64,000 nucleotides of DNA, from assembly GCA_024761205.1 (NCBI GenBank), contig JAMASS010000008.1, positions 62,001-126,000 on the forward strand. Reading direction: 5' to 3'. This stretch comes from Limisphaerales bacterium (lineage in GTDB: Bacteria; Verrucomicrobiota; Verrucomicrobiia; Limisphaerales; AAA164-E04). The translations under genes were made by a program, and so were the position numbers. Numbering within the stretch: position 1 is the stretch's first letter; each line of letters starts with the position of its first letter. The notes below the pieces were generated by a model. It was not told where the DNA came from and searched no databases. It saw nothing but the letters and a program-made list of their open reading frames with translations. This document shows, one piece after another, positions 1 to 64,000 of this stretch.

Positions 1-234
1 GAGACGGGGATAGGTGTTGGGGGAGTCTATTCATGGGGGAAGGTGCCGGGTTCATCTTTGCTTCAATACGCCCCTCCGAGATGAGATGGTCTCTACGGTG
101 ATGAGGATGCCTTGCGGCAGCTTTTTCTTTGCCGATGGTGTGGCAGAATGCCCGAATCTGGTCGGCTGGTAGATCGAATGCACTACCTCGACATTGCCCC
201 CGGCGGCTTCCGGGCTTCGATGGCCATGTGGCCT
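1..234. other. no gene recognised at left edge
   Basis: This stretch lies downstream of the restriction endonuclease gene on the minus strand. Short open frames exist on both strands but none resembles a known family and none has a convincing start. It may hold the decayed edge of another accessory gene. Confidence 0.3.
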
Positions 235-1053
235 CTACAAAGGTTCGAGTTTTCCCCGCAAGGCATTCTCAAACTCGCGGCGTTTCACTGTTTCGGCAGA
301 CAGCAGCTTGTCGCACGAATCTTCAAGTGACAGCACTTCCCAATGGTGAGATTCCAGCCGGTAGCCCGCAGTGATTCGAGGGATGAGCCAGACAATATCA
401 CCATCGTTCAAGTCGTGGGAGGAGTCGTCCGACGGGCCGCCGATCGACTCGAAAAACGGGAGATCGACAGCCACCGCCAATTTGCTCCCCCAGCGGCGAA
501 GCGTAGGGGCTTTCACCTGTAACTGTGGCATGAGGCGCTTCGCGCTGGATGATCGCCAGTCAGGACGCCTTACGGCATTTGGCGTCGGTGGAATTTGTGC
601 GCTAGAGGCAAGAAGCCGTCTGAACTCCGACTCCATCCCCGGCCCAGAGAAGTAGACCGCCTGAATTTCCAGTCCGTACCAGCTTGAGGCGGCCTCGTCG
701 CCAGACACCACCAAGTCGATACGCCCCGCCGGCCGGCCGGTTGTCGTCGACCGCATGAACGGCACTTCACGCGCCACGTAGGGATTGGAGAACCCGACGA
801 TACGCCCAAGCCATCGGGAGATCAGGTTGCCTTCATCGAACCGTCGCGGGCAGGTGATGATAGGCGGCCTGTTCGGCGCCCCAATGGAACATACGCCGCC
901 CCTCTTGCCGCAGGGAGGAGTTCCCGGCTGGAACGGACAAGGGAGAGGGTCGGTTTGCTTCAGCGCGGCCCTAGCCATCCGCTGTCGTCGCGGAACCGAC
1001 AGCGAGCCAAAAGGCTCGCCGTACCATTCGGCAATCCCGTGCCGACCAGTCAT
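235..1053 (-). CDS. NotI-like type II restriction endonuclease
   Basis: This 272-residue protein resembles the NotI family, which cuts rare GC-rich sites. Four cysteines near residues 39, 48, 55 and 68 sit in a CPF...C...C...CP pattern, matching the Cys4 metal site known from NotI. A PD-(D/E)XK-type core follows: Asp in GRIDLVV near 113, then GLEIQAVYFSG near 128-138 with the E-x-Q pair. A further block, RRPDWRSSSAKRLMPQL, is typical of the family. The frame is open further upstream, but the ATG at 1053 is chosen because it overlaps the methylase stop as ATGA, which suggests translational coupling. It is the last gene of a three-gene operon. Recognition site and activity are inferred only from family likeness. 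Confidence 0.8.
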   Translation of the reverse strand: MTGRHGIAEWYGEPFGSLSVPRRQRMARAALKQTDPLPCPFQPGTPPCGKRGGVCSIGAPNRPPIITCPRRFDEGNLISRWLGRIVGFSNPYVAREVPFMRSTTTGRPAGRIDLVVSGDEAASSWYGLEIQAVYFSGPGMESEFRRLLASSAQIPPTPNAVRRPDWRSSSAKRLMPQLQVKAPTLRRWGSKLAVAVDLPFFESIGGPSDDSSHDLNDGDIVWLIPRITAGYRLESHHWEVLSLEDSCDKLLSAETVKRREFENALRGKLEPL

Positions 1054-1934
1054 GCGAACAACGGCTCGCCGGTAATAACTAGTTCGGACAACCGGTTGTG
1101 ATGCGTGTTCTTCATCGAAAGGGAGGCGGCGTTGAAGTCGTGTCGGCGCACCAGCTCTACGATCTCCGGAGCCGCGTCGTAGGTCATCAGGAAGTTGGAG
1201 TCGCAATCGGCCAGCGCTTGGAACAGCGCGCCGTGGTCGATCTCCGAATGCACATAGAGCCGCGTCCCCGCACGCTTTCCGCCCTGCGCCGTATAAGGCG
1301 GGTCAAGGAATACAGCCGCCCGGCGCCCCCATCCCTCCAAAAGAATCGGAAGCAGTTTCAATCCGTCACCCTCAAAGAAAGCGATCCGATGCGCGTGTTC
1401 CCGTATCGCGTTGATCCGCGAGACCAGTGTTTCGGGGTACCAGCGAGACAGAAGCCCCTTGCCGTTCTCGCCACGCCGGCTGAACGACGCCCCCGGGGCG
1501 AGGATGCCGCCCCTACGCGTCCGGTTCAGAACGAGCGTCCGAAACCCGTGTTCCTCCACTGTGCGCGGCGTTTCATTCGCCAAGCGCCTCAAGTTTTCAT
1601 GCGTCGGCTCGAACTGCCTGATCCGCTCCCCAAGCGCGGCCCCGCTCTCCAAAGTGGTGTGCCAGAAAGCCGCCACGTCCCGGTCGATCTCGACTATCAC
1701 CGCGCGTGCAACGAGGTCTTCCAGGATCGCGGTTAGGGAGACGATTGCCCCTCCGGCGAACGGTTCAATCAGGATGTCCGGCCGCGTCTTTGCAAGCCAT
1801 TCCCTGATGTGCGGGATCAGCCATGTCTTGCCGCCGGGGTAGCGGAGGGGGCTGCGTTGCGGGACCGTCGCAACATTGACGACCGGGATTCGCGACGATG
1901 GGAAGGCTTCTGCTAGCGGCGCAACGGTGCTCAC
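1050..1934 (-). CDS. DNA adenine methylase (D12 class), protective partner of the NotI-like nuclease
   Basis: This 294-residue protein is a Dam/D12-class DNA adenine N6-methyltransferase. It transfers a methyl group from S-adenosylmethionine to adenine. Visible motifs are RYPGGK near residue 31, the SAM-binding EPFAGG near 57-62, and the catalytic DPPY near 211-214. The start is GTG at 1934, overlapping the stop of the upstream small gene as GTGA. Its own stop overlaps the nuclease start. The order methylase then nuclease, with 4-base overlaps, is what a restriction-modification operon needs so that protection comes first. The gene is intact with all key motifs present. NotI methylates cytosine in its own site, so an adenine methylase next to a NotI-like nuclease hints at a different target. 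Confidence 0.85.
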   Translation of the reverse strand: MSTVAPLAEAFPSSRIPVVNVATVPQRSPLRYPGGKTWLIPHIREWLAKTRPDILIEPFAGGAIVSLTAILEDLVARAVIVEIDRDVAAFWHTTLESGAALGERIRQFEPTHENLRRLANETPRTVEEHGFRTLVLNRTRRGGILAPGASFSRRGENGKGLLSRWYPETLVSRINAIREHAHRIAFFEGDGLKLLPILLEGWGRRAAVFLDPPYTAQGGKRAGTRLYVHSEIDHGALFQALADCDSNFLMTYDAAPEIVELVRRHDFNAASLSMKNTHHNRLSELVITGEPLFA

Positions 1935-2173
1935 GACTGCTCTACCAATGACAGGCCGTTGTCGGCAAAGAGTTCGAGATAGCGATCAAGATGCAGTTGG
2001 GCCTTCAGTCTTCCAAAATACCAGGGGGCGATGCCTTTGCTCAGCACGGGCTGCTTCGAGCGTGAGCCCGTCTCTTGGCGGGCTTTGGCTGGCGCACCGG
2101 TGTTTCCCCTGGGCGACTGTCGGAAGAGAGCACCCAAGGTCCGCTTCATCTGTTCTGCGATATCGGCACTCAT
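1931..2173 (-). CDS. small protein leading the restriction-modification operon
   Basis: An 80-residue basic protein precedes the methylase and its TGA overlaps the methylase GTG start. It has no signal peptide or membrane segment. The last 30 residues (PWYFGRLKAQLHLDRYLELF...) look helical and faintly like the first half of a SAM-type helical domain, but this is not secure. Its position suggests a controller or accessory subunit. It is not a clear helix-turn-helix C protein. I do not recognise the family. Confidence 0.5.
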   Translation of the reverse strand: MSADIAEQMKRTLGALFRQSPRGNTGAPAKARQETGSRSKQPVLSKGIAPWYFGRLKAQLHLDRYLELFADNGLSLVEQS

Positions 2174-2217
2174 GGTTCAGTTTTTTTTGTGTTGTCGTTT
2201 GTCGTCGGTGTGGTGAT

Positions 2218-3066
2218 TTATTTGGTGAGCATCGCCCCGGTCAACCGCTTGCCAAAAGTCCCTCGACACACCGTGCCCAGCCAATCTTCAGCCGTGTTCA
2301 CACTTTGATTGATGCGCCAGGCGAACTCGTTCAGATACCGGGAGCAATGCCTGCAGCTCCAATGGTGCCGTAAAATCCCCGCTTCAACACGGCCCAAACG
2401 CTCTCAATGTCCTTGGTGCGGACCTGCCCTTCCGCATATTGCCGGACGGAATGATTCACCCGGCGCTGCCGATACCAGAGCCTCTCCGGCCCCGTGTAAG
2501 AGGGGAAGTCATCCGTGTAAATGGGGGTGCCACGCGGCGGCGGATGAGAGCGAACATGGCGGGCTTGCTCACCCTCTCCGCCGGGAATAGCAAGACCCGT
2601 CCGTTTCTTTCCCGCATCCCCGCCACGGGCATCTTGCCCGCCGGGCCGCGTCCTTGCCGCCTAGGTAGGTTTCATCTATCTCAATGACGCCTTCGAGGTA
2701 AATTTTAGCCTCCTCACAGGCCTCGCCAATGCGCCAGGAACCACGCCGTCTTGGGTGTCACTCCCAAGACCCTGGAAAGCTGCCATGAAGAGACACCCTC
2801 TTGCGCCCCATGTTCAGCAGATAGACGGCGCAAGGCCATGTTTGCAAGGAGACATGGCCGCGCTCGAACACCGAGCCGATCCGCACGGTGAAATCCTTCC
2901 GGCAACGCCGGCAGCGCCAAACGCCCGGGCGCGGGCGCCGTTCTGCGGCCTGTTTTTGGGCGTGGCACTTGGGGCACTCCACGCCGTGTTTCCATCGCTC
3001 CTCTTCGATGAATTTACGAGCAGCCTTTTCGTCGGGAAAACGTTTGAAAAACTCAAAGGCATTCAT
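2218..3066 (-). mobile_element. IS1595-family insertion sequence, frameshifted transposase
   Basis: The transposase remnant begins at ATG 3066 with the family's zinc-ribbon N-terminus (CPKCH ... CRRCRKDFTVRIGSVF). It continues in other frames with GVTPKTAWFLAH, the first catalytic aspartate block EIDETYLGG near 2675, and the C-terminal block NHSVRQYAEGQVRTKDIESV with WAVLKRGFYG near 2350-2440. The last part, NEFAWRIN, and the end at TAA 2218-2220 lie in yet another frame. At least three frameshifts make it inactive. It sits immediately upstream of the restriction-modification operon and may have helped bring that operon in. Terminal inverted repeats could not be fixed by eye. Confidence 0.85.
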
Positions 3067-3337
3067 AATCCAGGTGGCGCCACCCCTACTTCCTGAAAAC
3101 CACCATAATTCTATCCTCCTAATAGTTCAATGAAACTTTGTCAACATTTTTGCTGTTAATTTTTTTGATGCTTTTGTTTCATTTAAGGTCCGCGACTTTG
3201 CTATCTATCGGACGATAGCGAGGTGTCTCAGGGGAATCGAAAACGGTATCTGAAACTAAGTTGTAAAAATGAAAAATCGTATGACGCATGTAAGTGGTCA
3301 TCAGCGTTAGTCGCCATGGTATAGGCGGAGACGCTGG

Positions 3338-3583
3338 TTGTTAGCGGTCGCTGCTTTCGGGCAGACGATTTGGTTTGAAAACTTCGAGACTGTCCAGTTA
3401 GGGCCGAATCTAGATGAAGGTTTGGGTGGGGTAAAGTTTGGGCGAAGGATCTGGAAGGTTAGTGATGTTTCGGGAGTAGTGATGACGGGACTACGGAATG
3501 GGGCAGGTGGAGTTTCGCTGACAGGGATTAGTGGATGCGAACTGTCAGCAATAATATCTCAATCAACAATTGTCCCAGGTTGA
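3338..3583 (+). pseudogene. N-terminal stub of a large secreted protein
   Basis: The first residues form the end of a signal peptide (AVAAFGQ), followed by FENFETVQLGPNLDEGL. That resembles the mature start of many large secreted Verrucomicrobiota proteins, including the one at 40287 in this window. After about 80 residues the frame ends and overlaps the antisense M56 remnant, so only the N-terminus survives. Confidence 0.45.
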
Positions 3584-4196
3584 CCAGTAGTCGTGTCTCC
3601 TGATGTGGGTGAGTTCGTGGGCGATGATCCCTAGAGCAGCGGGATCGGCGTTCTGGTTGCGATGGTGATCGGTAGCACAATGGTCGGATTTGGGAAGCCG
3701 AATGCTATCGGGGGTACTTCAGCCGATCGCTCATGAGGAGATGGATACTCTTCGGTGACAGCCCCGTCTTTTCCAAGAGATTTCGGAACTGCTCGACTAG
3801 TTGGAAATCCATTGCTGGACGACTTCGTTTTATTTAGGACCACGCAGGGGCTGCCCAGCGCTATCGTCAAACGAATGAGCAATAATATCATGTCGACGAT
3901 CCAGGCGAGGAGGACGAGAAACCGGAAATCGGTGGATTTTACGTTGATCACGGGTGTTTCGCTAGTTGGTGAGATTGCGGGATCGTGGGTATTGTTTAAC
4001 GATCTTGCTCGGAAGGGGCGGGATAGTCGAGATAAGCCCAAGGTTAGAAACGCTGTGAAGACCAGACAGGCGAGACTAGCAACGGAAACGGCATAACGCA
4101 GATGGACCCGGTTGCTGGGCAGGTGTTTGAGAGCGACATGGGCACGAAGCCGATTAAGGCACCCTGCCAAGGAGGGTCATGGCCAGACTCTGCTAG
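3560..4196 (-). pseudogene. decayed BlaR1-type M56 metallopeptidase
   Basis: The minus strand keeps a membrane-segment block (HLRYAVSVASLACLVFTAF) near 4085, a second hydrophobic stretch near 3900, and the pre-catalytic block FGFPNPTIVLP near 3690. The zinc motif HELTH followed by IRRHDYWSTWDN lies near 3570-3620 in a shifted frame. Together these identify an M56 peptidase, the sensor-protease partner of BlaI. The frameshift before HELTH, the stop at 3631 and the missing C-terminal sensor domain show it is dead. It lies directly downstream of the blaI remnant, the usual gene order. Confidence 0.75.
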
Positions 4197-4224
4197 CATG
4201 GCTCTGAGAATGCGTTGAGTAAGC

Positions 4225-4640
4225 TCATGACGGGTGGTCTTTCTTCCAGCGTTTGCATTGTTCGATCAGGCTTCGGGTCTTGTCAATCTCCTCTTCGGTG
4301 ACCTCCATGTCTTCCAACAAACAGGTGTTGGATGGCTGATGAGTCCCGTCCGCCAAAGACGTTCTGCAGCAATCCTTGTAGCACGGGACGAAGAAGGGTC
4401 TGTTTCTGGCTCTTGGTCGGACGATAAACGTGTGCTGTTCCCTTTTGGCTTCGCTTGATGACTTTTCCTTTCCAGATTTTGCATCACGGTCAGAATGGTG
4501 GTGTAGGCTCATTCTCTGCATCGGGCAAATCCGTGAACACTTCCCTCACGGTGGATAGGCCCTAGCCCCATAGGACTGCAAGTAATTGAAGTTCGAGTTC
4601 GGATGTCTGAGCCGTCCTCGGCGGCGTAGCTACTATGAAT
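4225..4640 (-). pseudogene. decayed BlaI/MecI-family repressor
   Basis: Pieces in different frames follow the BlaI pattern in order: ELELQLLAVLWG near 4600, STVREVFTDLPDAENE, ILTVMQNLERK (recognition part of the winged helix), AHVYRPTKSQKQ, LLQNVFGG, and the C-terminal VTEEEIDKTRSLIEQCKRW ending at 4225. The first stop falls within the N-terminus and several frameshifts follow. BlaI proteins repress their own operon and are cleaved by the adjacent M56 protease. A 16-bp palindrome just upstream may be its old operator. Confidence 0.8.
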
Positions 4641-4644
4641 TTAG

Positions 4645-4660
4645 TGCTATAATTATAGCA
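4645..4660. promoter_or_regulatory. 16-bp perfect palindrome upstream of the blaI remnant
   Basis: The sequence TGCTATAATTATAGCA is a perfect palindrome a few bases upstream of the decayed blaI start. Dimeric winged-helix repressors of this family bind short palindromes at their own promoters. The AT-rich core could also overlap a -10 element. Operator function is inferred from position only. Confidence 0.4.
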
Positions 4661-4733
4661 GTTTTGGAAAGGAAAAACAAGGGAAGTTTTTGATGTTGTT
4701 ACCCGAGTGGCGAGTGAAGTTGGCTAACGGCGT

Positions 4734-5290
4734 ACCCGCTTCGGGGTTGTCAGGGATAATCTTCGAAATTCAACCAGACCGTGATCTCCTTGGATTATGA
4801 GCGGGCCTGGTGCAGCTCCGTCGCTATCTAAGGCGCGGCTAGTGATTCCTGGGATTGTTTGCCGACCAATAACGCGCTGCCCGTTGAGAAGTACAGTGAC
4901 CGTGCGCCCTACTAGTGAGCAAATTAGAATTTGGCAGCGTTATTGGATGGTGTGAGGAAACCGTAGACACCACCTGATTCATGACTATCAGGTGAGTCTC
5001 TATAGTTGTCTTCAATTTGCATTTCGTATCCTCCTCGCAGATAGATTCCGCTAATTGCTACCCTTGGGGGTAACGAAACTCAGCGTGGAATTTGAAGTCG
5101 GTGAGTCTGCCTTTGGTGACGAGGTTGTTACACTGATCGACATTGGTAAGGATGCCGTTGCGCTCGATTCCAGAGTTTGTGCCCGGATGAGTGCCGGGTA
5201 CCGGGCCAGTGAATGGTTCGTCCCTCGACATCGGTGGTGGTACCGGCCAACTAATTATTCTGTACTTGCCTCAAGAAGACCAAGTCATCA
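4734..5290 (-). pseudogene. decayed DUF1080 (3-keto-disaccharide hydrolase-like) protein
   Basis: Reading the minus strand across frames gives NGILTNVDQCNNLVTKGRLT near 5130, FKFHAEFRYPQG, SNSGIYLRGGYEMQIEDN near 5010, then TVTVLLNGQRVIGRQTIPGI near 4880 and PGPLIIQGDHGLVEFRR near 4780. This is the hallmark order of the DUF1080 jelly-roll domain, common in secreted sugar-acting proteins of Verrucomicrobiota and Planctomycetota. The stop is at 4734. An in-frame stop follows the YPQG block and frameshifts separate the others. The N-terminus before about 5290 is not recognisable. Confidence 0.75.
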
Positions 5291-5744
5291 TTTACCGCTC
5301 TTTCTATTGCGGTGGGGAATAGCGAAATGAAACATCTTGCTGCCAAATTCTATTTTGCTCATCGAACGCGCGCTACCGGATTGTCCCACAAAGGAGCCTA
5401 TCAAGTTTTTGTTGTCCGACTTCCGAACTTCGAACCACGAAGGACATTCACTTTCAATGGCCCGAACCTTGAGGTTTCATCGACTGATTAAACGAGAGAG
5501 GTCTTGGGCCTTAGCTGTCATGGAAAAACATGTGGTGCCAAACCAGAGAGGTGTGGAGTGCCATTCGGAAACGTGGGCGGTTGTGATTCATGCGTCTGTC
5601 AAGTTTTGTCTGTAATCGTTGGGTTGGTCGTGAGCCCGCCGAATCGTAGCGAACATAGCAAGCGGCGAGGCGCGGACTTGGGATAGGTGGATGGCGAGAC
5701 GAAAAGTGTTGCCACTGGAGGTTGTAAAACATGATTTTACACAC
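5291..5744. other. intergenic, no gene recognised
   Basis: No reading frame in this stretch resembles a known family. It separates the DUF1080 remnant from the toxin-antitoxin pair and may hold further decayed coding sequence or the promoter of the pair. Confidence 0.3.
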
Positions 5745-5966
5745 ATGGTTAAAACGATAGCAAGAGTCGGCAATTCTCAAGGGATAATCTTTGAGGCGGC
5801 ATTGATGGATCTCGCCCATCTCAAGTTGGGGGATGAGGGAAACGTTGAAGTGCATAATGGAGGCACCATCACGGCATTGAATTCGCGTTCTTCTCAAACT
5901 GAAGTTTCGAAGGTGATTCAGTCAACGATGGAAGACTATGCAAAGATCATGAAAAAGCTGGCGTGA
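5745..5966 (+). CDS. MazE/AbrB-family antitoxin
   Basis: This 73-residue protein begins MVKTIARVGNSQGIIF, the swapped-hairpin AbrB/MazE DNA-binding fold, and keeps LKLGDEGNVEVHNGGTIT. An open frame extends upstream to 5691, but the domain starts at the ATG at 5745. The stop overlaps the GTG of the following doc remnant (gcGTGA), as in antitoxin-toxin operons. Family members bind their own promoter and neutralise the partner toxin. The antitoxin looks intact while the toxin is broken. Confidence 0.75.
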   Translation: MVKTIARVGNSQGIIFEAALMDLAHLKLGDEGNVEVHNGGTITALNSRSSQTEVSKVIQSTMEDYAKIMKKLA

Positions 5967-6383
5967 GCGCGTCGCTCGATTCCTGTATTCACCTGACGGT
6001 CGATATCGTGCGGGAAATTCATGGCGAAGCAATCGGTGGCTTTTGAGGTGCCAATGGTGCCTGTGATGAGTCGTTCTTGGAGTCTGCTGTGGGGGTGTCG
6101 CAGGCGAGTTTTGGTGGCCAATCCCCTTGCGTGGACCGCATAGAAGTTACCGCCGCATATCTGTTTTTTCTCTGCCGCAATCACTCCTTTATTGACGGGA
6201 ACAAGCGAGTGGCATTGGGTGCCTGCCTAGTTTTCTTTAGTCTGAACAACATTGAGCCCAAGCCCGACGGAACAGAATGAGGGAAGCTGACACTTGCCGT
6301 TGCTGGGAGCGAATTGTCCCCAAACCATCGATCAGCTCAGAGTCCTTATTGACCGTCAAGAGGCGGATCAAAAAGGCGACTGA
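5962..6383 (+). pseudogene. Doc/Fic-family toxin with in-frame nonsense codons
   Basis: From GTG 5962 the frame reads HLTVDIVREIHGEAIGGF, then TGA, then SFLESAVGVSQASFGG, AAYLFFLCRNHSFIDGNKRV and ACLVFFSLN. HSFIDGNKR is the Fic/Doc catalytic motif Hx[FP]xDGNKR. The first TGA lies near 6043 and a second near 6278, and a frameshift separates the terminal block LRVLIDRQEADQKGD ending at 6383. Doc toxins phosphorylate elongation factor Tu. Losing the toxin while keeping the antitoxin is the order of decay expected for such a pair. Confidence 0.8.
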
Positions 6384-6385
6384 TC

Positions 6386-7309
6386 CTACCTCGTTGGGAA
6401 GTGAACTACGGTGATGAGTTCGTTTTCTGCGGTCTCAAAGGGGTCGTTTTCGTAAGTCTCGAATGGGTGAATCTTTTTGCTTTGGGCAAAAACCTTCGCT
6501 CGACCGCGAAACATACCGGAGGCCCAGGCGTTGCCTAGGTGCCGATAGGGCCCCGTATGCCGAATTGAGTAGACGTTACAGGTGGGAAAATCTCCCGAAA
6601 TAAAGTCCGACGGCAGGTTTCCTGGACTTGCACTGATCGGGAATCCGGTCGTGTACTCGGTGATGCCTTTGACGAGTTCCCATCGGTGATAGATGGAGAA
6701 GGCGTTGACGGCGGGTTGCAGGTTGTTCTCGTTGAACCATTCTTGAATTTTCTTGAGGTCTGCCGCCATCCGATCGCCCAAATCAAGGATGGTGCACTGC
6801 GTTTTGACACCGACATAATGGAAGCCGGTTTGGGAGTTTGACCCGAGAAAATCTAGCTGCGATGGAACGGAGCCCGTTTCGATGAAGTCCTTGAGCATTT
6901 TCAAGCCTCTCTCGTAGTCCATGCCCACGAGTGCGGTCATCATCGATTTCATCCAGAACATAAAGAACGGCAAAGATCCATCCATTCGCCAAGTAGCCTC
7001 AGTACCGCCGTCACGTTTTTGGAACGAGAATTGTACACCTGAGATTTGCTTCCATGGCTTCAGAAATGTAAGTTTGTACTGAATGGCTGTGGGAGACTCT
7101 TCGTCGGTGACTTCCATGCTCCCACTGCCGACGATGCTTCCATCCCATCTGTAGCTGTTGCCATCGTCGGCATAGCTTATTTGACACTCCGGTTCGGCGA
7201 TCAGCCAAGGGGACCAGGTTGGCCATTGCCGGAAGTCACGGACGGAGGCGTGGACCTTTTCAATGGGGGCGTCGATGGTGGCCGACTTCTCAATGGAAAA
7301 CTTTGGCAT
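6386..7309 (-). CDS. SRPBCC-domain plus GyrI-like domain protein
   Basis: This intact 307-residue protein has two domains. Residues 1-145 form a START/SRPBCC ligand-binding fold (IEKSATIDAPIEKVHASVRD, then WPTWSPW). Residues about 160-305 match the GyrI/AraC effector-binding type (FHYVGVKTQCTILDLG ... HTGPYRHLGNAW ... FETYENDP). Such fusions are thought to bind small hydrophobic or drug-like molecules. No signal peptide is seen. It converges on the doc remnant with almost no gap. It is one of few full-length genes in a stretch of broken ones, so it is probably still under selection. Confidence 0.85.
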   Translation of the reverse strand: MPKFSIEKSATIDAPIEKVHASVRDFRQWPTWSPWLIAEPECQISYADDGNSYRWDGSIVGSGSMEVTDEESPTAIQYKLTFLKPWKQISGVQFSFQKRDGGTEATWRMDGSLPFFMFWMKSMMTALVGMDYERGLKMLKDFIETGSVPSQLDFLGSNSQTGFHYVGVKTQCTILDLGDRMAADLKKIQEWFNENNLQPAVNAFSIYHRWELVKGITEYTTGFPISASPGNLPSDFISGDFPTCNVYSIRHTGPYRHLGNAWASGMFRGRAKVFAQSKKIHPFETYENDPFETAENELITVVHFPTR

Positions 7310-7539
7310 ACGAATTTCTCCTGAGGGTTATTAGCACCAGAATGTAACGTCCCGTCAAGTGAATGCTGTATTTTGTTACTCGCGACGAAACGCTTGACGC
7401 AGGGTAACGGCTTGGATGGTCGGAGGTTGACCGTTCACTGGCGTTCGCAATTGGCTGAATAAATTCGATTGCGATATGGCTATGTAGCGGTGGTCTTTTT
7501 TAAGAGGAGTAGTCATTACAGGGGGATTTTATCAAGAGC

Positions 7540-8921
7540 ACAAAACGAATACGCAGCAGCTTTCGCAACTGAGTGGCGTACCACACGGACGACCGATGCA
7601 TCGGGCCAAGGATGTTATCATCAAGTTTGTTCTCCGCCGGGGTGACCGCAACGCAATCGAAACCATGGTTACCGAAGTGCTTGTAGATACGGATGCCTAT
7701 TTGAACGAACCTTTGCGTGGCAGCTTTGCAAAATCATTAGTCGGAGAGCGGGCCTAACATGACCTGAGCCGGTACCGTGGTAAAAATGGGGAATCGATCT
7801 TGATCCGAAATCGATCAAATAGATGGAATACGCTTGTCGTCTGCTGATTTCGGTCGAGGCGGCTCTGATGCCCGACGCTCACTTGGACTACGGACTACCC
7901 ATCGGCGGGGTATTGGCCACGGATGGCGCCGTGGGTGTCGATATCGCGTATCGGATGAAAATGACCGTCCTTGACGTTTGCTTGAAGGACCTGGAGCCGC
8001 CGACAAGAGAAATTTTGGAGAGCCGTCGAGAAAGAGACACGATTTGGGCATCGGAACAAATTTCCAAAAAAACGATATCACCCGGTTTTTTTGATAGGGA
8101 TTGGCTGGTCAGCGTATCACTGAGAAGAGTAAGGACAAAGCCTGATCGCAGCTCGGGACGAGCGGGAGTGGGAATCATTTTGTTGGGTTTGGCTTCTTTA
8201 AACTAGAGGAACCGATGAATGACCTGAAGACTGGAACGTATGTAGCCTTGCTCAGTCATTCAGGAAGCTGCGGTAAACGGGGGCGACTGTTTGTGCGCAC
8301 TACGGTAAGCTGGCGAAACAGCGCCATTGGAAACGCCGCAGAAATTGTCCAATCTGGCATGGCTTGAGTTGTCTTCTGAGGAAGGATAGGAGTATTGGCA
8401 GGCGATGAATTTGATGGGGGAGCACGCAGTGGCGAACCATGCCTGCATTCATCGTGATTTTGCGGCCGAAGTGTTGTTGGATAATCGAAAACCATCACAA
8501 TTTCACCTGGGAAGAAGAACACATGCTCGATGGTGAAGAATGAAAGCTAATGGTCTATCGCAAGGGAGCGACCCCGGCTAGTCTCGGCGTGTTGGGGATC
8601 ATTCCGGGGATCCATGACGACGTCTGGTTTCATCATTTACGGCAAGGGGGATGCGGCGGTGTTAGCGGGTGCTTCACATGGCCCGGCCGCGGTGGTGAGC
8701 CGCACTCAAGCGGCGCAAAGGCCTTCAACTGGAGTCAGGCTAATCAGCTGGTAAAAGATCAGGGTATGACGTTCGTGTCCGCCGGACTCGATGAAGTGCT
8801 GATGGTCTATAAAAACATCCATGACGTTATGGCGGCACAGGCAGGTCTGTGGATATTGTCGGCCAATTCTACCCCGGGCTCGTCAAGATGGCCTCCGTGG
8901 GTGAACGGGCCGGAGGATTGA
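7540..8921 (+). pseudogene. rtcB: decayed RtcB RNA ligase
   Basis: Ordered RtcB blocks remain: AETMV-like N-terminal helix near 7660, ALMPDAHLDYGLPIGGVLAT and AVGVDIAYRMK near 7870-7960, TYVALLSHSGS near 8240, ANHACIHRDFAAEVLLDN near 8430, YRKGATPASLGVLGIIPG near 8555, ASHG near 8670, FNWSQANQLVKDQG near 8730 and VSAGLDEVLMVYKNIHDVMA near 8780. Intact RtcB joins RNA 2',3'-cyclic phosphate and 5'-OH ends using GTP and manganese. Here frames change several times, the usual HRKGAT histidine is tyrosine, and the HGAGR block reads HGPAA. It is followed on the same strand by hen1 and pnkp remnants. Confidence 0.85.
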
Positions 8922-8984
8922 TGTTCTGGAGCGATTCTGCCGCCATTAGGCAACCGGGTTGGCAATATGAAACACTCCGGCACT

Positions 8985-10315
8985 CGAAGACGACCGATAG
9001 CGGTGACCCTTAAAACCACCTATGAGACGGCGACCGACTTGGGTTATCTTTTGCGCAAGAATCCGAAGCGAGTTCATTGTTTCGATCTTTTGTTTAGGAA
9101 AGCTACAGTTTTCTATCCAGAGGCAACACACTCTTAATGCACAGCTGCGCTTTTGGTGGATGTAAATCCGATAGAGCTGGGTACGGACTCTCGAAGAGGC
9201 CCTGCTGGAGAAGGTGGCTTGTTCAATCACATATGTCAATGATCGGTCCTACTTGGCCTCATCCTTCCTGAGTGTTGTGATTTCGAAAGTGTTTGAAAGT
9301 GCGCTCAGCAGTAGGAGCAAGGATGGTCCTGATCTTGGCACTCGAGCGATGCCATTGAGTGTAGTCCTGCCCACGCTGCCCTGTCGTGGAGGTGTTGGTT
9401 TGTTGGAGAAGTTGTTCGGGCCGTTGGGTTATCACGTCAGTGCTTATATCCATCTTGTGGATTCCCTGTTCAGATTGGGGAATGATCAATATTCTTAGCG
9501 TGAGGCTTGAGACAACGCTTCCCGTTAGGGATTTGTTAAAGCATCTTTACGTTCTTATTCCTGTGCTCGACAACGAGAAGCACTATTGGATTGGGGATAC
9601 TGAGGTTCGAGAAGCTGCTACGCTGTGGCGAGGGGTGGCCGCCGTCACACCCGGAGAGAGGACTTATAGCGCGACGCTGCCTCAAGCATCGTCGGAGTTT
9701 GGCAGCTGATTCCTATGATGAATTGGAGGCTGAGAGTGAGGAGACGGACTTGGAGTCAACCATATCGAGTGTCGTGGGAGAAAGCCTAGATTCGAGTAGC
9801 GATTTGGGCAATCCCAGCTGCGGATCACGAGCAGTTGAGGTTGCCCCCGAGTTTAATTACACAGCGATTGGAGGTGGCGTGGATGGCATGAACGTGTGCG
9901 GTGCGGCCTTTGTGGTTGGCACCGGGTGTGGTGAAGGAAAACTGCTGCGCTGCAGTTTATCTTTGACTATGGTTCCTTGATATATCGGGACTCTACGTCT
10001 GGGAGGCTTCGCCGCCGCTGCGGTTATTGAAGTGTTGAGCGCCTAAAGCCACTGCGTTTGACTACATTGATCGGGTCGTGTTCGAATTTGCCCAACCATC
10101 AACCGTCGTGCTCACGATGCCAAATCGTGAGTCTAACGTTCTTTGGGAAAGTCTTCCTGCTGGCAGTATGCAACATCGCGATCACTGGTTTGAATGGCCG
10201 TGAGTGGAATTCCGAAACTGGGCAGGTCGAGTCTTGAGTTAGTCTGGTTATGCGATTCGTTTCCTTCCTGTGGAGCATCAGGAGATGGGCAGCCCCACGC
10301 AGGGTGTGTTTGAGC
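8985..10315 (+). pseudogene. decayed Hen1 3'-terminal RNA ribose 2'-O-methyltransferase
   Basis: The N-terminal Hen1 domain is visible as TDLGYLLRKNPKRVHCFDLL near 9030, VFYPEATHS and TAALLVDVNPIELG. Next come YVNDRSYLASSFLSVVISKV near 9235, LPCRGGVGLLEKLFGPLGYH near 9375 and LLKHLYVLIPVLDNEKHYW near 9535. The SAM-binding domain is reduced to GCGEGKLLR near 9925 and blocks VVFEFAQPSTVV, TMPNRESNVLWESLPAG and HRDHWFEWP near 10075-10195. Bacterial Hen1 works with Pnkp to repair cleaved tRNAs and protect the joint. Stops and shifts break the gene, and the methyltransferase domain is shortened. Confidence 0.85.
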
Positions 10316-10319
10316 GGTT

Positions 10320-11335
10320 ATGGATGTCACATTGCCGAAGCTAAGTCTCGTGGTGCTCGTAGGTGTCTCTGGTTCGGCAAGAGCACTTTTATTTGTACGG
10401 TAAAACCACTGGTGAAACGGTCGAGTTTGGTCTTCCGACTCGCTGCGACTAGGTGGTGGAATATCAAGGGAATGCGGTGGTTGTCTACGGTCACACACAG
10501 TGCCGCAGCCTGAGTGGTTAAACAAGACGATCAATATTGATACGGGCTGTGTTTTTGGCGGCAGCCTTCACGGCGCTTCGTTATCCCGGAATGGGTTGGT
10601 TGAGTGTCGCGGCTAAGGAGGTCTATGCCGTTTCCGCAAAACCTATGATCGCGGAATCTGCTTCCAGTGAGTCCGATGGTGTCCCGGCGGATAGAACGCC
10701 CACCATTCCGTTTTCCGCGCAGCAGGTCACCGATGACTTCTTGGATTTTGCGGATGTTTCCGGCAAACGGACCAGTGGGATGCCTTGGCACCGCAACATC
10801 ACTATCCCCGAGAGGAAAATGCTGTGGCGGCCCTCGAAGTGATGAGCCGTTTTGCCGCCAATCCAAAATGGCTTATCTATCTGCCACCCACGATGTCCCC
10901 TTGGCGAAATGCATCCGGCTGATGAGTGCGGGAGCATCCGACCGAAGCGTTTGCCTATTTTCGAAAACGAGATGTTTCGCAGGTAATCTGTGAAGAGAAA
11001 TATATGGACTCCCAAGCAGTCACGATTATCTGCCACTCCGACTCCGAGGGCGTAGTCCGGATACGTTTCGGTTCTGAAAATGCCTTGGGAATCTATTACG
11101 CACGTAGAGGGTGACGATTCATTGATGGAGAGGGCAATCAAGTGCCTGGGGAAGGAGTGTCTGCGAATTACCTATAGTCCTGAGTATTGCCCTTGAGTGA
11201 AAATCTAGAAAGACTCCGGTCTTGCGGATTACGGAGGAAACGTTCCCTGGTGCTTCGTGAGCTCGTGCTGGGCTTCGAGGGATTGGAACGATTTGTTCGA
11301 TGCGAACTCCTCCGCCGAGTCAAGGCTTTCCGGTG
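10320..11335 (+). pseudogene. decayed polynucleotide kinase-phosphatase (Pnkp) with internal deletion
   Basis: The gene starts at ATG 10320 with PKLSLVVLVGVSGS and a P-loop (GSGKSTF in the parent; here broken by a shift). Within about 60 bases it jumps to LYGKTTGETVEFGLPTR, which belongs to the far end of the phosphatase domain. It continues with VVVYGHT, NKTINIDTGCVFGGSLHGAS near 10520, FADVSGKR and IYLPPTMSP. The ligase-domain block EEKYMDSQAVTIICH lies near 11000 and the C-terminal LVLRELVLGFEGLERFV near 11250. Pnkp normally exceeds 800 residues, so roughly a kilobase has been deleted between kinase and phosphatase parts. It follows hen1 directly, the usual RNA-repair pairing. Confidence 0.85.
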
Positions 11336-11660
11336 GCAAGATTGACAAGGGCGAACTCGAGTTTGGCATGGCAGACCAGAGTTCCTTTTGGCCGAAGCAG
11401 CATGTCGTGCGTAATCAGGAAACGGGTTTTCCGTTAAAAGTGATGCCCATTCAATGTCGAGAATGTCGTCCGCCTTAGCCGGATATTTGCAGCTGATGAT
11501 CGTCCGATAGAGGATGGACCGATATTAGTCATTCCGCGCCCCCGCGCAGTATTGTAAGTCATACGGCATTGTTGACGTGTCCGAAGGAATCCAAATCACA
11601 GATGCGAACGATACGTTCCGAAAGCAATTTTTCACTTGTACGGTGCAATCGTGGAAATGG
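11270..11660 (-). pseudogene. decayed hotdog-fold thioesterase
   Basis: On the minus strand near 11560-11640 there is VRICDLDSFGHVNNAVYLQY with a frameshift after NNAV, followed by a piece with ARND. Near 11340-11390 comes KLEFALVNLATGKP and then a stop. The D-F-GHVNNA motif with a C-terminal VNLATGKP is characteristic of 4HBT/acyl-CoA thioesterases. It runs antisense into the pnkp 3' end. Substrate cannot be told. Confidence 0.6.
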
Positions 11661-12579
11661 AAAGGTCGGGACACGTCCAAGATATATTTTACGGGAGCTA
11701 TTCTGGGGAACTCGTGGGGCGCGTATTGGATTGAATGAGGTATCCTTCGGCACGTTTCCGAATCCAACGGCCTTGGTGCCATAGAGCCGCCTTGATGGAT
11801 GGCGAGGCAGCCAGTGCTTTAGCACCGGCTTTCTTGACGAGATTCTTCGTCAACCAATTCCGCAAGTAAGGGTGCTTTCTCTAAAGCCTGAACCAAGTAG
11901 CTCGTGGCGGTCAGTTGCCAGCGCAAGGGGCCGTTTGTTGATCAATGTCATGCCATTGGCCGCCTTGCCGAAATAGAACGGTTTGGTGAACCGGGGGTAG
12001 TGGTAGCTCCACAAGTTTAGATTGAAATCATGCTCGTTGTGGTTCTCTAGCGGCTTTTGGCCTCAGTGTGGCGGTACGTCTCACCGCCGTGTAGAGGGTG
12101 CCCCGCCGGTGCGTCGGCTCGCACCCATTGCTCTGGGATGCCACCGGATGTTTTGTCACGAAAGAAGAACGCTTCATCGAGGACATCGTTCATGTAGTTT
12201 GCAAAGAAACACACTGCGCAAAAGCGAGTTCCAACGAGCTCGATAATCAGTTCTCACTGAACTTTGAGGAGATTAAGGTGATCTATCTGCCGATCAAAGA
12301 TCTCGGAGCCGAGCCGATAAGTTGCTCGGCGAAGAAATAAGTTTAACAGACGTATATAGAATTGAATCTAAGTTCTGAAACCGAGTTCCTCTCGGGACTC
12401 TCTTTGTTACTCACCGTATTGTGGGCTCCTTGTCGACGCAGTATGAAACGGTGCTTGAAGACATGATGCTTGAGAAGAACGGGGACGGAACGCCGATGTT
12501 CACGACGAGCCATTAATCTCAGTTACCCTCTCCGTTAACTCCGTTTCCTCCCGTTCAAACCTCCGCGGTTCCGATTGTC
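11661..12579. other. unassigned decayed sequence
   Basis: On the minus strand near 11930-12060 the frame reads HNEHDFNLNLWSYHYPRFTK followed by PFYFGKAANGMTL, which looks like real former coding sequence of a protein I cannot name. Fragments at 11660-11825 may belong to the same gene. A plus-strand frame at 12098-12340 has no family likeness. No intact gene is supported between 11.66 and 12.58 kb. Confidence 0.35.
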
Positions 12580-13471
12580 AGTGGTTGATTACGCTTTCAA
12601 AAAACGCCAGCTCCCAGGGATATGCCGATTGTCTGAGCCAAAATAGTGCTTTGCCGCGGATATCGGAGGCTAGGATACCGACATGCTGTTCGAATGATCT
12701 CATCGATCGCCTCTGCCACATCACTAACGTGCAAACCGAAAATTGCGAACTCACGAACGCCTTTGTCTTGATTGTCTCGAACGATCTTTTGCAGCACTTC
12801 GAATCCTTGGCGGCTGCATAGTTTCCCGAGCCAGAAAGTGGTCTCCTTTCGTAGGGACTTGGGACGGAAGGGCTAGGCAAATTGGGCGAGCCTTGCATCG
12901 GCAGCTAGATCGTCATGAAAGGCAATCGCGTCGACAACCCGCTCGATAATGACACGACGTTGCTTGTCTCCGGCTCCCCCTGAGAACCAGTCGCCTCAGC
13001 CACTCAAACGCCCTCTGCAACGTTGACCCTTCAAGAGCCAATAGATCATCAGGCCGCTCGCGTCCAATTTACAGTCAGTGGTGAAAATCCGTATCGGTGG
13101 ATCCTTTTCTTATCGATTTGAAAAATACCAGAATGTTTTCATCAGACTAGCCGTCGGACTCCACGTGGCGCATGTTGACGCCTCCTCCGCACTGCTCTAG
13201 TTGGCATCCGCACATCCAGGGCGCCAAAACAGTCGCTACGTTCCCGCCATTTGTCACAACCGATGTGTGAACGGTTGTCGGCACAAGGAACGGCATAACC
13301 AATCCACGCCAGTTCTGGCGTCGGAGGATCGAAGCGAACCGGTCCGGCAACGAGCTGAATGCCCCTTGGATCCTTACCGTCCGCATTCACGATGTTCGAC
13401 AGTTCCTGTCCGACGGCTGCTGCGCACATTCCAACGGCCAATGTAAACGCTAAGAGTGAGTTTACTTCCAT
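12580..13471 (-). pseudogene. decayed secreted HEAT-repeat protein
   Basis: It starts at ATG 13471 with a clear signal peptide (LLAFTLAVGMCAAAVGQ) and continues in that frame for about 30 residues before decaying. Downstream, near 12590-12800, HEAT-like repeats appear in different frames: VLQKIVRDNQDKGVREFAIF and GKALFWLRQSAYPWELAFFE. HEAT proteins of this sort often lie beside an ECF sigma/anti-sigma pair. Here the remnant follows a second HEAT remnant on the same strand. Confidence 0.6.
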
Positions 13472-13537
13472 GATCGGGAACTAAAAATTTGTCTTGGTGA
13501 AGATTTTTCACCGCAACGGTTCGGCGCGGGTGGTGGA

Positions 13538-14855
13538 CTATTTGTTGAGAATTTCCATAAAGAAATCCGTTGCCTCCCCAGACTTCATCACGGATAGCTT
13601 CTCAATCACTTCTTGACGCAGTTCGCGATCCTTCCTCGGAGCCATAGATCCGGACGATCAGATCGCGCGTGCGCTTGTCCGCGAGACTCAATTGTTCCCC
13701 CTGCCGCCTTTCGGAGCTCGAGGTCGGTCTCAGCGCGTGCGATTTCGAAGGTCTCTTGCACGGCGCCTTGGACAAATAGAGCCTCGATGACCGCTTCTTT
13801 CACCTCCCTTTGGCAGTCTCGCAGTACACCTTCAATAGCCCTTCTCGGACGGCTTTCCCGCCCATCTGTCTGAGTCTTTCGACCGCCTCTCCGTATCTTA
13901 AGATCCTTATCGTTGCTGGCGATGTTCATCAGGATGTCCGCTTGGCTGGTGACGAAGAAGGCGTTCAAGATTTTGTCTGTCACGGACCGCGATTTTTCGG
14001 TGTTGAACAGCAGCTCCTTGAGTTCAGCAATGTCGCGCATCATGCATAGTTTCTCGATCGCCTCTTTGCTCAATGACTCGTCCGGTTCGGTTTTGGCCAG
14101 GGCGAAGAAACGTTTCGCGTGCCCCCGGCAATCATTAAGTAATCAATGATTGATTCTTTGATCTCTACGCCGGCTGCATTCGTATAAATGTCGGCCAGGA
14201 TGTCAAGGGCTGCCTTTCCCTTGAACAGCGTCACGTACTCGAGTGCCTTCTTCTGAAGATCGGACGGCATGTGGGCGTCATTGGAGAGGACCTCCAATGA
14301 GATCACGGCGACCGACCTTGGCTGAGAACGAATAGCGCCCGATGCTTGAGTTTCTTTGAATGCCTGCCGCTGAGGACCTCCTCGAGCAGGGGAATCGCTC
14401 GGGCCGGACTCTGGCGCACGAGATTTTCTAGGGCGAGCAACTTCAGATCCTAGTCGACTTCGAACTCTTTTGTGTCGGCTTGACCAAGAATTTCCTTGAT
14501 CTCGTACTCCAATGATCTTGCGCTCTTGAATCAAGGGCTGTCGAGATGGTGTTTTCTGAGTTCCTCGAGGATGCCGAGAGCTGCTGCTGCATGGCCGATT
14601 TTGTATTCGGCGTAGGCCAACCAATAGCGCATTGCCTCGGCTTGCTCCGGCGTTCTTTCAATGACTTTTTGTAACTGAACCAAGGCCGTTACATAGTCGT
14701 GATTGCATAGCACTGGTCTTCCCCCGCGATAAAATGCCTCGACTTCATCGGCTCCCGTGTTGTCGGCGGTTCGGTCGTCCGCTGCGGATACGGACGCCGA
14801 CCAGCAGAGCCAACAGTAGAGGCTGCAACCAAAACGGTCTTAGTTTTGATTTCAT
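13538..14855 (-). pseudogene. decayed secreted TPR/HEAT-repeat protein
   Basis: The start at 14855 gives a signal peptide (KLRPFWLQPLLLALLVG). A TPR unit follows (NHDYVTALVQLQKVIE, then EQAEAMRYWLAYAEYKIGHA) near 14550-14710. HEAT repeats run through 13600-14400: ALEYVTLFKGKAALDILADI, KEAVIEALFVQGAVQETFEI and ELKELLFNTE. The terminal helix QEVIEKLSVMKSGEATDFFM ends at the TAG at 13538. Repeats lie in several frames. Its likely role was periplasmic protein interaction downstream of the sigma/anti-sigma genes. Confidence 0.7.
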
Positions 14856-14875
14856 TATATTCCTTGATTATATGT

Positions 14876-15729
14876 TTATATGTTCAGATTCCGTAAATCC
14901 TCACTTTCACGAAGCCGCGATTGTTCGGCCATCATTCTGAGTTTGAAAAGAATGTCATCGGCGCCGAGGTCTTCCTTCAAATTCCTCAGACACTCGCCAG
15001 GAGCCCAGTCGGGTCTGTTGCGATATCGATCAACACGATTTCCAGGTCGCCGAACCAAGCTCGCCGGATCGACCGTGCCAACTGCCGGTAAAGGCGATTG
15101 AGAGCCACCAACTGCCACGCTAGCTCGCGTTCGATGGAAAATATTAATAATCGACACGGAGGACGCGTTGACGATCCCGATTAGAGCAAGTTGCGCCTAC
15201 TCAAGATGGACGCCCACTTCGCGAAGCAATGCTTGATGCAAACCATCCGATTCGTCAGTCGTTGTCCAACTCTGCTCTTTGTCGGGTTGAGCAATTCTTT
15301 GGCGGTTTTGCTCAACTACCCCAAGCGTCAAGGTTGCCACGGCCAAGCACACCGCGATCTCTGCGTCAATGCGATGCGGGTCACCAAGGCCAACCCTGCG
15401 AAATGCCCTTTCCAGCAATGCTGCCAAGGCGCCCCAGTCTTGCAGCCGTAGAACAAGACGTGCTCACAAGACCCTCAACAGCCCGTTCACTCCACTGGCT
15501 TCAGGCATGGGATTGTTTGAATCTCGGGCGAAAACGCTCCCTCACCGATTCTCCGTAATCCGGACCCGAGTCAGCCGATTCGGGTGTGATCCGCCGCAGT
15601 GAGCATCTCGGCAATCACCCTGAACCACTCGCGGACGACTGCTGAGCGAGTCAACACCTTTTCAATCGAAGTTGAATCTGCGGCCTCGCCGTAGTGATAC
15701 AAAATCAGATCCTCACCCGTAAGGTTCAT
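14876..15729 (-). pseudogene. decayed anti-sigma factor-like membrane protein
   Basis: The N-terminus MNLTGEDLILYHYGEAADST at 15729 resembles anti-sigma domains found after ECF sigma genes in Acidobacteria and Verrucomicrobiota. It stays open to 15571. Later frames hold a hydrophobic segment (AEIAVCLAVATLTLGVV) near 15340 and ARSIRRAWFGDLEIVLIDIA near 15050. The C-terminal helix ECLRNLKEDLGADDILFKLR ends at 14876. The order sigma, anti-sigma, TPR/HEAT, HEAT fits a former stress-response operon. At least two frameshifts and stops break it. Confidence 0.65.
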
Positions 15730-15829
15730 GGGTTCTGAGGGAAATCGGTAACTGCAACACCGTTGAGCTTTGGCGCTTTGTGCGGTAAGTCTGACGGTAC
15801 GGGCGTTCGGGGAAAAGATTCGAGTCCGT

Positions 15830-16330
15830 TTCGGACCTTTTTTGGCCTCGCGGAACACGTTCTGTTTCACGGCGTTAGTCCCTAGGTCGAATTCGTCCGC
15901 GATCTATTGAATCGAGCGCTCCTCAAAATGTTGTAAAACAAACGACGCTCGTTCAATCGGCGCCACAATGACTCTAGAATTCGCCGTGCTCGGTGCCCTG
16001 CACCTTGATGCTCGCCCCGCGCGATCCAGCCGGAGCGCCCGATCCACGAACATCGCCTCCGCGTTGCGATGATCCATCAGTTCACTCCAGACTTGCGTCT
16101 GCTGTTGTTTGCGGACGACGGCGAGAGAACAATGAACGGCGATTCGATGCAGCTAGGTCCGTGCGCTGGACTGCGCCCGGAATTTCTCAAGATTCGCGTA
16201 TGTCTTCATATTTTTGAACGATGCCGTCGGTATCCTTGTGGTTTCCCACGATATAATGGACTACGTGAAACAAGACGCGGCTGTGGCATTTAACAATCAC
16301 CCAAAACGCGTTGCCGAGTCCTTGTTTTAG
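15830..16330 (-). pseudogene. decayed ECF-type RNA polymerase sigma factor
   Basis: Region 2 is visible as VLFHVVHYIVGNHKDTDGIV near 16240-16300, then TYANLEKFRAQSSARTWLHR near 16160-16200. Region 4 is ERASFVLQHFEERSIQ, a stop, then IADEFDLGTNAVKQNVFREA near 15850-15930. Intact ECF factors direct polymerase to stress promoters and are held by the adjacent anti-sigma. The remnant's start has been lost where it meets the methyltransferase remnant at about 16.32 kb. Confidence 0.75.
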
Positions 16331-17761
16331 CTCGACCCGCCCTTCAACTCGAACAGGGCCTACAACGCTATCTATAAAGACGAGACCGGTCGTCCTTTGC
16401 CGGAACAGGTCGAGGCCTTTTGCGATCAATGGACGTTGGACGGTGAGCGGATTCGCGCCATACATCAGTTGCCGGTGCTCTTGCGGAAATCCGGCATTGA
16501 TGATGACACCGCAGAGTTTTGGCGGCTTTGGATGAAGTCCCTGCGCCGGACGGACCCGAGGTTGTTGGCTTATCTCTCTTATATGACGTAGCGGCTCCTG
16601 CCTATGCGCGGCATCCTCAAACCCACCGGCAGCATTTACCTGCATTGCGACTCGACTGCCAGCCATTATATCAAGGTGATGTTGCACGCTGTGTTCGGGC
16701 ACAGGAATTTCAGGAATGAAATCGTGTGGGCGTATCGCACGGGCGGAGCGAGCAAACGGCATTGGCCGCGCAAGCACGATATACCACTGTTTTATATAAA
16801 ATCCGGTTTGTATAAGCATCACCCTATTCAAGAACGAATCTTTTACCATAAGCCATTCTTCAGCGAACAGGTTGATGAACAAGGGCGCTATTTTGCAGAT
16901 GTTTAAAATATATGGGATGATATAAAAGCCATTATCAATATATCTAAAGAACGCCTCGGCTATCCTACGCAGAAGCCCTTGCCGTTGCTGGAGAGGATCA
17001 TCAAGGCGAGATCGAATGAAGGTGATGTGGTGTTCGACCCGTTCTGTGGGTGCGCCACTACCTTGGAGGCCGCGCATAGCTTGAAACGCCACCGGATCGG
17101 AAGCGACATCGCCATCCACGCCATCAAGCGCGTGGCTACGGCTCGTCTGCATGATCGGCTCGGATTGAAGGAAGGGGTTGACTTCGTTATTGATGGCGTG
17201 CCAAGCACGCTCGAAGGGGCCATTGATTTATGGAAGCGTGACCCGTATCACTTCCAGAAATGGGTGGTAGAGGAGGTGGACGGCTTCGTCACGACGAAGC
17301 GGGGCATTGACGGACGCATCTACTTCGGGCGGTCAAGGAAGAAACTGCGCTCGATGGTGTTGGAGGTGAAGGGCGGCGAGAATGTCAATATCAGCGTGGT
17401 GCGCCAACTGCGCGGCGTCTTGGCACGTGAAGAGGCCGATATGGCCGGCCTGATCCTGATGCGCAATTTGAAGCCGCAGCAGAAAGCCGCCTTCAGCCGA
17501 GAGATGGCAATGGCCGGAGAGATGAAGGGCAAACGCTGCCCTCGACTGCAACTGCTGAGTGTGCCGGATATTTTGGCAGGACGCCGCTTCACATTGCCGG
17601 AGGCGCCCGCCGCACGTGGGTCCAAGCAGGGGCAGCTGACACTAGGTGAGGTGAAGGCTCTCCATGAACAGAACTTGTCATTGCGTTGTTTTTTGAACAA
17701 TTATCGGATCAGAATTTCAATGGGGTCTTTTCCTCGGCTCATGCTCACCAGCGCACCATGA
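16325..17761 (+). pseudogene. 5'-truncated DNA methyltransferase-nuclease
   Basis: The remnant begins abruptly at the catalytic motif LDPPFNSNRAYNA after an in-frame TAG. It continues with PTGSIYLHCDSTASHYIKVM near 16620, FGHRNFRNEIVWAYRTGG, a stop near 16904, and QKPLPLLERIIKARSNEGD with VVFDPFCGCATTLEAA (SAM-binding motif I) near 16970-17070. A C-terminal nuclease-like domain follows: GIDGRIYFGRSRKK and VLEVKGGENVNISVVRQLRG with an E-x-K near 17365. The circular motif order, DPPF first and FxGxG later, is that of beta-class N4/N6 methyltransferases. Stops at about 16588 and 16904 and the missing N-terminus make it inactive, though the last 260 residues are open from 16979. Confidence 0.75.
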
Positions 17762-18093
17762 CAACATTTCAAGCAGATCATCATGAAAAGCTGCTGCGGC
17801 ACATAGTGTACTTTAAATACAAGGAAGGGACCTCAGATGAGACCATCGCAAAGATCAAGAAAGCCTTTGCAGATCTGAAGAACACGATCGAGAAGATCAA
17901 GGCATTTGAGAAAGGCATAAACAATAGTCCCGAAGATCTCAACAGGGGATTCAAACATTGCCAGCTCCTGACTTTTGATTCCGAGAAGGGCCGAGATAGC
18001 CACCTGAAACATCCCGAGCATGTCAAATTTGGGCGACTCGTGATGCCCCCCCTTGAGGACGTCTTCGTCATTGACTACAGGGCTAAGGAATAG
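17758..18093 (+). CDS. Dabb (stress-responsive A/B barrel) domain protein
   Basis: This intact 111-residue protein contains LLRHIVYFKYKEGTSDETI and ends with FGRLVMPPLEDVFVIDYRAK, the pattern of the small dimeric ferredoxin-like Dabb fold. The block HCQLLTFDSEKGRDSHLKHP is also typical. No signal peptide is seen. The frame is open to 17686, but ATG 17758 is the better start because the domain begins shortly after it. The reaction is unknown; some relatives bind small hydrophobic ligands. It is one of the few readable genes in the decayed zone. Confidence 0.8.
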   Translation: MTTFQADHHEKLLRHIVYFKYKEGTSDETIAKIKKAFADLKNTIEKIKAFEKGINNSPEDLNRGFKHCQLLTFDSEKGRDSHLKHPEHVKFGRLVMPPLEDVFVIDYRAKE

Positions 18094-18149
18094 CCGCCCA
18101 ATCATCATCTCAGAAGCGTGAGTGTGTTTCTTCGATTAGTCTCTGTTAT

Positions 18150-18893
18150 TGACGGTATTCGAGATCAGCTGAGCCCAATCCGGCGCTGACATCCGCCAAA
18201 ATCATCGAAAGGACTCGGGACCACGGTGCCGACGGAATCGTCTTTTCCTACCTCCGGCAAGTCGTCATCAAGGAGTTTTCTTCCGACGGTGAAGTGGAGG
18301 AACGCAAGACGAAAATTTACCGAGCCTTCACGGATGATCGGGAGCAGGCGTTGCTCGAGGTCAACGGCAAGCCAGCGACGGAAGCACAAATTGCCAAGGA
18401 TCGAATGCGGCAGCATCGATTCCTGTAACCGGTGCGATTCGGACAAGGCAAGGAGAACGCTCATAGATCGAAACGTTACTTTGTTCCATGACAAGTTCGC
18501 CCCTCGACTCCTAGGGCGTGAAGTGCTGGACAATCGATTCGCCCACGTGATCGTTCTTGAACCAATCAAAAAGTATCGCGTCGAGAGCCGAGTGGTCGTT
18601 CGACTAATGAAACAGTTATCGCTCAAAGTCTGGATCGACGAAGAGGAGTATCAAGTGGCGAAGCTTGAGGATAGGGGTGCCGTTCCTCGGAGGATTGGCT
18701 GGTGCGGCCAAGGGCCTGACCATTTCGGTATTGCAGAAGCGTTTGGCGCCGAATCAATGGATCGATCCTCAAGTGAATGCGCTGTTCGACGCCCGAGTTC
18801 TTTGGAACGTCTACCGTTTCGGACTGCAAAGCTCGTCGGAAGTGGTCCAGTTGATGGGTGAGGGACCAGTTCAAGGCACGGGATCGGTGTAAC
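18150..18893 (+). pseudogene. decayed LolA-like outer-membrane lipoprotein-sorting family protein
   Basis: Blocks in order are GIVFSYLRQVVIKEFSSDGE, KTKIYRAFTDDREQALLEVN and GKPATEAQIAKDRMRQHRF, then a stop at 18426. Next come LFHDKFAPRLLGREVLDNRF near 18485, VWIDEEEYQVAKLE near 18630 and FDARVLWNVYRFGLQSSSE near 18790. The YxYxxxxxxxExDxxGxVxxxK start and the C-terminal WIDxxxxQIAKLE segment match a LolA-like family common in Acidobacteria and Verrucomicrobiota. Frames shift at least three times. Confidence 0.6.
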
Positions 18894-19011
18894 AGACACG
18901 CTCGGGAATGCGATAAAAGCTCTTGCAACCGCAGGGCGACTTCCTAAGACTTAAGCCATAGAGCATTTTGCTGAATTGAAATGCGATTGAAAGTTGTTGA
19001 GTAAAATAAAA

Positions 19012-19383
19012 ATGTTCAAATCCATCCTAGCGATCATCGCAATTAGCATGGCCATTCCGTCAGCCACGGCGGCAGAAGAAGGCAAGGCAGCCAAGAAGGA
19101 ACGCACCACTCGAGGTGTTTTGGTTTGCGCCAAGTGCTCCTTAGGCAAGACTGAATCCTGCCAAGCTGCATTGACCATCAATCGAAAGAATAAGCAAGGC
19201 GAGAAGATTGAGCGTGTCTTTTTGCTGAAGAACAATGACGTGACGAAGGCCTTTCACAACAATATTTGCTCTGGCGATAAGGTGCCCGTTAAGGTAACTG
19301 GTGACCATGAGGGCAAGAGAAAGGATCGCGTGATCGTCGCGAGCAAGATCGAGAAAACCAAAGCGCGGAAGAAGGCGTCTTGA
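19012..19383 (+). CDS. small secreted cysteine-containing protein
   Basis: This 123-residue intact protein starts at ATG 19012 with a signal peptide (FKSILAIIAISMAIPSATAA) and a mature part rich in lysine. A VLVCAKCSLGKTESCQAA segment carries three cysteines in CxxC...C spacing, and a further cysteine lies in NNICSGDKV. The rest resembles an OB-like strand set (VKVTGDHEGKRKDRVIVAS). The cysteines could bind a metal. The family is not one I can name, though similar small proteins occur in Verrucomicrobiota. TTG at 18994 is a weaker start. It stands alone among decayed genes and appears to be maintained. Confidence 0.7.
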   Translation: MFKSILAIIAISMAIPSATAAEEGKAAKKERTTRGVLVCAKCSLGKTESCQAALTINRKNKQGEKIERVFLLKNNDVTKAFHNNICSGDKVPVKVTGDHEGKRKDRVIVASKIEKTKARKKAS

Positions 19384-19451
19384 TTCTTAGCTTATTTTAG
19401 CAAAGCAATAGCCCGAAAGATTTTTTCAGACTGTTTTGTTAGGCAATCAAT

Positions 19452-19790
19452 TCACTCTTCTGCTTTGTAGCCGTAGTCTCGCTCCATCTTAGCGATTTGG
19501 ACCTTGTATCGAGCATACCAAACCCGACGACCTTTTTGTTGGGTGGCAGCGTCTTCTTGTTGGGTTTTCCACTGCTTAATGCACGCTAGATCATGCCAAT
19601 AGGTAAATGGTGATTCCCAGGTTCTCCCTCACAGATTCGAAGCCAAGGAAACCTAGCTGCTCGGAGGCTAGGCCGAGCATGTGTTCGGCCGTCTCTTGAT
19701 ATCCTCCTGCAGGATTGTCCCTCATTGTGGAGGCACGGCGTAGTACGGGGGCTTAGGGGTTTCAGGCAATGGGTTTCGTCATTTCCTTGC
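19452..19790 (-). pseudogene. decayed antibiotic biosynthesis monooxygenase (ABM) domain protein
   Basis: The minus strand reads PKPPYYAV near 19780, then GYQETAEHMLGLASEQLGFL and GFESVRENLG near 19620-19700. In another frame it reads ESPFTYWHDLACIKQWKTQQ and GRRVWYARYKVQIAKMERDY, ending at the TGA at 19452. This order identifies a small ABM-type dimeric barrel. The loss of the strand-1 region and a frameshift after ENLG show it is broken. Confidence 0.7.
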
Positions 19791-20149
19791 TCGCCTAGCG
19801 ACCTGAGGGTCGGTGAGCATAGCGAGGAGTTCGTCCGGGTCAAGCAGTGCTATGAGGCGTTGGTTCGTTGGTATCCAAGCTTCCTAATGGTGAGGGAGCT
19901 TTGGCTCTATTGGTCTGGCTTTTTCCGGTTCAACAGTTCCAAAATCTCGCGTATTGTCGGCAAATGGAGATGGAAATTGCAGCCGCAGGCGCACATTGCA
20001 CCCGCGAACAAGACTTCTGTTTCAGATGCTTTATTTCATTGTGAAAAAATAAAACCCCTAAAAAATGCCTCATTCAAAAGTCAAGCACCAGAAAATTACT
20101 TGAAGTGTGGCCGTTTGGAACATGGATTCCTACGGGTATGGTATGAATC
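19791..20149. other. intergenic, no gene recognised
   Basis: Open frames here have no family likeness. The part around 20010-20100 is AT-rich and looks non-coding. Confidence 0.3.
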
Positions 20150-21620
20150 TTGCTGCTACGAAAACTCGTTGCATTTAGCTGCAAACGGAGAGGGTCCCGT
20201 CTGTCTTGTGAGACTAGGAGGATGGACAGTGCAGCGCATCCGGCGGACGAGGTGCCACCCGAAACGCCAGACCAGGCAGAGGGTCCTGGTGTGCCGTTTC
20301 CGCTGCGATTTCTGTTTGCGACAAACCCCAAGGTCATGATTTGGTGTGTTTGCCGGGGGCGATTTTCCCAATTTTTTCGGAGAAGGGTTCTTTTTGAAGG
20401 GAAGGATGGACTGCCGTACAATCACTGCACTTGGGCTGCTGCGAGTGCGGATGGCTCGGTGTGGTTCGGTATGGAAAAGGAATGATCCCGTTATCAGGCC
20501 GGGCGGTGGTCCTATCGGCAGGGCTGCCGTTGGTTGTTCGACGATTGTGTGCTCTGTTTGACGATGGATGCTGACGGAGCGGCGTGGATTTTGACTGAGG
20601 CCGGGGTTTCGAAGATCGGATTTCGAGAGATGACCTTGAAGGAAAAGGCGGCGAGTTATGAGGCAGAGATCGACTCGCTGATCAAGCGAATGCTGTTCGG
20701 TTGCACATCGCCCGTTTTGCTTGGCCGGACGGGGAATGGGGTTGGAAAGGGGACACGAGTTCTGATGAGCTGGTTGGCCACTATTTTTCTATCCGCTCTA
20801 CCATGATTTGGTGGCCGCAACGGAGGCTGAGAAGGGGCGGGTTTGCAAGGCGGTCGTTGATCTGACGGATCATCTGATCGCCCACGGCTATAATCTCACG
20901 GATTAATGATGGGCGTCCGATGCGTTGAGGCACCTTCAGTCCGGAAAACCTGAACCGCAATCCCGACTGGCAAGTAGAGCGAGGTCTCAACTCGCTGAGC
21001 CTGCTCGTGCGCTTGACCGGAGATGCGATGTCAAAGCTAAACGAGTTGATCAAGAAACACGCCTATCTCAGCAACACCATGGTTCCCAAGATTCAGCAGG
21101 GGGATGGGCTCTGGAAGTCAGTCCGATGATGAGATGGCTTTCATGAGTTTCTACGATTTGTTGCGGTATTCAAAAAAGGATGAGCGACTGAAGCAACAAC
21201 TGCTGCGAGCGTTCCACCAATATTGGACTTTGGAAAACCGGAATTAAATCCCTTCTTCAATTTTACCTGCGCTGCCGGAAAGCTGGTATTGGCTTCGCGG
21301 GGAGCGCATAAATGTAAGTCTATGGTCGGGCTGGGCTCGAAGAATCGATTGGGACGCTCAAGGCGTTCCCTTTGGATCGGGCGAATTGGGGACATCAGAA
21401 CAGTCAGCGATTGGGTATGGTTTCGTTGCCCGCGCAGCAGTTGATTGATGTGTTGAGGACCGACGTTTCAAATGCGTGGCTTTCGTGTGGACGGCCGGTG
21501 CCTGCCGGTGGATGAATGCTACTTCAATCATTGGAGCACGGATCCATTTCGATTGGATTATGCGGGAGACGGTCTCGGGTTGGGCTGTGGGACTGTGTTT
21601 TTGTTGGGATAGCCTCAATG
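20150..21620 (+). pseudogene. decayed propeller-containing conserved protein
   Basis: Two propeller blades are recognisable, ASADGSVWFGMEKE near 20450 and MDADGAAWILTEAGVSKIGF near 20565. A helical C-terminal region follows: WGWKGDTSSDELVGHYF near 20745, AHGYNLTD near 20882, LLVRLTGDAMSKLNELIKK near 21005, LSNTMVPKIQQG, KPELNPFFNFT near 21230, VDECYFNHWSTDPFRLDYAG near 21510 and GLGCGTVFLL. The SVWFGT-type blades recall two-component regulator propellers, but no kinase domain is seen and the function is unknown. There is a large deletion between the propeller and WKGDTSSDE blocks plus many frameshifts. Confidence 0.55.
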
Positions 21621-21639
21621 AATAGAGAGATTCGGGCGA

Positions 21640-22833
21640 GAGTCAACGGTAATGGTTTTCCATTTGACGATGGATCGGCTGCTCGATCGACAACGGAGGC
21701 TCTGAGGCGAGAGACGCCGGGGTAGTCGACATCCAAGGGGGGTAGTCTGGATTCGATATCGTGACGGTGGCTTGGATCCTGATAGTCTCGGTTGCATCGG
21801 ACTGTACAGCTGCCAAATCACTTTCGAAGTTCACTAGCCACCGTTCTTGTCGTGCCGAGGGGTGAAGTGGGCGGGTGATTGGTGCTCGGTAATGTGGGTG
21901 CTTGGGCGACGAGAAACATGGGTGCCGTCTCTTTTTCGCGGGAGAGCGCGATTCCGAGACCAGGTGCCGAGCCAATAGGTCTGACCGGCTATCAAGGTGG
22001 ATTGTAGACGTCGTTTTGGACGATGATCTGTCCGTCTTTCCGAATCTGCACAACTTCTCGATATCCGCTCAGACCCAAGTGGTTCAATTCCCAAGCCAGG
22101 TCATAAGTCACTCCAAGTCGATAGCAGCGTTGGATTTCGGCTGCGACTCGAGCCAGTATCTCGGGATGTTTGAGTCCGTGCTCGTTGATCTTTCGTAGTT
22201 GAGGGGCGGCAAACACCAGAGCGATTCTTTGGTGAGCAGCGTGTAGCCGGGAGGAAAGAGGATGATGGTCTCGGCTGCGCGTCGTAGTTGGTCGTGATCG
22301 CTCGCGATATTATTCTGCGTACTGGCGAATGAATTTTGAGTAGGCGAGCTGTGCGGTGCAAGGGACAATGGTGGTCGCGGTCGTCTGCCCAAAACAATAA
22401 ATAGGATGCGCCGAGATTGTATGCATGGCTTGGGGCACGGATAGACCTCGGGAGAGCCTGAAATCAACTATAGATGGCAATACCCCATCGTTTCCTCGTG
22501 ACTCGAGAGCAACCCCTCGCATCATTCCATAGATCATATCCAACCACCCTTGCTGATCGTAGGGGGGCATCTGGGTAACGGCGCTGCCATTGAATAATGG
22601 TAGGTCTCGATTGGAAGCACTCCGACTTTTATAGACAATGGCGCCGGGCGACCTGTTAGTCTCCTGTAGAGGGATGAACTTTCCAGGTCCACATGGTTGC
22701 TTGCGGCGTGCTCATGGTGCCGAGCGAAACGTCGGGCTGGGTGACCAGCGCACGTTGTAACCGGAGGGGGACCAGCATAGTTCGCTCGGTTGAATTCTGG
22801 TTGGAAGTGCTGAAGAACCAGGGGAACGGTCAA
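21640..22833 (-). pseudogene. decayed gene of unknown family
   Basis: The minus strand holds consecutive coding-like blocks in alternating frames. They are YDQQGWLDMIYGMMRGVALE near 22550, DGVLPSIVDFRLSRGLSVPQ near 22450, HPEILARVAAEIQRCYRLGV near 22140, TYDLAWELNHLGLSGYREVV and QIRKDGQIIVQNDVYNPP near 22010-22100, and AGQTYWLGTWSRNRAL near 21970. The length suggests a protein of about 380 residues. I cannot assign a family. Confidence 0.4.
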
Positions 22834-22864
22834 CTTAAAGCAAAGAAATGTTTCACAGTTTCCT

Positions 22865-22897
22865 AAAAAAGGCCAAGCCGAGACGGACCTCGGCTTG
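22865..22897 (-). terminator. Rho-independent terminator of the EF-hand gene
   Basis: The arms CAAGCCGAG and CTCGGCTTG form a perfect 9-bp stem with a 6-base loop. Read on the minus strand the stem is followed by GGCC and a run of six T. It lies just past the end of the decayed EF-hand gene and still looks functional. Confidence 0.75.
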
Positions 22898-22929
22898 ATT
22901 GAGAGATGTGCGGTTTTGTCGTTACGCTG

Positions 22930-23829
22930 CGGTTATTTAATCAACCGCGGTGATTGCCTGGATGTCGCGGGCGTTGGGATTGTTGCGGAGGTGTCGGCGC
23001 CGATGGTCCGGACGCCATCGTTTTCACCAACATTGTCCACTCCTTCAGGTCCTCTTGGCCCGAGGCTGCCGCGAGGCCTTCGCGGATTGCGGTTCCGCGG
23101 GGGATACTTCGTCAGCCGTGGTCTGGTAGCGTTCAATTTTGCCAATAACGCAGCCGCTCTCTTGGCAATGGCTGCTCATTCGTCTACGGATCCGATTTCA
23201 TCGGGTGTGCCTCGCCGTCTTGGTGGTGGCAAATCATTCGTTGAACCGGTCTTGGGGGTTGCCCACCATTTCGGTGAGGACTTCCGCTTCGGTGATTTCG
23301 CCATCCCCCCGAGTCTAACGTGGGGCACTGGCGGTTTTCATGATTTCCGGATCCCGTCGCCCCGGTCCGTTGGAGCGTCGCACTGTCGGCATCATCGGGT
23401 TCGGCTAGTCGTTCAAGAATGTTCATGATTCGCTCTTCCACGATGGCCTAGTGAATGGCAAGGCTTCCTCAGAGGTAAATGGTGCCATCACCATCTTGAT
23501 CGTATTTCTCCAGGGCCTTTGTTTGTTTTGCCGCTGCAGCCTCGTCGCTAGCTAGGACTAGTTCGTCACGGGTGATGACACCGTCCCGGTTCACGCCGTT
23601 CTTTTCCATAAAAGTCGGCCACACATTCGGTGGCTGCGGCTTCTTGAGGGACTTGTCGTTCCTCGTGGCTGAGTTGGCCGTCTCCGTCGAGATCGAATGG
23701 TGCCAGGAGCTTGACTCGACGATCTTCCCTATCTCCTTCATTATCAACTCCTTAGCCCATGACGGGGGGCGTAGTGGTGAGAATTCCGCTGCTTACCAAA
23801 GCGGTGGTCGGTAGTTTTAGGTTTTTCAT
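22930..23829 (-). pseudogene. decayed secreted EF-hand protein
   Basis: From ATG 23829 the first residues (KNLKLPTTALVSSGILTT) could be a signal peptide, cut by a TAA after about 25 codons. EF-hand loops follow in several frames: FDLDGDGQLSHEE near 23690, NRDGVITRDELVLAS near 23570, YDQDGDGTIYL near 23480, and GDGEITEAEV near 23280-23300. Such proteins bind calcium outside the cytoplasm. A good terminator follows at about 22.87-22.90 kb. Confidence 0.65.
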
Positions 23830-23839
23830 GGTTCTGATG

Positions 23840-24660
23840 CTTTTTGATTAAAATCTCGTTTCCTGATCCCCGAGAGGATTCCTCTCAGTCGCAATTGACA
23901 GAGGAGCAAAGGTTTCGCCTGATGACAGTTGAGAAGTCGCAGTTATACGACAGGGGGTGTGCGATGCCTCGATGGTTTCCAAGAACTCTCGGATATCCAG
24001 TGAATTCGCCGAGGTTTGGGATGGCGAACAGAGGCATCTCATCGTCTTCCAACAACGCGAGAGCGGCTTGGAGAACATCGTGAAGATGACAGAGGTGTTG
24101 GCCGGTGAGCTCCAAAGGGCTGCGCCCGCCAACGAACCATGAACCGGAAGGAATCCTCTCTGGATGCCAAAGGCCGCCGCCCAGCAAGCGGAGCCGATCC
24201 AGCCCAACGTTGGCGTCCTCGCCGAGGATTGCGTTGTTTGCCCTCGGGATCGGTCCCGCCACCGCCCGCACGCACGGAGAGCCGCGCCCGACCTTCTCAG
24301 AGTGGGCGGTCGGACAACAGGCCATCGCCCAACAAGTCCAGGCTAGTTGCACGGGCCAAGCGCATAATCCCCCCGGCAGACCTAAGGCCCGCTGGTCCAG
24401 CCTTGAGCGCCCGCCTCCTCAAACCCCAAGCCCCTGGCCGAGCCCGGAAGAAGGCCATTGTGGCGGCTAGACGCTAGCCATCGAAAAGCAAGGTTGCCGG
24501 CAGGCGCATTCCAAGGGTAGCGGCGGCTCGTCCAGTGCACTGAACGCCGGGCCCACCTTTGGTCCGATTTAGAGCTTGGGGGCCGATTTCGCGGCCCCTT
24601 AGCCGCAATCGGATGGGCCTGACATCTCTGGGCGTATCAACTGCGGAGGGCAGGGTGGGG
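23840..24660. other. unassigned decayed sequence and hairpin
   Basis: A minus-strand frame at 23885-24352 reads LDRLRLLGGGLWHPERIPSG and LELTGQHLCHLHDVLQAALA, which looks coding-like but matches no family I know. GC-rich sequence follows, with a hairpin at 24579-24598 (GGGGCCG, loop ATTTCG, CGGCCCC) that lacks a T run. No intact gene is supported. Confidence 0.3.
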
Positions 24661-24666
24661 GCTTGG

Positions 24667-24755
24667 GGGAACGCTGATTTAATCCCTGAGCGTTGCTGTT
24701 TTCGGTGATTTTTCCGGGGAAAACCGAGTTTCTGGTTATGTAATCAGCGTTTCCC
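24667..24755. repeat. short element bounded by 13-bp imperfect inverted repeats
   Basis: The left arm GGGAACGCTGATT (24667-24679) pairs with AATCAGCGTTTCCC (24742-24755) with one bulged base. The 62 bases between have no frame. It could be a small non-autonomous element or a transcript hairpin, lying about 100 bases from the tRNA gene. Confidence 0.4.
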
Positions 24756-24850
24756 TGGGCGCGCACTCCCCCCGCCCAAAGGCAGGCTGCGCGGTCCCAA
24801 GGACTCGCTCGAACCAATTATATTGGCAGCTACGAGGGTTTGTTGCGAGT

Positions 24851-24925
<75 letters not shown>

Positions 24926-25108
24926 GGGCCAAAGGGTCAGGCGCAGGAAGAACCTGTTGGAAGCAGAGTTTAGTGAATCCAATTTCCGTGTGACAAGTCA
25001 TTTGTGCTGTCGTGTGGGGGTGATTAAAGGGGGAGGTGGGGTGGAGAGGTTTTGTTGAGTCGCTATTGCCTAAATCGCAAGAGGAGAATCACTGCGGACA
25101 ATTGTAGT

Positions 25109-25251
25109 GAACCTCTGAACCAAGGATCCGGCGTTCAGTCTCAAGGCGCAAAATTGCCGGCACGCTGGCGGCGCCTCAAAAGTCTGGCGTGGCAGCGTCC
25201 GAGCGCCTTTTGCAAGCCCCGCCACTGTGCTTTGTGCTGGTTCAGAGGTTC
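25109..25251. repeat. 143-bp element with perfect 14-bp inverted repeats
   Basis: GAACCTCTGAACCA at 25109-25122 is matched exactly by TGGTTCAGAGGTTC at 25238-25251. The interior is GC-rich with sub-palindromes around GCCGGCACGCTGGCGGCGCC. A frame of 133 residues runs across it but has no protein-like features. It resembles a MITE or an intergenic palindromic repeat. It sits between the tRNA and the polysaccharide genes. Confidence 0.5.
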
Positions 25252-25465
25252 CTTAGTCAATAACCTCACTGAGGGGAGGTTCGGCTTGTGCGACGGGCTG
25301 GCGGCTCAAGAGACTCTCGCTCCACCTTTTCTAAAATTGACTCGCCCTTTCATTTCACTCTCTCCGTTGTGTTGCGTTTGGAGTTCTCTGTTGACCCCGG
25401 ACGACGAAGGCTGTCTTAATCAGGGGGTCTTTGGCGTTTGTTGGGCGAGCTGAGGACTGATATTG

Positions 25466-26236
25466 ATGAAAACCGTTGAGGTTTTAGGTACTCCGTTGCG
25501 AGTGACAACGTATGATGCGTTGTCGGATTTTTGCCACGAAGAGGTTCGGAAGGCGAGCGTCTTTGCGGTTGATTTTACTAATTCCCACATTGTCACGATG
25601 CGGCGGATGAGTGTTGAGTTTCGGTCGATGATGTCTTGTTTTGATCATTTCATTCCTGATGGAATGCCTTTGATTTGGTGTATGAATAGAGGGCGGGCGC
25701 AGCTGTCAGATCAAGTCTACGGGCCGACCTTTATGCGGAAATGCCTGGAGCGGACACAGCCGGATTACCGACATTTCTTTTTGGGAGGTTCAAAGGAATG
25801 TCTAGCCAAGCTTGAGATGCGGCTGCGGAAAGTGCATCCTGGCTTGTCGGTGGTGGGGATGCGTGACGGATACTTTTCTGCGGAGGAAGAAGAGGGGATT
25901 GTATCGGCGATCAACGAGATCTCGCCTGATTTTGTGTGGGTGGGGCTCGGGACGCCCAAGCAGCAGCGGTGGATCAGTCGATGGAAGTCAAAGATTCAAC
26001 GGGGTGCTCTGTTGGCGGTGGGGTATGCGTTTGATGTCAATGCTGGCACGAAGCCGGATCCGCCTCTGTGGATGCAACGTCGTGGGCTCGGGTGGGCTTT
26101 TCGGCTGGCCTCTGAGCCCAAGCGTTTGGCCGGGCGTTATTTGCGCTACAATAGTTTGTTTTTGTTTTATTTGCTGTGGGACGGACTCCGTGGCCAGGCG
26201 ATTCGAAGAACGGTGGCTGCAGGTGTTGCTTCGTGA
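25466..26236 (+). CDS. WecG/TagA/CpsF-family glycosyltransferase
   Basis: This 256-residue enzyme transfers a sugar such as N-acetylmannosamine or its uronate to a lipid-linked precursor at the inner face of the membrane. Family landmarks are DFTNSHIVTMRRM near residue 38, the FIPDGMPLIW block near 67-76 holding the catalytic aspartate, FFLGGSKECLAKLE near 108, and VGLGTPKQQRWISRWK near 159-174. The C-terminal region includes the conserved WMQRRGLGWAFRLASEPKRL. ATG 25466 is preferred over the TTG one codon earlier. It heads the exosortase/polysaccharide group and lies 79 bases before the exosortase start. Confidence 0.9.
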   Translation: MKTVEVLGTPLRVTTYDALSDFCHEEVRKASVFAVDFTNSHIVTMRRMSVEFRSMMSCFDHFIPDGMPLIWCMNRGRAQLSDQVYGPTFMRKCLERTQPDYRHFFLGGSKECLAKLEMRLRKVHPGLSVVGMRDGYFSAEEEEGIVSAINEISPDFVWVGLGTPKQQRWISRWKSKIQRGALLAVGYAFDVNAGTKPDPPLWMQRRGLGWAFRLASEPKRLAGRYLRYNSLFLFYLLWDGLRGQAIRRTVAAGVAS

Positions 26237-26314
26237 TTCGGCTTAAGTTTCTTGGTGCCGATGCCTCTTGACTCTGATTTCCGCTGAGAATCTGTGATTA
26301 AATCTACTTTTTAT

Positions 26315-27280
26315 ATGTCTGAAGAGAATACTGCTGAAGCGCCGACGAATCCCAGAACGAATCTTGCCGCCGAGTTTAGGGAGTTTTGGGATTTTCTCCC
26401 ACGTAAGCATGTGTTTGCTGTGTTAGCGATTAGTTGGTTGCTGTTGTTCCAGTTTCTAGGGAACTCCACCTTTGGCTATATCGATACGCCATCTCTGTTC
26501 ACGTGGATGTTTGCGGCTTATAATGCTCAGATGTCTGAAGATAGCCATGGGAATCTGATTCCGTTTGTGGTTTTGGGCCTGATTTGGTGGAAACGGCGGG
26601 AACTGATGTCGCTGCGTCTAGAGCCTTGGCATTGGGCACTCCCAATGTTCGTGGTGGCGGTCGTGCTCCATTCGGTCGGATTTGTCGCCCAGCAGCCAAG
26701 GATATCAATTCTGGCGTTGTTTTTTGGGTTTTATGCCATCATGGGGTTGTGCTGGGGACGGTCTTGGCTCAAGCATACTTTTTTCCCCTACTTCCTGGTA
26801 ATCTTCTGCGTGCCGATCGGTTCGTTGGCGCAGGGGATCACTTTTCCGTTGCGGATGTTGGTGACGCAGCTTTCGGTTGGATTTGCCTCAATCGTGCTTG
26901 GGTTGGAGATCGTTCGGGAGGGGACATTGATCTTTGATGCTGACAAATCGTTCCAGTATGATGTGGCGCCAGCGTGTAGTGGTATTCGGAGTTTGATCAC
27001 GCTGTTCGCCTTGACCACGATTTATGGCTTCATCACTTACCAGACGATGTGGCGGCGGTTGGTGATGATGGCAGTTTCGGTTCCGTTAGCTGTATTGGGT
27101 AATGTGCTGCGGGTTATCACCGTAATCGTTGTTGGCGATGTGTACGGGATGAAGGCTGGCTTAAACATCGAGCAGAAGCTGGGCCTTGTAACGTTTTTGG
27201 TCGCGATTGTTGGCGTGATGGTCTTGGGATACTTTTTGGATGAGAAAAGGTCGGGAATGGAGAAGCAGAATGAAAGCTGA
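26315..27280 (+). CDS. exosortase/archaeosortase-family membrane protease-transpeptidase
   Basis: This 321-residue, multi-pass inner-membrane protein belongs to the exosortase family, which cleaves C-terminal sorting tails of exported proteins. It shows the periplasmic EDSHGNLIPFVVL block near 75, the PYFLVIFCVPIG helix near 158-169, the catalytic cysteine in APACSGIRSL near 221 and the conserved arginine in GNVLRVI near 266. The downstream position where relatives have a histidine (usually H-[DE]-W-x-G) reads NIEQKLGLVTF here. A GTG at 26294 is an alternative start. The stop overlaps the next gene. No protein in this window carries an obvious PEP-CTERM tail, so substrates lie elsewhere. Confidence 0.88.
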   Translation: MSEENTAEAPTNPRTNLAAEFREFWDFLPRKHVFAVLAISWLLLFQFLGNSTFGYIDTPSLFTWMFAAYNAQMSEDSHGNLIPFVVLGLIWWKRRELMSLRLEPWHWALPMFVVAVVLHSVGFVAQQPRISILALFFGFYAIMGLCWGRSWLKHTFFPYFLVIFCVPIGSLAQGITFPLRMLVTQLSVGFASIVLGLEIVREGTLIFDADKSFQYDVAPACSGIRSLITLFALTTIYGFITYQTMWRRLVMMAVSVPLAVLGNVLRVITVIVVGDVYGMKAGLNIEQKLGLVTFLVAIVGVMVLGYFLDEKRSGMEKQNES

Positions 27281-28007
27281 GGAATGGAAAATTCCGGCGA
27301 TCGCCCTGTCAGTGATGTTGTTGGTGGTGCTGTTTTTGTCCTATTGGAAGACGAATCAGCGGCTCGGTGAACCTGGGATCAAAGTTGTAGCCGTGGGTGA
27401 GAATGGTGAACTGGATATCGAGTTTCCGGAGTTAGTTTTGGATTATGAAGGGAGAGTTCATCCTGTCAGTGAGGGAGTGATCAACACCTTGCCGGCCGAT
27501 ACCACCATCGGTATTCGAGCGTATAAGGCGCCGGATGGTTATGAGATGCAGGTCATGGGGGTGCTTATGGGGTCGGATCGAACGAGTATTCATCAGCCCG
27601 AATTCTGTCTCACCGGGAATGGATACCGCATTACGGGATCAAAGCTTGACACGGTCACCGTTCGCGGCCCGGAAACCTATGAGTTACCCGTGATGGTCAT
27701 TCGATGCGAGGCGCCCCTTAACGGTGTCATTTATCCGGCGTTCTATGTCTATTGGTTTGTTGCGGATGGGTTAGCGACCGCGCAACATTGGGAGCGGATG
27801 TGGCTGATGGCGAAAGGTCTGTTTACCACCGGGGAGCTACAGCGTTGGGCCTATGTCAGTTGCTTGGGGCTCGCCACGCCAGACAACGAAGAGGCCTACC
27901 TGAATCGGATCAAGGAATTTCTCGGCCACGCTATTCCCGATTTTCAACCACAGCCCAAGCTTTTGGTTGGCGGCTCTGAAGCGATCGGCCGAGCCGGATC
28001 AAAGTGA
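27270..28007 (+). CDS. exosortase-associated EpsI-like protein
   Basis: This 245-residue protein has one N-terminal membrane helix (IPAIALSVMLLVVLFLSYW) and a periplasmic domain. The block SIHQPEFCLTGNGYRI near residue 108 corresponds to the HxPExCxxGxGW signature of EpsI, which occurs beside or fused to exosortases. It ends with a helical region around GRAGSK. The ATG at 27270 overlaps the exosortase stop by 11 bases, so the two are translated together. It probably assists sorting or polysaccharide export. Confidence 0.85.
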   Translation: MKAEEWKIPAIALSVMLLVVLFLSYWKTNQRLGEPGIKVVAVGENGELDIEFPELVLDYEGRVHPVSEGVINTLPADTTIGIRAYKAPDGYEMQVMGVLMGSDRTSIHQPEFCLTGNGYRITGSKLDTVTVRGPETYELPVMVIRCEAPLNGVIYPAFYVYWFVADGLATAQHWERMWLMAKGLFTTGELQRWAYVSCLGLATPDNEEAYLNRIKEFLGHAIPDFQPQPKLLVGGSEAIGRAGSK

Positions 28008-28131
28008 GGGCGTCGCATTGGCTGGCAATGGGGACTAGGGTGGGCAAAAACACGAGGCTGCTGTGAATAGGTATCGTTTGTGCGGTGAGATGGGTTTTGC
28101 CTCGACGGCGAAATGATGGTGACTAAATTAT

Positions 28132-29550
28132 ATGTTACGGCGACAGCGACAAATTCGGAATGGCTTGCTGAAAATTGTCGATGGGGTGTTGTTCGCTCTC
28201 GGCTTCTTTCTCGCTTATTATGTGCGCTCCAGCGAAGTCTTCCTGGGGACCTTTGTCTTAGATTTCCTGGCGTTGTTTGGCGGGACGAAGGAGATTGAAA
28301 GTTTTGAGAGCTTTTTTCCGATTATGCTCCTCACCCTGCCGGTGTCGTTGGTTTTGCTGGAGTTTCTAGGATTCTATGATCGACCGCTGTTGCTCTCTCG
28401 AGGGAAAACGGCCTGGCAGCTCTTCAAAGTATGCGCCTTGGTAACGATCGCTTTGGTGTTAATGATGTTCTTGGTGCGAATTCAGCTTTCTCGTGCGGTG
28501 ATTATTTTATCTGGAGGGATCAGCTTCGTCCTGGTCATGGTTAAGGAGGAAGTGCTCCGTCGCTACGCAGAGTTGAATCTTGGTCGATCTCAATTTCGGC
28601 AGCGGTTTATTCTGATCGGTGCGTCCGAAGATACGCAAAAGCTTTATGACGATGTGCTTCAGGATTCGAAGTCAAACCTACAGGTCGTTGCCGATCTTGA
28701 TGTGAACCGGACCTCGGTGGAGGAGTTTCTTCGGCTGCTTCACGAACATTCGGCCAATGGGGTCATCATGTCGGCAAAGCATACGTTTTTTGGTCAGGTC
28801 GAGAAGGTCATCCAGGCTTGTGAACTGGAGGGGGTTGAAGTGTGGATGTTGGCAGATTTCTTCCATACGGAGATTTCTCGGACTATTCTGGATGACTTCA
28901 ATGGCTACCCCATGATGGTCTTCCGTTCGGCTCCTGATGTGTCTTGGCAAGCCGTGGCTAAGCAGACCATTGATCAGATTGGAGCCTGCGTGGCCTTGCT
29001 GGTCTTTGCCCCAATATTGGTTTTTTGTGCGATTAGCATTCGCTTGTCGTCTCCAGGGCCGATTCTCTTTCGTCAACAGCGTAGCGGGCTCAATGGGCGA
29101 CCGTTCGAGATGTATAAATTTCGCTCGATGGTGACCGACGCGGAGCAACAACGTCGGGAGCTTGAAGATATGAACGAGATGGACGGGCCTGTCTTCAAGT
29201 TGTCGGAAGATCCTCGGGTGACGTGGATTGGAAAGTTTTTGAGGCGACGAAGCTTTGACGAATTGCCACAGCTGTTCAATGTGTTAAAAGGGGAGATGAG
29301 TTTAGTGGGGCCGCGGCCGTTGCCCGTGGATGAAACGTTGCGATTTGATGATTTGGCGCATCGTCGGCGCTTGAGCGTCAAGCCTGGTTTGACTTGCCTT
29401 TGGCAGATCAGTGGCCGAAATGATGTGAAAGATTTTCAGGAATGGGTTCGATTGGACTTGGAGTATATCGACAACTGGTCCTTGTGGCTGGATGTAAAGA
29501 TTCTGTTGCGAACGGTGCCGGTGGTTTTGCTAGGAACGGGCGCAAAGTAG
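28132..29550 (+). CDS. polyprenyl-phosphate sugar phosphotransferase (WbaP-like initiating enzyme)
   Basis: This 472-residue enzyme starts exopolysaccharide synthesis by transferring a sugar-1-phosphate onto undecaprenyl phosphate. It has four N-terminal membrane helices (residues about 15-135), a soluble Rossmann-like domain (RFILIGASEDTQKLYDDVLQ near 160), and a re-entrant helix near 285. The catalytic domain has FRQQRSGLNGRPFEMYKFRS near 320, the acidic pair in KFLRRRSFDELPQLFNVLKG, and GPRPLPVDE and KPGLTCLWQISGRND. ATG 28132 is the chosen start. It follows the exosortase pair by about 125 bases and belongs functionally with wecG. Confidence 0.92.
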   Translation: MLRRQRQIRNGLLKIVDGVLFALGFFLAYYVRSSEVFLGTFVLDFLALFGGTKEIESFESFFPIMLLTLPVSLVLLEFLGFYDRPLLLSRGKTAWQLFKVCALVTIALVLMMFLVRIQLSRAVIILSGGISFVLVMVKEEVLRRYAELNLGRSQFRQRFILIGASEDTQKLYDDVLQDSKSNLQVVADLDVNRTSVEEFLRLLHEHSANGVIMSAKHTFFGQVEKVIQACELEGVEVWMLADFFHTEISRTILDDFNGYPMMVFRSAPDVSWQAVAKQTIDQIGACVALLVFAPILVFCAISIRLSSPGPILFRQQRSGLNGRPFEMYKFRSMVTDAEQQRRELEDMNEMDGPVFKLSEDPRVTWIGKFLRRRSFDELPQLFNVLKGEMSLVGPRPLPVDETLRFDDLAHRRRLSVKPGLTCLWQISGRNDVKDFQEWVRLDLEYIDNWSLWLDVKILLRTVPVVLLGTGAK

Positions 29551-29789
29551 AAACCGTCTAAGGGAGGGTGGAATCGGTCGTTGAATCTTGTGTATGTTTA
29601 GCCTCTCGAAGATGGAGACGCGAACTAGATTTGGCCGCAGTGGAGTGGGGGGATAGAAGCTGGCTTTTTCTATTTGACCCTCTCTGCAAATTCCAGTAAT
29701 TACCAACTTGAACTTCGCAACCTAAGCCAAATGGACGATTCACCCATGCCGGTTCTTTGTTGCCTCGTACAGAAAGAGAAGCGGATATT

Positions 29790-31637
29790 ATGAAGTCAAA
29801 ATCGTTTTTGGGGATCGACTTTGGGGCGGGCAGCCTGAAGATCGCCGAGTTCGAGCCGACCGAATCGGGCGGTATCTGCCTTCGTGCATTTGGTTCGCAT
29901 CCGCTCGGGCTCGCCGGCGCCCAAGAGGCTGTACGCGAGGGTGTCATCAAAAAGGCGATTCAAACGCTGTTGAGTGAGCAGCGGTTTTCCTCAAAGGATA
30001 TTAATGTTTGCGCGCCGGGATTTCATGTCTTTTCGAAGTTTGTGAAGTTGCCTCCGGTAGACTCGTCGAAGGTAACGCAGATTATTCAGTATGAAGCGCA
30101 GCAAAACGTTCCGTTTCCATTAGAAGAGGTGGTTTGGGATTATCAAATCCTTGGAGCCACCGGTAGCGGAGAGCTTGAGGTGCTGTTGGTCGCCATTAAG
30201 ACCGAGCTGGTCGAGAAGTTGTTTAAGACCGCTGAGTCCAACAACATGACGCTCAGCCTGGTTGATGTGGTGCCGTCTGCGCTTTGCAACGCGTTTCGAT
30301 ACAATTACGGCGATCTGAAGGGCTGCACGATGCTCCTAAACATCGGTGCGAAAACCAGTAACTTGCTCTTCTTTGAGGGTGGCAAAGTTTACTCTCGTAG
30401 CATCAACATCGGTGCGAATGCCATTACCCAGGAGTTTGCGAATGAGTCGAAGATCCGATTTCCCGATGCGGAGAAGTTTAAGATCGAAGAAGGTTTTGTG
30501 AGTCTTGGCGGCACCTATGAGGATCCCGATAATCCCAAGCAGGCGCAGATCTCAAAGATTGCTCGTCAGGTGATGACTCGTCTGCACATTCAGGTCAATC
30601 AGACCATGCAATTCTATCGCAGTCAGCAGGGTGGCTCGGCGCCCCAACGGCTTTTTCTGGCGGGCGGCGCTTCGATCATGCCTTACACGGCTCAGTTCTT
30701 CGCCGAAAAACTCAACGTTGAGGTCGAGTATTTCAATCCGTTCCGCACGATTCAGATTGATCCTTCCCTCAACTTGGAAGAATTGGCGAAAATTGCCCAC
30801 TCCTTCGGCGAAGTGGTCGGTTTGGGCCTGCGCCGGGTTGTGCAATGTCCGGTGGAGCTGAACTTAATGCCGAAATCGTCGCTGCGGCGACAAGAGTTCA
30901 ATCAGAAGAAGCCCTATTTTATTGCGACGGTGTTCAGCCTAGTGCTGGTGATCACGGCGATTGGTTGGTTCTTCTCCCAATTGACCCAGGAGAAGAATAA
31001 GGGAATCACGGTATTGAACGAACAGGCACAGCCTTTGCAGGCACTGTTAGACGAGTTGCAGCCGGAGGAGAACGCCTTGTCGAGCCAGATGGAGGAAGTT
31101 CGGGAGCTGACGCGATTTGTCCACGAGCGCTATTTCTGGCCAGATGTATTGACTGAAATCCTCAGTGCGATTTTGGCGGCGGAACGGGAAACCGAAAACA
31201 AACTGGGCGTTGATGCGGGAATCTGGATGACGTCGATCAAGCCGGATATTCCTGGCTTGGATGATTTGACCAAGGTCGAGGAAATCGATCTCTACGCGGA
31301 TGAGTCAGGCACCCAGCAGACCATGTGGCAGATGGATCGGGAAATGATGGAGCGGTATGGGCTGTTAGGCATGGAGGAAGAAGAGGAAGAAGAGGAAGAA
31401 GAGGAGGGGATCCTTACGCGGTTGAATCTGGTGTGCAAGGGCGTCAACCGCATTGGAATCAATCAGAACGCGAACAATCGATTGGCCTTTGAGTTGCTTT
31501 CACAACTTCACTCCCGAACAAATATCTTTGATCCGGCGGAAACCAAGCTCGTCGGCGATCTGGCGCCTGTGAGTGAGTCGGATAACACATTTGATTTTGA
31601 GGTGACAATCACGTTGGCAAACCCATTGGAACTCTAG
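29790..31637 (+). CDS. pilM: PilM-like actin-fold protein with PilN-like C-terminus (Amuc_1101 type)
   Basis: This 615-residue protein starts with SFLGIDFGAGSLKIAEFEPT, the phosphate-1 loop of the PilM/FtsA actin fold. It keeps NIGAKTSNLLFFEGGKVYSR near 194 and the adenosine block LFLAGGASIMPYTAQFFAEK near 288. A membrane helix (PYFIATVFSLVLVITAIGWF) near 372-391 is followed by a coiled-coil and a periplasmic domain. It is therefore a fusion of PilM with a PilN-like part, as in the Akkermansia Amuc_1101 context. An acidic run of about thirteen glutamates lies near residue 532. ATG 29790 is preferred to the TTG at 29757. It is the first gene of a four-gene operon; the next start is 4 bases after its stop. 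Confidence 0.88.
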   Translation: MKSKSFLGIDFGAGSLKIAEFEPTESGGICLRAFGSHPLGLAGAQEAVREGVIKKAIQTLLSEQRFSSKDINVCAPGFHVFSKFVKLPPVDSSKVTQIIQYEAQQNVPFPLEEVVWDYQILGATGSGELEVLLVAIKTELVEKLFKTAESNNMTLSLVDVVPSALCNAFRYNYGDLKGCTMLLNIGAKTSNLLFFEGGKVYSRSINIGANAITQEFANESKIRFPDAEKFKIEEGFVSLGGTYEDPDNPKQAQISKIARQVMTRLHIQVNQTMQFYRSQQGGSAPQRLFLAGGASIMPYTAQFFAEKLNVEVEYFNPFRTIQIDPSLNLEELAKIAHSFGEVVGLGLRRVVQCPVELNLMPKSSLRRQEFNQKKPYFIATVFSLVLVITAIGWFFSQLTQEKNKGITVLNEQAQPLQALLDELQPEENALSSQMEEVRELTRFVHERYFWPDVLTEILSAILAAERETENKLGVDAGIWMTSIKPDIPGLDDLTKVEEIDLYADESGTQQTMWQMDREMMERYGLLGMEEEEEEEEEEEGILTRLNLVCKGVNRIGINQNANNRLAFELLSQLHSRTNIFDPAETKLVGDLAPVSESDNTFDFEVTITLANPLEL

Positions 31638-31641
31638 AATT

Positions 31642-32868
31642 ATGAACTGGGTAAAAAGTAATCTTGGATTGATCATCGGAGGCGTGGTCGCCCTTGCCCT
31701 CATGGGAGTGGCAGGATGGTTTCTGTATACGCAGATGGAGGCTGAAAAAGCCGCTCAGGCAAGCCTTGAGCAGGGGATCATTAATTTGAAGAACTTGAAA
31801 AACCGCGACCCGCATCCGGGCGATCCGGCGCGGGGGATCGACAATATCGGCGCGGTCAAGAAAGAGCAGGAGAAGATTAATCGAACACTTCTTGAACCAT
31901 TGCGGGACTTGTTCAAATCCTTCGACGTGCCGAAAGATCTGGACACCTTCAAATTCAAGAGCTTGCTCGAGGATCGAATCGCAGCGCTGCAACGAGCCGC
32001 GGAGGGCGCGGGAACGGGACTGCCGAGCGAGGGCAATATGAATTTCAGCTTCTCCTTCGGAGACGTTCGGCCGAAGATGTCGTTCGCGCCGGAAACGTTG
32101 CAGCCAATGGCGTTTCAATTGATTCAGTTGGAATCCCTCTGCAAGGTTCTTTTTGATGCGAAGATCCATTCGATTAACAGCATCAAACGTCCTGAAGTGG
32201 CCGAAGCGGAGGAGGAGGAAGAAGAAAAGGAAGAAGAAGATGATTATTATGATGACGATATCTCGGCAAATCCATACGCAGGTTATACGAGTAGTTTCTC
32301 GTTAAGCTTGCCGAGTGACATCTACATTGATGACGTCCCTCTCACCAACGACATTACCGGTGCCATCATCTATCCTTTTCAACTGAGTTTCCAGTGCTTC
32401 AGCAGTGAACTCTCCGAGGTGATGGCCGGGCTGAACAACAACGAACATTTCTTCCGTGTCAAATGGTTGGTGGTAAAACAGTCGGCTGCGAGTAATCAGC
32501 AAATGGATCCCAACGAGGCACTCTATGGAACCGGCTCGCTGGATTCAGCCTACGCGGGAATGGATCCGGCATTAGCCCGTGGAATGACAGGCGCAGGGGA
32601 TGCGGGGCGCTATGGAGGTGCCTATGGAGGTGCCTATGGAGGTGCCTATGGAGGTGCCTATGGAGGTGCCTATGGAGGTGCCTATGGCGCCGGCTACGGA
32701 ATGATGCCACCAACGGGGATGATGACTGAAGATAACGCAATGGGTGATTTAGAAGAAAAACCATTGACGGTTAATATGCTTGTCGAGGTAATCTCCATCC
32801 CCACGCCGGTTGAAGAGTTAGAGGATAACCTTGATGGGGGCGATTTGTCGGGTTACGAGGCATACTGA
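31642..32868 (+). CDS. Amuc_1100-like membrane-anchored pilus/secretin scaffold protein
   Basis: This 408-residue protein has a single N-terminal helix (LGLIIGGVVALALMGVAGWF), a coiled coil, and two ferredoxin-like lobes. The lobes are recognisable in PMAFQLIQLESLCKVLFDAK near 155 and YPFQLSFQCFSSELSEVMAG near 235. This layout and the gene order match Akkermansia Amuc_1100, a PilO-like protein known for immune signalling in gut. Odd features are an acidic run (EEEEEEEKEEEDDYYDDD) near 193 and six perfect copies of a 12-bp unit coding Tyr-Gly-Gly-Ala near 324-347. These insertions make it longer than Amuc_1100 (317 residues). It probably spans inner membrane to secretin. Confidence 0.8.
   Translation: MNWVKSNLGLIIGGVVALALMGVAGWFLYTQMEAEKAAQASLEQGIINLKNLKNRDPHPGDPARGIDNIGAVKKEQEKINRTLLEPLRDLFKSFDVPKDLDTFKFKSLLEDRIAALQRAAEGAGTGLPSEGNMNFSFSFGDVRPKMSFAPETLQPMAFQLIQLESLCKVLFDAKIHSINSIKRPEVAEAEEEEEEKEEEDDYYDDDISANPYAGYTSSFSLSLPSDIYIDDVPLTNDITGAIIYPFQLSFQCFSSELSEVMAGLNNNEHFFRVKWLVVKQSAASNQQMDPNEALYGTGSLDSAYAGMDPALARGMTGAGDAGRYGGAYGGAYGGAYGGAYGGAYGGAYGAGYGMMPPTGMMTEDNAMGDLEEKPLTVNMLVEVISIPTPVEELEDNLDGGDLSGYEAY
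32611..32682 (+). repeat. six perfect tandem copies of a 12-bp unit inside the Amuc_1100-like gene
   Basis: TATGGAGGTGCC is repeated six times without a mismatch from 32611 to 32682, and a seventh partial copy (TATGGCGCC) follows. Each unit codes Tyr-Gly-Gly-Ala and changes in copy number keep the frame. Perfect identity implies recent expansion or frequent slippage. Confidence 0.95.
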
Positions 32869-32889
32869 ATCAATCGGCTGTAGCAGCGA

Positions 32890-33681
32890 ATGGAGTTCCT
32901 TAAGAAACACTACGAGAAAGTCATTCTCAGTATCGTGTTATTGCTGTTGGCAGTGGCAGCTGCTTACCTGCCGATCAGGGTTGCTGCGGTGAACAAGAAT
33001 ATTGAAGACGAGATTATTGGTGGCGCTCCGAAGCCGTTTATCCCGCTCGACATCAGCACCAACATCGCCACGCTTAATCGAGCGCGTAAATCTCAGCTGA
33101 AGCTCTCCGGGCCGGAGCATAATCTGTTCAATCCCGTAGGATGGGTGAAAAGCAAGGAGGGGAATCTGCTCAAGGATCCCTTCTATGGTCGAAAGGGGCC
33201 GGAGGCGTTGGTGTTGACCAATACGGTTCCGCTGTACTTCCGGGTGAAGTACGATCGTCTGGTCCAAGATGGAGATGAGATCAAATATTATTTTGGTGTG
33301 ACCCGGGAAGCGGAGACCAAGAGAAGAGATCGTCGACTCGTCACGCGGGTGATCCGAGCGCGTGACAAAAATGACATCTTCATTCTGAAAGAAGTAAAAG
33401 GTGCACCGACTCAACCGGAGGGATTCGTGATTACCCTCCTGGCGGACAATCGGGAGATTTTCGTCAGCTGCCAAGAACCGTATTCGGAAATCGCCGGGTA
33501 CACTGCTGATCTCGTTTATCCGCCGGAAGGCGGGAAGAAGTTTAACGCCAGGCGACGAGGGGACAAAATTACGATTGCCAAGAAATCGTACGAAGTCGTC
33601 GTCGTATTGGAAAATGAGGTTGTCATCAAAGACACCAAAACAACCAAGCAAACGACGGTGCGGTTAAATGCGTCCGAGTAA
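32890..33681 (+). CDS. Amuc_1099-like bitopic membrane protein
   Basis: This 263-residue protein has an N-terminal helix (YEKVILSIVLLLLAVAAAYL) after a short positively charged start. A periplasmic region follows, rich in beta strands and ending in a basic domain (RRGDKITIAKKSYEVVVVLE). No enzymatic motif is visible. It lies between the Amuc_1100-like gene and the secretin gene, the same place as Amuc_1099. A PilP-like role, linking inner-membrane proteins to the secretin, is the natural inference. Spacing to the previous gene is 21 bases. Confidence 0.7.
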   Translation: MEFLKKHYEKVILSIVLLLLAVAAAYLPIRVAAVNKNIEDEIIGGAPKPFIPLDISTNIATLNRARKSQLKLSGPEHNLFNPVGWVKSKEGNLLKDPFYGRKGPEALVLTNTVPLYFRVKYDRLVQDGDEIKYYFGVTREAETKRRDRRLVTRVIRARDKNDIFILKEVKGAPTQPEGFVITLLADNREIFVSCQEPYSEIAGYTADLVYPPEGGKKFNARRRGDKITIAKKSYEVVVVLENEVVIKDTKTTKQTTVRLNASE

Positions 33682-33727
33682 TTTTTGTAATTGTATGGGT
33701 CCCGAATTGAAAGCGAACCAGACTATT

Positions 33728-36616
33728 ATGCTACGTGCGTTTAGAATAGCGATGAATCTGACGGTGGCGGTCGCCGCTACCATGACGGCAATAGGTCAGC
33801 CTACCCAATCTCTGGTTCAGGATGAAATAGTGCGTCGGGAGGAGGCTCTCATTATCTTGCGAATGAAACTTGAGCAGGCGGAGGCGCTGAAGGTGGAGGG
33901 TGAGCTCATGAAAGCTGCGTTGATGTACGAAGAGGCGGTCCGGCAGTTGGAGCTTGTTGGGGAGATTCCGCAAGTTGAGGCTGAACGCGAGCGCACTTTG
34001 GCCGGGATGTCCAGTGTACGATTGAAGCTAGCTGCGATTAATCAGCGAAACAATGAGCTTGTCGAGGCAGATAAGCAGGTGGTTCGTGTTCTGAAGCTGA
34101 ACCCCAATGACGGTGCCGCGCTAAAATTCAAAGAGGCCAATGATAAGTTGCTGGCGCAGAATCGTGGCAAGGCACCTAGCCGGGAGACCCTGTCCCTCAT
34201 GCCCGAAATTGCCGAAGCCAAGATAGGAGCATCGGTTCTCGTGCAGGATGCCAAGCTGCTGTTAGAGGCCAATCAACTGGAAAAGGCGGAAGCTAAGCTG
34301 CTACAGGCGGTCAAGGAAGATCCGGAGAATCGTGCTGTTTGGCATTATCGATCCATCTTGGCTGAAAAGAAATATGCTCGGGAGGCTCGCAAACGGGAGA
34401 TCCATTCCAAAGTTAAGATGGTGGAGGTTGAAAAGGCTTGGTCGCCGCCTTTGCAGCGGCATCTATTGCCGGAGCCCAACCCTTACGTCCGGACGAACTT
34501 GATTCATACTGGTTCGGGACGGCAGAGGATTCAGTCGAAGTTGAACCGAATCGTCCTTGATCAAGTGCTTTTCGATGGCTTGCCTTTGAGCGAAGTGGTC
34601 CGGTTTTTATACGACGAGGCGCTGAAGCGGGATCCGGACAATGAGGGCATCAACTTTTTGGTGAATCCGAATATCGATACGCAACCTCCATTTACCCCCT
34701 TGAACATCGGTCCTTCGACCGGGTTTCCAGCCCCGGCTTTGCCGGCTGAAGATATTGACTTGTATAGTGTCAGCATCAACATCAACCCCCCCTTGCGGAA
34801 TGTGAAGCTGAAACACGTGGTAGAGGCGGTGGCTCGGGTTGCAGACACGCAACTTAAGGTGTCGGTTGAAGAGTACGCCGTTGTGTTCTCGAAACTGGTG
34901 GAAAACCCAGAGCCGCTCTATACCCGGCGCTACCGCGTTGATCCGAACACCTTCATTCAGGGGATGGAAGGTGTGACAGGTATTTTTCTTGATTCGTTGA
35001 TCCAGAGCACCGGCGGCGGCGGTGGCGGCTTTGGCGGCGGCGGTGGCGGCTTTGGCGGCGGCGGTGGCGGCTTTGGCGGCGGCGGTGGCGGCGGCGCTTC
35101 TCTGCCAATTTTAGGTATTGATCCCACCGGCTTGGGTGGTGGTGCCGGGGGTGGACTCGGCGGCGGCGGCTTTGGCGGCGGCGGCGGCATTGGCGGCGGC
35201 GGTCAGGGTGGCTTTAATCAGTTTGGGGCAGGCGGTTTCTCGGGTGTTTCTCGAGTGACTCTCATGCAAGACGTGCAGGTCTTGGTTCGCAACTTCTTCG
35301 CCGCTGCAGGCGTTAATTTCACACCCGGTCAGATCATTGGCGGGGGCCAGCAAGGCGGTGTTGGCTTGGGCGGCGGCGGCTTCGGTGGTGGCACTGCAGC
35401 CGGTGGCTTCGGTGACGGCCTCGGTGTTGGGGGGCCGAATGTTAGCAGCAAGGCTGTGTTTTTCAATGACCGAACGGGTATTCTGTTTGTCCGAGCAACG
35501 TTGACTGATTTGGACATTATTGAAGAAGCCATAGCAGCGTTGAACGAGGCGCCACCGCAATTGACGATTGAGGCGAAGTTTGCCGAGTTTACCCAGGATG
35601 ATGGCAGAGCTTTGGGCTTTGATTGGCTGTTGGGCAACACGCTCATTAACGGCGGCAAGATTGCCGGACAAGGGGGGAGTGCTCCCTCAATGAACGGTCA
35701 GCCTTCGGCCGCAAACTCGACGGGGCTGTTCCCTGCCACGGGTGGCGCGCCCACGGCGAACCCGGATGTGGCTAACGACCAGCTGTTGAGCAACGGGCTG
35801 CGAAACTTTGGGCCTGATGGCAATGTGTTCCCCTCCGTCGCCACGTTCACTGGTATTCTGACCGATCCGCAATTTAGAGTGGTCATTCGCGCGCTAGAAC
35901 AACGCGCAGGCATTGATATCCTAGCAGCGCCGGTGATTACTACGTTGAGCGGTCGACAGGCCACTATCAAGGCCAATGATATTCAGTCAATTGTTGTCGG
36001 TAACAACGCGAACCAGCAGGGTGGTGGTGGTGGTGGTGGTATTGTTGGTGGTACTGGTGCTGGTGTTGGTGGTGTCGGCGTCGGTGGTAGCGGAGTGATC
36101 GGAACCACGATCCAGCCGCAAACCGTTCCGATCCCGGTTGGTCCGACCTTGGATTTGGTGCCCTACGTTTCGGCCGATGGCTATTCCATCCAGATGACGA
36201 TTCTCCCGTCACTGATCGAATTTGTCGGATACGATGATCCGGGACCGTTTGCTGTGGTTGCGCAGGGTGGTGCGGGGAACACAGTTGGCGTCTCTTTGAC
36301 AGCTCAGTTGCCGTTGCCCCGTCTGCGAGTTCGACAAGTGGTGACGAGTGCCATCGTTTGGGACGGCCAAACGGTGTTTCTCGGGGGGTTGATGGCGGAG
36401 AATGTCCAGAAGACCAAGGACAAGATTCCGGTTTTGGGGGATATTCCCTTTTTGGGACGGCTGTTCCGTAGTGAATCTTCCTTCACTCAGAAGAAGAACC
36501 TGGCGATTTTCGTGACGCCCAAGATCATTGATCCGGCTGGTAACAGGGTCCATACTGAAGATAATCTTCCTTATGACCCTTCTACCGTGCCGCCTCAGGA
36601 GGCTCCTTTGAACTAA
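33728..36616 (+). CDS. outer-membrane secretin (GspD/PilQ superfamily, Amuc_1098 type)
   Basis: This 962-residue protein begins with a signal peptide (LTVAVAATMTAIGQP), then TPR-like helices (ALMYEEAVRQLELVG, LLEANQLEKAEAKLLQAVKE) to about residue 230. A plug-like and N-domain region follows, containing LNRIVLDQVLFDGLPLSEVV and ILFVRATLTDLDIIEEAIAA. The secretin pore domain has ITTLSGRQATIKANDIQSIV near 740 and the closing block TVFLGGLMAENVQKTKDKIP with VLGDIPFLGRLF near 890-920. Long glycine-rich inserts interrupt it near residues 430-495, 540-565 and 765-790. The frame is open to 33668, but ATG 33728 gives the better signal peptide. It would form the outer-membrane channel of the operon's complex. 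Confidence 0.9.
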   Translation: MLRAFRIAMNLTVAVAATMTAIGQPTQSLVQDEIVRREEALIILRMKLEQAEALKVEGELMKAALMYEEAVRQLELVGEIPQVEAERERTLAGMSSVRLKLAAINQRNNELVEADKQVVRVLKLNPNDGAALKFKEANDKLLAQNRGKAPSRETLSLMPEIAEAKIGASVLVQDAKLLLEANQLEKAEAKLLQAVKEDPENRAVWHYRSILAEKKYAREARKREIHSKVKMVEVEKAWSPPLQRHLLPEPNPYVRTNLIHTGSGRQRIQSKLNRIVLDQVLFDGLPLSEVVRFLYDEALKRDPDNEGINFLVNPNIDTQPPFTPLNIGPSTGFPAPALPAEDIDLYSVSININPPLRNVKLKHVVEAVARVADTQLKVSVEEYAVVFSKLVENPEPLYTRRYRVDPNTFIQGMEGVTGIFLDSLIQSTGGGGGGFGGGGGGFGGGGGGFGGGGGGGASLPILGIDPTGLGGGAGGGLGGGGFGGGGGIGGGGQGGFNQFGAGGFSGVSRVTLMQDVQVLVRNFFAAAGVNFTPGQIIGGGQQGGVGLGGGGFGGGTAAGGFGDGLGVGGPNVSSKAVFFNDRTGILFVRATLTDLDIIEEAIAALNEAPPQLTIEAKFAEFTQDDGRALGFDWLLGNTLINGGKIAGQGGSAPSMNGQPSAANSTGLFPATGGAPTANPDVANDQLLSNGLRNFGPDGNVFPSVATFTGILTDPQFRVVIRALEQRAGIDILAAPVITTLSGRQATIKANDIQSIVVGNNANQQGGGGGGGIVGGTGAGVGGVGVGGSGVIGTTIQPQTVPIPVGPTLDLVPYVSADGYSIQMTILPSLIEFVGYDDPGPFAVVAQGGAGNTVGVSLTAQLPLPRLRVRQVVTSAIVWDGQTVFLGGLMAENVQKTKDKIPVLGDIPFLGRLFRSESSFTQKKNLAIFVTPKIIDPAGNRVHTEDNLPYDPSTVPPQEAPLN
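35012..35095 (+). repeat. 21-bp tandem repeats coding a glycine-rich linker in the secretin
   Basis: The unit GGCGGCGGTGGCGGCTTTGGC recurs about three and a half times, coding GGGGGFG. Related glycine-rich stretches occur at 35155-35210, 35335-35430 and 36016-36100, the last with a run of GGT triplets. The high identity points to slippage-driven growth. No spacer structure is present. Confidence 0.85.
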
Positions 36617-36828
36617 GGGAAGCCGACGGATGAGGTTACAATCGTTAGAGGGAAAAATATTGTTGATTGTCTCAAATCTGAGGAAAGGCAGAGTTCTTGC
36701 TGACAATGTCATGATAGTTGTTGCTGACAACTTGAACGAGTGCGGGTCCGCTGGGTTGTTTAGGAAAGGTCGGCATCCAAAAAACCGGTAAAATGCTAAT
36801 AAACCTGTTTGGTGAATGAAAAGTGCCC

Positions 36829-38757
36829 ATGAAATTGGATAAAGGACAATGCATGTCTGTCTCGAAGGTGGTTGCTCTTAGTCTGTCGATTGCAGCCAGC
36901 TTCGCTTGGTTGGAACACGAGTTAGAGGCAGGGGTCACTCCCCTAGGAGGTGAGTATTCGATTCTGGGGCAGCAGATCGGCGATCAGTTTTTGCCTCAGC
37001 TAGCCCTCGGCGAATCCGGCGGGTATTTAGTCTGGCAGGATAACAATACGGACGGCGATGGTTTGGGTGTTGGCGCGGTCAGGTTAGACGGGAATTTGAA
37101 CGCTGTCATGGGAGCCTTCCAGGTGAATCAGGTAAGCGCCGGAGATCAGCAGCGGCCAGCAGTGACCATTCTTGATGGCGGGGGCGCCGCGGTAGTTTGG
37201 GAAAGCAACGGGGATATTTTTATTCGCTTTGTCAACGGCGGCGGCGTTTTTGTCGGACCAGAGCAGAAGGTTAATTCTTACATCCGAAGCCAACAACAGG
37301 ATCCTGCGATAACGACCTTGGACAACGGCAATGTTGTGGTTGTCTGGGGCAGCATGGAGCAGGATGGGGATTTGCAGGGAGTGTTCGGCCAGATCTTTGA
37401 TTCCGAGGGTGATAAGATCGGTGCCGAGTTTATCGTGAATCAGTCGAGTGCCTTTAATCAGCGGACTCCTTGTATTGCGGCGCTGGAGCAAGGTGATTTC
37501 GTCGTTAGTTGGATTTCGGAGCAGATTGACTGGACTGAAAGAGGTCGAGAAGCCCTGGAGGCTACGGGGAGCGAGCGTTTTCAAGTCAGTGCTTATGGTC
37601 GCGTGTTTGATGAGCACGGCAACGGGGTAACTGATGAGTTGTTGTTGGGCGATTCGGCGATTATCGACGCTAATCCTGCTGTGGCCGCTGTTGACGGTGG
37701 CTTTGTGCTCGTGACGAGCGGGCACGACAACGTGGCGAGAATCCTTGATCGATCAGAATTGAACCACAGCTGGGATATATACGGGCAGATCTATGATTCG
37801 ATGGGAAATCCTCAGGGCGATCGATTTAAGGTCAATGAGCACACTTTTGGGGATCAGGTGGTTCCTTTCGTTGCGGGTGTCGGTGACTCGGCTTTTATTA
37901 CCTGGACGAGTTTAGGGCAAGACGGTGATCAGGAAGGCGTGTTTGGCCAGTTTATTGATCGAGAAGGTCAGTTATCTTCGGAATTCCAGATTAACACGGC
38001 TACATATAGCAAGCAGATGTTCCCGACTATCGCTGTGGGCGGCGAAGGTCGCGCTTTGGTTGTTTGGGCTGGGTTTAGTGGCGGTCTGGACAGTTTTGAT
38101 TTAATGGCTCAACAGTATTCTTCGGAATCCGGTCTCCCGACTGTCGAAGCGCCGTTCGCCTTTGGCGCTGGTTACTGGTCGGTCGGGGTGAGTTGGCCTT
38201 TTGTAGATGGGGTTGAGGCGTACGAGGTTTACTTGGATGGAGCGGACACTCCTGTGGTGGTAAGTGGGAATCGTCATACCTTCAAGGGGCTCACAGCTGG
38301 GACTGAACACACGATTCAATTAGCCTACATTATGGGTGATGGGAGTCGTTCTGCGAAGTCGCAACCAATCACCGCGAGCACGTGGAGTCGAGATGAGAAT
38401 TCTGATGGCCTGCCAGACGACTGGCAGCGATCGTATTGGGGAGCGTCAATTGATGGTTGGCCGGCTGCCGAGTCTGATGCTGACGGCGATGGAGTGAGCA
38501 ATTTTGATGAGTTGTTGGCAGGCACTGATCCTTCCGATGCGGCCAGTCTTTTGCTGACCGAAGTTGTCTCCTCCGGCCAAGGGTTGCGGTTGCGTTGGAA
38601 CACTCGACCAGGCGGTTTCTACCAGGTACAGTTTTCTACCGATATTGGCTCCTGGCTGGATGCGGGAGCACCTCGATTGGCGGTTGATATTTCCGACTCA
38701 ATTTCAATTAGTAACGATCGAGGTATTGCGGTATACCGCGTGTGGCGGGTTAAATAA
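36829..38757 (+). CDS. large secreted repeat protein with FnIII-like and calcium-binding C-terminal parts
   Basis: This protein of about 642 residues has a signal peptide (VVALSLSIAASFAWLEHELEA). It has roughly seven degenerate repeats of 50-60 residues with the form QVNxxxxxDQxxPxVxxLxxGxxVVxW...DGDxxGVxGQxxD. A fibronectin-III-like domain comes next (VSWPFVDGVEAYEVYLDG). A thrombospondin-3-like calcium stretch (DADGDGVSNFDELLAGTDP) follows near 565. The last 60 residues form the tail GGFYQVQFSTDIGSW ... VYRVWRVK, shared with two other proteins here. Start could also be ATG 36853. It begins about 210 bases after the secretin gene. A surface or extracellular role is likely; no catalytic motif is seen. 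Confidence 0.75.
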   Translation: MKLDKGQCMSVSKVVALSLSIAASFAWLEHELEAGVTPLGGEYSILGQQIGDQFLPQLALGESGGYLVWQDNNTDGDGLGVGAVRLDGNLNAVMGAFQVNQVSAGDQQRPAVTILDGGGAAVVWESNGDIFIRFVNGGGVFVGPEQKVNSYIRSQQQDPAITTLDNGNVVVVWGSMEQDGDLQGVFGQIFDSEGDKIGAEFIVNQSSAFNQRTPCIAALEQGDFVVSWISEQIDWTERGREALEATGSERFQVSAYGRVFDEHGNGVTDELLLGDSAIIDANPAVAAVDGGFVLVTSGHDNVARILDRSELNHSWDIYGQIYDSMGNPQGDRFKVNEHTFGDQVVPFVAGVGDSAFITWTSLGQDGDQEGVFGQFIDREGQLSSEFQINTATYSKQMFPTIAVGGEGRALVVWAGFSGGLDSFDLMAQQYSSESGLPTVEAPFAFGAGYWSVGVSWPFVDGVEAYEVYLDGADTPVVVSGNRHTFKGLTAGTEHTIQLAYIMGDGSRSAKSQPITASTWSRDENSDGLPDDWQRSYWGASIDGWPAAESDADGDGVSNFDELLAGTDPSDAASLLLTEVVSSGQGLRLRWNTRPGGFYQVQFSTDIGSWLDAGAPRLAVDISDSISISNDRGIAVYRVWRVK

Positions 38758-38762
38758 TAATC

Positions 38763-40268
38763 ATGCTTGCTAGCTTTAAGATGAGTGGGTTTGTTCGAAA
38801 ACTGGCAATCACCTTGGTTGTCGTCGTTGGTGGAGGCGAGTTGCATGCCTTCGCGCTTTTGGGGCCTCGCCCGCCCTGGCAAACAGCGACTCTGGGTTAC
38901 ACCTCACCTCCGCCCGCGACTTTTGAAGGTGGTGCCGGTCCGATGAATCTCAATGAGGAATATCGCTGGAACGTGCCTGAAATCTATTACGGATACAGCC
39001 CTGAGTTTCTGTCTTATTTCGGTCAAAAGGGCGTGGACGCAATTGAGGAAGCGGTTGCGATGCTCAATGATCTTCCCTCGCTGGAGGATGTAGATTTGAA
39101 TGACTATCAATTGGAATCAGGGCGTATAAACTTGCGCGCTCTGGCCTTAGGATTAACGGATATCAAATCCGCCGCTTTGTCGCTGATTCTACAGGTTCGA
39201 GGGCTTTCGGACCCCACTCGCTATGTCTTCACGTTGCGCAACCGTTACATTCCCAACCCCCCTCTTCCGATTTTTTACCACGTAATAAAGAGAAATTTTG
39301 ATCCGGTGACGCTCCGGCCTAGTTCGTTCGTTAACGGTACTTTGTGGACTTATGTGGTTGAGGAGCTTGGAGACAATCGAGCTTGGGCGTTCAATTTTCC
39401 GGTTGACCCCTTGGAACGACTCTTGCCACGGACATTGCCTGTCGCCGGAGTTGATTTGAACGGGCTTCCTGATGGGTTTTTCTGGACACAATTGACTCGA
39501 GACGACGTTGGTGGCCTCAAGCATATTTATCGAAGGTCCAATTTTAACCCTGAAAACAGCGTGGCAGGCGTTTCTGATGGAACGGGAGGCATCGTTGATG
39601 GGGGAGCTACGGCGCCGGTTGGATTTCCTGGAGGCGGTGGTACGTATGACTTCCCTGGCGGGAATGTTGGCGTGGGTGGAGGACCGTATGATTTTCCGTT
39701 TAATGCCTTTACCAACAACGTGAATGCACCGCCGGTTGGCAATGTGGGTGTTGGCAACACTCCCGTTGCTCCTGCCGCGACACGGGCTGGGATTGACATG
39801 TTGAATATGGTGCGCTCTGACTATGACGCCCTCTTGGGAGTGTATTTCAATCCTCTGGAGATGCGATACAGTGAGACGATTTTAACCAATAATCGAGTGG
39901 GCTCACGCGCCTTGACTCGTACTGTGATTCAACCCGATATTATTTTCGATGCTTCAGACATTCAAGGCGGCGATGGCACTTCGGCGTGGCTCATCTGGAA
40001 TGTAACGGTTGCCGACAATAATTGGCTCAATAGCGATGCGTTGGATGGCGTCTCGGGCGATGATTTTGGGCCGGGTGTGGTCAATCCCCCATTTCGCATT
40101 CGGTTTAATACTGCCGGAGACGTGCTCCTCAACGAGAATCCTTCGTTTGTCACCGAAGAATCGGGGATTCGATTGCTGACTTGGGGCTCGTTCGATGGAA
40201 CCACGAATGACCCGGTGGTCTTTCCGGTGGGAACCTCAATATTTGATTTGGAAAGTCAAGTTCGCTGA
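38763..40268 (+). CDS. secreted protein of unknown function
   Basis: This 501-residue protein starts with a signal peptide (KLAITLVVVVGGGELHAFAL) and begins 5 bases after the preceding stop. Visible blocks include GYTSPPPATFEGGAGPMNLNEE, seen only in part, WNVPEIYYGYSPEFLSYFG, and TQLTRDDVGGLKHIYR near 250, recalling the end of a metalloprotease-type domain but without HExxH. A glycine-proline-rich linker spans about 275-340. It lacks the YxVE...FYRV tail of its neighbours, ending DLESQVR. I do not recognise the family; its place suggests it is exported with the neighbouring proteins. Confidence 0.7.
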   Translation: MLASFKMSGFVRKLAITLVVVVGGGELHAFALLGPRPPWQTATLGYTSPPPATFEGGAGPMNLNEEYRWNVPEIYYGYSPEFLSYFGQKGVDAIEEAVAMLNDLPSLEDVDLNDYQLESGRINLRALALGLTDIKSAALSLILQVRGLSDPTRYVFTLRNRYIPNPPLPIFYHVIKRNFDPVTLRPSSFVNGTLWTYVVEELGDNRAWAFNFPVDPLERLLPRTLPVAGVDLNGLPDGFFWTQLTRDDVGGLKHIYRRSNFNPENSVAGVSDGTGGIVDGGATAPVGFPGGGGTYDFPGGNVGVGGGPYDFPFNAFTNNVNAPPVGNVGVGNTPVAPAATRAGIDMLNMVRSDYDALLGVYFNPLEMRYSETILTNNRVGSRALTRTVIQPDIIFDASDIQGGDGTSAWLIWNVTVADNNWLNSDALDGVSGDDFGPGVVNPPFRIRFNTAGDVLLNENPSFVTEESGIRLLTWGSFDGTTNDPVVFPVGTSIFDLESQVR

Positions 40269-40286
40269 TAAGAAAGTTCTTGTCTT

Positions 40287-43127
40287 ATGGTTAAAAAGTC
40301 ACTGCTCCTGTCCGGATTGTTGTCTTACTCGGGTGCTCTGAATGTGTCAGCACAGGTAACGGAGCTTTTTGAAAATTTTAATACGGTAAACGCTGGATTT
40401 GAATTGCCGATCAACGCGATTTCGTTTGCCAATTACGGTTCCTTTACCGTTTCTTCCATCCTTCCTTACGACACGCTGAATACCCTGAATTTTACGAACC
40501 GAGGCGTAATGAACGGTTCAGTTGGGTTCAATTTCCAACATATTGCCTCCAATGGAACCCGAGGGCCGGCGAACAATTTTGTGAACAGTCGCGGAGCTGA
40601 AATCATCGTCGCTGGCGCGGAAACTAGCCCGGCTTTTCTCCTGATTGAGGCGGAGAATGTGATCAATCATGGCCGATTCCAAGTGGGACCGGGCGGGTTG
40701 TTGCGCATCACGGGCGAAAATGTTGATCTTTTTAATGCCGGAATGGAAGTGGAACCGATTACGGGTTCGGGGACATCTAGTGGCACGATCAATTTTATTC
40801 CGGATTCCGGCATCAGTGATCTTTACTGGGGCGGGATCACGAATCTCATCGCTGACTCCTCGATGGTCGTGGCCGTGGCTGGGCCGACGCTTGAGGTTCG
40901 GACGCCGGGACATTCGGTGACCAACGCATCTTTTTTTAGTTTTTTGGAGGAAATCAGCTTGGCCAACCCTCAGGCTTTTGCTATTTCGAACACCTTCAAC
41001 GAAACCAACAAGGTCGTTCAGGCGATTTTCACAGTGGTTGGTCCTGGGATGCGGACGGCCGCTAGGTTCACGCCTAGCACTTCAACTAACGACCTAAATA
41101 CCGCTCTGCTAGAGATCGTCGCCCCGATTACGAATGTAGTTGATGGCGGCTTAGACCAATTTTCCCTCTATCTGACCGATACCTTGGCTTGGAAGACGAA
41201 CCATCTTCAACTTTCTAACGTCTTGGCCGGAACGTTTCGTCCCGCAACCTATGAGTTGAGCCGGTTGCGGCCCTTTGAATGGTTTTCAGGCATGTTTCCT
41301 CAAGATATCCCTATTGTGCCCGAACTGTTTTACGGCTCGACTTATAGCAATACGACGACGACAAATCTCTATGCCGCCTACTCCGCTAGTGTAGCGAATC
41401 TGGTGACGCAACCGCTGTCGCTTGAGGAATCCACGGTTGACGATCTGCCCGGGCGTATTGAGATTGACGCGACCAATTTGGACCTGAGGAATTCTCGATT
41501 TCGCGGTGAAGGTATTGTCACAATTAATGCGGATCACTTGATCGGCAGCGCTGGCGCGGTCGTTGACTCGCAGAATGTGAGCTTTAATTTGGCTTCGACC
41601 AACGGAGTTCTTGAAGTTCGCGACGTGGGCAGAATGACGGCAGATCGATTTGGTGGCAGTCTGCGGGCCTTCAGCATGGTGTGGACGAATCAGAACGGCA
41701 CGGTCGAGGAGATGTCTACGGAGGATCCAGATACGGGCGAAGTCACGGATACATCCGTTACGAATGTGGTCAATATTTTTCATCATATTCTCGTGGTGGA
41801 CGCGCGACAATTGCAGACGACTGTGCCGGTATTCACTCATGACTTTACCGCCAATGGCGTGAATGTCGTCGTTCATGACGACTTTCGAATCGTGCGCTCA
41901 TTTCAATCGGACGCAGAAGATTTGGATGTTACTGGAGCGCTCAGTTTCTTTGGGGAAGCCGGGAACATCGTAGCCACGAATCTTCCCAACGTGCGCACCC
42001 TGGAAATTGATGGTTCTATTAGTGTTCCTGGCCTCGCCGAATTCGGAGTTGGCCGTGAGACCCCTCTGGAGAGTTTTATTAACCGTGGATCATTGACTGC
42101 ATTTAGTCCGAGAATCGCGACCGACTACTTTGAGAATTCCGGTGAAATCGCTGGTGGCGGCAATGTGGAGTTGGATGTGCGGACCGCAAAGCTTGATAAC
42201 GGCAACATCCTATCCGGTCGTGACATTACCTTGGCCGGAGAGAATGTAAAGCTTCATGAGGCAGAAGTCTCCAGCGGTTTGAGGATAGTCATCAATGTTA
42301 GCGGAGTTTTGACCGATAACGGACCGGGGTCGAACAATCTGTTGAGCGTGGGCGATGGATTTGTCATGAACACGCTTCCGGCTACCAGTGATCTCTTGGG
42401 AACAACTATCGAAAGTAGAGTGCCACGATTTGCCCGAGTCGATCATGTCTGGGTTGCGGAGGATCGTGGCGCTCTGGCAAAGGGTTTTAACAATAATGCC
42501 GCGATTGGCAAACTAGTGTTCATCGCTCCGCTCGGCAGTGAGGTTCGTCTGTCTCCGGCTAATGGCGAGAAAAACGCAATCTACGTTGATCGACTAGAAT
42601 TGAGAGGTGCCTTGGCTCAAGATTGGCGCGACACGCTCATCATAGATAAAGGAATGACCTTGTATTTCGCCGATGCGAACTTGTCGGTCGAGGAGCTAGA
42701 TGGCGCTTTTGGTGGCAGGCTTCGTTGGGTTCGAGGGTATGCCGGAGCCAACAGTGGCGTTGATATTGTCGTTTCACCCGACGGGAGGACAGAGCGAGTG
42801 AATCGAGGGTTGCGAGAGAGCCTAACGATTGACTCGGACGGTGATGGCACAGCAAACGGAATTGATCTGATGCCATTTGACGGCGTGATGTTGACGGACC
42901 TTGAGGTCGACACTGACGACGGAATCGTGCGAACGAGCATTTCTTGGATTGCGGCGGCTCAAACTGCCTATCAGGTTGAGTATCGCTCTGGCATCGACAG
43001 TAGCAATTGGAAGGTGTTCCAAGCGGTTAGGAATGAAGCGGATGAGCGACAAATGATGACGGTGACTGACGAAGTAAGCGTCGAAGAAGGTGTGCGGTTT
43101 TATCGGGTAACGTACCATCCTCGCTAG
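40287..43127 (+). CDS. large secreted beta-helix-like protein with shared C-terminal tail
   Basis: This 946-residue protein has a signal peptide (SLLLSGLLSYSGALNVSAQ) and a mature start ELFENFNTVNAGFELP. Long stretches of short, asparagine- and valine-rich beta turns (for example DATNLDLRNSRFRGEGIVTI) suggest a parallel beta-helix, as in adhesins or polysaccharide-binding proteins. Near the end it has DSDGDGTANGIDLMPFDG, a calcium-binding stretch, then the tail TAYQVEYRSGIDSSNWKVF ... VRFYRVTYHPR. No catalytic motif is seen. It follows the previous gene by 18 bases, so the three secreted genes from 36829 are probably one operon. Confidence 0.75.
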   Translation: MVKKSLLLSGLLSYSGALNVSAQVTELFENFNTVNAGFELPINAISFANYGSFTVSSILPYDTLNTLNFTNRGVMNGSVGFNFQHIASNGTRGPANNFVNSRGAEIIVAGAETSPAFLLIEAENVINHGRFQVGPGGLLRITGENVDLFNAGMEVEPITGSGTSSGTINFIPDSGISDLYWGGITNLIADSSMVVAVAGPTLEVRTPGHSVTNASFFSFLEEISLANPQAFAISNTFNETNKVVQAIFTVVGPGMRTAARFTPSTSTNDLNTALLEIVAPITNVVDGGLDQFSLYLTDTLAWKTNHLQLSNVLAGTFRPATYELSRLRPFEWFSGMFPQDIPIVPELFYGSTYSNTTTTNLYAAYSASVANLVTQPLSLEESTVDDLPGRIEIDATNLDLRNSRFRGEGIVTINADHLIGSAGAVVDSQNVSFNLASTNGVLEVRDVGRMTADRFGGSLRAFSMVWTNQNGTVEEMSTEDPDTGEVTDTSVTNVVNIFHHILVVDARQLQTTVPVFTHDFTANGVNVVVHDDFRIVRSFQSDAEDLDVTGALSFFGEAGNIVATNLPNVRTLEIDGSISVPGLAEFGVGRETPLESFINRGSLTAFSPRIATDYFENSGEIAGGGNVELDVRTAKLDNGNILSGRDITLAGENVKLHEAEVSSGLRIVINVSGVLTDNGPGSNNLLSVGDGFVMNTLPATSDLLGTTIESRVPRFARVDHVWVAEDRGALAKGFNNNAAIGKLVFIAPLGSEVRLSPANGEKNAIYVDRLELRGALAQDWRDTLIIDKGMTLYFADANLSVEELDGAFGGRLRWVRGYAGANSGVDIVVSPDGRTERVNRGLRESLTIDSDGDGTANGIDLMPFDGVMLTDLEVDTDDGIVRTSISWIAAAQTAYQVEYRSGIDSSNWKVFQAVRNEADERQMMTVTDEVSVEEGVRFYRVTYHPR

Positions 43128-43218
43128 GTATTGACCCGATAAATGGGAGACTTCTCAGACAGTGAGACAGTCGCCCGATTCTGGAAGGTTTGCTGCTTAG
43201 CAATGCTATTTTGAAAAG

Positions 43219-46200
43219 ATGACAAGATTCACGGCAATTGGGTTTTTAGCTGTCTGGGCGCTGGCGTCTTACCTTTCACCCGTCGTCCAGTCGGCGCAAT
43301 GGGCGATGGTTAATGGTCATTGGGCTCACTCGCATCAGTTGCTCGCGAAGTTGAAGAAAGATGATCCGGCTAGCCGCAAGCAGGTTAAACAGCTTTTGCG
43401 ACAGAAGGGACTGGCGATGATCAGCGAATATTCTCTGGTTCCGGGGCTCTGTGTGTTGTCAACTCCTGTGGTGGCACAGGGGCTGGGGCCGCGACATGGA
43501 GGGAATAACCTTGGGGGACTAGTTCAGGAGCTTGAGGCGTCAGGTCTGTTTGACTATGTCGAGCCTGATTATGTCTGGGAGGTCTACCGTTCGCCGAGCG
43601 ACGCCGCTTTTGAAAGCGGGATTCTTTGGGGGTTAAGAAACACGGGAAGTTTTGACATTGATATTGAGGCCGAAGCGGCTTGGGATATTACGACGGGCTC
43701 TCGGGACGTTATCGTGGGTGTGTTGGACACCGGGGTGCGTTACAGTCACCAAGATCTCGAGAATCAAATGTGGGAGAATCCCGAGGAGGTACCCGGCAAT
43801 GGGGAAGATGATGACGGAAACGGGTATGTGGATGATATCTTTGGGATTAATGCAATCGTTGATTCTGGAGATCCGCTTGATGACGATGGGCACGGGAGCC
43901 ACGTCGCAGGCATTCTCGGTGCCTCAGCTAATGATTCCGGTGATATGGTTGGCGTCGCCTGGGATCTGAGAATCATGGGATTGAAGGTCTTAGGCACGAA
44001 TGGCGGAACGACTTCTGATGTCATTCAGGGGTTCGAGTATGGCATTGAACATGGCTGCCGTATCATTAACGCCAGCTTAGGCGGGGGTGCCTTTAGTCAG
44101 GGCTTTTTTGACGTGATCGCTGAAGGGCAACGGAGAGGTGTTCTCCTCGTAGCTTCTGCGGGCAATGAAAACAGCAATAACGATATTTTTCCTTCGTACC
44201 CGGCGAACTATAACTTGGATAATGTGATCAGTGTTGCCGCCATGGATCGTTTTGGTGAAATAACTGAGTTTTCAAATTTTGGATTGCACACGGTCGATAT
44301 CGCTGCTCCGGGCGAAGATATTTTTTCGCTAGATATCGAAAATGATAGCGCCTATCAGGCGCGTGATGGCACGAGTATGGCTGCGCCTCACGTTTCTGGC
44401 GTCGCCGCGCTTGTTCTTGGCGCCTTTCCCGAGGCGACGGTGCATGAAGTGCGCGAACGGATTCTTTCCTCGGCAATTGAAGAGCCCGCGTTCTTTGGCA
44501 AGGTTGCCACCGGCGGTCGAGTGTCCGCGCTGGGGGCGTTGAGTGTCACTGGAGATGGAGCGTTGGAAATGACCGTGGATCCGCCTCACCAGTCCGCTCT
44601 TCAGCGCGGTTCGACGGCTTCCGTTGTGGTTCGAATTTCTGATGTCTTTGGAGTCACCGATGCTGTGGTCATTGGCGAACTGCTTCATAACGGTGAAACC
44701 ATTACCTTTGACAATACTGGCACGGTGCCGGATGTGCAGGCGGACGATGCTCTTTATACTTATGAGTTGATGGTTCCGGAAGACATCGACGAGATTCAGC
44801 TTACTGTGCGGGCTGAAGCGCCCAATAAGCAGAGCGTCGAAAGCGTAGTGCGTTACCTTGTCGTCGATCCGCCCATCAATGACAACTTTGAGTCGTCAGT
44901 TAAGTTGCCGGCGGAAGGGATTTCATTGGTGACGGACACGCGATTCGCTAGTTTCGAGATTGACGAACCTTTTCATGCCGAGGTTGATGATGTGGACTAT
45001 AGCCTCTGGTGGATATGGACGCCGCAGATGGACACTGAAGCCTTCGTTGGAACATCGGGAAGCAATTATGACACCGTTATTGGCGTCTACACAGGTAACG
45101 CGCTGACAGAATTGACTGAAGTGGCTTCGGTGAACGATGTCGGTACTCGCCCCGAAGGTTACTTGACATTCTCAGCGTTGGCGGGGACGACTTATCGGAT
45201 CGCTGTGGCGGGAGCTGCTGAGGGGGAATTTGGTACTCTGCGTTTTCGACTGACGCCGGGCGGGGCACCAGATTTAATAGCTCCCATTGTTGCGGTTACT
45301 GCTCCGACCAGCGGCATTTTGACAGATGAGAACCGTCTGGTATTGGAAGGCACGGCGTTTGATCCCAAGCCGAATTCCAGCGGTGTGGGCTTTGTCTTCC
45401 TACGGGCGAATGACGAACCTATTGGCAGGATCGCCAACGGAACCACCCGTTGGACCTCTCCGGTACCGTTGGTGCCGGGGCAAAACACGATTCAGGTGAC
45501 GGCGACCGACTTTTCAGGGAATACGTCTGAGGCACGGACTATTGGGGTAATCTACTTGATGCCGGAGCCACCAAACGATCATTTCGCCGAGGCCGAGGTT
45601 CTCAGTGGCGACACTGGTGTGGTGAATGCAATTAACCAATTGGCGACAAAACAATTTGGCGAGCCGCTGCATGCGGGAAATCGGGGTGGCGCTTCCGTTT
45701 GGTACTCCTACACACCTGCTGTGGACGGTGTCTTAAGCCTGCAGATTCGACGAGCAAGTTTTGACACCGTTATGGCGGTTTACACCGGGACCAGAGTTGC
45801 TGAGCTGCAGCATATCGCTTCCAACGACGATGCGATGCCCGGGCGTGGTGAGAGCAGCATCACACAGGCAGTGCGGTCGGGCGTCAAATACTCAATTGCG
45901 GTTGATGGTTTTGCAGGACTCGTTGGTCAGGCCGATCTACAATACGAATTTACTGCGAGCGCTGTTTTTACTCTCAGTGTAGAGAGCGGGCCAGGCGGGA
46001 GCGTGTCTCCGGAATCGACCGTTATGGTGGGAATGGGCGAGGAGCTGACCTTAATGGCGGAGCCTTTTGCCAACTTCAGATTTGTCAAATGGAAGGGAAG
46101 CGTAACCTCTACAGACAACCCGTTGATCTTAGTGATTGATAAGGATATTTCGTTAGAGGCTGTATTTGAATCCACGGTGTTCGATGGATTTGAATCAGGG

Positions 46201-46797
46201 GATTTGACCTCAGGCGACTATGGTTCCGGTGGCAACCAACCGTGGGGTGTAGCCAAGGGGTTTGCCTCTACCGGAGATTTCTCCGCCAAAGCTGGGGACA
46301 TTGGGGATAATGAGAACAGTTCGTTATTTCTTAACGCCGTGCTCGCTGGAGGGAGTGGCTCCTTCGATTTTCAAGTGAGCTCCGAGGAGAGATGGGACTT
46401 CCTAGAATTCTTGATTAATGACGAGTTGATTCAACGATGGTCGGGCGAGATCACTTGGCAGAGTTTCGAGTTTGTAGTGCCTGCTGGAAATGTACGGCTA
46501 GAATGGAGGTATTCCAAAGATTTCACCAACACCGTCGGCGATGACACGGCTTACATCGACAATTTAAGGCTCCCGTTTGATGGTCCAAGGCTGTTGGTGA
46601 ATCCGATTCGTGGCGGTGGCGTGGAGCTGTGGATTAATGGCACGCCTGGCCAGACGTACAATATCGAATGGTCCCGAGATTTGATCGATTGGACGTTGTT
46701 TGCGGTTGAAACCACAGATGCTGGAGGCGAAATTCGAATTTTTGACTCAGAGTTTGATTGCACCGAGCAATGCTATTTTCGGGCAGTTATCCGGTGA
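43219..46797 (+). CDS. secreted subtilisin-like protease with multidomain C-terminus
   Basis: This 1192-residue S8 protease has a signal peptide (GFLAVWALASYLSPVVQS), an inhibitor-type propeptide, and the triad in GVLDTGV (Asp near 170), HGSHVAGI (His near 224) and GTSMAAPHVSG (Ser near 386). After the catalytic domain come an Ig-like domain, two prepeptidase C-type domains (YDTVIGVYTGN, FDTVMAVYTGT) and an Ig-like stretch between them. An InlB B-like repeat (GGSVSPESTVMVGMGEELTL) near 925 and a jelly-roll-like domain follow. The tail is QTYNIEWSRDLIDW ... CYFRAVIR. It is likely cell-surface or extracellular and could process the neighbouring proteins. It starts 91 bases after the preceding gene. 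Confidence 0.9.
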   Translation: MTRFTAIGFLAVWALASYLSPVVQSAQWAMVNGHWAHSHQLLAKLKKDDPASRKQVKQLLRQKGLAMISEYSLVPGLCVLSTPVVAQGLGPRHGGNNLGGLVQELEASGLFDYVEPDYVWEVYRSPSDAAFESGILWGLRNTGSFDIDIEAEAAWDITTGSRDVIVGVLDTGVRYSHQDLENQMWENPEEVPGNGEDDDGNGYVDDIFGINAIVDSGDPLDDDGHGSHVAGILGASANDSGDMVGVAWDLRIMGLKVLGTNGGTTSDVIQGFEYGIEHGCRIINASLGGGAFSQGFFDVIAEGQRRGVLLVASAGNENSNNDIFPSYPANYNLDNVISVAAMDRFGEITEFSNFGLHTVDIAAPGEDIFSLDIENDSAYQARDGTSMAAPHVSGVAALVLGAFPEATVHEVRERILSSAIEEPAFFGKVATGGRVSALGALSVTGDGALEMTVDPPHQSALQRGSTASVVVRISDVFGVTDAVVIGELLHNGETITFDNTGTVPDVQADDALYTYELMVPEDIDEIQLTVRAEAPNKQSVESVVRYLVVDPPINDNFESSVKLPAEGISLVTDTRFASFEIDEPFHAEVDDVDYSLWWIWTPQMDTEAFVGTSGSNYDTVIGVYTGNALTELTEVASVNDVGTRPEGYLTFSALAGTTYRIAVAGAAEGEFGTLRFRLTPGGAPDLIAPIVAVTAPTSGILTDENRLVLEGTAFDPKPNSSGVGFVFLRANDEPIGRIANGTTRWTSPVPLVPGQNTIQVTATDFSGNTSEARTIGVIYLMPEPPNDHFAEAEVLSGDTGVVNAINQLATKQFGEPLHAGNRGGASVWYSYTPAVDGVLSLQIRRASFDTVMAVYTGTRVAELQHIASNDDAMPGRGESSITQAVRSGVKYSIAVDGFAGLVGQADLQYEFTASAVFTLSVESGPGGSVSPESTVMVGMGEELTLMAEPFANFRFVKWKGSVTSTDNPLILVIDKDISLEAVFESTVFDGFESGDLTSGDYGSGGNQPWGVAKGFASTGDFSAKAGDIGDNENSSLFLNAVLAGGSGSFDFQVSSEERWDFLEFLINDELIQRWSGEITWQSFEFVVPAGNVRLEWRYSKDFTNTVGDDTAYIDNLRLPFDGPRLLVNPIRGGGVELWINGTPGQTYNIEWSRDLIDWTLFAVETTDAGGEIRIFDSEFDCTEQCYFRAVIR

Positions 46798-46949
46798 CAA
46801 TAAAGATTCCGCTTCAGCCCCGGTCTTTCAGTGAGTTTTTTCGGCTGCGGATACGGAGTTCTCTTCTTGCGTATGGTCGTCCGCATTCCTGTTTTCTCGC
46901 TTGGCCTCTGATCAGGTTAAATTTTTCCGCGTTCGTTGTGACTCATCGC

Positions 46950-47591
46950 ATGAGTGTCATCGGGATCACCGGCGGGATTGGAATGGGGAAGTCGACCGTG
47001 ACCGATTGGTTGGCGGAGACGGGCATGGCTGTGGTGGACTGTGACGTGATTGCGCGTGAGTTGACCGCAGCTGGGGGTGATGCGATTGGTGAAATTGTCG
47101 AGGCTTTTGGTCCGACCGTGCTGGATGCTGACGGTGCGCTATCTCGTGCTCGAATGGCGGACATTGTCTTCCGAAATCAGGAATGTCGCGAACGATTGGA
47201 GGCGATTCTTCATCCTCGAATCCGCATAGCATGGAAGGCGCGGTGCCGTTCTTATCGGAGCCCCGGATCTGGGCCTGTCTTTGTCGCTATTCCGCTGCTT
47301 TACGAAACCGGCGCGAGCGAGGAATTTGACTTGATAGCATGCGTAGCATGCGGGGCTGTGGAGCAGAGGTCTCGACTAAGAGCTCGGGGCTGGAGCGACG
47401 AGCATATTCAGCGACGACTGGGTGCTCAGTGGAATATTGATCGGAAGATGCGCTTGGCTGATATTATTGTTTGGACTGGCTGTTCATTGAAAATGGCAAA
47501 GCGTCAAGTTCGATGCTTGATCCAGACCGCCGAGCGCTTGGCTCTGCAGAGTAGATTTGTTTGCGGGAAGGGTGATATCAGGCGGGCTTGA
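46950..47591 (+). CDS. coaE: dephospho-CoA kinase
   Basis: This 213-residue cytoplasmic enzyme phosphorylates dephospho-CoA in the last step of coenzyme A synthesis. It starts MSVIGITGGIGMGKSTVTDW, containing the P-loop GGIGMGKS, followed by VVDCDVIARELT, HPRIR, and VAIPLLYETG. RLRARGWSDEHIQRRLGAQ matches the lid region. The frame is open to 46758, overlapping the protease gene, but ATG 46950 lines up with the family start. The gene is independent of the secreted protein group. Confidence 0.93.
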   Translation: MSVIGITGGIGMGKSTVTDWLAETGMAVVDCDVIARELTAAGGDAIGEIVEAFGPTVLDADGALSRARMADIVFRNQECRERLEAILHPRIRIAWKARCRSYRSPGSGPVFVAIPLLYETGASEEFDLIACVACGAVEQRSRLRARGWSDEHIQRRLGAQWNIDRKMRLADIIVWTGCSLKMAKRQVRCLIQTAERLALQSRFVCGKGDIRRA

Positions 47592-47744
47592 TTTGGTGGC
47601 GTGAGTTGTCGAAGCAAAGAAGGAGTTTGGTACGACGAGATCATCGTCAGATATGGCTGTATCACTAGTTTGGATTGCGCTGCGAGTAGTGAAGGGCGCT
47701 TAAACGGGCGGGATGAAACCTTGGCGACTTGTTGATGGTATTTT

Positions 47745-49352
47745 ATGAGTTCAGAAGATTTTCCGAAACAGTTTGCGGAATTAATGCGGCGGCATATGCC
47801 TAACTTTGGAGATCCGATGGGCTTTCAGGCCGCTTCTGACGATCCGGAAGAACCGAAAAAAGAAGAGAAGCCAGAAACGGAGCGATTTGACTTCGATTAT
47901 CGTCCGCGTGATGTCAAAGCCTACCTAGATCGGTACGTAATTCAGCAGGATGAAGCGAAAAAAGTTTTAAGCGTCGCTCTGTGCGACCATTACCACCATG
48001 TGCGTTTGTTGCAGGAGGGCAAGGCGCTCCCGAATTATACGAAGCAAAACATCATCCTTCTTGGTTCCACAGGTGTCGGGAAAACGTACTTGGTTCGAAG
48101 TGTGGCGGAATTAATTGGCATGCCGTTTGTGAAGGGTGACGCTACGAAATTTTCGGAAACGGGTTATGTGGGTGGTGATGTTGAAGATCTGGTTCGGGAG
48201 CTTTATCGGCGAGCGGACGGCGATATTCAAAAGGCTCAGTTTGGCATCATCTATATTGACGAGATCGATAAGATCGCCCAATCCGACCAATCGGGCGGGC
48301 GAGATGTCAGCGGCCGAGGCGTGCAGACGAATCTTTTGAAATTAATGGAGGAAACGGATGTTTCCGTCAGGTCGCAGCAGGATATTGCTGGGCAAATCCA
48401 AGCGATGATGGAGATGCAACGCGGCAAGAAATCCGGAAGTTACATCAACACCAAGCACATTCTCTTCATCGTGAGTGGTGCGTTCGACGGTTTGGAAAAG
48501 ATTATCGAGAAGCGCCTGAACGATTCGACGATCGGTTTTGCAGCAGCGCAACGTTCTGAGATATCGGAAGGTGTTAGCAACCTGGACCAAGTTGAGACGA
48601 AGGATCTGTTGGAATATGGCTTTGAGCCGGAGTTTGTGGGGCGGTTGCCGGTGCGTGTGGTTTGTCAGCCACTTTCGGAAGATGACCTCTATTCCATCCT
48701 TCGGTCTTCGGAAGGCAGTATCATCCGTCAGTATGAGGCGGATTTTGAAGCTTATGGAATTGAGGTCCTGTTTACTGAAAAGGCGTTGCGACGCATCGCG
48801 TCTTTGGCGGCGGCGGAGAAGACAGGTGCTCGGGGACTCATGACGGTTTGTGAGCGCATTTTTCGCAACTACAAGTTCGAGTTGCCAAGTAGTTCGATCA
48901 GGCGGTTTGAGGTGACGCGGAGTGTTATTGATGATCCGGAGACTCAGCTTGCAGAGATCTTGCGCCGCGAGGATGATCCCGAAATTCAGGTGACTCGAGG
49001 GCTGATCAACGAGTTTACTCAGCGATTTGCTGAGGTTCATGGATTAAGGCTTCGCTTCACTAAGGACGGAATGGAACGGCTGCTGACTCTGGCGGCTGAA
49101 AGGGATGATTCCGTACGCGAGATTTGTCAGACTCGATTCAAGGACTTTCAGTTTGGGCTGAAGCTGATCTCTCAGAATACCGGTCAAGAGACTTTTGATT
49201 TGGATGCTGCCGTAGTGGATGATCCAGAAAGAGCCCTGAATGATTGGGTCGTCGCCAGCTATCGGGGTTTGGGTAAGGAGGGTGAATCGTCGGCAGAGGG
49301 GAGACCTGAGCACGATGCGGACCCCGGTGAGAAACACTTGTCGGAAGGTTGA
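47745..49352 (+). CDS. ClpX-like AAA+ unfoldase without zinc domain and with duplicated C-terminal domain
   Basis: This 535-residue ATPase resembles ClpX: Walker A GSTGVGKT near 107, pore loop GYVG near 142, Walker [10 protein letters not shown] near 169 and sensor/arginine block [11 protein letters not shown] near 300. The N-terminal C4 zinc-binding domain is replaced by about 60 acidic residues. The tripeptide IGF ([10 protein letters not shown], near 264), used by ClpX to dock on ClpP, is kept. After the usual small domain ([20 protein letters not shown] ... [11 protein letters not shown]) there is a second, related copy ([19 protein letters not shown] ... [11 protein letters not shown]). 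It is longer than ClpX (about 420 residues). Whether it works with ClpP is inferred from the IGF loop. Confidence 0.85.
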
Positions 49353-49502
49353 GTGCTTCACGGGGAGGCGGTGATGATGTCTTCAAAATTGTAGGTGAGG
49401 TTTAGGAACGATTGCCACTTTGGTTCGTTGTGGTGGTGTCTTCGCTTGGGACTAGCGGCTCCGTTTAAGTATCGCGTTTTGGAAGGTAAAAAGGGAAATT
49501 TT

Positions 49503-49531
49503 TTGCCCCGGCAGAGGACCTGGATTATATT
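49503..49531 (+). promoter_or_regulatory. candidate sigma-70 promoter of the tol operon
   Basis: TTGCCC (49503-49508) and TATATT (49526-49531) are 17 bases apart, about 40 bases upstream of the tolQ start. This is the best sigma-70-like match before the operon. It is read by eye only. Confidence 0.4.
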
Positions 49532-49567
49532 CTTTTATTCTTGTACCAAGTGTTTTACCGACTCTGA

Positions 49568-50287
49568 ATGAACGCTTCATTGCTACTGATGTCTTCCGAA
49601 TTCGAGCTGATTTTCATTTGGAATCAGGCGCGACCGGAGGGGAAAGCGATCATCGTTCTTCTAATTTTGTTTTCGATTTTCGCTTGGGCGGTCATGGCGT
49701 CTAAGGCAATGCAGATGCGTCGGGCGTGTCACTTGAATGGCTTGTTCGATCAGGAATTTCGAGGACAGAAAGGCTTGCTCTCGATTTTTAATCAGGGGAT
49801 TCCGGTGGATGGGTGTCCGCTCTACTCTGTTTATGAGTCAGGCTGCCGGGAACTGCAACTGGGGATCAAACGTGCTAGAGAGAGGCACCCGGAAAGCGGT
49901 GAGAAGGTGAGACTCAAGAGTATCAAGCATGTCAAGCATGCCTTGGAGCGGGCCGTTTCCCAGGAATCGCTCCAGCTCGAGTCGGGGCTCATTTTATTGG
50001 CGATCGCGGTCAGCGGAGCCCCATTCCTGGGTTTGTTGGGCACGGTTTGGGGGGTGATGAGCACTTTTGCCGAAGTCGCGCAGGCGGGGAATGCTCAGTT
50101 GACGACCATGGCACCAGGGGTGGCGGCCGCTCTGGTGACCACGGTGGCTGGCCTGTTGGTGGCGATACCATCGATGTTCGGCTACAATTGGTTGGTGCAT
50201 CATTTGCGGGTGCTCACGGTGGATATGGATAATTTCGCTCATGAGCTGGCCTCAAAAATTGAGATCGAGTTCCTGAATGATGTCTAA
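49568..50287 (+). CDS. tolQ: TolQ/ExbB-type proton channel subunit
   Basis: This 239-residue inner-membrane protein has three helices: IIVLLILFSIFAWAVM near 31, LLAIAVSGAPFLGLLGTVWG near 140-160, and a third around VAAALVTTVAGLLVAIPSMF near 182-201. GLLGTVWGVMSTF and the preceding APFLG are the conserved TolQ/ExbB pore segment. With TolR it uses the proton gradient to drive TolA and keep the outer membrane attached during division. It opens the tolQ-tolR-tolA-tolB-pal operon. Confidence 0.92.
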   Translation: MNASLLLMSSEFELIFIWNQARPEGKAIIVLLILFSIFAWAVMASKAMQMRRACHLNGLFDQEFRGQKGLLSIFNQGIPVDGCPLYSVYESGCRELQLGIKRARERHPESGEKVRLKSIKHVKHALERAVSQESLQLESGLILLAIAVSGAPFLGLLGTVWGVMSTFAEVAQAGNAQLTTMAPGVAAALVTTVAGLLVAIPSMFGYNWLVHHLRVLTVDMDNFAHELASKIEIEFLNDV

Positions 50288-50360
50288 CGTGAGGCTGTGA
50301 GTTTTATCCGCCAGGTTTCTTGACGAACGGATTGTCATTTTGAGTGTCCATAGTTGAAGG

Positions 50361-50777
50361 ATGCGAAGGTTCTCCGATCGGAACGTATTAGTTACGTTGA
50401 GCGATATCAATATCACTCCGTTGCTAGACCTTGCGTTTGTGTTGTTGATCATTTTTATGATCACGACGCCGCTTCTTGATCAAGGAATGGATTTGGAACT
50501 TCCCAAAGGCGGGAGTCCGGATGTGGCTTTGGATCCCGATCAGATCCGGGTGGTGGAAGTGAGTGCTGAGGGGAAGTATCACTTGGACCAAATAGAAATC
50601 GACTTGACTGATTTGTTCGCTGCTTTGGGGAGCGCCTTTCAGGCAGATCCCGGTATTGCTGTCTACTTGCGGGCGGATAAGTCTGTGACGTGGGAATCGG
50701 TGGCGGCGGTCGTGGATCTATTGACCAAGTTGGGTATCCCCAATGTATCGATGCTTACTGAATTCAGTGCCGAGTGA
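50361..50777 (+). CDS. tolR: TolR/ExbD-type proton channel subunit
   Basis: This 138-residue protein has one N-terminal helix with the key aspartate in DINITPLLDLAFVLLIIFMI, the hallmark of TolR/ExbD. The periplasmic domain includes VVEVSAEGKYHLD and YLRADKSVTWESVAAVVDLL. It partners TolQ as stator and sits between tolQ and tolA. Confidence 0.92.
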   Translation: MRRFSDRNVLVTLSDINITPLLDLAFVLLIIFMITTPLLDQGMDLELPKGGSPDVALDPDQIRVVEVSAEGKYHLDQIEIDLTDLFAALGSAFQADPGIAVYLRADKSVTWESVAAVVDLLTKLGIPNVSMLTEFSAE

Positions 50778-50778
50778 C

Positions 50779-51684
50779 ATGAAGCGTTTGCAGAAAAAGT
50801 GTTTCGTTGTTTCTACGGTCATCCATGGCTCGCTGCTGCTGGTGTTTCTGATCGGTCCGGCGTTTCGGAAGGCGCCGGAACGGCAGTTTCGCGTTGCGGA
50901 GATCAACTTAATGTCGTCCGTTGCGATTGAGGCAGCTTTGAGGCAAGTTGCGGAGTCGACCACGGTTGCGCCGGCTCGTGGGCCAATTTTGGTTGAACCC
51001 GAGCCAGTCAACGTTGAAACACCGAAACCCGACCCGGTGCCGGTGAAGCCTCCGCCGATGGTTCAGGAGGTCGTTCATCCTAAGCCGCCTCCCAAGAAGT
51101 CGGAGAAAACCCAGGTTCCGTATCCTCCGAAACCAAAGCCAAAGGATCCGCCGAAGCCCAAGCCTGAAATCAAGATCAACTTTAAGCCAACGAATCAAAA
51201 GACAACGCCCAACCAGGCCAAATTGGAAGCTCAGCGACGGGAAAAACAACGTCAACAAGAGTTGGATGCCCAGCATCAGCGCGAAATGAGCCAAGCTGCT
51301 CTAGATGCGTTGGGGCAGAATCTTTCCAAGCGAGTAGAAGTCAATGCGACCTTAAGCAGTGGTAGTGCTTTAGGAAATTATCGGCTCTGGGTGAAGAATG
51401 CCTATGACCGAGCGTGGGTCGAGCGAGCGTGTGTCGAGCCAATGAGCGTTACACGTTCGCGGTCGATGACAAAGGTCCGAGTAATTGTCAACCTTGACGG
51501 GTCCATTGCTTCGGCCAAGATCATTGGCGCTTCTGGCAGCGCCGAGTTGGACCGGTGGGTTCAGGATGCTCTGCGGCGAGTTCGGAAGAGCGGCATCGGC
51601 AAGAAGCCACCGGCGGGAACCTCCGTGAGGGATCGAACCTTTTTGATTAATTTTAACCTAAAGGATGGACGTATAACCGGATGA
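50779..51684 (+). CDS. tolA: TolA/TonB-like energy transducer
   Basis: This 301-residue protein has an N-terminal helix (VVSTVIHGSLLLVFLIGPAF) with the histidine typical of TonB/TolA. A proline-lysine-rich linker follows (residues about 80-145), then a charged helical part (QRREKQRQQELDAQHQREM). The C-terminal TonB-like fold is seen in VRVIVNLDGSIASAKIIGAS near 235. It spans the periplasm and transmits energy to TolB-Pal. ATG 50779 follows the tolR stop by one base. The frame extends upstream, but that part overlaps tolR. Confidence 0.88.
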   Translation: MKRLQKKCFVVSTVIHGSLLLVFLIGPAFRKAPERQFRVAEINLMSSVAIEAALRQVAESTTVAPARGPILVEPEPVNVETPKPDPVPVKPPPMVQEVVHPKPPPKKSEKTQVPYPPKPKPKDPPKPKPEIKINFKPTNQKTTPNQAKLEAQRREKQRQQELDAQHQREMSQAALDALGQNLSKRVEVNATLSSGSALGNYRLWVKNAYDRAWVERACVEPMSVTRSRSMTKVRVIVNLDGSIASAKIIGASGSAELDRWVQDALRRVRKSGIGKKPPAGTSVRDRTFLINFNLKDGRITG

Positions 51685-52868
51685 GAAGGCCAATGGCGAA
51701 TCGTATTGTGAGAATTTGTTGTGCATTCTGGGGTGGCCTGCTGCTGGCCAAGAGTGGCTGGGCGCAAACGGAAATTGATCTGGAACGAATGCAGTCCAGT
51801 ACGGCGCCGGTTCCAATTGAGCTGGAGGGGTTTTCAGGAGAATCTCGTGATGTTCTGGCCTTTGATCTTGAAGTTATGGGATGGGAAGTTGTGCCGGAGG
51901 GTGCGGGACAATTTGCTTTGATCGGCGGCAATAACGGTGGGCTTCAGGGGAAGTTGGTCGATCGGTTGGGAGGAAGTACCCTTTTTTCGCGGCGCTATGC
52001 AACAGGTACGCTGAGGCAACAGGCTCATGCGTTGGCCAATGCGGTGGTGGAGAAGGTTTTTCGGCAAAAGGGAATCGCCCACACAAAGATCGCCTACAAG
52101 AGTCGAGCGTCGGGGGGCTTTCCGGAGATCTATGTTGCTGACTATGACGGCTATCGAGCGCAAGCCGTGACTCGGGATCGTTCGAATGTTGCTGCTCCCG
52201 CTTGGGTGCCAGGGCGGCTGAAGCTTTTCTACACTTCCTACAAAATGGGCAATCCGGACATTTTCACCCATGATTTATTGTCGGGGCGCCGAGCGGCAGT
52301 GTCGCGGTATGCTGGCCTCAACACGAGTGCGGCCCTGTCGGCTGACGGTAGTCGAATGGCGATGATCTTAAGCAAGGGTGGAAGTCCGGACTTGTATGTG
52401 GCGGATTCGAGTGGGCGCAACTTGAAGCAGTTGACGATGACACGAGAGGAAGAAGCTTGTCCTTGTTGGTCCCCCGACGGTAGTCAGATTTGCTTTACCT
52501 CCGCTGTCGGGGGCGGTGCTCGACTGTATCTCATTAGTCCCGAGGGGAATGGGATGAGGAGGCTTCGAGCGGTTGGGGTGAGCGGTGTGTTCTCCGAGCC
52601 CGACTGGTCACCGGACGGTCAGTGGATTGCCTTCACCGCTCTCATGGGAAGGCAGTTTCATATTTGTGTGGTCTCGGCGGCCGGGGGGGAGGCATCGGTG
52701 CTCTCGCGCGGAGAAGATCCTTCATGGGCACCCAACTCGAGGAACATTGTTTTTATGCGCAAGAAAAACGGGCGCAAGATTTTGTCTATACTTGACGTTT
52801 CTACCAAATGGGTCAAGGATGTCCCGAAAATCACTGGAAACAGTTCGCAGCCAGCCTGGGCGCGTTGA
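51681..52868 (+). CDS. tolB: periplasmic TolB propeller protein
   Basis: This 395-residue protein starts at ATG 51681, overlapping the tolA stop (ATGA). A signal peptide ends at GLLLAKSGWAQ. Residues about 30-150 form the N-terminal alpha/beta domain, and the remainder is a beta propeller with PD40-type blades such as PCWSPDGSQICFTSAVGGG and EPDWSPDGQWIAFTA. It links TolA to Pal in the periplasm. All expected blades appear present. Confidence 0.93.
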   Translation: MRRPMANRIVRICCAFWGGLLLAKSGWAQTEIDLERMQSSTAPVPIELEGFSGESRDVLAFDLEVMGWEVVPEGAGQFALIGGNNGGLQGKLVDRLGGSTLFSRRYATGTLRQQAHALANAVVEKVFRQKGIAHTKIAYKSRASGGFPEIYVADYDGYRAQAVTRDRSNVAAPAWVPGRLKLFYTSYKMGNPDIFTHDLLSGRRAAVSRYAGLNTSAALSADGSRMAMILSKGGSPDLYVADSSGRNLKQLTMTREEEACPCWSPDGSQICFTSAVGGGARLYLISPEGNGMRRLRAVGVSGVFSEPDWSPDGQWIAFTALMGRQFHICVVSAAGGEASVLSRGEDPSWAPNSRNIVFMRKKNGRKILSILDVSTKWVKDVPKITGNSSQPAWAR

Positions 52869-52903
52869 GTTTAATAGACACGGACTATCGTTCAAACAAG
52901 CTG

Positions 52904-53545
52904 ATGAATAAAAACACTCTTTTCAAAGTATCTCTCCTTTTAGTCGTTTTTGTAGCGGTCGCAGGTTGTCGAAAAAAGCCGAAGGGACTGACCCAGATTC
53001 CGGGCAGTGAAGGGGCCATTGTGGGCAGTGGCAATCCGGCTGGGCTGATGGAGGGTTATGACGGATCTGTCCTTGGCGGGGGCGGTCTCTTGAGTGGCGA
53101 TTTGTATCCGGAGGGTTCCGATGTCGCGTTCAGCGATTCGGAGGGGAATGGACAGAGTGCTCTGCCGAATCGAGTCTCCATGGCGGGAACGAGGGAAGAT
53201 CGTGATACGCTCGCTTCGTACACGGTGTATTTTGATTATGATCGTTACTCCATTCCGACCAAGGAGTTGGCTAAGGTGGAGGCGGTCGCCGACTACCTCA
53301 ATGAAGAGAGCGATTCGATGGTTAAAATCGAGGGACACTGTGATGAGCGCGGAACGGAGGAGTACAATCGAGCGCTCGGCGAGCGCCGGGCCTTGTCTGT
53401 TCGTGAAGTCTTGGTTCGGCTTGGTGTTGCCGCGGATCGGGTCACTACGGAGAGTTGGGGTGAGGATCGGCCGGCGGTTGAAGGTGAGACTGAGAGCGCC
53501 TATTCCGAGAACCGACGGGGTGAATTTGTCCTTCTGAGAAGGTGA
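52904..53545 (+). CDS. pal: peptidoglycan-associated lipoprotein Pal
   Basis: This 213-residue lipoprotein has a lipobox VAVAGC after a short helix, giving an acylated cysteine near residue 22. A glycine-rich linker follows, then an OmpA-type peptidoglycan-binding domain (YTVYFDYDRYSIPTKELAKV ... IEGHCDERGTEEYNRALGER). The GHCDERGTxEYN block binds diaminopimelate. ATG 52904 is chosen because it gives the lipoprotein signal; longer frames overlap tolB. It completes the Tol-Pal system. Confidence 0.93.
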   Translation: MNKNTLFKVSLLLVVFVAVAGCRKKPKGLTQIPGSEGAIVGSGNPAGLMEGYDGSVLGGGGLLSGDLYPEGSDVAFSDSEGNGQSALPNRVSMAGTREDRDTLASYTVYFDYDRYSIPTKELAKVEAVADYLNEESDSMVKIEGHCDERGTEEYNRALGERRALSVREVLVRLGVAADRVTTESWGEDRPAVEGETESAYSENRRGEFVLLRR

Positions 53546-53656
53546 AACAATCGTTACTTTAGTTGCACGGACGCGCTACGACTGAGTCGAGGTGGCGGTT
53601 CATTTTGTCCCTTTACTATTCGATACCGGTGAATTAGCGTTGCTTTGGCAGTAGTT

Positions 53657-53983
53657 ATGAATACGATGTTTTTCGCGTTTGTTGGCCTCGGGTGGGGAGA
53701 GATTATGGTAATCTTGGTGGTTATCTTACTTCTCTTTGGAGCCAAAAAACTTCCCGAATTGGCGCGTGGTTTGGGCCAAGGGATTAAGGAGTTCAAGAAG
53801 GCCACTCGCGATGTGCAGAATGATTTGCAGCGTGCCATTGATGATATTGAGCACGATCCCGCACCCCCTACTTCTTCGTATCAATCTTCGAGTCCGGTCG
53901 AATCGCCGCATTCCCCGGATGCTGAACCTTCATCCGTGGCTGAGCCTAGAGCAAACCGTCCAAGGCCTAGAGAAACGGTTTAG
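53657..53983 (+). CDS. tatA: twin-arginine translocase subunit TatA/E
   Basis: This 108-residue protein has an N-terminal helix ([20 protein letters not shown]) directly followed by the amphipathic helix [20 protein letters not shown], the full TatA signature. The rest is a disordered proline-serine-rich tail. It forms the pore part of the pathway exporting folded proteins. tatC follows 14 bases later. Confidence 0.92.
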
Positions 53984-53997
53984 CGTTTCTTTCTTCT

Positions 53998-55023
53998 ATG
54001 TCGGAGTCCGAGAATTCGCCTGAGGTCGGACTGTATCCTGAATGGGACGAGGAAGAGGGCGGCGGTCCGGTTAAGACCTTTCTGGAGCATCTGGAAGATC
54101 TGCGTTGGACGCTGATCAAATGCTTCTCGGCTGTTGTCATCTCGATGGTGTTTTGTTTGGTTGCGAATCCGGTCCTGGTTAGGTTTCTGACTTGGCCATT
54201 GGATCAGGGTGACAAGGCTAGGCTAGCGGGGAGTAGTGACATCAGTATCTATATGGGGGATAAGTACTTGGGGATCCTTCCGGAGTCCATTGTCACAAAT
54301 TCATTTTCGGTGGGGATGAATTCGGCGGCTCGGGTGAATCTTCGCCTTCGGCCGATTGGCACCAATGTGGTTGTAGTGGTTGAGTTGGATTCGACGGAGC
54401 ACAAGGAGCAAGAAAACCGCGCAGTCACCTTGAAGAATTATGGCCCCATCGGCGCTTTTATGGTGGCCTTTAAGTTGATGTTGTACGGGGGATTGGTGAT
54501 TGCTTCGCCCTTGGTGATTTTCTTCATCGGACAGTTCGTGCTTCCAGCCTTGCATATTCATGAAAAGCGTTTCCTCTATCAGACGGCAGGGTTTGGCGCC
54601 TTCCTTTTCTTTTTGGGAGTGGCTTTCTGCTATTTCATCGTGATGCAGGTTGCCTTGAAGGCGGCAGTGCAGTTTTCGCAGTGGATGGGTTTCATGGCTG
54701 ATGAATGGCGTGCGGAGGACTACATCAGCTTTGTTTGCAAATTGATGCTGGTCATGGGGCTGAGCTTTCAGCTGCCGGTGGTGGTGCTCACCATGGTCAA
54801 GGTGGGCTTTCTGGATTACGCTAAGCTGATCAAGTTTCGGCCTTATTGGATTGTCATAAATTTGTTTATTTGTGCTGTGATTACTCCTAGCGGCGACCCA
54901 TTCACCATGGTGCTGATAGCCCTGCCGTTACAATTCCTATATGAGCTGAGCGCCTTCATCTCACGGTTCTGGGAGAAGCGGGACAAGGCGGCTGAAATGA
55001 ACCTTGATAAGCCAAACTCATAG
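53998..55023 (+). CDS. tatC: twin-arginine translocase subunit TatC with enlarged first periplasmic loop
   Basis: This 341-residue protein has the TatC start FLEHLEDLRWTLIKCFSAVV. Its helices are seen near residues 38-60, 150-180, 198-225, 245-270 and 278-310, with HEKRFLYQTAGFGAFLFFLG and ITPSGDPFTMVLIALPLQFL typical of the family. Between helices 1 and 2 lies an extra stretch of about 75 residues (GDKYLGILPESIVTNSFSVG ... NVVVVVELDSTEHKE). TatC is usually 240-260 residues, so this loop is an insertion. TatC binds twin-arginine signal peptides. Confidence 0.92.
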   Translation: MSESENSPEVGLYPEWDEEEGGGPVKTFLEHLEDLRWTLIKCFSAVVISMVFCLVANPVLVRFLTWPLDQGDKARLAGSSDISIYMGDKYLGILPESIVTNSFSVGMNSAARVNLRLRPIGTNVVVVVELDSTEHKEQENRAVTLKNYGPIGAFMVAFKLMLYGGLVIASPLVIFFIGQFVLPALHIHEKRFLYQTAGFGAFLFFLGVAFCYFIVMQVALKAAVQFSQWMGFMADEWRAEDYISFVCKLMLVMGLSFQLPVVVLTMVKVGFLDYAKLIKFRPYWIVINLFICAVITPSGDPFTMVLIALPLQFLYELSAFISRFWEKRDKAAEMNLDKPNS

Positions 55024-55117
55024 AGGGGGATCGGTGATGCGGTCGTCGATTGGTAGACCTAAAACAGTCTTTACAAGAGATGGTTCGGGTCTTAGTGTTA
55101 GAGAAATTTATCCACTT

Positions 55118-55546
55118 ATGAATATTTCTAACATTGCTGTTTGTATTGCGGTGGCGGCGTTTCTGTCGGCCGGTTGTGCGGGTCCAGAGCGGAAACTAGG
55201 CCGGGGTTTGACTAACATTTCCGAAGTTACTCGGTTAGGCGAGTTGCGTCGGTCCATGGAACAAACATCAATCTGGAACAGCCCGGAAGAGGGGATGACG
55301 ACCGGATTCATTCGCGGCGTGAGCGAGACGGCCAAGCGGACGGTCGTTGGTGCCTACGAAGTGATGACGTTTCCTCTTCCCGGGTATGAGCCTATTTTAG
55401 AACCGGAGTATGGTCAATTTCCGGATAACTTCCGGCCGAACTTGATGTCGGATTCAACGTTTGCGACGGACGGTGCTCTGGGATTCAGTGGTGGTGATGT
55501 CGCTCCGTTCCTCCTTGGAAGTCGATTCAAGGTCTTTGACTACTAA
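55118..55546 (+). CDS. exosortase system-associated lipoprotein (TIGR04073-like)
   Basis: This 142-residue protein has a lipoprotein signal (VAAFLSAGC) and a mature part beginning AGPERKLGRGLTNISEVTRL followed by GELRRSMEQT. These blocks match the TIGR04073 family, which occurs in exosortase-bearing Verrucomicrobiota and relatives. Conserved GFIRGVSETAKRTVVGAYEV and FPLPGYEPI follow. The function is unknown. ATG 55118 is chosen for the lipobox; the frame is open to 55004 inside tatC. A strong terminator follows. Confidence 0.8.
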   Translation: MNISNIAVCIAVAAFLSAGCAGPERKLGRGLTNISEVTRLGELRRSMEQTSIWNSPEEGMTTGFIRGVSETAKRTVVGAYEVMTFPLPGYEPILEPEYGQFPDNFRPNLMSDSTFATDGALGFSGGDVAPFLLGSRFKVFDY

Positions 55547-55569
55547 GAGCGAATTTTTTCTTTTGAGGG

Positions 55570-55601
55570 CGCCGACGATGGTTAAGTCGGCGTCTTTTTT
55601 T
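55570..55601 (+). terminator. Rho-independent terminator after the TIGR04073-like gene
   Basis: CGCCGAC (55570-55576) pairs with GTCGGCG (55586-55592) around a 9-base loop, followed by TCTTTTTTT. It ends the tol-tat-TIGR04073 transcript. Confidence 0.85.
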
Positions 55602-55863
55602 ATTCGTGCGGGTGTGGCTTACGAGGGGTGTGGCGAAGGCAACTTTTGATAGGAGGCGTTTTTGTGAAAGACGAAGGTCATGAAAAAGGGGAAGGCGGTG
55701 AAGTATTGCCACACTCCAGGATGCGGTCACGCAATAGTGAACGCGTGGAGCCGTCGGCAGGTTCTGGGGCGCAAAGATGCTTCGCCGCTTTGGCTTTCCT
55801 ATGATGGACTGATGCATGTGCCGCTATTACCACTTTAAATCCCCTCTTTGCTTGCGCCTTGCT

Positions 55864-56745
55864 ATGGAAATCATTCGGTCCGGCTGTAAAATCAATCTTC
55901 TGTTGAATGTGCTGCGTCGTCGCGAGGATGGATTCCACGAATTAGAAACGGTGATGCAGCCACTGTCTTTGTTTGATGAGCTGGAAATCAAACTGGTTGA
56001 TATCCCTGGAATAGAGCTTCAGTGTGATCATCCCCGGGTACCGGTGGGTCCTGAGAATCTGATCTGCCGGGCGGCCAGCCTGTTTCAGGGGGCTACGGGT
56101 CGGCATGATGGGCTGCGGATTCGGCTGAAGAAGAATATCCCTGTGATGGCTGGTGTCGGCGGAGGCAGTGGCAACGCTGCCATGACATTGATAGGCTTGA
56201 ACCGACTCTATGATGGCATGCTTTCGCCGAAGGTGGTCAGCGAGCTGGCCGGACGTTTGGGTTCAGACGTTCCCTTCTTTCTTGGCCACGGTCCGGCAAT
56301 TGCGACTGGTCGCGGGGAAAAGGTCCGACGGGTCTCTCCATTTAGTTTGTTCGAGAACGCCAGTGTCGTTTTGGTTAATCCCGAATTCGGTGTGCCAACG
56401 CCATGGGCCTATCAGAATCTTCGAATCGATCAGGACCAGCAGAACGTGGCGCCAGTTCCGATGGATGGCTTTGTAGCGGCGCTTGAGAGGGGAGATTGGG
56501 TGATGTCGATGCAGGGGCTTTTCAACTCATTAGAACGTCCGATATTTAGGAAGTATCCGATCCTGGAGATGATTCGCTCTGAGTTACTTAAGGCCGGAGC
56601 AGCGGGCGCTCTGGTGTCAGGGAGTGGCGCCATGGTGTTCGGAATCGTTCGCGAGCACGAGTTCGGCGAAGAGGTTAGGGGACGATTCCTAAAGGCCTAC
56701 GGGGATCAATGTTGGAGTACCGTGTTGAATCTGTCCGAGGCGTAG
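55864..56745 (+). CDS. ispE: 4-(cytidine 5'-diphospho)-2-C-methyl-D-erythritol kinase
   Basis: This 293-residue GHMP kinase catalyses the ATP-dependent third-from-last phosphorylation of the non-mevalonate isoprenoid pathway. Motifs are GCKINLLLNVLRRREDGFHE at the start, the ATP-binding VMAGVGGGSGNAAMTL near 99, SDVPFFLGHGPA near 137-148 and VSGSGAMVFGI near 254. ATG 55864 aligns with the family start. It converges on the next minus-strand gene with a 6-base gap. Confidence 0.93.
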   Translation: MEIIRSGCKINLLLNVLRRREDGFHELETVMQPLSLFDELEIKLVDIPGIELQCDHPRVPVGPENLICRAASLFQGATGRHDGLRIRLKKNIPVMAGVGGGSGNAAMTLIGLNRLYDGMLSPKVVSELAGRLGSDVPFFLGHGPAIATGRGEKVRRVSPFSLFENASVVLVNPEFGVPTPWAYQNLRIDQDQQNVAPVPMDGFVAALERGDWVMSMQGLFNSLERPIFRKYPILEMIRSELLKAGAAGALVSGSGAMVFGIVREHEFGEEVRGRFLKAYGDQCWSTVLNLSEA

Positions 56746-56751
56746 GCTGCG

Positions 56752-57414
56752 CTAGTCGAAAGTGATTGCTTCCATCGCTGATTGCAGCTGCGCTTTGATG
56801 GAGGCCCTGGTTTTGGGATCGATGGATCTGGGAACCGAGATGGGATCGGCAGTTCTCACGTTGCAGGTGGTAAAAGGACACGGTATTTGAAATCGGTCCC
56901 AACTCTTGGTGACGAGCTTCGTTTTGAGTTCGTAGCTGACGGGGAGTATGGGGAGGCCGGTAAGCTGTGCCGTTGCGATCACGCCATCTTGCACTTGGTA
57001 TCGGGGGCCTCGGGGACCATCGGGCGTGATCGCAAGAGTCCATCCTTTCCGTGCCCACGTGACCAGTTCCTTGAGGGCTTGGCCGCCTCGGCGCGTACTG
57101 GATCCTCGAACTGGCTGAACATTAAAGTACTTAAGAATCTCGGAAAGCATGGCGCCATCGCGGCTGGCGCTGACTAGGGCGGCTAACCGATGCGATGGAT
57201 AGGGCTTCTTGGCGATGAATCGTTGGTAAAGCGAGAGGCTGAGCGCGAGCCGATTGTGCCAGATGCACACGATCATCGGGTGATCTTGCATTTGCGCTAG
57301 TCGTGCGTCGGTCTCCGCATGTTCATAGCGAAGCGTGCTCGCGAGGAGTCGGATAGATCGGACGATGGCGAAGGCGGTGAGTTTGGCAGCAGCGGTGGCT
57401 GTGTGCGGTTGCAT
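56752..57414 (-). CDS. DUF374 lysophospholipid acyltransferase-like protein
   Basis: This 220-residue protein has IVCIWHNRLALSLSLY near 48 (a variant of the HxxxxD acyltransferase site, here with H-N), LVSASRDGAMLSEILKYF near 80 and VRGSSTRRGGQALKELV near 102. LAITPDGPRGPRYQVQDGVI follows near 126, the signature of DUF374. Relatives are thought to acylate lipid A or phospholipid precursors. It lies 35 bases after ruvA on the same strand and ends 6 bases from ispE. Confidence 0.88.
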   Translation of the reverse strand: MQPHTATAAAKLTAFAIVRSIRLLASTLRYEHAETDARLAQMQDHPMIVCIWHNRLALSLSLYQRFIAKKPYPSHRLAALVSASRDGAMLSEILKYFNVQPVRGSSTRRGGQALKELVTWARKGWTLAITPDGPRGPRYQVQDGVIATAQLTGLPILPVSYELKTKLVTKSWDRFQIPCPFTTCNVRTADPISVPRSIDPKTRASIKAQLQSAMEAITFD

Positions 57415-57449
57415 CAGGTCTGGGTTTCGGCGTTTGGACTTAGGTCGAC

Positions 57450-58046
57450 TTAACTGGTGAGGCTAGCTTTAACGAGTTTATCGAGGTCGACGTCTTTGCC
57501 GAGCATGGTCTGCGCTACTTTCACCCGGTGCGTAGCGTCGGGCTGTTTGTATCCCAGGGAAACAAGCGCTGCAATGGCGTCTCTCATCGTCTGTTCAGCG
57601 GCGTTTGCAGTCTGCCTGCCAGCGGTGGTTTGCCATTCGGCAGGAGCCCCTAGTTTGTCTTTCAGCTCCACGACGATGCGTTCCGCCGTTTTCTTTCCGA
57701 GGCCGGAAATCTGAGAGAGGCGCTTGGTGTTGCCTTCGGCAACAGCTGTCTTGAATTCCGGCGGATTCATGCCGCTGAGCACATTCAGGGCAATCTTGGG
57801 ACCAATACCGGTGACGGTGTTGACGAGGCGAAATAGTTTTCGTTCTTCGGTGGTCGCAAAGCCAAAAAGGATGTGAGCATCATCCCGAATAGCGAGATGG
57901 GTGAAGATCCGAGCGCTTTGTCCCGGAGGCGGCAAGTTGGAAAAGGATGAGGAGGGGATTAAGACTTCGTAGCCTACGCCTTGGACGTCGATGATAACCT
58001 GAGCCGGATTGGATTCAACGATCGTGCCCGAGAGATGAGTAATCAT
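57450..58046 (-). CDS. ruvA: Holliday junction DNA helicase subunit RuvA
   Basis: This 198-residue protein starts MITHLSGTIVESNPAQVIID and has the OB-fold N-domain. The helix-hairpin-helix region contains LVNTVTGIGPKIALNVLSGM near 76 and LSQISGLGKKTAERIVVELK near 109. The C-terminal domain III (AALVSLGYKQPDATHRV) contacts RuvB. It binds four-way junctions during recombination repair. It follows ruvC by 18 bases; ruvB is not in this cluster. Confidence 0.94.
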   Translation of the reverse strand: MITHLSGTIVESNPAQVIIDVQGVGYEVLIPSSSFSNLPPPGQSARIFTHLAIRDDAHILFGFATTEERKLFRLVNTVTGIGPKIALNVLSGMNPPEFKTAVAEGNTKRLSQISGLGKKTAERIVVELKDKLGAPAEWQTTAGRQTANAAEQTMRDAIAALVSLGYKQPDATHRVKVAQTMLGKDVDLDKLVKASLTS

Positions 58047-58064
58047 GCGAATATCGGTCGAGTG

Positions 58065-58673
58065 CTAGATTTGATCAATTGGCTTGGCAATTTTGGACTG
58101 TGATTCCAAGGTAAAAGCCAGTGCCAAGGCGAGCGCGTCAGCAGCGTCCGGACTCGGGGTGTGATCCAGCGATAACATCCGTTCCACCATCTTGGCGACG
58201 GCGAGTTTCTGAGCGCCGCCGAAGCCGACGATGGCTTGTTTCACCTTGCGCGCTGCGATTTCGTAAATTGGCAGCTCGGCGCGGGTCGCGGTGACGATGC
58301 AAGCGCCTCGAACTTGTCCCATGATCAGGGCGGTTTTGAGATTTTTAGCGAAGAAGAGACCTTCCACTACGCAGACCTCGGGATGGCACCTTTCGATCAC
58401 ATCATTTAGGGTTTTTGAGATCTCAAGCAGGCATTTGGAGTGGGACCGCTTCGGCGGGCATTTAATCGTGCCGGCATCGATGTAAGTGAGTTGCTGGCCG
58501 AGGGAGCGGATGACTCCGAATCCGGTACCACGAAGAGAGGGATCGATTCCGAGGATTGAGATTGGGGCTTTGGCCTTATGGGTGGTGTGTGACTGAACCG
58601 GCTCGTCATCAGCGTGCGTTGGATGATTCAAGCGTTGGCTCATTTCGGCAAACGCTTTGGGGGAGATGCCCAT
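58065..58673 (-). CDS. ruvC: crossover junction endodeoxyribonuclease RuvC
   Basis: This protein of up to 202 residues cuts Holliday junctions. Acidic residues appear in ILGIDPSLRGTGFGVI (Asp), CVVEGLFFAKNLKTALIMGQ (Glu) and the closing HTPSPDAADALALALA. About 36 residues before the first catalytic motif are not typical; starting at the internal ATG at 58643 would shorten this. The 5' end overlaps the remains of the upstream DJ-1/PfpI gene. It forms an operon with ruvA. Confidence 0.93.
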   Translation of the reverse strand: MGISPKAFAEMSQRLNHPTHADDEPVQSHTTHKAKAPISILGIDPSLRGTGFGVIRSLGQQLTYIDAGTIKCPPKRSHSKCLLEISKTLNDVIERCHPEVCVVEGLFFAKNLKTALIMGQVRGACIVTATRAELPIYEIAARKVKQAIVGFGGAQKLAVAKMVERMLSLDHTPSPDAADALALALAFTLESQSKIAKPIDQI

Positions 58674-59258
58674 GACTTCTGAATAAGAAACTGATTCGGG
58701 TCACGCGCCTTGAGTTTGAGCTGGGCGGAGATGTCGAGGTAGAAATCCGCATGGCTTTCCCGGGGTTGGGCGTTGACCGAGTTTCCATCCACGACGCTGT
58801 GTTGATTGACCCGTCGGTCCCCGAGCTTGTGCGACTTCAAAGTGAACGTTCTTGTAGCAGGTCATTCGACGGTTGGCTCCCAGACCAGCGGCGAGAAAGA
58901 CTTGGATGCTATGACAAATTGTGAAAAGCCATTTCCATTTCTTATTGAATTGTTTGATCAGTTTGCTGTTGTGCCTCAGGAATTCAGGCGCCCTCTCGCC
59001 GGTTGATAGCCGGGCATCAAAGTCTTTGGCTTTGATGTCTGCAATCGCTTTATCCACATCGATTAAATATCCGCGTTTTTCGATATAAGTGTTCCAGACA
59101 GGGCAGGAATCGTGAATCACGCTGTTGAGGGTCTTTTTCTTGCTGGCGACGATCACCGGGTGGAATCCTGCTTCGAGGAATCGATACTTTGCGTAAAGGA
59201 TTTCAAAGGACTCGACGGCATTGTCGGTGGTGATGAGGGTCTTCCATTTTTTCGCCAT
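58640..59258 (-). pseudogene. frameshifted DJ-1/PfpI-family protein
   Basis: The frame from ATG 59258 reads DNAVESFEILYAKYRFLEAG, VIHDSCPVWNTYIEKRGYLI and ERAPEFLRHNSKLIKQF, with the nucleophile cysteine region FTICHSIQVFLAAGLGANRR. Near 58825 the frame shifts; the family C-terminus continues in another frame as DRRVNQHSVVDGNSVNAQPR and ADFYLDISAQLKL. Intact relatives are deglycases or proteases. One frameshift and erosion of the VIPGGRAPE block (here STGERAPE) indicate loss of function. It overlaps ruvC. Confidence 0.7.
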
Positions 59259-59500
59259 CGCAAGAATATGTCGCTTACAAAACGGAGAGTCGAGGGCAAT
59301 ATTCTCGGGATGGCTTAGAAGTGATTAGATTTTGTGAGTCCCGACTGCCAAGAGGTGGGGGTAAGAGTCTCTCAAGCTATCCTCCTTCGCTGAGGCTACG
59401 AAGGATGGATACTATTGACAGGATGCTTGGTCGACGAAATGGTCCCGTCAGTTCGCTGTTATCGTAATCGGCGATAACGGCTCGATCTTATCTCCCCACC

Positions 59501-60058
59501 TTAGTTATGCCTATTTGAGCGTTTGTCTGGTAGCCAACGGTATTCCATATACTCTGCAGTTCTGAGAGCGATGGTTGGTTGGGTCATGGAATTTGGCGAT
59601 GGTATCAAGGTGGCGTCGATTCCCGCGGAAATGGCGGCTGCGGTCGTGATTTCGCCGGTCTCAATAAAATGACGATCCGAGATGACAGTGGTATCCGGGG
59701 CGGGCTGCCGTAATATAATCATGAAGTGCTCCATAGATGGGTAAGTGATCTGCCGCTGCGAGAGGATCCCCGCTTGAGCGAGGATCAGCACGCCGATGCT
59801 GATCGATGACTCATTGGAAATGGGTTGTTGTTGGAGTGCCTGCTGAGATCCTGCGCCTCCCGGTATGACTAGTAGGTCGGTATGAAGGCAGAATTCTGAA
59901 ACAGGCAACGAGATCCGGGCTGGGGAGCCACTGTCGAGCTGGGGTCGGGACTTTTTTGATTTGTCCCTTGACTTCGTTGGATATGGCCCTATCTTAATCG
60001 TTCCGCCTGAAAGTTGTGGGTGCGGCTTGTCGAAGGCAGGCGGTGTGAATACGAACAA
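59501..60058 (-). pseudogene. truncated, eroded DJ-1/PfpI-like (GATase1-like) protein
   Basis: A frame of 185 residues reads LLVIPGGAGSQQALQQQPIS, IGVLILAQAGILSQRQITYP, RHFIETGEITTAAAISAGID and TAEYMEYRW, in the order of AraC-type DJ-1/PfpI domains. The N-terminal strand (about 20 residues) is missing and the nucleophile region, usually VCTGALLLA, reads SISIGVLILA without cysteine. It is therefore probably non-functional or a non-enzymatic derivative. It is the second decayed DJ-1-type gene in a row. Confidence 0.55.
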
Positions 60059-60187
60059 CTTAACATATTATTACATCTAATTTTCGTTGTTACTTTTTCC
60101 AGCGTGGATTGTCTGAGTTGTCTGGTCGACCGCTGATGCGCCAATCCCTTGTAATTCAGTAACTGTCATCTAAGTTAGATATTTATT

Positions 60188-61903
60188 ATGCTTACAATGG
60201 AAGAAGCTATGCAGCAAAATGAGATAAGCTTTGCTGCGGGCGAAATTGTCAAAGGAACGGTCATCGAAGTGCGTCCCAAGGAAGTTTTGGTCGATATCGG
60301 TTACAAAAGTGAGGGTTCGGTGCCGGCTTCCGAGTTAGATGATATCTCGAAAGTCAATCTTGGGGACGAAGTGAATGTCCTGATTGAACGATTGGAGAAT
60401 CGTGAAGGCATGGTCATCCTTTCCAAAGAGAAGGCTGAATTCAAGGAAAATTGGGAAAAGATTCTGACGATTTGTAACGAAGGGGGAACGATCTCGGGCA
60501 GAGTCAAGGCTGTGGTCAAAGGCGGTTTGCTGGTGAATGTCGGCGTAGAGGCCTTTCTGCCCGCCTCTCAAATTGATGTGATCCCACCCAAGAACCTGAA
60601 CACTTTCGTGGGCAATACCTACGAATATAAGGTGGTCAAAATCAATCGGGAGCGCCAGAACATCGTGCTTTCACGACGGGAGCTTATCGAACAGGAACGG
60701 GCGGAGCGACGATCGAAGTTGTTGTCTGAGATGACTCCTGGGGATATCCGTAAGGGAACGGTGAAGAACATCACCGATTTCGGAGCGTTCATCGACCTGA
60801 ACGGATTGGACGGATTGCTCCATATCACGGACATGAGTTGGGGACGGATCAATCACCCTTCCGAATTGTTGAAGGTTGGCCAGGAGATCGCTGTCGTTGT
60901 GCTCGATATCAACTACGAGAAAAAACGTGTCAGCCTCGGCCTCAAGCAGAAGCTGGCGAATCCTTGGGACGATATCGATACCAAATATCCCGTGGGCGCC
61001 ACGGTCAAGGGTCGCGTGGTCTACTTGGTGCCTTATGGTGCGTTCATCGAATTGGAACCAGGCGTCGAAGGGTTGGTTCACGTGACCGAGTTGTCTTGGA
61101 CGAAGCGGATTACGAAACCTTCGGATGTGCTTCAGGTGGATCAAGATATTGAAGCCGTGGTGCTCGGCATCAATCGCGAGGAACAGAAGATTTCTCTTGG
61201 TATCCGCCAGTTGGAGGCCAATCCTTGGGACAAGGCGTTGGAGAAGTATCCTCCGGGAACCAAGGTCAAGGGCAAGATTCGCAATTTGACCAGCTACGGC
61301 GCCTTCATCGAGTTGGAAGAAGGACTTGATGGCATGATTCACGTGTCTGATATTTCTTGGACTCGCAAGATCAATCATCCGTCAGAGGTGTTAAAGAAGG
61401 GCGAAGAAATCGAAGCAGTGGTGCTTGAGATCGACAAGCCCAATCAACGGATATCTGTTGGTGTCAAGCAACTCTCCGAGGATCCGTGGGCCAATATCGA
61501 TCAGTTCTACAAGGTGGGCGATCTCGTCACGGGCCGTGTGACGAAGCTCGCTAGCTTTGGAGCCTTTATTGGTCTGGAACACGATATTGACGGTCTGGTA
61601 CACATCTCTCAGGTTAGCGAGGAACGTGTGGACAAGATCAAGAACGCCTTGAGGGTTGGGCAAGAATCCACCGCTCGTGTGATCAAGATTGACAAGTCAG
61701 ATCGACGCATCGGTCTCTCCATCAAAGCAGCCAACTACTCGAACGAACAGCTCCAGACGGAACAAGCTGCCTTGGATTCGCTGAAGCCGGGTGAAGATTT
61801 AGTTGCCTTACAGCATGCGTTCGACGCTGTCGGACCTGAAGGCGAGGAAGGTGTGGAAGACGACGAAATCCCAGCCTCGGAAGCGCCCCCGTGCCAGAAG
61901 TGA
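60188..61903 (+). CDS. rpsA: 30S ribosomal protein S1
   Basis: This 571-residue protein has six consecutive S1 RNA-binding domains: GEIVKGTVIEV near 18, GGTISGRVKAV near 98, GDIRKGTVKNI near 186, GATVKGRVVYL near 271, GTKVKGKIRNL near 357 and GDLVTGRVTKL near 444. Repeated SLGLKQ/SLGIRQ motifs close the domains. It binds mRNA and brings it to the ribosome. Number and order of domains match full-length S1. It is divergent from the decayed gene upstream, and a terminator follows. Confidence 0.96.
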   Translation: MLTMEEAMQQNEISFAAGEIVKGTVIEVRPKEVLVDIGYKSEGSVPASELDDISKVNLGDEVNVLIERLENREGMVILSKEKAEFKENWEKILTICNEGGTISGRVKAVVKGGLLVNVGVEAFLPASQIDVIPPKNLNTFVGNTYEYKVVKINRERQNIVLSRRELIEQERAERRSKLLSEMTPGDIRKGTVKNITDFGAFIDLNGLDGLLHITDMSWGRINHPSELLKVGQEIAVVVLDINYEKKRVSLGLKQKLANPWDDIDTKYPVGATVKGRVVYLVPYGAFIELEPGVEGLVHVTELSWTKRITKPSDVLQVDQDIEAVVLGINREEQKISLGIRQLEANPWDKALEKYPPGTKVKGKIRNLTSYGAFIELEEGLDGMIHVSDISWTRKINHPSEVLKKGEEIEAVVLEIDKPNQRISVGVKQLSEDPWANIDQFYKVGDLVTGRVTKLASFGAFIGLEHDIDGLVHISQVSEERVDKIKNALRVGQESTARVIKIDKSDRRIGLSIKAANYSNEQLQTEQAALDSLKPGEDLVALQHAFDAVGPEGEEGVEDDEIPASEAPPCQK

Positions 61904-61962
61904 CTCCAAGTGAAGAGTAAGAGTTCGCGAGAATCTCTGCCAGCAGATTGCTGACGCTAGCG

Positions 61963-61993
61963 AGGCGGGTTCGAATTTCGGCCCCGCCTTTTT
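61963..61993 (+). terminator. Rho-independent terminator after rpsA
   Basis: AGGCGGG (61963-61969) pairs with CCCGCCT (61983-61989) and five T residues close the site. It lies about 60 bases past the rpsA stop. Confidence 0.75.
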
Positions 61994-62054
61994 GATGCCC
62001 CGTGGTTCGTATTTGATTCCTCACTCGCCCTGGATCACGACCCTTTTGGAGGGC

Positions 62055-62537
62055 TTAAACCGATTCTGGTTGCCAAGTGGAGAAAGGACTTTTGGCCAGA
62101 TTGGCGTTGAAGTACCGGTTATCAAAAGAGACGTCTTTCCCGACCCAACCCGGCAATCGGAGGGATTGGTTTTCACTATCCAATTCCACTTCCGCCAGGG
62201 TGAGTCCAGTGTTTTCTCCAGAGAATTCGTCGACCTCCCAGAGCCTGCTGTCAAGGGGAACTTGGTGGCGAATTTTAGTGACGGTGCTGTGATGGCAGAA
62301 GGACGCTAAGAGTTCCTTGGCATCGGCTAGTGGGATCTTATATTCGAATTCCGCCCGCCGAAGTCCGGTGCGCGGTCCTTTGATCGTCAGGAAACCCTGA
62401 TCGCCGAGCATTCGAACTCGAATCGAATTCTTTCCCTTGTCGCTAATGTAGCCTTGGCAACAGACAAGGCTCTTCGTGACGAGAGAACGCCACTCGCTAC
62501 TGATGACGAGAAACTTTCTTTCGATTTCAATACCCAT
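62055..62537 (-). CDS. CYTH-domain protein (triphosphatase-like)
   Basis: This 160-residue protein starts MGIEIERKFLVISSEWRSLV, with the ExExK-type motif that defines CYTH domains. Further charged blocks line the triphosphate tunnel: SIRVRMLGDQGFLTIKGPRT, AEFEYKIPLADAKELL and LWEVDEFSGENTGLTLAEVE. Family members hydrolyse inorganic triphosphate or nucleoside triphosphates. ATG 62537 is preferred since the motif begins there. Confidence 0.88.
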   Translation of the reverse strand: MGIEIERKFLVISSEWRSLVTKSLVCCQGYISDKGKNSIRVRMLGDQGFLTIKGPRTGLRRAEFEYKIPLADAKELLASFCHHSTVTKIRHQVPLDSRLWEVDEFSGENTGLTLAEVELDSENQSLRLPGWVGKDVSFDNRYFNANLAKSPFSTWQPESV

Positions 62538-62557
62538 TGTGGGAGCTGGCAAAAGTG

Positions 62558-62656
62558 TTACCCGTCTTTCGGGTTGAGAAAAAGCATTTCACGTAAAATT
62601 TCCCGAACCGGCAGCAAAAGCAGACGTGACCATTCCAAAAAACGCTCGCGACGCAT
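62558..62656 (-). CDS. possible 32-residue small protein upstream of the CYTH gene
   Basis: A short frame codes MRRERFLEWSRLLLLPVREI and ends LFLNPKDG, with an amphipathic helical pattern. It ends 20 bases before the CYTH start on the same strand. It could be a leader or a chance frame. Confidence 0.25.
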   Translation of the reverse strand: MRRERFLEWSRLLLLPVREILREMLFLNPKDG

Positions 62657-62914
62657 CTTGCAATCGGCAAGGTCCGAGAATGTCTTCTGCTATATGCCTT
62701 GTTACTCCGGAAGTGAGCGTATTTGGTACCGTTAATTGATTGACGGGTTTTCTGATGGAGCCCTTCTGATGCGACGGTCCTAACCTTTATTAAAAACTTA
62801 AGAATTTCAATCGATTTACCGAGCTCATTCTCCCCAATTAGCTCAGTATTTTATGGTTTTATTTCTTTGCATCGCAATATCTTTCGCTAATCAATTGCTC
62901 GGTATATTATAATC
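62657..62914. other. intergenic, AT-rich
   Basis: No gene or family-like frame is seen. The part from 62790 to 62910 is AT-rich and is probably promoter or spacer DNA. Confidence 0.35.
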
Positions 62915-63214
62915 TTATCTCGGCAGAGGGAGGTAGAGATTCCCTAACTCATCGAAAAACGCGATAGCAGTATCCCAATCAATAGCCTTGTCTCTACCTG
63001 CTTCCTGAATAGCCATTTCCGTGAGAACTGCCTGGTTCAGGAGCCCGCCCAAAATGGTCGAGAACGACCCTACCCTGATTGTAAACAGCTGCTTGCTCTC
63101 TCGATTTGTCAGACGGCTGAGCCAGGGTTTTCTCAGAAAAAAGCGTTCACTGTCCAAACAATGGGCCGTGGCAATCAAAACTCTTCTCATTGCTGGGGTT
63201 AATTTCGTTTTCAT
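62915..63214 (-). CDS. hypothetical protein
   Basis: An open frame codes 99 residues beginning MKTKLTPAMRRVLIATAHCL. It contains RVGSFSTILGGLLNQAVL and DWDTAIAFFDELGNLYLPLP. It has no signal peptide and no family I recognise. The frame is clean with balanced composition, so it may be real. It could also be a fragment. Confidence 0.4.
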   Translation of the reverse strand: MKTKLTPAMRRVLIATAHCLDSERFFLRKPWLSRLTNRESKQLFTIRVGSFSTILGGLLNQAVLTEMAIQEAGRDKAIDWDTAIAFFDELGNLYLPLPR

Positions 63215-63717
63215 TATCGTAATTTCGCCAAAGTCACTGCTCTTTGACTAGCAGACGACGTTCATTAGCCCGACTTATGTTGTTTTGGATATGTAGCACC
63301 AACTAGCATATTCGGCACTTATATGAGCGCGAATGGTTGTCTTAGTAGCCGAATCTCCGATGAGCAACACGCTAGCTACTAGCTAAGAGTCCGCATAGGG
63401 TGGGGGTTGAGATGCTTTCTCATGACATGTCCTAAGCTATTTGAGATTCTCTAGGATCGTCCTGAGTTTTCCAACAACGGCTTGTCGGAGGCGAGGGCGC
63501 TCTAGCATGGAAACAACTGCAAAGATAAACTAAGGCAAACAAAATAGTTGAAGGGTGGAAGAGGCATCAACAAGGGAAATGGAAAATTTTTCGATTTTTT
63601 TCGAGCCACTTTCGAGGGTTGGTGATTTCTGCCCGGTCGAGCGTGGAGTAAGTCATGTGTGAGCGTGTTGTTGGCTCTTTGCTGGCAGGATTGGGCGTTG
63701 GGGCGTGTCGGCTTGGA
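63215..63717. other. intergenic, no gene recognised
   Basis: No protein-like frame is seen on either strand. The downstream end of gatA lies at 63718, so this is spacer. A T-rich stretch at 63590-63602 may be part of a gatA 3' region, but no convincing hairpin terminator was found. Confidence 0.35.
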
Positions 63718-64000
63718 TCAAGGGCGGATTTCCGGTTTGTGGTGTCCCCATTCGGTGGCTTGCTCGAAGGCGTGGGCAGCATGCAGTAGGGCAGTTTCTC
63801 CAAACGGTTTGCTCAGCAGTTGGAGGCCGATGGGCAACTTGGGGTCTTTAGTGAATCCACAGGGGAGGCTGATGCCGCAATTGCCGACTAGATTTGCTGA
63901 GATCGTGAAGATATCCAAGAGGTATATCTGAAGCGGGTCGGAGACTTTATCCCCGAGTCGGAACGCCGGGATGGGCGTCGTTGGTGTGAGAATGAGATCA
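63718..64000 (-). CDS. gatA: glutamyl/aspartyl-tRNA amidotransferase subunit A, 3' end
   Basis: The gene enters from the right edge and ends at the TGA at 63718-63720. The visible 93 residues contain [55 protein letters not shown] and [18 protein letters not shown], the typical C-terminus of GatA. GatA hydrolyses glutamine to supply ammonia for Glu-tRNA(Gln) or Asp-tRNA(Asn) amidation. The catalytic Ser-Ser-Lys part lies outside the window. Confidence 0.93.

Follow-up and report, generated by a model that had tools for sequence, protein, structure and literature searches.

The window, the whole 64,000-nucleotide stretch of DNA analyzed here, contains an operon that encodes, in order, a PilM/PilN-like fusion, an Amuc_1100-like (PilO-like) protein, a third protein and a secretin (Table 1). 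The third gene occupies what we take to be the position of Amuc_1099/PilP. The N-terminal region of the secretin gave TPR matches under the Pfam cut-off, and passages of PMC4960237 describe N-terminal TPRs in the Akkermansia secretin. Directly upstream of the operon, at 26294-29550, genes for an exosortase, an EpsI-like (DUF3485) protein and a sugar transferase form a PEP-CTERM/EPS-type locus.

Table 1. Genes, tandem arrays and motif copies of the pilus-like operon, with positions in the window.
Feature	Position	Strand	Basis or description
PilM/PilN-like fusion, Amuc_1101-like	29757..31637	+	PF11104 (PilM_2) 3.8e-34; NF045709 474.8 bits, cut-off 650
Intact motif in PilN part	31332..31373	+	MDREMMERYGLLGM; profile E 2e-6; low-confidence loop, predicted short helix
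9-bp array, 3.6 copies, 100%	31374..31405	+	Codes poly-Glu directly after the PilN motif
Amuc_1100-like / PilO-like protein, 408 aa	31642..32868	+	NCBIfam NF038287 and Foldseek
Linker between beta strands 3 and 4, about residues 285-370	32494..32751	+	AF2 model, mostly pLDDT <50
Degenerate first copy of the MDPxLAxRYG motif in PilO-like protein	32560..32580	+	MDPALAR
Second motif copy, at head of tandem array	32608..32616	+	RYG
Perfect 12-bp tandem array, 6.5 copies	32610..32687	+	Residues 324-349, (YGGA)n of PilO-like protein
Third operon gene	32890..33681	+	No Pfam or NCBIfam match
Secretin, Amuc_1098-like	33668..36616	+	333.7 bits, cut-off 750
Three Gly-rich arrays in secretin gene	35012-35092, 35158-35202, 36020-36074		35012-35092 is a perfect 21-bp unit x 3.9

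The repeat lies in a PilO-like protein of an Amuc_1100-type operon

The gene that carries the repeat had been predicted to be Amuc_1100-like, and this was borne out by its fold and its operon, though its family sequence score is under the cut-off. The match to NF038287 scored 57.7 bits (E 1.2e-15) against a curated cut-off of 180 bits, so that by NCBI's rule the protein is Amuc_1100-like and not a member of the family. When its AlphaFold model was searched with Foldseek, the best matches were the Amuc_1100 crystal structures 6laf, 6kny and 6lad (E about 1e-6 (7e-7)). Comparison by VIA showed the Amuc_1100 fold (Z 17.6, 176 residues, rmsd 4.7) as well as the PilO fold, the PilO-like periplasmic domain aligning with Pseudomonas PilO 2rjz_B at Z 10.0 (119 residues, rmsd 4.4) and with 5uvr at Z 8.0. 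Foldseek to PilO reached only E 0.29, and a sequence search of the PDB gave chance-level matches only (E 0.86 and 1.2). The operon of the window also holds the Amuc_1101-like and Amuc_1098-like genes of an Amuc_1100 operon.

A further 100 operons were fetched, each selected for a PilO-like match. With that of the window, they comprise 67 order-level operons, from what appear to be Limisphaerales-like Verrucomicrobia, and 34 class-level operons, the latter from other orders of the class, about one per family. All 101 yielded the PilM/N gene, 91 the third gene and 95 that of the secretin, some loci being cut by contig ends. The contigs of L075, L076, L094, L097, L098, L100, L111, L115 and L123 end inside the secretin gene, perhaps because Gly-rich repeats broke the assembly. 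Two records, L280 (Akkermansia muciniphila) and L294 (Candidatus Omnitrophota), have PilM/N genes 54% and 57% identical, respectively, to the window's type, and their titles look wrong.

The last two beta strands of the PilO-like model (residues 270-280 and 375-385) are joined by the linker, in which pLDDT is below 50 at residues 285-289, 295-308, 314-355 and 357-368. Because these low values run across residues 314-355, the array falls within a predicted disordered insert, in agreement, as far as the model goes, with the exposed linker that had been proposed for it. We assume that this loop and the other motif-bearing loops and tails described below lie on the periplasmic side.

The 12-bp array is a DNA duplication of apparently recent origin

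The original prediction placed six identical 12-bp copies at 32611-32682. These are exact, with the unit TATGGAGGTGCC, and the exact period covers 78 bp. The frame of the gene reads them as (YGGA)6, the Tyr-Gly-Gly-Ala repeat that had been described, and the unit sits in frame within the coding sequence, consistent with the claim that copies could be gained or lost without loss of frame. The longest period-matched run of the array is 66 bases; when the window was simulated 100 times under a third-order Markov model, the maximum was 14. If only the amino-acid repeat is taken as given, local codon usage would produce identical codons in all six copies with P ~8e-10; thus, the array reflects duplication of DNA and not protein-level selection alone. 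No second site with two consecutive units (at most 3 mismatches) was found elsewhere in the organism's own 4.94-Mb genome. Opposite the array, on the minus strand at 32459-32764, a shadow ORF of 101 aa that contains an HRHL repeat is most likely mechanical. Taken alone, the repeat would be an ordinary in-frame minisatellite.

None of the 29 other homologues examined first has an exact run of this kind. Among them, L014 is cut, and the PilO-like frames of L012 and L031 look shifted: that of L012 changes character in a Gly-rich stretch and that of L031 before the second strand, in both cases as if frameshifted or misassembled. Across 153 distinct homologous genes, the window's included, the array is the longest, with the next longest matched run being 25 bases. 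At the place of the array, two of the nearest relatives read RYGGAYGGGGYGAGGYGG (L007) and several RYGM/RYGG (L008), and neither has such an array, so that the array most simply arose after that split. The recent origin suggested for the copies is therefore the simplest account, and the array is most simply a recent expansion, presumably by slippage.

A short motif is kept or lost jointly in the PilO-like and PilM/N proteins

Many order-level PilO-like linkers contain RYG, often as MDPxLAxRYG[LIM], and the loop of motif-bearing members holds one to four copies of the motif. The PilN part of the PilM/N fusion carries MDxxMMxRYGLxP. In the PilM/N model, the motif of the window forms a short helix (residues 524-529) within a low-confidence loop (498-523 and 533-546), with strands 483-492 and 548-560 around it. 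The PilN loop and the PilO loop are non-equivalent, and common descent of the two domains therefore does not explain the shared motif. At the site of the first PilO-like copy, where L007 has MDPSLAARYGM and L008 has MDPGLAARYGM, the window now reads MDPALAR-GM. Two side observations concern the motif in relatives: one linker, that of L087 (G023), holds four copies of ~20 residues with MD....xRYG[IL]G, a protein-level amplification without exact DNA repeats, and G054 (L113, L384) has a deviant RYG[RK][FL][LM] in its PilO-like, PilM/N and CvpA-like proteins, an apparent dialect.

When RYG was counted over whole proteins in the 67 order-level operons, it was present in both proteins in 34 and absent from both in 26; 4 had it in PilM/N only and 3 in PilO only. 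About 40% of the order-level operons thus lack the motif in both proteins with the machine still present. RYG was absent from the PilO-like proteins of the class-level operons (0/34); its occurrences in 6 of the 34 class-level PilM/N proteins were not counted as the motif, since they stand in other contexts, mostly LTLxRYG. In a second set of 80 loci, which overlaps the first in genomes, 77 had both genes, with RYG in both proteins in 41, in neither in 26, and in one only in 5 and 5. The other two operon proteins were rejected as carriers, having sporadic RYG (3 P and 6 Q ORFs in the order-level set) without the flanks.

Counted in the loops alone, over a tree of 66 operons, the motif was in both proteins in 33, in neither in 27 and discordant in 6, i.e., kept or lost together in 60 of 66. 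L088, whose PilM/N is truncated, is absent from the tree, and L108, whose PilO RYG lies outside the linker, entered the whole-protein count and was left out of the loop count. Each trait changes 11 times on this tree, and the observed correlation was reached in none of 5000 simulations of independent traits, which used a tree made quickly from the PilM part only. An independent-pairs test confined to well-supported branches gave a median p of 0.25 from too few pairs. The residues that flank RYG were also matched: with one genome taken from each of 20 families, PilO-like and PilM/N flanks scored 11.5 BLOSUM units within a genome vs 1.7 between genomes, a difference reached in 0 of 20,000 permutations.

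The motif is dispersed over unrelated membrane and exported proteins

A strict DNA pattern for MDx5RYG also matched other places in the relatives, and 20 of the most motif-like of these matches were fetched. At these sites, the motif lies in ORFs of unrelated families, some of them from the same genome. In 97 genomes, a looser pattern matched 115 times vs 30 times for a backward control. From 34 peptides, in which MD and L are nearly invariant and which were partly chosen for these residues, we built a profile of 17 columns. Among the matches listed for the 97 genomes, 91 had E <0.01: 21 in PilM/N, 11 in PilO-like proteins and 59 elsewhere, the last in 27 genomes with a best E of 2.5e-8. Since 14 dispersed proteins supplied profile peptides, their own E-values are optimistic. 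With the reversed profile, 30 matches reached E up to 1, none of them below 0.04. A search of 188 genomes of the class, which included 155 from other orders, left no match outside the order below 0.01 (best 0.0156). A literature search on Verrucomicrobia, protein sorting and periplasmic short linear motifs found nothing on the RYG motif.

The proteins were catalogued in 54 ORF rows, some of which represent one gene in two loci. They include VWA proteins whose N-terminus is anti-sigma-like, proteins resembling ABC-2 permeases or CvpA, TPR proteins, an alpha-2-macroglobulin and proteins that match no family; the motif is either internal, often near the C-terminus, or at the very C-terminus. Among motif proteins of at least 250 aa from 40 loci, 32 of 35, some of them mutual homologues, have a transmembrane- or signal-like segment, vs 38 of 132 neighboring genes. 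In the organism's own genome, the intact motif occurs in PilM/N and in a CvpA-like protein (E 1.4e-5; L247:2456-3832), which reads MSPEMAARYGLWPGQ before its C-terminal domain and whose neighboring genes we read as a sigma factor and an anti-sigma protein. The CvpA-like Pfam match is just under the cut-off for L172 and absent for the own genome's copy. The motif in the abhydrolase of L176 could be due to chance, and a pattern MDVV[LM]MGRYG looks like a separate conserved protein. In one family of membrane proteins, the motif lies at the C-terminus or close to it in L167, L168 and L185, and is internal in L258, L260 and L263; the first three also have all or part of a stretch like YPESLEALVPE...LYSVGxNGxDDGG, which recalls pseudopilins. 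When gene families were clustered, L168 stood outside this cluster.

The presence of the motif outside the operon followed its presence within the operon. Of the 31 genomes whose two pilus proteins both carry the motif, 18 had matches outside the operon at E <0.01 and 13 had none, vs matches in 1 of 25 genomes with the motif in neither (Fisher 1.4e-5, a test that, like the next, ignores relatedness). The CvpA-like protein, encoded unlinked to the pilus operon, was found in 90 of the 97 genomes and read in 69 of these. RYG occurred anywhere in its tail in 20 of 31 "both" genomes, leaving 11 without it, vs 1 of 22 "neither" genomes (Fisher 8.7e-6), in none of 3 discordant genomes, and in 8 of 13 genomes with operon status not assigned. 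For this count, G056, the genome of L088, was set by hand to "both" from whole-protein RYG; in the "neither" genome G047, the CvpA-like ORF is cut by a contig end and has hardly any tail, and leaving out G047 gives 1 of 21. Flanks of the CvpA-like motif resembled those of PilM/N of the same genome less clearly, with the likeness reached in 10 of 20,000 permutations over 20 genomes and in 548 of 20,000 over 12 families with one genome each; their likeness to PilO-like flanks was not significant (2887 of 20,000).

Proposed explanation for the array and the motif

The joint presence of the motif in three protein families, the matching flanks of the pilus pair and the membrane or export context favor a docking motif. 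A short conserved motif, unrelated proteins and disorder, the marks of a docking short linear motif, were all found here, with disorder modelled for the two pilus proteins only. We hypothesized that one Tyr-Gly-Gly-Ala unit was expanded by slippage in a PilO-like protein that would belong to a type IV pilus-like machine, within a disordered periplasmic loop that evolves fast. In motif-bearing members of the order, the short peptide MDxxMMxRYGLxP would be displayed by this loop, by the PilN-like region encoded upstream and by many unrelated proteins that are membrane-bound or exported; a common periplasmic receptor would read the peptide as a docking motif. Gly-rich or acidic repeats beside the motif may act as adjustable spacers. 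In the species of the window, the PilN copy would have stayed intact and the PilO copy may have decayed into an RYGGA(YGGA)n tract. This joint reading, of a slippage-expanded array in a loop that presents a docking motif for a common receptor, with the repeats as spacers, is the one that we favor, if only slightly.

The array might instead be the result of neutral slippage in a weakly constrained linker, unrelated to the motif, a possibility to which we give an even chance. Linkers are unequal in length and of low complexity across 28 aligned homologues, tandem runs of at least two copies occur in 10 of the 153 homologous genes (not all within the linker), and arrays are dense in the operon, as expected of low-complexity coding DNA. 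Five of the six arrays of the window with a score of at least 50 lie within the operon, between 31374 and 36074, and these 5 in 6.86 kb compare with 12 in a 358-kb sample of the own genome (Poisson P 4e-6, in a test run only after the clustering had been noticed). The PilO-like motif of the window is moreover degenerate, and the array may thus represent decay rather than function. However, the array starts precisely on the Y of the retained RYG, where the nearest relatives have RYGG, and neutrality of the array leaves the conservation of the motif elsewhere unexplained. For the array itself, a recent expansion in a tolerant spacer is the best reading.

For the motif, we also considered a role of RYG as a generic Arg/Tyr sticker of Gly-rich linkers, which would cluster envelope proteins without a dedicated receptor. 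Linkers rich in RYGG/YGG in the genus, and the location of the motif in loops modelled with low confidence in the two pilus proteins and often near C-termini, are as this would predict. We nevertheless regard it as unlikely, because conservation extends beyond RYG to the nearly invariant MD and L (in peptides partly chosen for them), because the flanks in the pilus pair are genome-specific, and because 44 of the 54 catalogued ORF rows have a single copy at the score used. Quite unlikely, too, is a length-variable contingency locus, in which the copy number would vary among cells and tune the pilus machine: the copies are perfect, the unit is in frame and the copy number exceeds that of every other array in the window and in the 358-kb sample (1.9 to 3.3 copies in the latter), but a 12-bp unit in a coding frame cannot switch the frame, no frame or promoter shift of the phase-variation type arises, and the two closest relatives are without such an array. 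Copying of the motif between proteins by a mobile DNA element or gene conversion, which could account for its presence in unrelated proteins of one genome and for the like flanks of the pilus pair, is very improbable given the non-equivalent PilN and PilO loops and the finding that 82 of 140 same-residue codon pairs between copies within four genomes differ synonymously, a difference that led us to reject a mobile element as the source and indicates that selection acts on the peptide.

Returning to the docking motif, the fact that both platform subunits and envelope proteins share it, and that its flanks in the pilus pair are matched within genomes, leads us to expect a specific receptor. We sought this receptor in the N-terminal region of the secretin and among the neighbors of motif genes, and neither search identified one. 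The N-terminal (TPR-like) region of the secretin was considered as a receptor that would disappear along with the motif. All 63 order-level secretin ORFs have this region, 30 of them from operons with the motif in both pilus proteins, 27 from operons with it in neither and 6 from mixed ones, and its loss thus does not explain the loss of the motif; the motif may still bind this region. Among families common to at least three genomes at 40 loci, no general neighbor of motif genes was found. By eye, the recurrent neighbors include what reads as a sigma factor beside VWA genes and, beside CvpA-like genes, putative sigma-factor, anti-sigma-like and polyprenyl-synthetase-like proteins.

As a tentative extension, which we consider possible rather than probable, the motif may define a periplasmic addressing system of Limisphaerales-type Verrucomicrobia. 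A co-evolving receptor would read the tag MDxxMMxRYGLxP, 10-13 residues long, in disordered loops and C-termini and couple envelope proteins to the pilus platform, and expansion of adjoining repeats would tune reach or valency. A docking role would give a function to fast-changing low-complexity loops, which are usually ignored.

Comparison with known systems

The protein of the window resembles Amuc_1100 of Akkermansia muciniphila in its fold, its N-terminal TM helix and its place between PilM-like and secretin genes, and differs from the Amuc_1100 family (NF038287) in scoring well under the cut-off. RYG and an array of this kind are absent from all 34 class-level PilO-like proteins, including those of L128 and L166, which come from a group with many matches over the NF038287 cut-off and are presumably Akkermansia. 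The PilO-like periplasmic domain and the operon with PilM and secretin are also those of the PilN/PilO platform of type IV pili (2rjz, 5uvr). Unlike that platform, the machine described here has long disordered inserts with a common peptide motif, and its PilM and PilN are fused.

In-frame coding tandem repeats have reportedly been found in Legionella as intragenic repeats, and the array is similar to these in consisting of perfect short in-frame repeats inside a gene, here known from one genome of the species. For the dispersed motif, GlyGly-CTERM/rhombosortase is said to be a comparable dispersed short signal system, and PMC1569441 describes PEP-CTERM/exosortase as a dispersed short signal on exported proteins. 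Like both signals, the RYG motif is spread over unrelated exported proteins and is present or absent genome by genome. Unlike PEP-CTERM, in which a C-terminal motif is followed by a TM helix and a basic cluster, it has neither of these as part of the motif: it is internal in PilN and PilO, and in the other proteins it is often internal or occupies the last residues without a TM helix. There is precedent for dispersed short peptide signals pointing to unknown machinery, PEP-CTERM having led to the exosortase.

Follow-up and report, generated by a model that had tools for sequence, protein, structure and literature searches.

In Akkermansia, the locus Amuc_1098-1102 is a pilus-like cluster whose secretin is abundant in the outer membrane (PMC4960237; PMC5332112); under the name MUL2, it takes part in mucin use (PMC13174399). 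Two further systems provide the closest comparisons for C-terminal elements common to unrelated exported proteins: the PEP-CTERM/exosortase system, and the C-terminal sandwich domains of the T9SS (Por_Secre_tail), which are found on many secreted proteins, tens per genome. For the T2SS substrates PelI and Pel3, loops 3 and 5 of an Fn3 domain are experimentally shown secretion determinants (PMC7949064). The locus described here lies in a window of 64,000 nucleotides, the whole stretch of DNA analysed, from a Limisphaerales bacterium (contig JAMASS010000008.1), in which a MUL2-type operon is followed by four genes, p1 to p4 (Table 1); the products of p1, p3 and p4 end in a common module, hereafter the tail.

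An extended MUL2-type operon

The secretin operon that the sequence-only reading had placed immediately 5' of the tail proteins is indeed there (29757-36616), and it is the Amuc_1101-1100-1099-1098 set: PilM, Amuc_1100, Amuc_1099 and secretin occur in the same order as in Akkermansia, with coaE downstream as in Akkermansiaceae (PMC13174399). It differs from the Akkermansia locus in that all four proteins fall under the NCBIfam curated or equivalog cut-offs, in that an EPS glycosyltransferase or a sugar dehydratase, and no Amuc_1102 (MUL2A) pilin gene, lies beside PilM at the locus itself, and in that p1-p4 are inserted between the secretin and coaE.

This insertion is conserved. With six p1 sequences as query, 80 loci were gathered from named genomes, mostly of Verrucomicrobia subdivision 3, Limisphaerales and Pedosphaera; wherever the flank sufficed, a secretin lies upstream of p1 (64/64), the operon has its full four genes (56/56), and p2 (73/73) and p3 (Table 1) follow downstream. 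In related loci from other orders, coaE either comes right after the secretin or is separated from it by other genes, and full-length p1 was not found in the other 239 genomes of a 240-genome sample of the phylum, all of them outside the order; p1-p4 are therefore a Limisphaerales-specific insertion between secretin and coaE, and the gene cluster is a conserved, previously undescribed extension of a known pilus operon. Among the loci of other orders, four (L241, L242, L244, L250) have a gene resembling the 5'-3' exonuclease domain of DNA polymerase between secretin and coaE, and five (L241, L242, L247, L249, L251) a membrane protein of about 700 residues.

Table 1. Features of the locus, with positions in the window.
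Feature	Position	Strand	Evidence
PilM-like gene, Amuc_1101 family, MUL2B	29757..31637	+	NF045709 E 5e-142; PF11104 3.8e-34
Amuc_1100-family pilus-like protein	31642..32868	+	NF038287 E 1.2e-15, under curated cut-off; syntenic in 56/56 loci
Amuc_1099-like protein	32890..33681	+	NF042425 E 0.01 only; position and synteny
Secretin, Amuc_1098 family	33668..36616	+	PF00263 3.8e-29; NF042912 2.1e-99
p1: signal peptide, about seven W-motif repeats of ~50 residues (putative propeller), FN3, TSP3 repeat, tail	36823..38757	+	tail in 97/97 orthologues
Tail module of p1	38530..38754	+	profile match E 8e-25; AlphaFold2 pLDDT 88.5
p2: without tail; residues 30-258 matrixin-like	38763..40268	+	fold matches all MMP catalytic domains, Z up to 4.5; tail in 0/86 orthologues
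p2 degenerate zinc-site segment (ALSLILQVRGLSDP region where HExxHxxGxxH expected)	39171..39215	+	alignment; no HExxH in any orthologue
p3: large exported protein, body fold unassigned	40287..43127	+	syntenic in 63/63 loci
Tail module of p3	42873..43124	+	profile match E 2.4e-27
p4: subtilase with Ig-like and InlB-B-type domains	43219..46797	+	PF00082 2.4e-56; PF18998 1.3e-7
Tail module of p4	46573..46794	+	profile match E 2e-29; present in 27/29 orthologues
coaE (dephospho-CoA kinase)	46758..47591	+	gene after secretin in related loci of other orders; PMC13174399

The proteins beside the secretin had been read as different cargo sharing one tail; p1-p3 are instead conserved orthologues of one gene cluster, and a role of p1-p4 as interchangeable cargo was rejected on the grounds of this synteny. 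Their bodies had been named as a repeat protein, a beta-helix and a subtilase, of which the first (the W-motif repeats of p1) and the last (p4, by PF00082) stand, while the beta-helix of p3 is without Pfam support. The tail is present in every p1 orthologue and in nearly all of p4 (Table 1), and among p3 orthologues it is found in 49 of 79 at E<0.01, several of the others appearing diverged by eye.

The cluster also holds p2, which was absent from the three proteins first listed and carries no tail. The matches listed for its residues 30-258 are all to MMP catalytic domains (rmsd 2.4 over about 100 residues, Foldseek E >=0.6), so that this part resembles the matrixins (MMP, M10), yet with a Z of only 4.5; where these have their zinc-binding HExxHxxGxxH, p2 has the segment 'ALxxLLExLGLADP', and the site is lost in all orthologues. 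Because the Foldseek E-values are weak, the likeness is a lead only: p2 may be a matrixin without zinc ligands, a candidate pseudo-protease kept in every cluster locus. As a whole, p1, p2 and p3, usually with a large fourth protein, extend the MUL2-type pilus/secretin operon in a way specific to Limisphaerales. Both p1 and p3 have the tail as a fixed part, and we infer that they probably act at the outer-membrane pore or outside it, capturing or processing substrates. The conserved set is an undescribed addition to a pilus/secretin system that is tied in Akkermansia to mucin use.

A module at the ends of exported proteins

A profile built from the three tails links p1 (which starts at 36823, the earlier start having been given as 36829), p3 and p4, recovering all three together with extra copies in the same genome (E down to 4.7e-7), so that the common C-terminal module first noticed by eye in these proteins is borne out. 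Pairwise, the tails of p1 and p3 and those of p1 and p4 align above 1000 of 1000 shuffles; the p3-p4 pair, taken alone, is not beyond shuffles (234/1000). The motif proposed for the module, Y-x-[VI]-[QE]-x-S/R-x-x-[IL]-x-x-W with a later [FY]-R-[VA], fits p1 and p4 exactly, but p3 carries a two-residue insertion (YQVEYRSGIDSSNW). The conserved residues are core-like (W, Y, FYRV); elsewhere identity is about 25%.

For the genome counts the profile was enlarged with confirmed members. The tail then occurs in at least 16 copies at E<=0.001 in its own genome, in 39 of 40 genomes of relatives from the order Limisphaerales, typically with 10-59 copies each, and in 122 of the 240 Verrucomicrobiota genomes, for which copy counts are lower bounds, the best 25 candidates per genome having been scored. 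One genome of the same order (G017; 2.6 Mb, 94% complete) has zero matches, and the profile found none in a plasmid collection. Neither Pfam nor NCBIfam holds a model describing the tail, the best scattered matches being local similarity to F5/8C and DUF3999, and a literature search found no publication on it. Over much of the phylum, polysaccharide degraders included, genomes contain tens of copies of a domain that is without a family model; its description would annotate the ends of many exported proteins now called 'hypothetical', and would help to show how enzymes reach their places outside the cell in Verrucomicrobiota.

In the loci that were read, almost every tail match ends a few residues before the stop. 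The bias is not absolute: of 50 copies inspected in one genome with 63 (G217), 43 have the stop at most 20 residues beyond their end, and the other seven are internal, with an SGNH-type hydrolase, TSP3 repeats, Cys-rich ends or other sequence after them; N-terminal copies also occur, in sulfatase-like and other proteins. The bodies are diverse and mostly of extracellular type (GH16, sialate esterase with BNR, LRR, FG-GAP, beta-helix, Ig-like), and a crude signal-peptide script is positive for 30 of 44 tail proteins, compared with 37 of 128 background frames. The tail is thus shared, as had been proposed, by unrelated exported bodies; since it ends exported proteins by the dozen across Verrucomicrobiota, it is not a private tag of the adjacent pore, nor private to the neighboring secretin locus.

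TSP3 repeats, which precede the tail in p1, were ruled out as its obligatory partner, lying beside only 9 of 47 copies in G217. In three loci a short Cys-rich end comes after the tail copy (CGCGGTH, CECYSG..., CGCGTNCNCG), possibly a distinct terminal element; in another, a single frame joins a HisKA_3 kinase fragment, a LamG-like end, a TSP3 repeat and a tail, and is either a gene fusion or an assembly chimera. In the own genome, the tail-bearing proteins include a cyclophilin-type peptidyl-prolyl isomerase and a thioredoxin-like (AhpC/TSA) protein, from two loci.

The strong C-terminal bias, the unrelated bodies and the tens of copies per genome are also what a dedicated sorting or anchoring signal would show, cleaved or attached by an enzyme of some new machine, in the manner of T9SS C-terminal domains or PEP-CTERM. 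This is improbable: internal copies have other domains after them, the tails end in neither a hydrophobic nor a basic segment, and no partner gene was found. The tail resembles PEP-CTERM in being C-terminal and common to unrelated exported proteins, but it is predicted to be a folded domain, without PEP motif, transmembrane helix or basic end, and no TIGR02595-type or other PEP-CTERM model matches it, as the sequence-only reading had already remarked. With T9SS C-terminal domains it has in common the position, the sandwich and the number of copies, but not the sequence, none of the T9SS tail models in Pfam and NCBIfam matching any of 34 tail members at E<=1; some tail copies, moreover, are internal. 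Both identifications were rejected for want of a profile match, and an outer-membrane beta-barrel signal was rejected as well, since the tails have no aromatic last residue. A search for SprA matched 0 of the 40 relatives, but matched no control genome either. Directly 5' of the PilM operon, at 26294-29550 of the window, lie an XrtA-like exosortase, an EpsI-like protein and a WcaJ-type exopolysaccharide glycosyltransferase; the genome therefore probably has a PEP-CTERM system, one independent of the tail.

Predicted fold of the tail

In the AlphaFold2 model (68 tails, pLDDT 88.5), strands are predicted at residues 20-25, 28-34, 40-46, 65-70 and 78-83, with short C' pieces before the last two and the end at residue 85. 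The best fold matches, by Foldseek and VIA-align, are FN3 domains: tissue factor (Z 7.2), PelI (6.8) and Pel3 (6.6), followed by tencon (6.3) and the Fn3-like domain 3MPC of C. thermocellum (6.0), to which the tail profile also has a sequence match of E 0.026. In single-domain chains the aligned ranges end at about residues 76-79, before the ends of the chains (e.g. 1-76 in 4lpu_A). Between strand F and the stop there are a median of 4 residues in p1 and p3 and of 3 in p4, which leaves no room for a strand G.

The tail is thus best described as an FN3-type beta sandwich with strands A, B, C, C', E and F and without strand G. No fold match reaches a Z score of 8 or a Foldseek E-value as low as 0.01, so that the assignment rests on the common sandwich and the weak sequence match to 3mpc; with Z scores this moderate, it is well supported rather than demonstrated. 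Relative to fibronectin type III (PF00041), the tail has the same predicted strand order but lacks the seventh strand, and it is placed C-terminally, where FN3 is placed between domains; none of 34 tail members reaches the gathering score of PF00041, the best being one member at E 0.1. An identification with half a discoidin (F5/8C) domain was discarded, as the PDB and Pfam matches cover the local YxvxxSxDxxxW stretch alone and the predicted fold is FN3-like.

We consider it fairly probable that the tail folds and serves in attachment or recognition, a binding role that we infer. Verrucomicrobiota add this small domain, usually as the last one, to Sec-exported enzymes and surface proteins. After Sec export it would fold and, possibly via the open edge of strand F, bind to a component of the surface, a glycan or a partner protein; it would be neither a cleaved sorting signal nor a tag specific to the adjacent secretin. 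Two points sit less easily with this reading: the moderate FN3 assignment, and a terminal bias (43 of 50 copies no more than 20 residues from the stop) that exceeds what an ordinary accessory domain would require.

The missing strand could also make the tail a strand acceptor, its strand G being supplied by a partner in donor-strand complementation that would fix the proteins in a surface assembly. Terminal copies indeed have no strand G, and internal ones pass straight from strand F into other domains; against this, the AlphaFold2 model is confident without a partner and no donor peptide was identified, and we regard such an arrangement as quite unlikely.

Tail and secretin across the phylum

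If the tail belonged to the neighboring secretin, as part of a dedicated export system, its presence and number should follow the secretin operon from genome to genome, and they do not. Of the 240 genomes of the phylum sample, the secretin profile matches 232, at a threshold that accepts any secretin, and 122 have the tail: 121 have both, 111 the secretin only, one the tail only and seven neither. A second profile (PF00263) still detects a secretin in genome G075, and genome G147 has four matches to the tail profile, one of them within a GH16 frame of 547 residues, and only a broken remnant of a secretin. In 16 loci of other orders, no secretin neighbor carries a tail. A weak association remains, confounded by lineage: of the eight genomes that the secretin profile does not match, one has tails (hypergeometric P=0.03), and a single family accounts for five of these eight genomes. 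The 111 secretin-only genomes, G147 and the 16 tail-less loci together mean that a dedicated tail-secretin export system is not supported. The two checks that the earlier interpretation had set for itself, on co-occurrence with the secretin and on terminal position, both came out largely against it. Of that interpretation there thus remains the shared C-terminal module on exported bodies, distinct from PEP-CTERM, and not its pairing with the adjacent secretin.

A general secretin-dependent route for tail proteins is possible, and provides the best rival to attachment: the folded tail would be recognised in the periplasm by a secretin-type exporter, T2SS or MUL2-type, and the protein would exit through the secretin. 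PelI and Pel3, in which this kind of domain determines T2SS secretion (PMC7949064), are among the best bacterial fold matches of the tail, the tail-bearing bodies are exported, and GspE-type ATPases (238/240) and secretins (232/240) make a machine available in nearly every genome; the ATPases, being near-universal, are uninformative on a linkage to T2SS. The domain of PelI and Pel3, however, is N-terminal and seven-stranded, FN3-like folds are common, and p2 lies in the same cluster without a tail; these differences, with the secretin genomes that have no tail and the tails of G147, leave the route rather unlikely.

A broader proposal is similarly doubtful, namely that Verrucomicrobiota have an undescribed outer-membrane route for which the FN3 tail without strand G is the signal, either for export or for assembly at the surface. 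The tail would be recognised either folded, as the Fn3 domain of PelI and Pel3 is by the T2SS, or via a donated strand, and p1-p2-p3 would be fixed parts, at the surface, of one machine of this kind. In G147, a genome of 1.7 Mb, the secretin remnant is at G147:C6:72220-72626, and GspE-type ATPases are retained.
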